The notes under the pieces: generated by a model | Told to the model about the DNA's origin: nothing | The model's input: the letters and a program-made list of their open reading frames with translations, nothing else | Databases searched by the model: none | Translations under genes and position numbers: made by a program | DNA from: Firmicutes bacterium UBA6132 | GTDB lineage: Bacteria > Bacillota_A > Clostridia > Tissierellales > Sedimentibacteraceae | NCBI GenBank assembly: GCA_002435835.1 | Contig: DIVM01000277.1 | Location: 1-24,930, forward strand | Reading direction: 5' to 3' | Length of the DNA: 24,930 nt | Shown: positions 1 to 24,930 of the stretch, piece by piece | Numbering within the stretch: position 1 is the first letter of the stretch | How the letters are laid out: every line of letters begins with the position of its first letter

Positions 1-453
1 AGATCAAATAAAGGAGCTGTATGATGTTGGATTTCAGCTGAGATGGTCTCGGATATTACAAACAGAATTATGCCCATCCGATCCATCTCCATAAATAATA
101 ACTTCATCACCTATTACTGCATTTGTAATATCAGTTAGATCAACCATACATTGATCCATACATATCATTCCCAATACTTGTGCTTTTTTACCATGGATAA
201 TAACATATCCAACTCCGCTCATTTTCCTAAAGTAACCATCAGCAAATCCTAAAGTGTAGCAACTGCAAGATAATCTGCACCATTTTCTATTATTGTTGGG
301 GCAATCGTAGTTGCACCATGACCGAGCCATCCCCCTATACAACTGCCATCATTGCTACATCATTTCCGATAATTTCCTTTATAGTTTTTACATTATGTGT
401 AATACAATCAAGATTATTTCTACAATAACATCTCTTAATAAATTATGATTCAT
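1..453 (-). pseudogene. alr: alanine racemase, decayed remnant (runs off left edge)
   Basis: Read on the minus strand from an ATG at 453 (preceded by GAGGAAATATATTA), the pieces match the PLP-dependent alanine racemase fold, which makes D-alanine for peptidoglycan. In order: RDVIVEI, then after a frameshift NLDCITHNVKTIKEIIG and MAVV, then after another shift HGATTIAPTIIENGADYLA, then GFADGYFRKMSGVGYVII and ICMDQCMVDLTDI. The codon expected for the PLP lysine (normally VVKADGYGHG) reads TAG. About 190-200 residues of the central barrel are missing between DYLAVATL and GFADGYF (judged from the family's usual layout). The C-terminal end (SY, then ELLYLI in a shifted frame) reaches the window edge. 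A stop, several frameshifts and a large deletion make it certainly non-functional. The family assignment is firm; whether an intact copy exists elsewhere cannot be seen. Confidence 0.88.
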
Positions 454-520
454 TAATATATTTCCTCATAGTTTATTTTAGTTAATAAGGGCTATATTAC
501 TTTTATATGTATACTACTTC

Positions 521-820
521 TTATAATTTTCTATAAGCTAATCTTCCAAATAATGAACCAATCATAATAAACACTAAACTAATAAACCAAGTTAGTAGGC
601 CTTTATTAAAAAACACAAGATTTATTCCTGAGAACATTAGCATTGTACTACCTATGAAACAGATAATATTCTTCAATTTATCATCATGTCTAATAATATA
701 TAAAAAATATAGAACAGATAATTTTAACCCCAGCAAAACTATCAATATACCTACTATATCTTGTATTATTAAGAAATAGTTAACATCTACTTTATTTATA
801 TTTAAAAAGAGAAAATCCAT
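521..820 (-). CDS. small three-helix membrane protein, unknown function
   Basis: A 99-residue protein I do not recognise. Three hydrophobic segments are visible, at about residues 15-42, 49-70 and 75-92, separated by a charged loop (RHDDKLKN) and a short turn; the C-terminus is basic (GRLAYRKL). The start is supported by GAGGT seven bases upstream of the ATG. It sits alone between the alr remnant and the hairpin downstream of the antiporter gene, in the same direction as both. No catalytic motif is visible. The membrane location is predicted from sequence only. It could be a recently formed or decaying accessory gene like its pseudogene neighbour. Confidence 0.55.
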   Translation of the reverse strand: MDFLFLNINKVDVNYFLIIQDIVGILIVLLGLKLSVLYFLYIIRHDDKLKNIICFIGSTMLMFSGINLVFFNKGLLTWFISLVFIMIGSLFGRLAYRKL

Positions 821-931
821 ATTTTACCTCATATAATATAATCTAATATTTTAAATAACATGATTATACTTTCTTTCTCTTAAATTATGTATTTATGACT
901 ATATGTAAGGTAGTCTTAATATAATTATTAA

Positions 932-968
932 TAGGAGAAGAAATATAAGAATACTTTTTCTTCTCCTA
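932..968. terminator. perfect 12-bp stem hairpin after the antiporter gene
   Basis: TAGGAGAAGAAA (932-943) pairs perfectly with TTTCTTCTCCTA (957-968) around a 13-base loop. It lies 67 bases beyond the antiporter stop codon and before the start of the small membrane protein gene, so it is well placed to end the antiporter transcript. There is no clean T-run after the stem in either direction. Termination is therefore inferred from stem strength and position. Confidence 0.6.
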
Positions 969-1034
969 ACACTAATACTATTAAGCCATTGTTTCTTTAT
1001 TAATGATAAAATTATGTTTGTTTATTATTTATAA

Positions 1035-2462
1035 TTAAACACTTGTCCCAAGTTCGTGTTTCTGTATTTCTTCAAATTCTTCATCAGAATATTTTTTCAT
1101 TGAATATCCTGTAAAGCCATAAATCACAGAAAATATTGGGCAAAGGAAGTTTAAAAAACAATATGGAAAGTATGCAGACCATGGCACTTGTAGCATAGTT
1201 ACACAGTATACCCCACTTCCAGTCCATGGAATTAGAGGTGCTCCCATTGTTCCTCCATCTTCTAAAATCCTTGATAAATTTTCAGGTTTTAATCTAAACT
1301 GTTTAAATACTGGTTCCATTAAAGTACCTGTCATAACATGAGCAAATGACTGTGAACCACCAACTGCATTACCAACATAGCCTATTAAAAGAGTTGTAAC
1401 AACAAGACTTCCTACAGATTTAATATAGTTAGTTAGTTTATCTACAATTGCAGGCAATATTCCAGATACTCTTAACATACCTCCTAATCCTAAACCGGTT
1501 ATCATAATAGCTGCTAACTCCAACATTCTAACTATTCCACCACGATTTAATAATTTGTTTAAAAATTCATTTCCAAAATCTCCAGAAAAACCACTATATA
1601 AAGTACCAGCTGCAAAGTTTAATGGATGTCCTTGATAGAAAACAGCAACAATTATTCCAACTACAGCTCCAAGTAAAATAGAAGTAACAGGTGATTGTTT
1701 CATAACTAAAAGTGTTATTACAAGTATTGCTGGTATAAATACAATAAATCCTACATTATATAATCCAGATATTGAATCCATTATAACTTGTACATTGGAC
1801 ATATCTACATTAATTGAACCATATTTAAACCCAAGTACAAGAAAGATAACTGCAGTGATTATATAAGATGGAATAGTAGTGTAGAACATATGTTTTACGT
1901 GAGTCATAACATCTGTACCTGCGATAGCTGGACACATATTAGTAGTGTCTGACAACGGTGACATTTTATCTCCGAAATATGCTCCACAAATTACAGCTCC
2001 AGCAGTCATTCCTGCAGGTACACCTAAACCTTCACCGATTCCCATACATGCAATTCCTGCTGTTGCAATTGTTCCCCAAGAAGTACCTGTTGCAAGGGAA
2101 ACCAAAGAACAAAGAAACAAACTTGTAATCAAGAAGAAGCTTGGAGACATTACTTTTAATCCAGCATATATTAATCCAGGAACTGTGCCGGATGCTATCC
2201 AAGAGCCAGTTAAGGCACCTACTGCCATTATAATTACAATAGCTTCCATACCTCTTCTGATCATCTCAAAAGCACCAGTTTGTAAATCAGAATATGACAT
2301 ACCTATTTTGTAAGCAAACGGAACAACAATTAACCAGCTAAAGAATAATAAAGTTGGCAATTTTACTTTAAACATAAGTATCCCAATAACCATAAAAAGA
2401 ACAATTAATCCTAAAGCTAAGCACGCCATTCCGAACGTCATAGATGTTTTTTCTTTTTTCAT
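1035..2462 (-). CDS. NhaC-family Na+/H+ antiporter
   Basis: A 475-residue integral membrane protein of the NhaC family, which exchanges cytoplasmic Na+ (or a solute) for protons across the cell membrane. About 11-12 hydrophobic segments span its length. Family landmarks are the ATGTSWGT segment followed by GAYFGDKMSPLSDTTN, and near the C-terminus GGSQSFAHVMTG with EDGGTMGAPLIPWTGSG. I place the start at 2462 (MKKEKTSM), because GGAGGAA lies seven bases upstream of that ATG. An in-frame ATG at 2477 would itself overlap that ribosome binding site. The gene lies downstream of the aminotransferase in the same direction. NhaC relatives include amino-acid and organic-acid exchangers, so it may import or export a substrate or product of the neighbouring catabolic genes; that is inference. 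The exact ion or solute cannot be read from the sequence. Confidence 0.88.
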   Translation of the reverse strand: MKKEKTSMTFGMACLALGLIVLFMVIGILMFKVKLPTLLFFSWLIVVPFAYKIGMSYSDLQTGAFEMIRRGMEAIVIIMAVGALTGSWIASGTVPGLIYAGLKVMSPSFFLITSLFLCSLVSLATGTSWGTIATAGIACMGIGEGLGVPAGMTAGAVICGAYFGDKMSPLSDTTNMCPAIAGTDVMTHVKHMFYTTIPSYIITAVIFLVLGFKYGSINVDMSNVQVIMDSISGLYNVGFIVFIPAILVITLLVMKQSPVTSILLGAVVGIIVAVFYQGHPLNFAAGTLYSGFSGDFGNEFLNKLLNRGGIVRMLELAAIMITGLGLGGMLRVSGILPAIVDKLTNYIKSVGSLVVTTLLIGYVGNAVGGSQSFAHVMTGTLMEPVFKQFRLKPENLSRILEDGGTMGAPLIPWTGSGVYCVTMLQVPWSAYFPYCFLNFLCPIFSVIYGFTGYSMKKYSDEEFEEIQKHELGTSV

Positions 2463-2578
2463 TTTAAATTCCTCCATTTTTTAGTGTGTAACGTAGACAC
2501 CCATATTAATTAGCTTTTATTTTAAGGGTTACAGAGCTTTTGTAAATCAAAGCATCCCCTTACTATAACAATTTCGAT

Positions 2579-2628
2579 ATAAAACGATTTCATAGTATTA
2601 CTAAAAAAACTGGCATTACTCGTTTTAT
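2579..2628. terminator. long-loop inverted repeat between aminotransferase and antiporter
   Basis: ATAAAACGA (2579-2587) and TCGTTTTAT (2620-2628) are perfect inverted repeats separated by 32 bases. They lie 32 bases beyond the aminotransferase stop. The structure could be a weak terminator or an mRNA-stabilising stem between the two genes. It is AT-rich and lacks a clear T-run, so function is uncertain. Confidence 0.3.
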
Positions 2629-2635
2629 TATCCGT

Positions 2636-2670
2636 GTATGTATGTATGTATGTATTTATTTATTTATTTA
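2636..2670. repeat. tetranucleotide microsatellite (GTAT)5(TTAT)n over the aminotransferase stop
   Basis: On the plus strand, five copies of GTAT (2636-2655) run directly into about 3.75 copies of TTAT (2656-2670). The aminotransferase stop codon and its last two codons (2660-2668) lie inside the TTAT part. Slippage would alter only the extreme C-terminus and 3' flank, because TAA recurs in the repeat on the coding strand. Confidence 0.9.
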
Positions 2671-3835
2671 ATTCTGCTAAGGCTTCTTTCATTTTTTTCA
2701 TTCCTAATTCAATATCTTCAAATGATGCAGCAAATGAAATTCTAATAAAGCCCTCTCCTGTTTCACCAAAAGCACTGCCTGGAACTACAGCTATGCCAGC
2801 CTTTTCTAATAGGTACATTGACATTTCACTTGACGATAAATCGTATTTTTCAATAGATGGAAATATGTAAAATGCTCCTTGTGGTTTAACATATTCAATA
2901 TCCATTTTATCTAAACTTTTCATTATGTAATTTCTACGACGTTCAAATTCCTTAACCATTTCTTTAACACAGTCCTGCGATCCAGTTAAAGCTTCAATAC
3001 CACCAATTTCAACAAATGTATTAGGGCAACTAATCATATGTTGATGAATCTTTAAAATTCCTGATAATAATGCCTTTGGTACTACCAAATATCCAATTCT
3101 CCATCCGTCCATAGCATATGTTTTTGAAAAACTACCAATTATAATTGTTCTTTCTATCATATTTGGTAAATTAACAATAGGATTATAGTTAACATTATCA
3201 TATATTACACCATTGTAAATATCATCAGATATTACTATTAAGTTGTATTTTACAGCTAATTCTGCAATTTTCTTTATGTTTTCATCATCAATTATTATAC
3301 CTGTTGGGTTATTTGGTGTATTTAATATAATGCATTTAGTTTTTTCTGTAATATATTTCTCTATTTTATCAGCAGTTAAAATAAAGTTATCATTAATTGT
3401 TAATGGTATATGTACTGCTTTAGCACCAGTTAATTGGATCCAACCATCATAATACACGTAAGATGGAATTGGTACAAGTACTTCATCTCCAGGATTTATA
3501 ACACCCTGAAGAGCAGCTACTATAGCTTCAGTAGCCCCTACAGTTTCTATTACTTGCTCTGGCTGTGCATCAATTTTAAAGTCTTCATATAATCTCGTAC
3601 ATACAGCCTTTCGAAAATCCATAGATCCAGGTGTTGCTGTATAGTGCACCTTGCCTTCATCTAAAGCTTTTTTTGTTGCTTCTTTAATGTGTTCTGGCGT
3701 ATCAAAGTTTGGCCTTCCAATTGAAAAGTCAATTACATTTTTCCCTTGTTTTCTTAATTCTTGAACCTTAGTTAATACTTCCCTAATTTTAGATGGTTGT
3801 AATCCTTCAGTTCTGCTTGCTGGTCTTATATCCAT
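2660..3835 (-). CDS. class I/II pyridoxal-phosphate aminotransferase
   Basis: A 391-residue fold-type I aminotransferase of the aspartate aminotransferase superfamily, which moves an amino group between an amino acid and a 2-oxo acid in the cytoplasm. Visible landmarks are the substrate-loop start FSIGRPNFDTP (about 37-47), NTPNNPTG (172-179), SDDIY with the PLP-ring aspartate (203-207), SFSKTY with the Schiff-base lysine K238, the following WRIGY, and the carboxylate-binding arginine in GFIRISFA near the C-terminus. Length is normal. GGGAGG eight bases before the ATG fixes the start. It is divergent from the LysR gene and lies upstream of the antiporter. In a fermentation context it would produce the 2-oxo acid that feeds the hydroxyacyl-CoA route to the right; this is inference. 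Aspartate, aromatic or branched-chain specificity cannot be decided here. Confidence 0.9.
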   Translation of the reverse strand: MDIRPASRTEGLQPSKIREVLTKVQELRKQGKNVIDFSIGRPNFDTPEHIKEATKKALDEGKVHYTATPGSMDFRKAVCTRLYEDFKIDAQPEQVIETVGATEAIVAALQGVINPGDEVLVPIPSYVYYDGWIQLTGAKAVHIPLTINDNFILTADKIEKYITEKTKCIILNTPNNPTGIIIDDENIKKIAELAVKYNLIVISDDIYNGVIYDNVNYNPIVNLPNMIERTIIIGSFSKTYAMDGWRIGYLVVPKALLSGILKIHQHMISCPNTFVEIGGIEALTGSQDCVKEMVKEFERRRNYIMKSLDKMDIEYVKPQGAFYIFPSIEKYDLSSSEMSMYLLEKAGIAVVPGSAFGETGEGFIRISFAASFEDIELGMKKMKEALAELNK

Positions 3836-4037
3836 TGTTTACCTCCCAGTTGTTTAATATTAATGATAATTACTTAATAATTAAAAATATAATAAATAGA
3901 ATTTATCTAATAATTACCTATTTCTCATTATTAATATATGTTTTTTAAAGATGCCGTACTTGCTTTTAGAAAATTTAAATCCTCACCTGATATGAATCCG
4001 TTTATCCTCCACCATTAATTATTATTACTCCTTTATT

Positions 4038-4056
4038 CGAATCGTTTTCCGATTCG
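4038..4056. promoter_or_regulatory. inverted repeat CGAATCG-N5-CGATTCG, candidate operator
   Basis: Two perfect 7-base arms surround a TTTTC spacer. The element is GC-richer than its surroundings and lies about 200 bases upstream of the aminotransferase start. The symmetric arrangement with an odd spacer suits a dimeric regulator, or a hairpin in the aminotransferase leader. No T-run follows. Confidence 0.4.
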
Positions 4057-4173
4057 GTAAAAGTTTTTCAATAAACCTCAAGTTTCTATGTAAAGAGTTT
4101 TATGAACTTAAGGTCTATTAATAAATAGTATAAATAGACATATTAATCCTCCCAAATTTTATTTTTATATAAG

Positions 4174-4188
4174 GTCGCATGTTATTCT
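4174..4188 (+). repeat. shared 15-base motif, copy 1
   Basis: GTCGCATGTTATTCT occurs here and again, exactly, at 5621-5635 in the same orientation. Both copies lie in otherwise AT-rich non-coding DNA and are followed about 20 bases later by a TATA-like hexamer. It is a candidate protein-binding site common to the aminotransferase/LysR region and the CoA-transferase operon. Confidence 0.6.
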
Positions 4189-4264
4189 GTGTAAATTATA
4201 TATCAATTTATGAATAAATAAAATTATCAAAAATATGATTTATTGTTAATTAAAAGGTTAATTA

Positions 4265-4293
4265 TTGACATATAGTTTTAATGAAATTATAAT
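4265..4293 (+). promoter_or_regulatory. consensus sigma-A promoter of the LysR gene
   Basis: TTGACA (4265-4270), a 17-base spacer and TATAAT (4288-4293) match the housekeeping consensus at all 12 positions. Initiation would fall near 4300, giving a leader of about 85 bases before the LysR start at 4387. Confidence 0.85.
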
Positions 4294-4386
4294 TAATATT
4301 GTACATATTGTATTCGTTTATATAGAAAAAGCATAGTATAACCTAAAAATTCCGCCTATTATTTGTAATCTGAAAGGAGATTCATT

Positions 4387-5278
4387 ATGAATTTACTACA
4401 ACTTAATTACTTTAAAATTTTAGCAGAACAGCAACATCTTACAAATACAGCTAAAAAGTTATTTATTTCACCTCCAGCTTTGAGTGCTTCTATAGCACGT
4501 TTAGAAGAGGAGTTAGGTTATATACTTTTTGAACATGTAGGTAGGAATATAGTACTTAATAATAATGGGCTTATATTATATAAGCATGTTAAGAATATTT
4601 TTTCTTCTATAGATTACGCACAAATGGAATTGGGAAGCTAATTCTATACAAAAACAAACAGTAAATGTAGCTGTATCTGCATCAACTCTTTGGTCAGATG
4701 CGATAATGTCATATTATAAGAAATATCCACAAATATATATTAATCAAACTGCTCTTAAATTGGACAAACTTAGAGATTATGAATATAATAGTCAGTTTGA
4801 TTTAATTATAACAGGTCTTCAAGATTTAAGTCCTAACGAATGGGAATATATGGTAATAATACCTGAAGACAAACCTGTACTTGCAGTTTATCCAAATCAT
4901 CCACTTGCTAATTTAAAAAACTTATCGTTGTTAGATGCAAAGGATGAATCTTTTATTGCATTATCCAAAGGATATTCTTCAAGAAAGTATTTTGATGACA
5001 TGTGTGATTTAGCTGGTTTTACACCTAAAATAGTTCTTGAAGTAGACTATCCACTAAGGTCTGAGATGGTACAAAAGGAGTATGGAATTTCTTTTACTAC
5101 AATCTTAGGTTCTAAAACACAAATTTTGAACGGACTTAAATTTATTGAAATAAATTATCCTGTTAATTACAGAATACAGTCAATTTTTTGGAGAAAAGGC
5201 CGCGAGCTGTCACAGTCCGCATTATCTTTTAGGGATTTTATGATTGATTATTATAAAAAATATGATCCTACATTATAA
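4387..5278 (+). pseudogene. LysR-family transcriptional regulator, single-base frameshift
   Basis: The first frame (4387-4641) encodes a LysR winged helix-turn-helix, with NYFKILAEQQHLTNTAKKLF and then PPALSASIARLEEELG, but stops after 84 residues. The continuation is in the next frame: removing one G from GGG at 4632-4634 joins MEL to EANSIQKQTVNVAVSAS. That gives about 296 residues, the normal LysR length, including an effector-binding domain to 5278. The start has AAAGGAG eight bases upstream. LysR regulators usually control the divergent gene and/or nearby catabolic operons, so the aminotransferase and the CoA-transferase operon are natural targets. As it stands, only the DNA-binding half would be made. 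An ATG at 4706 could in principle start the effector half, but it has no good ribosome binding site. Sequencing error, recent mutation and programmed slippage cannot be told apart here. Confidence 0.85.
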
Positions 5279-5338
5279 TATAAAACTTAGCTGACAGATA
5301 ATTACTTATACTTAAATTTTTATCTGAAGGATTAATTT

Positions 5339-5367
5339 AAATCTTTACTTTTAGTAGAGATTTTTTT
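5339..5367 (+). terminator. intrinsic terminator after the LysR gene
   Basis: AAATCTTTAC (5339-5348) pairs with GTAGAGATTT (5354-5363) through ten pairs including one G-U, around a TTTTA loop. The T-run extends to 5367. It lies 61 bases beyond the LysR stop codon. Confidence 0.85.
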
Positions 5368-5525
5368 ATTGCTTTATTTAATCATAATTACAACTTATAT
5401 CTCTATTTCGAGTAAATTCAAAAGGTAATATAATAATATATTCTGCTTTTAGTTAAAGCAAAATGTATTATTAACTTTTGGATTAATAATTGACATATTA
5501 ATTGGTAATATACAAATTTCTTATT

Positions 5526-5555
5526 TTGATTTAATATAAATGTAATAGATATAAA
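5526..5555 (+). promoter_or_regulatory. possible sigma-A promoter of the CoA-transferase operon
   Basis: TTGATT (5526-5531), an 18-base spacer and TATAAA (5550-5555) are a fair match to consensus. An alternative uses TATAAT at 5651-5656, whose -35 region would overlap the 15-base shared motif. That would suit an activated promoter with a poor -35. The two cannot be separated by eye. Confidence 0.4.
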
Positions 5556-5620
5556 TCATTATTATGAAATCGTTATTAAAATCTTGATTTATTATTTATA
5601 AATTTTATTAGTTAATTAAT

Positions 5621-5635
5621 GTCGCATGTTATTCT
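5621..5635 (+). repeat. shared 15-base motif, copy 2
   Basis: Exact second copy of GTCGCATGTTATTCT (first at 4174-4188), ending 46 bases before the CoA-transferase start. TATAAT follows at 5642 and at 5651, so a regulator or alternative sigma factor bound here could act directly on initiation. Confidence 0.6.
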
Positions 5636-5681
5636 AACCTATATAATTTATATAATTGATGAAGAGAGGATAATAATTAAT

Positions 5682-6869
5682 ATGTCTAAACAAGCATTAG
5701 AAGGACTTAAAGTAGTTGAGGTAGGAAATATTTTAGCAGGCCCATGGTGTGCTACTTTAATGGCAGATTTTGGAGCTGAAGTTATAAAAGTTGAACCACC
5801 AAAAGTTGGGGATTTGATGCGCGGTATGGGAAGAATTAAAGATTTATGGTACAGTGTTGAAAATCGAAATAAAAAAAATATAACTATAAATTTAAAAAGT
5901 GAAATAGGAAAGGAACTTTTAGTAAAGTTAATTAAAGATGCTGATATTCTGGTTGAAAACTTTAGGCCTGGAGTATTTGCAAAGTTAGGATTTTCATGGG
6001 AAAGACTACAAGAGATTAATCCAAAACTTGTTTACGTGTGTTCATCAGGTTATGGTCAAACAGGACCTAATGCAAAAAAACCTGGTTTTGACAGAATAGG
6101 ACTAGCTCTTGGAGGATTCCTTGAAGTATCTGGAGAGGCTGGCGGTCCACCAATAAAACCTCAAGTATCAGTAGCGGATTTTTATACAGCTATGTTTGCA
6201 TGTATAGGTGCAATGTTTGCAATCTATAACCGAGATGTTGTTGGAACAGGCAAAGGCCAGTTGATAGATTGTTGCTTAACTGAATCTACATTAAGAATTC
6301 AAGAATCTATAATAGCGGAATACAGTTATGACGGAAGTGTAAGAACAAGAATTGGAAATGGTACATTTGTAACAATACCTTCAGGACACTTTATCACTGC
6401 TGACGGAAATTGGATTGTTTTATCAGTTTCAGGTGACAAATTGTTTGCAACTTGGGCTGAAGTAGTAGGAAGACCGGATCTGATAACAAATCCAGAATAT
6501 AACAATCCTCAGGGGAGACAGAAAAATCGTGATGAATTAAATAAAATTGCTGAGGAGTGGATTAAACTCCATACGGTAGATGAATGTTTAGAAAAATTTG
6601 GTGATGAGATACCTTGCGCAAAAGTATATAATGTTGAAGATATATTGAAGGATGAACATTTTAAAGCGAGAAATGCAATAATAGATATCGCAACAGAAAA
6701 ATTTGGTACTATTAAAATGCAAAATGTAACTCCAAAAATGTCAAATACTCCTGGAGAAGTTAAGTGGGTAGGTGAAGCTTTAGGTAAATTTAATCATGAA
6801 ATACTATCTGAAAGATTAGGTCTTTCTGAGGATCAGATAGCTGAACTTGAGTTAAACGGAGTTATATAA
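5682..6869 (+). CDS. class III (CaiB/BaiF) CoA-transferase
   Basis: A 395-residue family III CoA-transferase that moves CoA between carboxylic acids through an aspartyl-CoA anhydride intermediate. The N-terminus LEGLKVVEVGNILAGPWCA, GAEVIKVEPP (32-40), GYGQTGP (124-129), and the catalytic aspartate D166 in VSVADFYTAM are visible. The start at 5682 (MSKQALEG) is preferred: GAGAGGA lies upstream, and the in-frame extension back to 5619 is AT-rich and unlike the family. It is the first gene of the dehydratase operon. Its likely role is to load a 2-hydroxy acid with CoA from the enoyl-CoA or acyl-CoA product, as HadA or FldA do in Stickland fermenters. From memory, its sequence around D166 looks closer to general CaiB/formyl-CoA-transferase types than to FldA, so the substrate may differ. 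Overall role inferred from neighbours. Confidence 0.9.
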   Translation: MSKQALEGLKVVEVGNILAGPWCATLMADFGAEVIKVEPPKVGDLMRGMGRIKDLWYSVENRNKKNITINLKSEIGKELLVKLIKDADILVENFRPGVFAKLGFSWERLQEINPKLVYVCSSGYGQTGPNAKKPGFDRIGLALGGFLEVSGEAGGPPIKPQVSVADFYTAMFACIGAMFAIYNRDVVGTGKGQLIDCCLTESTLRIQESIIAEYSYDGSVRTRIGNGTFVTIPSGHFITADGNWIVLSVSGDKLFATWAEVVGRPDLITNPEYNNPQGRQKNRDELNKIAEEWIKLHTVDECLEKFGDEIPCAKVYNVEDILKDEHFKARNAIIDIATEKFGTIKMQNVTPKMSNTPGEVKWVGEALGKFNHEILSERLGLSEDQIAELELNGVI

Positions 6870-6908
6870 TTACAAAATAAATGACTAAATAGCAAATGGG
6901 GTAAATTG

Positions 6909-7691
6909 ATGTATGTTTTAGGAATCGACATAGGATCTACTGCTAGCAAGGCGGTAATAATTACAAAAGAAAGAAAAATATATGCTAAGGCAGTAGTTTC
7001 TGATGGTACAGGAACAATTGGACCAAAAAAGGTATATGATAAAATATTGTCAGAAAACAATTTTACAAAAGGTGATTTTTCGCGAATTTTGGTAACAGGT
7101 TATGGAAGATTTTCTTTTGATGATGCTGACAGCCAGAAAAGTGAAATAAGTTGCCATGCAAAAGGTATAGTCTTTCTTGATCCTAATGTTCGAACAATCA
7201 TTGATATTGGGGGACAGGACGTTAAGGCTATTCGATTGAATGATAAAGGAATGATTCTCAATTTTGTGATGAATGACAAATGTGCAGCAGGTACAGGGCG
7301 TTTCCTTGATAACATGGCTAAAATATTGAATGTTAAAATCTCAGAGTTAAGCACCATAGCAGAAGGTGCTAAAGAGATAATAAACATAAGCAATACATGT
7401 ACAGTATTTGCTGAATCAGAAGTTATATCACAGCTTTCAAATAATGTGAGGATTGAAGATTTAGTTGCAGGAATACATAAGTCTGTAGCTAAACGTGTGG
7501 CTGCACTTGCTTATAGGAATGGAATTGTCAAGGAAGTTGCAATGAGTGGTGGCGTGGCTCTTAATAAAGAGTTGGTCAAATCTCTTGGCGAAGAAATAAA
7601 GATGGATATATTTGTTCATGAAGACTGCCAGTTTGCCGGTGCTTTAGGAGCTGCATTATTTGCTTTGGAAGAATTAGAAAAGCAAAGTTAG
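6909..7691 (+). CDS. ATP-dependent activator of 2-hydroxyacyl-CoA dehydratase
   Basis: A 260-residue BadF/BadG/HgdC-type ATPase. The homodimer holds one [4Fe-4S] cluster and, powered by ATP, injects a low-potential electron into the dehydratase to start its ketyl-radical reaction. Visible are the phosphate-binding GIDIGSTASK (5-14), a second nucleotide motif IDIGGQD (98-104), and the two cluster cysteines C125 in NDKCAAGTGRF and C164 in SNTCTVFAES. These lie almost exactly where HgdC has its cysteines. MSGGVALN and GALGAALFA complete the ASKHA fold. I start at ATG 6909, because GGGG lies seven bases upstream; a TTG at 6906 is the alternative. It sits 39 bases after the CoA-transferase and directly before the dehydratase subunits, the usual order. 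The family is certain; the substrate of the partner enzyme is not. Confidence 0.94.
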   Translation: MYVLGIDIGSTASKAVIITKERKIYAKAVVSDGTGTIGPKKVYDKILSENNFTKGDFSRILVTGYGRFSFDDADSQKSEISCHAKGIVFLDPNVRTIIDIGGQDVKAIRLNDKGMILNFVMNDKCAAGTGRFLDNMAKILNVKISELSTIAEGAKEIINISNTCTVFAESEVISQLSNNVRIEDLVAGIHKSVAKRVAALAYRNGIVKEVAMSGGVALNKELVKSLGEEIKMDIFVHEDCQFAGALGAALFALEELEKQS

Positions 7692-7730
7692 AGAAAACAT
7701 TTTCTAAATAAGAAAAGGAGATATATTATT

Positions 7731-8996
7731 GTGAGTGAAGTTAAAGAGCAAAAACAGAAAAAGCCATTACCCAAATCACGTATTATGGTAAATGAACAAA
7801 CTGCTAAAGTTTATGCTGATGCTTGGGCTGCAGCGGAAAAAGGAGAGCCTGTGGGTTGGTCAACAGCAATATTCCCTCAGGAACTCTGTGAAGCTTTCGG
7901 AGTGCCATTAGTTTATCCTGAAAATAATGCCGCAGGTATATCAGCAAAACATTTAGAAAGTCAGTTTATTCAGCATGCAGAAGGAGAAATGCGGTATCCT
8001 ATAAATATTTGTTCTTATGCAAGATTGAACATTGGCATGGCTGATAAAATCAAACAACCAGGGTGGGAAAGGGTTGAACCAGCAATGCCTGTTCCAACTT
8101 TCTTATGTTTAGCAAACAACAGCTGTACACAACTTGTAAAATGGTATGAAAACTTATCAAGAAATTTAAATATTCCTATATTTTTTGTAGATTGCTTATT
8201 TAACTATTATGAAGAAGAACCTAAACCTCATAAAGTTAAATATTTAAGAAGTCAGATAGAAAATAATATTAAGAAAATGGAAGAATTTTTCGGAAAGAAA
8301 TTTGATTGGGATAAGTTTTTAGAAGTACAAAAAATTTCTCAAATTAATAGAAAATTATTTAATGAAATAGTGGAATTGAATTCGAGAAAACCTTCTCCAA
8401 TGAATGGATTTGATTTATTTAATTATATGTCATGTTTAGTTCTTTGTAGAGGTAAAGAATCTACTACAGAAATATTGAAACAGTTAAAAAGCGAAGTAGA
8501 AGAACATATTGCTAATAGTACATCAACTTACGGTACAACTCCTCAAGAATATCGTGTTCACTGGGAAGGAATTGCATGTTGGCCAAATTTAGGTTATAAC
8601 TTAAAAACTTTAAAAAAATATGGCGTAAATTGTGTTATGAACGGATATGTAACTGCTTGGGATGTAGCATATGAACCTGGAGATTTAGATGGAATGGCTA
8701 AAGCATATCAAACATCTTCTACAAATAGCTTCAGTACACCAAGTATTATGGATATGAGAACGAAGTCCATTAAAAAGTTTGATTGCGAAGGAATGCTTTG
8801 CCATGTAAATAGAAGCTGTAAGCTAATGACATTCCACATTTTTGTAGGTCGTGAACTAATTGAGGAAAATGCTCAAATACCAACAACAAATTTTGATGGC
8901 GACCAATCTGATACGAGGGTATTCAGCGAAGCTCAATTTGAAACAAGGCTTCAAGGACTTGTTGAAGTAATGCAAGCGAACAAGGAGGCTAAATAA
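7731..8996 (+). CDS. 2-hydroxyacyl-CoA dehydratase, first (alpha-type) subunit
   Basis: A 421-residue HgdB/FldB/HadB-family subunit. With the next gene product it forms the Fe-S heterodimer that removes water from an (R)-2-hydroxyacyl-CoA to give the (E)-2-enoyl-CoA by a radical mechanism. The family signature is spread through GWSTAIFPQELCEAFGVP, PINICSYARLNIG, a cysteine-containing LCLANNSCTQL, and FDCEGMLCHVNRSCK. These cysteines are candidates for the [4Fe-4S] ligands. Length is normal for the family. The start is GTG at 7731, with AAGGAG ten bases upstream. The basic N-terminal tail (KEQKQKKPLPKSR) is a little longer than the recognisable domain. Two bases separate it from the second subunit, implying coupled translation. 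Substrate could be an aromatic, branched-chain or polar hydroxyacyl-CoA. Confidence 0.93.
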   Translation: MSEVKEQKQKKPLPKSRIMVNEQTAKVYADAWAAAEKGEPVGWSTAIFPQELCEAFGVPLVYPENNAAGISAKHLESQFIQHAEGEMRYPINICSYARLNIGMADKIKQPGWERVEPAMPVPTFLCLANNSCTQLVKWYENLSRNLNIPIFFVDCLFNYYEEEPKPHKVKYLRSQIENNIKKMEEFFGKKFDWDKFLEVQKISQINRKLFNEIVELNSRKPSPMNGFDLFNYMSCLVLCRGKESTTEILKQLKSEVEEHIANSTSTYGTTPQEYRVHWEGIACWPNLGYNLKTLKKYGVNCVMNGYVTAWDVAYEPGDLDGMAKAYQTSSTNSFSTPSIMDMRTKSIKKFDCEGMLCHVNRSCKLMTFHIFVGRELIEENAQIPTTNFDGDQSDTRVFSEAQFETRLQGLVEVMQANKEAK

Positions 8997-8997
8997 T

Positions 8998-10143
8998 ATG
9001 GCAGATATAAACATTTTATTAAATAAATTTGCAGATATAGCTAATAATCCGAGGACTGTAATGAATAAATACATTGCAGAAGGAAAAAAGGTCATAGGTT
9101 GCTTTCCTGTATATACTCCACAGCCTTTAGTTACTGCATCAGGAATGATACCTATGGGTATTTGGGGAGGACAGGTTACACCAACTGTAGCAGGAAAATA
9201 TAATCCAATATTCACTTGTTCAATTATGAGATCATGTCTTGAAAATGGAATGACTGGGATCTATGAAGGTATGAGTGCTGCTATTATGCCCATGCTTTGT
9301 GATACCTTCAGAGGCATGAGTTCAGGATGGAGAGCCGGAGTAAAAGATATTCCTTTAATTTCATTTATACACCCACAGAACAGATTGGACTCTGGAGCAC
9401 TTGAATTCATGATAGAAGAATACAAAAGTGTTCAAAAAAAATTGGAAGAAATATCAGGGACTAAAATAACAAATGAAGAATTATCAGATACATTGGATTT
9501 ATACAATAAAAGAAATTCTTTAATGAGGGAATTTTGCAAGGAGGCAAACAATCATCTTGATATTGTTACTCCTGTTGTAAGACACAATGTAATGAAAAGC
9601 GCAACTTTTTTAGATGTAAATGATACTATTTCAATTGTAGAAGAATTAATAAATGAATTAAAAAAACATCCAATTTATAATTGGTCCGGCAAAAAAGTAA
9701 TATTGACTGGTATAACTGCAGAACCTGAAGAATTTTTGAATATTTTTACTGAAAATAATGTAGCTGTAGTTGGAGATGATTTAGCGCAAGAATCAAGACA
9801 ATATAGAACTGATTATCTAAATGGCAACTCAGCTATGGAATGTCTTGCTGCTCAGTGGTTTGATATTAAAGGATGTTCAATGGCTCATGAATCTGACAAT
9901 ACAGTAAGAGGACAAATCCTTTTGGATATGGCTAAAAATAATGAAGCTGATTGTATTGCTGTTTGTTTAATGAGATTTTGTGATGTTGAAGAATATGATT
10001 ATCCGTATATATCTAAAATGACAGAAGAAGCAGAATTGCATAGCTTATGCTTAGAAATTGATCAAAGCACACAGGATAACGGACAATCAAGAACAAAAAT
10101 CCAAAGTTATGCAGAAATAGAATTGTTAAATGCTGATGCATAA
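8998..10143 (+). CDS. 2-hydroxyacyl-CoA dehydratase, second (beta-type) subunit
   Basis: A 381-residue HgdB-like second subunit of the dehydratase heterodimer. It shares the family pattern with its partner: GKKVIGCFPVYTPQPLVTASG near residues 29-50, a cysteine at TCSIMRSC, the mid-protein HNVMKSATF, and the C-terminal CLMRFCDVEEYDYPY followed by a typical LEIDQSTQDNGQSRTKIQ. The cysteines in these blocks would coordinate the second [4Fe-4S] cluster. GGAGG in the end of the upstream gene serves as its ribosome binding site, eight bases before the ATG. The gene is intact and of normal length. After it comes a 286-base gap, so the downstream genes may be read through or have their own promoter. 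Assignment is firm; the substrate is unknown. Confidence 0.93.
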   Translation: MADINILLNKFADIANNPRTVMNKYIAEGKKVIGCFPVYTPQPLVTASGMIPMGIWGGQVTPTVAGKYNPIFTCSIMRSCLENGMTGIYEGMSAAIMPMLCDTFRGMSSGWRAGVKDIPLISFIHPQNRLDSGALEFMIEEYKSVQKKLEEISGTKITNEELSDTLDLYNKRNSLMREFCKEANNHLDIVTPVVRHNVMKSATFLDVNDTISIVEELINELKKHPIYNWSGKKVILTGITAEPEEFLNIFTENNVAVVGDDLAQESRQYRTDYLNGNSAMECLAAQWFDIKGCSMAHESDNTVRGQILLDMAKNNEADCIAVCLMRFCDVEEYDYPYISKMTEEAELHSLCLEIDQSTQDNGQSRTKIQSYAEIELLNADA

Positions 10144-10277
10144 ACTAAAAATATAATAACAAGTAAATTATATTAATGTAATATTTCATTCATATGAATA
10201 CTTATATTGATTGGATTTGTTTAATCTCGAGAAAAAATTGGATATTGAAATATTATTAATTGTTATTATTTGTATAA

Positions 10278-10391
10278 CATAAGTTTTGTTTTTTATGGAA
10301 AAATTTCTATGTCTGTTACTTAGTTATGGGAATTGTCATGGCTGCTGCTACAGGAGGCTGCTGTACAATAGTTGGTCTACATCAAAGTTGA
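10278..10391 (+). other. possible gene remnant: hydrophobic reading frame in the 286-base gap
   Basis: The gap between the dehydratase and the cysteine protein holds a hydrophobic open stretch (10278-10391). It contains FYVCYLVMGIVMAAATGG, CCTIVGLHQS and then a stop. Its only start codons (ATG 10326 and 10338) lack a ribosome binding site. Composition is richer in G and C than the surrounding non-coding DNA, with alanine and glycine codons typical of a transmembrane helix. It could be the tail of a lost membrane transporter or a coincidental frame. Nothing else is recognisable in 10144-10429. Confidence 0.25.
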
Positions 10392-10429
10392 CAGTAGAGG
10401 GTATACAATAATATATATGTAGGTGAATA

Positions 10430-10909
10430 ATGATTAAATTAGATGAATATAGAGAAAAAATAATAAATGATTCCAGAAATTATTACAGGGAAGGCCTTAA
10501 TTGTTCTGAGTGTGTATTTAAAAGTTTTTTAGATTTAGGTATATCAGATTTTTCTCCTGAAGTAGTTGCTCTATCAACAGGTTTTGGTGGGGGAATTGGA
10601 ATGACAAAAAATACTTGCGGAGCTGTATCGGGGGCGGCTCTTTGTGTTGGGGCTATTAAAGGAAGAAAAGATCCTTTATTAAAAGAGACGGCTCAGGAAA
10701 GAATTGAAGAATTAACTGACATTTATAGCACGTTTAATAAATTAATAAATGAGTTCACAGAAATATATGGAACTATTTTATGCAAAGAATTAACTGAAAA
10801 TTATTCTGATTGGCATTCAAAAGAAAGAAGAAAAGGATGTCAAGATATTATTGGGTATGCATCTACTTTAGCAATAAAATATGCAATGAATGATGATATA
10901 AAATCATAA
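10430..10909 (+). CDS. C_GCAxxG_C_C family protein (cysteine-rich, putative redox)
   Basis: A 159-residue cytoplasmic protein of the C_GCAxxG_C_C type. The family is defined by spaced cysteines that probably bind a metal or form redox disulfides; no reaction is established. Visible are GLNCSECV (about 23-30), FGGGIGMTKNTCGAVSGAAL with the CGAxxGA core (about 50-70), CKEL (about 122) and RKGCQDII near the C-terminus. All family cysteines appear present. AGGTG five bases before the ATG marks the start. Sixteen bases separate it from the enolase-superfamily gene, so the two are probably co-transcribed. Members often lie near anaerobic redox enzymes, so a role in electron transfer or cluster supply for the dehydratase or reductase is possible but unproven. 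Confidence 0.8.
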   Translation: MIKLDEYREKIINDSRNYYREGLNCSECVFKSFLDLGISDFSPEVVALSTGFGGGIGMTKNTCGAVSGAALCVGAIKGRKDPLLKETAQERIEELTDIYSTFNKLINEFTEIYGTILCKELTENYSDWHSKERRKGCQDIIGYASTLAIKYAMNDDIKS

Positions 10910-10925
10910 AATAGGAGTAGAATTT

Positions 10926-12140
10926 ATGAAAATTACAAGTATAGATGTAATGCAAGTTCCAAGCGGTAATGCAGGTTCATCAAGAGGTGCATGGAGCCCT
11001 GTAATATGCAGGATAAATACTGATGAAGGAATATATGGATTTGGTGAAGCAGGTTTAGCATATGGAAAAGGGTGGAGAGCAGGATTTGGAATGATTCAGG
11101 ATTTTGCAGAAGTCATAATAGGAATGGATCCTATGAAAATAGAACTAATATGGGAAACTATATTTAGAAAAACTTTTTGGGGAATGGGTGGTGGAACAGT
11201 TGTAAATGCTGCAATTAGTGCAATTGATATAGCACTTTGGGATATTAAAGGTAAAGCTTTAAACGTTCCTGTTTATCAACTTCTTGGAGGAAAGACTAAT
11301 GAAAAATTAAGAACATATGCAAGTCAACTTCAGTTTAATTGGGGAGCTAAAATTGATAAACAAGTTTTAATAACTCCAGAAGAATATGCGGAAGTTACTA
11401 AAAAAGCTATTGCTGATGGATATAATTCTATTAAGGTTGATCCTATTATATTTAGCGATCAACTTGACGGAAAAGGACCTTGGAAAATTACTGGGCCATT
11501 GGAAAATAGAGTAATTAAAACTGTGTATAACAGAGTTGCAGCTATGAGAGAGGCTGGGGGGGATGATTTAGATATAATAATAGAAATGCATTCTAACACT
11601 GACACTACAGCTGCTATACAAATAGGTAAAGCTTTAGAGGATTTAAGAATTTTTTATTATGAAGAGCCATGCCATCCATTAAATATACAAAATATCATCG
11701 AAGTTAAGAACAATGTAAATATACCCATAGCTTCTGGAGAAAGAATTTATACAAGATGGGGTTACAGAGAATTTTTAGAACAAAGAGTTCTTCATGTTAT
11801 CCAGCCTGATTTATGCTTATGTGGAGGTTTGACAGAAGCTAAGAAAATATGTGATATGGCTCATACATATGATTGTGCTGTTCAAATTCATGTATGTGGT
11901 AGCCCTATTTCAAAAGCAGCAGCGTTACAAATTGAGGCAGTCATACCTAATTTTATTATACATGAACATCATCAAAGGGCACTTAATTTAGAAAGTAGGG
12001 AAACTTGCATCTATGACTATCAGCCAAATAACGGTATATATGAAATTCCTAATTTGCCGGGTATTGGTCAGGAATTGTCTCCTGAAACAATTAAAAAATG
12101 TAATATTGTTACAATTAAAGAGGCAAGGCCTTATATGTAA
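10926..12140 (+). CDS. enolase-superfamily enzyme, sugar-acid dehydratase-like
   Basis: A 404-residue mandelate racemase/muconate lactonizing-type enzyme. These Mg2+ enzymes abstract the proton next to a carboxylate. The capping domain is residues 1-125; the barrel carries E220-x-H222 (IIEMHSN), E246 (YYEEP), E272 (ASGERIYTRW) and H322 (IHVCGSP). The steps 220-246-272-322 (26, 26, 50) equal those I recall for galactonate dehydratase (183-209-235-285), and H222 falls where its second histidine lies. GERIYTRW and IQPDLCLCGG also resemble that group. The first metal ligand is Glu rather than Asp. The lysine position reads K170-x-D172, not the KxK of mandelate racemase, so dehydration of an acid sugar is more likely than racemisation. 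Its place in a 2-hydroxyacyl-CoA operon is unusual. AGGAG eight bases upstream supports the start. Confidence 0.87.
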   Translation: MKITSIDVMQVPSGNAGSSRGAWSPVICRINTDEGIYGFGEAGLAYGKGWRAGFGMIQDFAEVIIGMDPMKIELIWETIFRKTFWGMGGGTVVNAAISAIDIALWDIKGKALNVPVYQLLGGKTNEKLRTYASQLQFNWGAKIDKQVLITPEEYAEVTKKAIADGYNSIKVDPIIFSDQLDGKGPWKITGPLENRVIKTVYNRVAAMREAGGDDLDIIIEMHSNTDTTAAIQIGKALEDLRIFYYEEPCHPLNIQNIIEVKNNVNIPIASGERIYTRWGYREFLEQRVLHVIQPDLCLCGGLTEAKKICDMAHTYDCAVQIHVCGSPISKAAALQIEAVIPNFIIHEHHQRALNLESRETCIYDYQPNNGIYEIPNLPGIGQELSPETIKKCNIVTIKEARPYM

Positions 12141-12268
12141 TATACATTTTATTAAGAAAGTAAAAGTTAATCTATTTGTTTTAGCTGTGAATTTTATGTT
12201 AAATACAAAATGATCCGATTTACTTGTAATTTATTTATATCAATATCTATCTTTTAAGGAGAATAGTT

Positions 12269-14293
12269 ATGAATTTGAATAGACTGTTTTCACCAGTTAC
12301 TATTAATGGATTGGCTTTAAAAAATCGCGTAGTGATGCCTGCTATTCATCATAGATATACACCTGAAGGATTTGCAACTGATCGTTTTAATGAATATTAT
12401 TGGAAAAGAGCTGAAGGTGGCCCTGGTTTAATAATTGTTGGAGGTTGCAGATTTGACGAATGTGGCTCGAAGTTAGGTATGATGAGTTTGGAAAGTGATG
12501 AATATATTGGTGGGTGGAAAAAATTTACTGATGGCATGCATAGTAGAGGAACTAAGGTCGCTGTTCAGCTTTACCATGCTGGGGGATATATTTTTTCCAA
12601 AGACTTACCCAGTGGTAAACAGGTTCTTTCACCTTCAGCAATAAAATCAAACTATACGAAAGAGATACCTAAAGAAATGACTGTTGAAGAAATCAATAAT
12701 ACAATATCTAATTGGGCAGATGGTGCAGTTCGAGCCATGAAAGCTGGATTTGATGCTATTGAAATAATAGGGTCAGCAGGATATTTAATCAGTCAATTTT
12801 TATCACCGATTACAAACCATCGCAATGATGAGTATGGTGGTTCATGGGAAAATAGATGTAGATTTCCTTTGAAAGTAATTACAACTGTAAGACACGCTGT
12901 AGGTAAGGATTATCCTTTGTTTATGAGAATATCTGGAAGTGATTTTGTGCCTAATAGCAATACTATAGATGATGCAGTACGATTTGCTAAAATCATACAA
13001 AATGCAGGAATTGATGCTATTAATGTAACCGGTGGATGGCATGAAACAAAGGTTCCTCAACTAACAGGCGATGTTCCAACTGCAGGATTTTCTTATTTAT
13101 CTAAATTAATTAAAGATGTTGTTTCCATACCTGTTTTTTCAAGCAATAGATATAATGACCCAGTATCAGCAGAAGAATCGCTATCTTTGGGCAGGGCAGA
13201 TTTGATTTGCGTTGGACGTCCTTTTATTGCTGATGCTGAATGGGCTAAAAAAGCTTTAGAAAATAGAATGGATGAAATAAGGCCTTGTATGTCATGCAAT
13301 CAAGGATGTTTAGCTAATACTTTTTTTGGTAAATCTGTTGAATGTCTTGTTAATGGTTTAGCAGGACATGAGTATTTATATAAAAATAAAACTAAATCAG
13401 TATCTAAAAATGTTCTTGTAATTGGCTCTGGGCCAGCTGGATGCGAATTTTCTATTGCAGCTTCTGAAGCAGGTCATAAAGTTACATTATATGAAAAAAA
13501 AGAATTTGTAGGTGGGCAGTTGTCCTTAGTTTCATCGCCTCCGGCAAAAAAAGAGTTTAAAAACCTATCAAAGTATTATGAAACAATGTTAAAAAAACAT
13601 GAGATTGCTGTTTTTTTGAAAAAGGAGACAACAGCTGATGAAATAATTGATGGTGGCTTTGATGAAGTAGTAATTGCTACAGGTTCAGTTCCTAAAAATT
13701 TACAAATCGATTTATCTAACTCAAATATTCAACTTGTTTTAGTTAATGATGTTTTAGAAGGAAAAGAAATGCCAGGAAAGAATGTTGTAATAATTGGAGG
13801 AGGTTCTGTTGGTTGTGAAACTGCTCAGCTTTTAGCAAGGCAGGGTTCGATTTCAGCAGATGAACTGTTTTTTCTTGAAGTTCAAAAGGCAGAAGCTAAG
13901 CAACGTATTGAATCATTGCTTAATTCATCAGACAGAAATATCGCAATAGTTGAAGTGCAAAAAAGCATTGGTTCAGGGTTTGCAACTGGGACATCATGGC
14001 CTATATTAAAGGATTTAAAGCGGTTAGGGGTTAAAAACTACACTTTATCCAAAATAAACGAAATAAAATTAAACAGTATAACAATTGAAAAATTAGATTC
14101 ATATGGCAATATTGAAAACATTGAACTTCCATGTGACACTTTAATTTCTGCTATAGGTTATAATTCAGAAAATAATTTGTATGAAAGCCTAAAGGATAGA
14201 ATGCCAAATAAACATATTATAGGTGATGCCCAAAAAGTTGGTAAAATATTAGATGCTGTAAAAGCAGCACGTATATTGGCTATGAACATTTAA
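12269..14293 (+). CDS. 2,4-dienoyl-CoA reductase/2-enoate reductase-like flavin and Fe-S oxidoreductase
   Basis: A 674-residue old yellow enzyme-type fusion, the length of clostridial 2-enoate reductases. Residues 1-330 form the FMN barrel: SPVTINGLALKNRVVMPA, QLYHAGG (100-106), IIGSAGYLISQFLSP (166-180), TNHRNDEYGG, CVGRPFIAD. Four cysteines for a [4Fe-4S] cluster follow (C340, C343, C347, C359). A flavin-binding GSGPAG (386-391) and a second dinucleotide motif IIGGGSVG (508-515) complete the NAD(P)H domain. The GSxGYL block is as in FadH-type enzymes. It would reduce the C=C bond of a 2-enoate (or dienoyl-CoA), using NADH through FAD, Fe-S and FMN. AAGGAG nine bases upstream supports the start. 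As last gene of the block it fits removal of the double bond made by the dehydratase, as cinnamate reductase does in phenylalanine fermentation. Confidence 0.9.
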   Translation: MNLNRLFSPVTINGLALKNRVVMPAIHHRYTPEGFATDRFNEYYWKRAEGGPGLIIVGGCRFDECGSKLGMMSLESDEYIGGWKKFTDGMHSRGTKVAVQLYHAGGYIFSKDLPSGKQVLSPSAIKSNYTKEIPKEMTVEEINNTISNWADGAVRAMKAGFDAIEIIGSAGYLISQFLSPITNHRNDEYGGSWENRCRFPLKVITTVRHAVGKDYPLFMRISGSDFVPNSNTIDDAVRFAKIIQNAGIDAINVTGGWHETKVPQLTGDVPTAGFSYLSKLIKDVVSIPVFSSNRYNDPVSAEESLSLGRADLICVGRPFIADAEWAKKALENRMDEIRPCMSCNQGCLANTFFGKSVECLVNGLAGHEYLYKNKTKSVSKNVLVIGSGPAGCEFSIAASEAGHKVTLYEKKEFVGGQLSLVSSPPAKKEFKNLSKYYETMLKKHEIAVFLKKETTADEIIDGGFDEVVIATGSVPKNLQIDLSNSNIQLVLVNDVLEGKEMPGKNVVIIGGGSVGCETAQLLARQGSISADELFFLEVQKAEAKQRIESLLNSSDRNIAIVEVQKSIGSGFATGTSWPILKDLKRLGVKNYTLSKINEIKLNSITIEKLDSYGNIENIELPCDTLISAIGYNSENNLYESLKDRMPNKHIIGDAQKVGKILDAVKAARILAMNI

Positions 14294-14334
14294 ATAAGGC
14301 TATGTTTTAAATTAATGTTGAAAATAATATAATT

Positions 14335-14379
14335 ATTAAGGGAAGTATATAGACTTCCCTTAATTCGTATTTTACGAAT
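14335..14379. terminator. tandem hairpins, probable bidirectional terminator
   Basis: ATTAAGGGAAG (14335-14345) pairs with CTTCCCTTAAT (14354-14364) over 11 bases with an 8-base loop. A second stem, ATTCGTA/TACGAAT (14363-14369/14373-14379), follows immediately with a TTT loop. They lie between the plus-strand reductase gene and the convergent minus-strand gene ending at 14397, so the pair could end both transcripts. Confidence 0.7.
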
Positions 14380-14396
14380 ATTGTTCATTAATAAAA

Positions 14397-14699
14397 TCAA
14401 ATACCCCCAATCAAAGTTCCTAAAAACATGTATAAAAAAGGTAGAACAAGTAAGATGATATTACTAATAAGACCTACTTTTACAAATTTATGAGATGATT
14501 TTTTTAATGATATAAAACATAAAACCAATCCTATTAGTCCTATAAATGGTGCTATAAGTAAAGGCATACCTTGAAGTTTTTGAAATGATGTAATTTTAAA
14601 AAACCAATTTAAATTTAATAATAAAATAATTAAAGGTATTATGCAATAAATGATACCCAATCCATTTCCAGAACCCTTAATAAAAAATTTACTCTTCAT
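14397..14699 (-). CDS. small three-helix membrane protein, unknown function
   Basis: A 100-residue protein without recognisable family. A basic N-terminus (MKSKFFIKGSGNG) is followed by hydrophobic segments at about residues 14-33, 43-66 and 74-97. The pattern GLGIIYCIIPLIILLL resembles small integral membrane proteins often annotated as hypothetical in Clostridia. GAGGAGG nine bases before the ATG is a strong ribosome binding site, so expression is likely. It lies 109 bases downstream of the lipoprotein gene in the same direction. I see no function; both encode envelope proteins and may be related in role. Confidence 0.6.
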   Translation of the reverse strand: MKSKFFIKGSGNGLGIIYCIIPLIILLLNLNWFFKITSFQKLQGMPLLIAPFIGLIGLVLCFISLKKSSHKFVKVGLISNIILLVLPFLYMFLGTLIGGI

Positions 14700-14719
14700 A
14701 TTTCCGACCTCCTCATATA

Positions 14720-14761
14720 ATTATATTTTAGTGTACAATTTTTAACTGTTGCGTACAATTT
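14720..14761 (-). promoter_or_regulatory. possible promoter with repeated AAATTGTAC
   Basis: On the minus strand a TATAAT (14725-14720) lies about 20 bases before the membrane protein's start. The nonamer AAATTGTAC occurs twice upstream, at 14761-14753 and 14741-14733, 20 bases apart (about two helical turns) and flanking where the -35 would be. A repressor or activator dimer on one DNA face is possible. Confidence 0.3.
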
Positions 14762-14808
14762 AAATAATTGCATTAACTCTACCGCACCGTATACTCAGAA
14801 TGTGTGGT

Positions 14809-15144
14809 TTATTGTTTTAATTCGTAAGGAATTTCGGTTACTGTATCTGCTTTATATAAACTATAAACTGACATTATTACATCGTAATATTCTATAATCC
14901 ATTCATCAGATGAAAAACCTTTTACTTCAAAAACTTTGTACTTTTTGTCACCATCAACTATTCCTATTTGCTCACCTCTAAGCGAATCTTCTGGCAATGC
15001 ACTATAAAAAGAATAAATTATACTACCTCTCTGTAACTTTGAGCCATTATTAAGTTCTTGAAAGTTTTCATACTCATTAGCATTACAAGACGTAAAAAAA
15101 GTCATTAATGCAATAATAACCAAAAACAAACGCAATTTTTTCAT
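14809..15144 (-). CDS. small putative lipoprotein, unknown function
   Basis: A 111-residue protein with an export signal: MKKLR, a hydrophobic stretch (LFLVIIALMTFF), then TSC. Cysteine 20 could be lipidated after signal peptidase II cleavage. The lipobox FTSC is weaker than the usual LxxC because of phenylalanine at -3. The mature part (about 90 residues) contains QIGIVDGDKKYKVFEVKGF and SDEWIIEYYDVIMSVYSLYK, probably beta strands, and matches no domain I recognise. AGGA seven bases before the ATG supports the start. It would sit on the outer face of the cell membrane. The gene lies between a small membrane protein and a transposase remnant, typical of an accessory region. Confidence 0.65.
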   Translation of the reverse strand: MKKLRLFLVIIALMTFFTSCNANEYENFQELNNGSKLQRGSIIYSFYSALPEDSLRGEQIGIVDGDKKYKVFEVKGFSSDEWIIEYYDVIMSVYSLYKADTVTEIPYELKQ

Positions 15145-15226
15145 AACAAGTTCCTACCTTACATTATATAGAAAACCTTTACACATTTTTTACAATTATA
15201 ACATTATTTCAAGATTATGTATATAT

Positions 15227-15757
15227 TTATACAAACATCGGCTTTCTTTCTCTAAATTCTGCTGTTTTTGTAAAAGCAGGGGCTACATTGCATTGAACCA
15301 TAAAATTCTTTGCTTTTACAGCTTCTTTGTCATTTTCAAATAATTCAACCCATTTAAACCAATACATATAGTTGTTGATATATTTAGTTGTAAAACCATT
15401 AATGCCAACAATATCAGTACATTTTCTAATAGAATAGCCATTTATCATACATTTTGCATATATAAGCCACATGTCCATTGATTTCTTGCTTTTATATGTA
15501 GCAGAGTTAGTAAAATCAGTAAAGGTCTTTCTACATGATTTACATATGTAACGCTGTTTACCATTATATTTCCCATTTCTTGATACAGTTTTAGCACCAC
15601 AATGAGGACAGATTTTTCCCTTAGCGAGTCTATATTCTTTAACATCTTGTGTAATTTGGTTTACTTGTGAACCTAAAACAATCATTTCCTCTAAAAAAGA
15701 ATATATACGTTGTTGTTGAGGCAAAGATAATTTTTGAATATTGTAATATTGCACCAA
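15227..15757 (-). pseudogene. IS1595-like transposase with in-frame internal deletion
   Basis: The 176-residue reading frame begins with a helical region and a zinc ribbon: C50PHC53 and C72KSC75, with GKYNGKQRYICKSCRKTF and DFTN typical of IS1595-type transposases. A helix-turn-helix (MINGYSIRKCTDIVGIN) follows to about residue 120. It then jumps to a C-terminal block, TTKYINNYMYWFKWVELF, running to the end at MFV. The DDE/DDN catalytic domain that should lie between is absent, so the protein cannot cut DNA. Full-length relatives are roughly 300 residues or more, from memory. Both element ends may be retained. No convincing terminal inverted repeats were found in the AT-rich flanks. It could still bind DNA and act as a dominant-negative partner for intact copies; that is speculation. 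Confidence 0.75.
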
Positions 15758-15790
15758 GGGATAATTATATAAATATTTATAATTTGTCGG

Positions 15791-15943
15791 ATGTTTGAAA
15801 ATAAAACAATTGAATTTATTTCAAGACGAGTTGAGCAAAAAATTGAATTGCTTGATATGAAAATAGAGAAAAAATGCGGATGGCAAGGTAGAGCCTATGA
15901 AGAAAAAATAGTTGGCAAACAGTTCAGTTTATGTATGTCTTAA
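15791..15943 (+). CDS. short orphan reading frame, possibly the tail of a disrupted gene
   Basis: A 50-residue frame, MFENKTIEFISRRVEQKIEL through KKCGWQGRAYEEKIVGKQF, ends in CMS. It looks protein-like: amphipathic, rich in Lys and Glu, and less AT-biased than its flanks. It lacks a ribosome binding site and begins 34 bases outside the transposase remnant. The simplest reading is the surviving end of a gene interrupted by the insertion element. I do not recognise the family. An independent small protein is less likely. Confidence 0.35.
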   Translation: MFENKTIEFISRRVEQKIELLDMKIEKKCGWQGRAYEEKIVGKQFSLCMS

Positions 15944-16049
15944 TTGGGGGAAAGATATATTTGAATTAAAATATAAATTGTACGACAAAACTTTGTTATT
16001 TGTTAAAAAAATAATTATATTTATGTAATATTATGTTAAAAATATATTA

Positions 16050-16078
16050 TTGTCATTAAAATAGTCTAATGATATAAT
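16050..16078 (+). promoter_or_regulatory. sigma-A promoter of sigI-rsgI
   Basis: TTGTCA (16050-16055), a 17-base spacer and TATAAT (16073-16078) match consensus at 11 of 12 positions. Initiation near 16085 gives a leader of about 70 bases. I did not see a second, SigI-type autoregulatory promoter. Confidence 0.8.
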
Positions 16079-16157
16079 AAAATGATTATTGAACTAAATT
16101 AAATTAAAATTTTACTATTTAGTATAAATAGTTATTATATAAATAAAGGTGAGTAAT

Positions 16158-16880
16158 ATGAGGGAAATAGATATAAAGGCTGAAGAAGCCAAAGTAGACG
16201 TAAATTTAATGAGCAGTTTAATTATACAATATGATAATTTTATATTGAAATGTGCATCCTCAGCATCTCACAATTATATTTCTAAAAATGATGATGAATA
16301 TTCTGTGGCAATGAATGCATTTTCTGAAGCAATTAAAAACTACTCAATGGATAAGGGTAGTTTTTTGAACTTTGCAGAATTAGTTATAAGAAGGCGCATC
16401 ATTGATTTTATTAGGAGTAAATCAAGGTTCGCACCTGAAATACCAATAAATCCTTCTTTGTTTAATTCGGATAAAGATGAAAATGAAGAAAATATTTCTA
16501 TGAAAATAGAAATTACAGAAAAAATGTCACATACAAATATAGATAACAGTTTGAAATTAGAAATAGAACTTGCAAATGAAATTTTTTCTTCCTATGGTTT
16601 TACATTTATGAATTTAGCTGATTGTTCGCCAAAAGCAAAGAAAACTAAAATTGCGTGTGCAAAGGCTGCTACATATATTTTGAAGAATAATATACTTGTA
16701 AGCAATATGAAAGTGAAAAAAATGCTTCCTGTAAATGTTGTAGAAAAAAATGCAAAAGTACCCCGAAAAATTTTAGAACGACATCGAAAATATATTATTG
16801 CAGCAGTAGAGATTTTATCCGGAGATTTTCCTTACCTTGCAGAATATATACGATTCATTAGAGAGGAGTTTGAAAAATGA
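16158..16880 (+). CDS. sigI: RNA polymerase sigma factor SigI
   Basis: A 240-residue sigma-70-family factor of the SigI type, which lacks a standard region 4 and directs RNA polymerase to heat- or polysaccharide-responsive genes in Bacillus and Clostridium. The sigma region 2 core is visible as DDEYSVAMNAFSEAIKNY, GSFLNFAELVIRRRIIDFIR and SKSRF. The C-terminal SigI domain (about 130-240) contains FMNLADCSPKAKKTK, the VPRKILERHRKYIIAA helix and ILSGDFPYLAEYIR. I start at ATG 16158, because AAGGTG lies six bases upstream; a GTG at 16149 is in frame but has no ribosome binding site. The last four bases overlap rsgI (ATGA), so the two are translationally coupled. A sigma-A promoter lies upstream. 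In cellulolytic Clostridia several SigI/RsgI pairs sense polysaccharides; only one pair is present here. Confidence 0.93.
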   Translation: MREIDIKAEEAKVDVNLMSSLIIQYDNFILKCASSASHNYISKNDDEYSVAMNAFSEAIKNYSMDKGSFLNFAELVIRRRIIDFIRSKSRFAPEIPINPSLFNSDKDENEENISMKIEITEKMSHTNIDNSLKLEIELANEIFSSYGFTFMNLADCSPKAKKTKIACAKAATYILKNNILVSNMKVKKMLPVNVVEKNAKVPRKILERHRKYIIAAVEILSGDFPYLAEYIRFIREEFEK

Positions 16881-17836
16881 AAGTAGTAATAGTTGAAATA
16901 AAAGATAAACATGTGGCAGCTCTTTGTGCTGATGGTCGTATAATTAAAATGAAAAACAAGCATTATATGATAGGACAGGAGATCAACATGAAATCAAGCA
17001 ATAATATAATGAAATTTGCAGCATCAGCTGCAGCAGCTTTAGTGGTATTTGCAGTGCCAGCATGGGCATATTTAACACCATATTCATATGTTAGTATAGA
17101 TGTAAATCCATCCATTGAATTTTCATTGAACAGATTTGATAAAGTACTTAGCATAAAAGCTGTAAATGACGACGGACAAGAAATTTTAGAACATATAGAT
17201 TTAAATGAATTAAAAAATGATGATATAAATGAAGCAGTTAAAGAAGTTGTAAAAGAAATAAAAGACAGTGGATTTTTTTCTGGTGAAGAAAGTGGTTTAG
17301 TTGTTGCAGCATCAAGTAAAACAGAAGAAAAAACAAATGCTTTAAAAAATAAAGTAAAAACTACAGTTGAAGATGAAATAAATGATAAAGATGTTGATGA
17401 TTTAGATGAAGAAAATGGAATAACTGATTCTCATATAGAAAATGAAAGTGATGTAAATAAATCTTCTGATGATTCATTAGATATAGAATCTGAAACTAAA
17501 AATACTGCTGATATTGAAATTGATGCAATTGGAGTTGGCCAAGAACGTGTAGAAAAAGCAAGAGAACTTGGGGTAACACCTGGTAAATTAAATTTAGTTG
17601 AAAAACTGCAAGAGAGCAACCATAAAAAAACGTATGACCTTCAAGATTGGTTAAAAAAATCTGTTAAAGATATACAAAAAGAAATAAAAGCAAATGAAAA
17701 AGATGCTAAGGAAATTGAAAAAGAAAATAAAAAATCCGAAAAAGCAAGTGATAATAAATCAAATAAATCAAATAAATCAAATGTAATAAATAGCGAAGAT
17801 AATAAAAATTCTAATAACAAAAAAAGTAAGAATTAA
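16877..17836 (+). CDS. rsgI: RsgI-type membrane anti-sigma factor
   Basis: A 319-residue single-pass protein that holds SigI inactive at the membrane until an outside signal triggers its proteolysis. Residues 1-37 (VVIVEIKDKHVAALCADGRI and onward) are the cytoplasmic SigI-binding domain. The transmembrane helix is about 46-65 (FAASAAAALVVFAVPAWAYL). PYSYVSIDVNPSIEFSLNRFD (68-88) is the conserved outer segment; N77-P78 is the self-cleavage site known in the family. The outer region, about 240 residues, is very acidic in the middle (DDLDEENG) and ends in a Lys/Asn/Ser tail with NKSNKSNKSN repeats. It includes a conserved-looking block, ARELGVTPGKLNLVEKLQ. No carbohydrate-binding module is visible, so the stimulus differs from cellulosomal RsgIs, as in RsgI of non-cellulolytic species. 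Start overlaps the sigI stop. Confidence 0.92.
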   Translation: MKVVIVEIKDKHVAALCADGRIIKMKNKHYMIGQEINMKSSNNIMKFAASAAAALVVFAVPAWAYLTPYSYVSIDVNPSIEFSLNRFDKVLSIKAVNDDGQEILEHIDLNELKNDDINEAVKEVVKEIKDSGFFSGEESGLVVAASSKTEEKTNALKNKVKTTVEDEINDKDVDDLDEENGITDSHIENESDVNKSSDDSLDIESETKNTADIEIDAIGVGQERVEKARELGVTPGKLNLVEKLQESNHKKTYDLQDWLKKSVKDIQKEIKANEKDAKEIEKENKKSEKASDNKSNKSNKSNVINSEDNKNSNNKKSKN

Positions 17837-17864
17837 AATATATAATTTTATAAAAATATAGCAA

Positions 17865-17893
17865 TTGACAAACCCTAAAGCCTATAGTAATAT
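17865..17893 (+). promoter_or_regulatory. sigma-A promoter feeding the ABC-F leader
   Basis: TTGACA (17865-17870), a 17-base spacer and TAATAT (17888-17893). Initiation is expected near 17900, which is exactly where a 14-base palindrome begins. The promoter lies 29 bases after the rsgI stop, so the ABC-F gene has its own transcript. Confidence 0.7.
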
Positions 17894-17900
17894 TTATACG

Positions 17901-17947
17901 CAGGTATATACCTGTGGGACAGTAGTATGTTCTGCAGGTATTTTTTT
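17901..17947 (+). promoter_or_regulatory. attenuator-like leader: alternative hairpins plus intrinsic terminator
   Basis: Segment 1 CAGGTAT (17901-17907), segment 2 ATACCTG (17908-17914) and segment 3 CAGGTAT (17935-17941) are present. Segment 2 can pair with segment 1 (the perfect palindrome CAGGTATATACCTG) or with segment 3. The second pairing forms a stem directly followed by seven T (17941-17947), an intrinsic terminator, with extra inner pairing GGAC/GTTC. The choice between the two would decide whether transcription reaches the ABC-F gene at 18068. It may also serve as the rsgI terminator. A dimeric repressor bound to the palindrome at the start site is an alternative. Confidence 0.65.
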
Positions 17948-17989
17948 ATGCTTTTTTATTTGTATAAAATAATAAAATATTTAAATTAA
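17927..17989 (+). CDS. possible 20-residue leader peptide
   Basis: An ATG inside the terminator loop opens a frame, MFCRYFFMLFYLYKIIKYLN, that ends 78 bases before the ABC-F start. Leader peptides control several antibiotic-responsive ABC-F genes by stalling ribosomes, so its position is suggestive. Its upstream GGGAC is a poor ribosome binding site, and translating across a T-run in AT-rich DNA yields such aromatic strings by chance. Doubtful. Confidence 0.2.
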   Translation: MFCRYFFMLFYLYKIIKYLN

Positions 17990-18067
17990 ATAGAATAAAT
18001 TAAAAAAGTTTTGTATAATTAACTTAATAAATAATATAAATAAAATAATACAATATAATGGTGGATT

Positions 18068-19999
18068 ATGATAGAAATAGGAATTGGCAATTTAAATAAA
18101 AGTTTTGGTGTAGATAAAATATTTGAAAATGTTACATTTGATATAAAAACTAAAGATAAAATTGGTTTAGTAGGTAGAAATGGTACGGGGAAGACCACTC
18201 TTTTGAAAATAATAGCGGGATATGAGAATTTTACAGGTGGTCAAATAAACAAACGTAAAGGGTTAGTAATTGGCTACTTAGAACAAATACCTAATTATGA
18301 AGATGAAAGTACTATTTTAGATGTTTTAAATAAAGCATTTGAAAAAATACATGAAATAAATTATCAAATAATTAATCTTGAAAAATCATTTGATAGTTTA
18401 AAAGATGAAGAATTAAAGTCCGCAATTAAAAAATATAGCTCTTTGCAGGATTTGTATAGAATATCTGGCGGATATGAAACAAAAGAAAAATTAAATAAAA
18501 TATTAAAAGGTCTTGATATTTCAGAAGATATGCAAAAAAGAAAATTTAATCTTTTAAGTGGCGGTGAAAAAACAAGGGTTATACTTGGTAAGATATTGTT
18601 GGAAAACCCTGATTTATTGTTGTTGGATGAACCTTCAAACCACCTTGATATAAAATCAATTGAATGGTTGGAAGAATATTTGAAAAACTATGAGGGAACC
18701 ATAGTTATGGTATCCCATGACAGATATTTTTTAGATTCAATTGCAAATAAAATTATAGAACTTGATGGGGACGGAGTTGATATTTATGAAGGAAATTATT
18801 CTAAATATGTTGCTCAAAAAGAACTTCGTTTTATACAAGCTATGAAAGAATATGAAAGTCAACAGAAAAAAATAAAAAGAATGGAAGATCAAATTAAGAG
18901 ATATCGCATATGGGGAGAAATGCGAGACAGTGATAAAATGTACAAAAGAGCTAAGGAGCTCGAAAAAAGACTTGAAAAAATTGATAAAATTAAAAAGCCC
19001 CTTATGGATAAAAAGTCAGCAAATTTTTCTTTAAATGGTATTGAAAGATCTGGTAAAGAAGTAATAAAAGTAAACAATATTAGCAAGACTTTTAATTCAA
19101 AAAAGCTTTTTGATAATTTAAGCTTTAATTTGTTTTATAAAGAATCTATGTGTTTGTTAGGAGAAAATGGAACTGGAAAATCAACTATTTTAAAAATAAT
19201 ATTAAACGAAATTAAAAGTGATACAGGTGAAATAAAAACTGGTTCAAATGTAAAAATAGGTTACCTTCCACAAGAAATTTATTTCCATAAAGAAGATATT
19301 TCTGTTTTAGACTATTTTTCATTTAATTATTCTATTTCATATAGTGAAGCAAGAAAAGAATTAGCTAAAATAATGTTCACTGAGGATGATGTTTATAAGC
19401 ATATTAGTACATTATCAGGTGGAGAAAAAACAAGACTTAAATTAGGTATGTTAATTTATGAAAAAGTAAATACTTTAATACTTGATGAACCTACAAATCA
19501 TTTAGATATTGAATCAAGGGAAACATTAGAAGAAAATTTAATTAATTATGAAGGAACAATATTATTTGTATCCCATGATAGATATTTTGTTGAAAAGATA
19601 GCAACATGTATAGGAGAGCTTCAAAATAATAATTTTAAAATATATAATTTTGATTATGAAGGTTACAAACAAGAAAAGCATAGGATAGAATTAGAACAAA
19701 ATTTGTTGATTCAAAATGAAAAAGTAAAAGAACAACAAGAGCAAATTTCTCAAAGTAAAGAAGACTATTTAAAAAGGAAAGAAGAAACTAAAAAAGAAGA
19801 AAAAAGAATAAGAGATTTGCAAAAGCTTGAAGAAAAAATAATTCAATCAGAAGATTATTTAGTGGAGCTTGAAAATTTATTGAATACAAACTCTTCTGAA
19901 TGGGAACTACAAGAATATAATAAAAAATATGATGAGTATATAAAGTTAAAAGAAAATATAGAAGCATTTTATGCTGAATATGAAAATTTAAGCAGTTAA
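18068..19999 (+). CDS. ABC-F family ATPase (Uup/YdiF-like)
   Basis: A 643-residue soluble twin-ATPase without membrane segments. ABC-F proteins bind the ribosomal E site, relieving stalled translation or displacing antibiotics. Domain 1 has Walker A GRNGTGKTT (about 36-44), LSGGEKTR and Walker B LLLLDEPSNHLD. The interdomain linker (about 255-320) is a charged helical hairpin with QKKIKRMEDQIKRYRIWG. Domain 2 has GENGTGKST, a second LSGGEKTR and LILDEPTNHLD. A C-terminal coiled coil (about 545-640, rich in Glu/Lys) resembles Uup and YdiF and probably contacts nucleic acid. GGTGG lies a few bases upstream of the ATG. The upstream attenuator-like leader suggests drug- or translation-responsive expression. 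Whether it gives resistance or is a housekeeping translation factor cannot be read from sequence; the C-terminal coiled coil favours the latter. Confidence 0.92.
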   Translation: MIEIGIGNLNKSFGVDKIFENVTFDIKTKDKIGLVGRNGTGKTTLLKIIAGYENFTGGQINKRKGLVIGYLEQIPNYEDESTILDVLNKAFEKIHEINYQIINLEKSFDSLKDEELKSAIKKYSSLQDLYRISGGYETKEKLNKILKGLDISEDMQKRKFNLLSGGEKTRVILGKILLENPDLLLLDEPSNHLDIKSIEWLEEYLKNYEGTIVMVSHDRYFLDSIANKIIELDGDGVDIYEGNYSKYVAQKELRFIQAMKEYESQQKKIKRMEDQIKRYRIWGEMRDSDKMYKRAKELEKRLEKIDKIKKPLMDKKSANFSLNGIERSGKEVIKVNNISKTFNSKKLFDNLSFNLFYKESMCLLGENGTGKSTILKIILNEIKSDTGEIKTGSNVKIGYLPQEIYFHKEDISVLDYFSFNYSISYSEARKELAKIMFTEDDVYKHISTLSGGEKTRLKLGMLIYEKVNTLILDEPTNHLDIESRETLEENLINYEGTILFVSHDRYFVEKIATCIGELQNNNFKIYNFDYEGYKQEKHRIELEQNLLIQNEKVKEQQEQISQSKEDYLKRKEETKKEEKRIRDLQKLEEKIIQSEDYLVELENLLNTNSSEWELQEYNKKYDEYIKLKENIEAFYAEYENLSS

Positions 20000-20041
20000 T
20001 CAAAAGTTTATTGATTATGGAAATATGTTAAGGAGAATATA

Positions 20042-21238
20042 ATGGCTGATTTTTTAGTTAAAAAGTTTATTAAAAATTATGAAGATGTTAAAAATTCAAA
20101 AGTAAGAGAAGCATATGGTAAATTAGGAAGTGTTATTGGAATCATTTCAAATGCTATTTTAAGTGCTATAAAAATAATTGTAGGACTTTTATTTAACTCA
20201 ATTTCAATAACAGCTGACGGAGTAAATAATTTATCTGATACAGGTTCTTCAGTTGTAACTTTAATTGGATTTAAATTGGGGGGAAAACCTGCAGATAAAG
20301 ATCATCCCTTTGGTCATGCTCGTGCTGAATATATAGCTGGGTTAGTAGTTGCTTTTATTATACTAATGTTAGGTGTTGAATTAATAAAAACATCATTTGA
20401 TAAAATAAGAAATCCAGAACCTTTGGAGTTTAGTTATGTAATGATTGCAGTTCTTCTTATATCTATTATAATAAAGTTTTGGCAAAGCAATTTTAATGGA
20501 AAACTTGCTGATAAAATTTCTTCGGCCACTATGAAAGCTGCTGCATTGGATTCAAGAAATGATGTTATTTCAACTATTGTTATTTTAATTTCTATAATAT
20601 TTTCAAAAATAACTCAAATTCAAATAGATGGTTATATGGGAATTGTAGTAGCTTTATTTATTTTATATTCTGGTGTAAATATATTAAAAGATATATTAAA
20701 TCCTTTGTTGGGAGAACTGCCAGAAGGTGACTTCTTACAAAATATAGAAAATAAATTAATGTCCTACGAAGGAATATTAAATATTCATGACTTAGTTATT
20801 CACAATTATGGACCTAATAGATATTTTGCAACAGTGCATGCAGAAGTAAACGCAAAAGAAGATATATTAAAGTCCCATGATTTAATAGACAATATAGAAA
20901 GAGATTTTCAAGAAGATTTGGATATTAACTTAGTTATTCATTTAGACCCTATAATTATAGATGATAAAGAAATAAATCATTTGAAAGTTCTGACAGTTAA
21001 AGTATTAAATGAAATAGATGAATGTCTTTCAATGCATGATTTCAGAGTAGTTAATGGGGAAACACATACTAATATTATATTTGACGTTGTTGTACCTGTT
21101 GAATATAAAAAGAAGGATGATTATTTAATAGAAGAGATTGAAAGAGCATTTAAAAAAGAAAATGATACATATTATGCAGTTGTTACAATAGATAAAAATT
21201 ATATGTCCACATATATAAATAAGCCATTTATGGAATGA
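20042..21238 (+). CDS. cation diffusion facilitator, probable Mn2+ exporter
   Basis: A 398-residue CDF transporter that exports a divalent metal in exchange for protons. Six membrane segments occupy about residues 28-215. The site residues in TM2 read N62-x3-D66 (ADGVNNLSD) and in TM5 D170-x3-D174 (ALDSRNDVIS). This N/D-D/D set is the pattern described for manganese exporters such as MntE; zinc exporters usually have a histidine in TM5. DHPFGHARAEY (87-97) follows TM2. The cytoplasmic tail is long: a first metal-sensing ferredoxin-like domain at about 225-305 and a similar second one at about 310-395, where many CDFs have only one. AAGGAG eight bases before the ATG. Only 42 bases follow the ABC-F gene, so they are probably co-transcribed. 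The metal assignment rests on motif reading alone. Confidence 0.88.
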   Translation: MADFLVKKFIKNYEDVKNSKVREAYGKLGSVIGIISNAILSAIKIIVGLLFNSISITADGVNNLSDTGSSVVTLIGFKLGGKPADKDHPFGHARAEYIAGLVVAFIILMLGVELIKTSFDKIRNPEPLEFSYVMIAVLLISIIIKFWQSNFNGKLADKISSATMKAAALDSRNDVISTIVILISIIFSKITQIQIDGYMGIVVALFILYSGVNILKDILNPLLGELPEGDFLQNIENKLMSYEGILNIHDLVIHNYGPNRYFATVHAEVNAKEDILKSHDLIDNIERDFQEDLDINLVIHLDPIIIDDKEINHLKVLTVKVLNEIDECLSMHDFRVVNGETHTNIIFDVVVPVEYKKKDDYLIEEIERAFKKENDTYYAVVTIDKNYMSTYINKPFME

Positions 21239-21264
21239 TTATTCTATAAAGTGAGAATAATTTT
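21238..21264 (+). terminator. hairpin after the transporter gene
   Basis: ATTATTCT (21238-21245) pairs perfectly with AGAATAAT (21254-21261), loop of eight, then TTT. It begins within the transporter's stop codon and separates it from the kinase promoter. The stem is short and AT-rich, so termination may be partial. Confidence 0.5.
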
Positions 21265-21270
21265 CATATA

Positions 21271-21300
21271 TTGACAATACAACGTCAAATCTATTAAAAT
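21271..21300 (+). promoter_or_regulatory. sigma-A promoter of the two-component system
   Basis: TTGACA (21271-21276), an 18-base spacer and TAAAAT (21295-21300), 30 bases before the kinase start codon. The leader would be only about 20 bases long. Confidence 0.65.
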
Positions 21301-21330
21301 AAAAATAAAATGTGTATGATGTGAGGAAAT

Positions 21331-22917
21331 ATGAAACTTAAAACACAGATTAATATTTTTGTTATTTGTACTTTATTAATATCTATATCGAGTATCACTT
21401 TGTTATCATATTTTCAAATGAAAAGCTTATTAAAAAATCAACTAATAGATAATTTGTTTGACATATCATACTCTATATCTGATTCTAATATGGTAAAAAA
21501 TGCTTTTAGTGACAATTTTAGTTCGGTTGATTACAATTTGAACGAATATATTGAAAAAATAAGGGCAAAAACAAATGTTGATTTTATTGTAGTTATGAAT
21601 ATGAAGGGTACAAGGCTTACCCATCCTAATAAAAGCAATATTGGATTACAATTTAAAGGTGGGGATGAAGTCAGAGTTTTAACTACTGGAGAAGAATATT
21701 CTTCGGAAGCAATAGGTACACTTGGGGGTTCAGTAAGAGTTTTTGTACCTATTTTTAATGGCTCACAACAAATAGGTGCAGTAAGTGTTGGAAGTACAGT
21801 AAATGAAATTGAAAAAGACATATATATGAAAATAAAACAATTTGTCCCTTTTATATTAATAGGGCTATTTATAGGAATATGTTGTGCTACAATTTTGGCT
21901 TCTAATATAAAAAATGCAATTTTAGGAATGGAGCCTAAAGAAATTGCTTTAATGTTTAAAGAAAATGAAGCTATAATTGAAAACGTTAAAGAAGGAATAG
22001 TAACTTTTGATGAAAAAAGAAATCTTATTCAATATAATAAGGAAGCTGCAAGAATATTAGGCTTAACTGATGAAGATATTGGTAAAAATACAAGTGAATT
22101 TATAAAAGAAAATAGGTCATATGATTTAATTAAGTATGGTGAAGATGAATGCACAGAAGATATTGAAATTAAAATAAAGCCCGGTGTTACAATTTTATGT
22201 AAATATAGCCCTTTAAAAAATGATAAAGGTAAGAATATTGGATTAGTGTTAAATTTTAGAGATTTAACAGAAGTAAAAAAATTAGCAGAGGAACTTACAG
22301 GGATTAAAAAAATGGCTTGGTCTTTAAGAGCTCAAAACCATGAATTTATGAACAAGTTACATACAATTTCCGGTTTAATACAACTTGAAGAATATGATGA
22401 AGCAATAAAATATATATCAAAAACAGCTATGAGCAGGTCAGAAATAACTGATATTATTACTAACAAAATAAAGAATGTCTCTATAGCTGCATTACTTTTA
22501 GCAAAGTTTTATAAGGCAGAAGAACTAAGAATAAAATTAGAAATTGATAAACAATCAAATTTGAACAGACTTCCTATACTTATTAGCGAGGAAGATTTAG
22601 GTTCAGTAATTGGAAACTTAATAGAGAATTCTTTTGACGCAGTAAATGTTGACGGTACTGGAATAATAAACTTTAAAATTGCTGAAATTAATAATAATCT
22701 TATAATTAAAATTAAAGATAATGGTCAAGGAATACCACATAATTTAGAAGATAAAATATATGAAAATGGATTTAGTACAAAATCGGGTCAAAGAGGGTAT
22801 GGAATGTTTATTGTTAAAAATATTATAGACCATGCTCATGGAGAAATTATGTTATCAGTTGATAAAGGAACTTCATGGTATATAAGTATACCAATGGAAA
22901 TTGGTGAAAATTTATGA
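21331..22917 (+). CDS. CitA/DcuS-type sensor histidine kinase
   Basis: A 528-residue membrane sensor that detects a small carboxylate outside the cell and phosphorylates its partner regulator. TM1 is about 8-28. The outer segment (29-168) is a single Cache/PAS fold with [27 protein letters not shown] and [16 protein letters not shown], as in CitA and DcuS. TM2 is about 171-191. A cytoplasmic PAS domain follows (about 210-315, [10 protein letters not shown]). The kinase core has the phospho-accepting H337 in [19 protein letters not shown], an N box ([10 protein letters not shown], 429-438), G1 DNGQGIP (463-469) and G2 [16 protein letters not shown] lies upstream of the ATG, and the end overlaps the regulator by four bases. 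Citrate, malate, fumarate and succinate are the usual ligands of the family. The malic enzyme gene downstream points to malate, by inference. Confidence 0.93.
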
Positions 22918-23606
22918 TAAACGTTATGATAATTGAAGATGACCCTATGGTAAGAGAAATTAATTCAAGATTTTTAAAAAAATTAAAAGACTTTAATTTA
23001 GTAAAAGCTGCAGCTAATATTACTGAAGCACATGAATATATAAGCAATAATAAATTGGATTTAATACTTTTAGATATATATTTACCAAAGGAAAATGGTA
23101 TTGATTTCTTGAAATTACTCAGAAAAGAAGAAACTAATATTGATGTTATACTTATAACAGCGGATAAAACAAGCAATATGATTCAAGAGGCATTTCGTTA
23201 TGGGGCGGTAGATTATCTGATTAAACCTTTTACATTTGAAAGATTTAAGGAAGCATTAATAAATTACAAAGAAAGATTTCACAGTATAAATAATTTTGAC
23301 TCTATTGAACAAAATATATTAGATAAATATATATCTAAAAATATCGTTTCAGAAGAAATTGAAAGTACAGAAAATGAATTAGAAAAGGGTATCAATAAAT
23401 ATACATATAAAATTGTTTGGATAGAAGTTGAAAAATCGTCAGAAACATATAGAACTGCTGAAGAAATTTCAGAAAAATCTGGAGTTGCCAGAGTTACGGT
23501 AAGAAAATATCTCGAGTATATGGAGAAAGAAGGAAAAATAACAAAAATAATTGAATATGGAAAAATAGGCAGACCACAGCATAAATTTAAAATGATAATT
23601 AAATAA
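22914..23606 (+). CDS. CitB/DcuR-type response regulator
   Basis: A 230-residue cytoplasmic regulator paired with the overlapping kinase gene. The receiver domain (1-118) has the acidic pair IEDD (7-10), phospho-accepting D54 in [13 protein letters not shown], the switch residue in LITADK and K104 in YLIKPF. A linker leads to a C-terminal helix-turn-helix (about 175-228), [20 protein letters not shown] followed by [14 protein letters not shown], typical of CitB/DcuR/MalR regulators. Length is as usual for the group. Start codon ATG overlaps the kinase stop (ATGA), so translation is coupled. Such regulators activate transport and fermentation genes for C4-dicarboxylates or citrate; the neighbouring malic enzyme promoter is the obvious candidate target. 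Confidence 0.93.
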
Positions 23607-23628
23607 TGTATACAATTTTTAAATTCAT

Positions 23629-23668
23629 AGGCTTTAGTTATAATAAAAATTATAATTAAAGCTTTTTT
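23629..23668 (+). terminator. strong intrinsic terminator after the response regulator
   Basis: A 16-base stem (23629-23644 with 23649-23664, two G-U pairs) around an AAAA loop, ending in a run of six T (23663-23668). It lies 22 bases beyond the response-regulator stop and separates that operon from the malic enzyme gene. Confidence 0.92.
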
Positions 23669-23674
23669 ATATTC

Positions 23675-23693
23675 CCCTCCTCTTTAAGGAGGG
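23675..23693. repeat. GC-rich hairpin containing an AGGAGGG sequence
   Basis: CCCTCCT (23675-23681) pairs perfectly with AGGAGGG (23687-23693) around a five-base loop. It is an isolated GC-rich structure just after the terminator. The right arm looks like a ribosome binding site, followed ten bases later by GTG and an eight-codon frame (23704-23730). No T-run follows, so it is not a terminator. Function unknown. Confidence 0.5.
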
Positions 23694-23726
23694 TGTTGAA
23701 ACTGTGAAACAACCGGCGATCTTTGA

Positions 23727-23756
23727 TTGACAAAAAAAGTTCAAAGAAGTTTTAAT
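23727..23756 (+). promoter_or_regulatory. sigma-A promoter of the malic enzyme gene with flanking inverted repeats
   Basis: TTGACA (23727-23732), an 18-base spacer and TTTAAT (23751-23756). The leader would be about 93 bases. Two short inverted repeats overlap it: CTTTGA (23721-23726) with TCAAAG (23741-23746), and GTTCA (23739-23743) with TGAAC (23756-23760). They are possible binding sites for the adjacent response regulator or another factor. Confidence 0.6.
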
Positions 23757-23855
23757 GAACAAAACATTTTTTAAATTTCAAAATATTTACGTTATTTAAT
23801 GGAGATGCTATTATAAAAATGCGATAATAAATTTAAAGGATGCGAGGAAAACGAT

Positions 23856-24930
23856 ATGAATTATTTTGAAGAAAGTTTAAAACTACATGAAAAGCATACT
23901 GGTAAAATAGAGGTGATATCTAAAGTAAAGGTAGAAACAAGAGATGACTTAAGCTTAGCTTATACTCCTGGCGTTGCTGAACCTTGCAGAAAAATTCATG
24001 AAGATGAGGAAAATGTATACAAATATACATCGAAAGGTAATATCGTAGCTGTAGTAACTGATGGTACTGCAGTATTAGGTTTAGGAGATATAGGTCCTAA
24101 AGCAGCACTTCCTGTTATGGAAGGAAAATCAATTTTATTTAAGGAATTTGCTAATGTTGATGCATTCCCAATATGCTTGGACACAAAAAATGTTGATGAA
24201 ATCGTTAAAGCAGTAAAATTAATTGCACCAGGTTTTGGAGGAATAAATCTTGAAGATATAAGTGCACCAAGATGCTTTGAAATAGAGGAAAAATTAAAAA
24301 AGGAATTGGATATACCAGTATTTCATGATGATCAGCATGGAACGGCAATTGTTGTTCTTGCAGGATTAATAAATTCATTAAAAATTGTTAACAAAAAAAT
24401 TGAAAATTTAAAAATAGTAATAAATGGAGCAGGTGCTGCTGGTACAGCTATATCAAATTTATTAATAGCAGCAAAAGCAAAAAATATAATAGTTTGTGAT
24501 AGAACCGGTGCTATTTATAAAAACAGAGAAAAAATGAATGCAGATAAAATTATGCTTGCAGAAAAAACAAATCCTGAAAATGTAACAGGTAGCTTAGCTG
24601 ATGCATTAGTAGATGCTGATGTATTTATAGGTGTATCATCAGCAGATGCAGTTAAACCTGAAATGGTAAAATCTATGGGAATTGATCCTATAATACTTGC
24701 AATGGCAAATCCATCTCCTGAAATAATGCCTAATGTCGCAAAAGAATCTGGTGCCAGAATAGTTGGTACAGGTCGTTCTGATTTTCCTAATCAAATTAAT
24801 AATGTGTTAGTTTTCCCAGGTGTATTTAGAGGAGCTTTAGATGTTAGAGCAAAAGAAATAAATTTAGAAATGAAGCTTGCTGCTGCTTATGCTATATCGG
24901 ATTATATTGATGAAAAAGATTTAAATGAAG
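23856..24930 (+). CDS. malic enzyme (NAD(P)-dependent, decarboxylating), 3' end beyond window
   Basis: The visible 358 codons encode a short bacterial-type malic enzyme, which oxidises and decarboxylates malate to pyruvate and CO2 with Mg2+/Mn2+. Starting MNYFEESLKLHEKHTGKIEV, it shows the substrate-site block SLAYTPGVAEPC, the metal/substrate segment VTDGTAVLGLGDIGPKAALP, FHDDQHGTAIV, the dinucleotide-binding INGAGAAGTAI (about 189-199), and ANPSPEIMP with GTGRSDFPNQINN. The frame is open at the right edge; about 30-50 residues are expected to be missing, judging from the usual length near 390-410. GAGG lies about ten bases before the ATG. It has its own promoter and follows a CitA/CitB-type two-component system, so malate-dependent induction is likely. 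The cofactor (NAD or NADP) cannot be decided. Confidence 0.94.
   Translation, partial: MNYFEESLKLHEKHTGKIEVISKVKVETRDDLSLAYTPGVAEPCRKIHEDEENVYKYTSKGNIVAVVTDGTAVLGLGDIGPKAALPVMEGKSILFKEFANVDAFPICLDTKNVDEIVKAVKLIAPGFGGINLEDISAPRCFEIEEKLKKELDIPVFHDDQHGTAIVVLAGLINSLKIVNKKIENLKIVINGAGAAGTAISNLLIAAKAKNIIVCDRTGAIYKNREKMNADKIMLAEKTNPENVTGSLADALVDADVFIGVSSADAVKPEMVKSMGIDPIILAMANPSPEIMPNVAKESGARIVGTGRSDFPNQINNVLVFPGVFRGALDVRAKEINLEMKLAAAYAISDYIDEKDLNE

Follow-up and report, generated by a model that had tools for sequence, protein, structure and literature searches.

Seven adjacent genes of Firmicutes bacterium UBA6132 encode an apparent radical dehydratase (HadBC) together with an enolase-superfamily enzyme (ENO). 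We tentatively propose, at somewhat short of an even chance, that the encoded enzymes ferment an acid derived from a sugar, with a first dehydration by ENO and a second by HadBC. The genes were analyzed within a contig stretch of 24,930 nucleotides (the window). An ORF and profile check found all seven reading frames open on the plus strand between 5682 and 14293, in the 5' to 3' order CoAT3, activator, HadB, HadC, C-GCAxxG-C-C protein, ENO and OYE. They likely form one operon. The features of the region are as follows.

1035..2477, minus strand: NhaC-type antiporter, divergent neighbour (TIGR00931, 448.6 bits, cut-off 370)
2660..3835, minus strand: class I/II aminotransferase, divergent neighbour (profile match)
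4387..5278, plus strand: LysR-type regulator split over two frames (HTH_1 and LysR_substrate pieces, frames read apart)
5682..6869, plus strand: CoAT3, class III (CaiB/BaiF) CoA-transferase (PF02515, 377.8 bits, scored on ORF 5619-6869)
6909..7691, plus strand: ATP-dependent activator, component A (TIGR00241, 248.2 bits, above the cut-off of 125.4)
7731..8996, plus strand: HadB-like alpha subunit (3o3m_A, E-value 5e-110)
8998..10143, plus strand: HadC-like beta subunit (3o3m_B, E-value 4.9e-107)
10229..10376, plus strand: likely DASS/CitMHS-type anion transporter relic lacking an open frame (matches to the DASS N-terminus and middle motif)
10430..10909, plus strand: C-GCAxxG-C-C family putative redox protein (PF09719, 86.8 bits)
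10926..12140, plus strand: ENO, galactonate-dehydratase-like putative acid-sugar dehydratase (2o56, E-value 6e-158)
12269..14293, plus strand: OYE, FadH-type flavin and FeS reductase (1ps9, E-value 4.2e-109)
14335..14364, no strand assigned: terminator-like hairpin 3' of OYE (12-pair stem found on both strands)

The hairpin likely marks the end of the operon; terminator-like sites numbered 8 in the scanned region and 3.1 in shuffles. An earlier note on this DNA had listed the seven genes with their families, and all were found where it placed them, with agreeing memberships. It had also described ENO and the Cys protein as embedded in the dehydratase cluster. Both are present in the locus, but they lie downstream of HadC and before OYE. 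The seven-gene order did not recur in any of the neighbourhoods examined.

The dehydratase belongs to the HAD family, with two HGD-D subunits and a BcrAD-type activator, and the three Cys columns of the 3o3m alpha subunit, which we take to be cluster ligands, are conserved in the HadB alignment. In HadC, Cys74 was found in all 48 rows, and Cys101 and Cys328 in 47 each. The (R)-2-hydroxyisocaproyl-CoA dehydratase HadBC of C. difficile works with the activator HadI and the transferase HadA. The window shares with this system the alpha and beta subunits, the activator, a class III transferase and the three Cys and Glu55 columns of 3o3m. It differs in that its subunits score below the equivalog cut-offs of their best profiles, both for (R)-2-hydroxyisocaproyl-CoA dehydratase (HadB: NF052455, 453.6 bits, cut-off 750; HadC: NF052456, 444.7 bits, cut-off 700), in a transferase only distantly related to those of the Fld/Had type (about 30 % identity), and in the addition of ENO, the Cys protein and the FadH-type reductase. 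It also differs at Ser37 of 3o3m, presumably the active-site serine of HadBC proper, to which an Ala of the window HadB is aligned. Five of 53 rows, from the window and from four of the nine relatives, had Ala at this position, which was constant as serine in the remaining rows compared; of 110 readable homologues, 87 had Ala. The dehydratase falls in a HadBC subfamily that is supported as separate from Fld/Had and has a CoA-transferase type of its own.

CoAT3 contains the CoA_transf_3 domain and the catalytic Asp and is thus a class III enzyme. It shared 60-79 % identity with the transferases of the related loci L001-L007 and 27-33 % with those of L008-L034, so its closest kin are its own subfamily, which sequence identity separates from FldA/HadA. 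The catalytic Asp column was kept in all 46 aligned transferase rows. The earlier suspicion that the transferase looks unlike FldA around this residue was borne out, as the sequence there is VSVADFYTAM in the window and GLGDHYAG in the Peptostreptococcus proteins, which we take to be FldA/HadA-like; the Asp itself is unchanged.

ENO gave full-length matches to 2o56, 2gl5, 4e6m and 2ox4 (E-values 6e-158 to 4.6e-131). Its motifs follow the acid-sugar dehydratase subgroup: the metal ligands, the His after the first ligand and the Asp-His pair, presumably the residue pattern of galactonate dehydratases, were kept as the commonest patterns in 66 close ENO rows. Although ENO thus resembles the D-galactonate dehydratase subgroup, it scored below the NCBIfam equivalog cut-offs for D-galactonate dehydratase (247 against 311) and gluconate/galactonate dehydratase (244 against 750), and in a quick tree its orthologues formed a clade of their own among the rows compared (SH-aLRT 100). 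No substrate is named here for ENO and HadBC, because ENO, CoAT3 and HadBC all lack an NCBIfam match above the equivalog cut-off and the closest solved relatives of ENO carry "putative" in their titles.

The earlier note described OYE as 2-enoate reductase-like. By score, however, the protein is nearer to FadH and BaiCD (FadH 1ps9, 369 bits; BaiCD profile, 450 bits, below the cut-off of 825) than to 6qkg (282 bits, chain named NCR), our stand-in for the clostridial enoate reductases. The Tyr, His and four Cys of FadH, which we assume to be functional residues by role, were all matched in the alignment. The FldABC/FldI phenyllactate route uses an FldZ-type enoate reductase. The window shares the logic of that route (CoA transfer, radical dehydration, double-bond reduction), but differs in its transferase and HadBC subfamilies and has a flavoenzyme that scores nearer to FadH and BaiCD.

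The stretch after HadC is likely the relic of a DASS gene, judged from its motif matches. Of 500 dinucleotide shuffles one reached its best score, and none of 500 reached the summed score over ten queries. It is graded only likely because the shuffled sequences lack the composition of membrane proteins and because a comparable 20-residue DASS match to one query lies on the minus strand at 14280-16150 (E-value 0.004, against 2.8e-4 for the best match in the gap). Two DASS queries from L007, run over the whole window, did not recover the relic at E ≤ 1e-3. DASS transporters occur near the core genes in L003-L007, L151 and L152 and are absent there in L001 and L002; in L151 the gene lies 3' of HadC, and in L003 an ENO fragment separates the two.

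The linkage of ENO to HadBC is real, yet not obligatory. An orthologue (80 % identity) lies directly 3' of HadC in L007 (an Intestinimonas MAG), and a 3' fragment lies between HadC and the DASS transporter in L003 (an Acidaminococcales MAG, positions 3878-4066). This fragment has 63 codons and is 60-76 % identical to four orthologues and 55 % over 51 residues to the paralogue of that genome. The genome G499 contains both ENO and a related HadBC on different contigs, its ENO adjoining a LysR gene 43 % identical to that of L001. In total, three of the nine related genomes (two if the L003 fragment is left out) and 5 of 538 background genomes contain an ENO orthologue, and none was found in the other six relatives. 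Chance co-location of ENO and HadC is disfavoured by the Fisher test (P = 1.7e-4; 0.005 without the fragment) against this background, which is not taxon-matched, includes 291 genomes without a HadC search and takes no account of completeness. Matching contig sizes suggest two further pairs, ENO P0003 with HadB P0122 on one 27,978-base contig and ENO P0006 with OYE P0243 on one 154,867-base contig.

Paralogues of ENO were also found near HadBC genes. L153, in the same Intestinimonas genome, encodes a LarA-like isomerase, HadB, HadC, three TRAP transporter genes and an ENO paralogue (56 %). Within 20 kb, G405 has two ENO paralogues, a D-2-hydroxyacid dehydrogenase, an aminotransferase, a DASS gene and a thiolase on one strand and a hydratase, CoAT3, HadB and HadC on the other.

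Five genomes (L086-L090), termed Sporomusa-like from 81 % identity to Sporomusa proteins, contain an ENO orthologue (81-84 %) and, at E ≤ 1e-80, lack a HadC relative. ENO occurs in four of their clusters with a D-2-hydroxyacid dehydrogenase, MFS carriers, a GntR/FCD regulator and a cupin, and three of these four have a UxaA-like split dehydratase, in all of which they differ from the window. They share with it the GCAxxG relative in L089 and L090 (33 % over 124 aa in L090) and a fragment in L088. Outside the window, no Cys protein was found near HadBC in the neighbourhoods examined; it recurs with ENO instead. The expectation that both genes are conserved with the dehydratase genes therefore held in part, for ENO in L007, G499 and the L003 fragment, and failed for six relatives and for the Cys protein. 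From this mixed outcome, genome comparison lends some support to the proposed order, with ENO acting before the radical dehydratase, set against the occurrence of ENO without a close HadC.

In the route that we propose, ENO would convert a 2,3-dihydroxy acid into a 2-oxo-3-deoxy acid with loss of water. Between the dehydrations, a D-2-hydroxyacid dehydrogenase encoded elsewhere would reduce this to the (R)-2-hydroxy acid, to which CoAT3 would attach CoA. Activated with ATP, HadBC would then remove a second water via a ketyl radical, and the FadH-type flavoenzyme would reduce the double bond left behind. The proposal is based on gene content, subfamily, conserved catalytic residues, the Ala for Ser37 and the partial ENO-HadBC linkage. 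The reductive route that was earlier seen as complete is not fully encoded in the window, since two D-2-hydroxyacid dehydrogenase queries had no match there at E ≤ 1e-3; an acyl-CoA dehydrogenase relative was sought in the window and also not found. Both results speak against two dehydrations, as do the absence of an ENO orthologue from six of nine relatives, the Sporomusa-like ENO without a HadC match, the full gene order seen only in the window, and the few close OYE relatives (of the 120 matches listed, 4 reached at least 76 %). The aminotransferase, hydratase, dehydrogenase and thiolase genes of several related clusters also fit amino-acid or beta-oxidation-like routes.

It is possible, if doubtful, that ENO and the Cys protein make up a sugar-acid module of their own, which by coincidence shares its operon with a HadBC route for a different substrate. 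The two would be co-regulated since their substrates co-occur, and not since one supplies the other. The five Sporomusa-like genomes, three with the GCAxxG relative or fragment nearby, and the six relatives without ENO are consistent with this. The nearest kin also differ, being G446 for ENO (84 %) and L001, which has no ENO orthologue, for HadB (85 %). A separate module is harder to reconcile with ENO adjoining HadC in two further lineages, one of them as a fragment, and with the second arrangement of an ENO paralogue and HadBC in L153. An ordinary Stickland-like amino-acid route (transamination, reduction, CoA loading, dehydration, reduction), with ENO as a side function, seems unlikely, although an alanine-racemase fragment lies with the aminotransferase and NhaC antiporter just upstream of the cluster on the opposite strand. 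L001 has an aminotransferase and a D-2-hydroxyacid dehydrogenase, and known HADs serve amino-acid fermentation (PMC11574389). Against it stand the identity of only about 30 % between CoAT3 and FldA/HadA, the Ala for Ser37, the DASS genes near the core in seven loci and the likely DASS relic.

Mandelate racemase carries a KxK motif. A racemase or epimerase role of this type for ENO, supplying the (R)-hydroxy acid to HadBC, fits its superfamily and the LarA-like isomerase of L153, which perhaps has such a role. We consider it very improbable: ENO has IKVDP in place of KxK, and galactonate-dehydratase-type residues are kept across its 66 close relatives. Mandelate-racemase identity is disfavoured because the second Lys is missing.

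The flanking genes have relatives elsewhere. LysR is a single 311-aa ORF in L001; its split in the window is either a frameshift or a sequencing error. Aminotransferases lie within the clusters of L001 and L154, as do NhaC relatives (41-42 %), and D-2-hydroxyacid dehydrogenase genes occur in L001, L002 and L154.

A broader and more doubtful form of the two-dehydration proposal is that anaerobes remove two hydroxyl groups from an acid of sugar origin, which may be dicarboxylic, by ENO and then by Ser37-less HadBC. In such a route some amino acids would converge with polyhydroxy acids on a single 2-oxo acid, and saturated acids would be the end products. To our knowledge, no fermentation route has an enolase-superfamily dehydratase followed by radical HadBC. 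In a mostly open-access literature search, none of the papers listed joined such a dehydratase to a HAD cluster; the only one with both terms is a plant study. HAD enzymes are described in amino-acid and lactate fermentation in the reviews PMC11574389 and PMC8473912, and their roles would, if the proposal is true, extend towards sugar-acid fermentation. The Ala-type HadB enzymes are a natural test of the role of the serine. The enolase clade would also gain a function; its relatives at 77-84 % are named, by source, from Bacillota, Desulfovibrio, Solidesulfovibrio, Rhodoplanes and Rhizobiaceae. Relatives of ENO were also found in 18 plasmid records (best identity 60.3 %).

When the window was read for open frames, the seven genes described in the earlier note (5682-14293) were borne out, every one being open and on the + strand:

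CoAT3, + strand, class III CoA-transferase; CoA_transf_3 domain
Activator, + strand; BcrAD_BadFG domain
HadB and HadC, + strand, radical dehydratase alpha and beta subunits; HGD-D domain in each
Cys protein (GCAxxG), + strand; C_GCAxxG_C_C domain
ENO, + strand, galactonate-dehydratase-like enolase-superfamily enzyme; MR_MLE_N/C domains
OYE, + strand, FadH-type flavoenzyme; Oxidored_FMN with Pyr_redox_2 domains

The intergenic gaps, in this order, are 39, 39, 1, 286, 16 and 128 bases. A terminator-like hairpin lies 3' of OYE (14335-14364), and the four terminator-like + strand matches upstream of it all fall inside reading frames.

A scan of genome contigs with HadB yielded 34 loci. In L001-L007, identity to the window's HadB is 60-85 % and to its CoAT3 60-79 %; for the CoAT3 of L008-L034 it is 27-33 %. 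Close-type HadC (53 % or more) was found in 2 of 295 (G007, G776), 2 of 250 (G003, G499), 1 of 148 (G001) and 1 of 120 (G002) genomes, and these searches added the loci of G499 (L151) and G776 (L152) to the set. In the HadB tree, the ten window-type rows formed a single clade (bootstrap 100, SH-aLRT 99), and L004-L007 with L152 formed a Ser-bearing subclade (100/100). At the column of Ser37 of the HadBC-type reference structure 3o3m, a residue whose role we take to be catalytic, Ala is found in five rows (window, L001, L002, L003 and L151) and Ser in the 48 remaining aligned HadB rows, including 3o3m. Among the best 120 HadB homologues listed, the 110 with readable motifs, to which the counts are confined, have 87 Ala, 3 Gly and 20 Ser. 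Because Ala recurs among relatives and listed homologues, the change is no sequencing error.

ENO orthologues (73 % or more; the next identity down is 62 %) occur in 1/291 genomes of the class of G007 and 6/250 of that of G003, and form one clade in a quick tree drawn without bootstrap (SH-aLRT 100). ENO stands alongside HadBC in the window and in the Intestinimonas MAG locus L007, there immediately 3' of HadC. In L003, a 63-codon 3' ENO fragment (3878-4066) lies between HadC and a DASS (anion transporter) gene; since this locus is from an Acidaminococcales MAG, misassembly is possible. G499 carries ENO and HadBC on separate contigs, and no orthologue (best 56 % or less, or none) was found in the G001, G002, G004, G005, G006 and G776 assemblies. 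With the window excluded as the discovery case, the orthologue is present in 3/9 HadBC-subfamily genomes against 5/538 in the background (P 1.7e-4; 2/9, P 0.005, when the L003 fragment is dropped). With the background restricted to the rest of the G003 class (248 genomes), P is 0.0015 with and 0.021 without the fragment. All these P values are rough, owing to relatedness among the genomes and to the choice of the nine by their HadBC across several groups.

The 286-base gap 3' of HadC contains matches to a DASS N-terminus (10229-10303) and middle motif (10317-10376). Of ten DASS queries, the one from L151 did best, at 26.9 bits, a score equalled in 1 of 500 dinucleotide shuffles, and the summed score of the ten was equalled in none of 500. 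Against a relic count the two L007 DASS queries, which matched nowhere in the window at E <= 1e-3, and a comparable short DASS match elsewhere in the window (E 0.004). If the relic is real, the window lost the carrier found 3' of HadC in G499, and L003 lost most of ENO.

The neighbourhoods of three HadBC relatives were as follows:

L001 (Fusibacter ferrireducens): thiolase, SDR, LysR, MaoC, CoAT3, activator, HadB, HadC, NhaC, aminotransferase, D-2-hydroxyacid dehydrogenase
L002: two POR-type genes, D-2-hydroxyacid dehydrogenase, MaoC, core, SDR
L151: activator (contig end), HadB, HadC, DASS, hydratase match with in-frame stop, 3-hydroxyacyl-CoA dehydrogenase, thiolase

L004-L007 and L152 carry DASS genes close to the core, along with an acyl-CoA dehydrogenase, and anion carriers recur among the subfamily neighbourhoods. 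The L007 acyl-CoA dehydrogenase is nearest to acryloyl-CoA reductase (358.6 bits, under the 640 cut-off). Given the genes around these loci, the subfamily HadBC would feed a reductive or beta-oxidation-like branch. HAD chemistry is established in relatives, according to two reviews that describe these enzymes in amino-acid and lactate fermentation (PMC11574389, PMC8473912). The likely entry to HadBC is an (R)-2-hydroxy acid, which would be formed by reduction of a 2-oxo acid; in these clusters its source could be an amino acid, by way of the aminotransferase, or a 2,3-dihydroxy acid, by way of ENO. For the window a 2,3-dihydroxy acid is the favoured candidate because ENO is in the same apparent operon. 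As no window relatives of the queried D-2-hydroxyacid dehydrogenases, acyl-CoA dehydrogenase, MaoC, hydratase, SDR or thiolase were found, OYE is the one candidate that the window shows for the final step.

More distant combinations were also observed. A second region of the Intestinimonas MAG (L153, 6673-17220) has consecutively acyl-CoA dehydrogenase, CoAT3 (29 %, a type different from the window's), a LarA-like isomerase of nickel-pincer type, HadB (48 %), HadC (44 %), the TRAP transporter genes DctP, DctQ and DctM, and an ENO paralogue (56 %). G405 packs two opposed gene sets into 20 kb. One strand encodes a pair of ENO paralogues (52 % and 49 %) together with D-2-hydroxyacid dehydrogenase, aminotransferase, alanine racemase, NhaC, DASS, 3-hydroxyacyl-CoA dehydrogenase and thiolase; the opposite strand encodes a hydratase, a CoAT3 (29 %), HadB and HadC. 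In L156, L157 and L158 a single HadC is preceded by two or three tandem HadB-like genes.

Five genomes are called Sporomusa-like here after Sporomusa proteins 81 % identical to theirs. In four of them (G418, G426, G434, G454) the neighbours of ENO are MFS carriers, a D-2-hydroxyacid dehydrogenase, a cupin protein and a regulator of the GntR/FCD type (domains read on L088 and transferred to the others by similarity). A UxaA-like split dehydratase accompanies ENO in L088, L089 and L090 and was not seen in L087; the ENO of G446 has different neighbours, including ABC-transporter genes. The 250-genome HadC search gave no relative at E <= 1e-80 in any of the five, so that ENO occurs there without a close HadBC. 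GCAxxG relatives were found in L089 and L090, with a fragment in L088, and the other loci compared gave no match at E <= 1e-3; by this distribution the Cys protein therefore tracks ENO.

On the divergent side of the window, the gene types (aminotransferase, NhaC, alanine-racemase fragment) echo those of L001 and G405. A frame shift splits the LysR regulator gene at 4387-5278, either as a pseudogene or through sequencing error; its L001 relative is one ORF. An IS1/IS1595-type zinc-binding domain protein (NF050000; 15227-15757, - strand), without Pfam match, is perhaps a transposase remnant. Within 16149-17836, an ORF that is sigma-factor-like by eye, without Pfam match, precedes an RsgI-like anti-sigma factor gene (16877-17836). 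The alanine racemase C-terminal fragment (PF00842) lies at 34-342 on the - strand, and the gene is full-length in the G405 cluster (L154).
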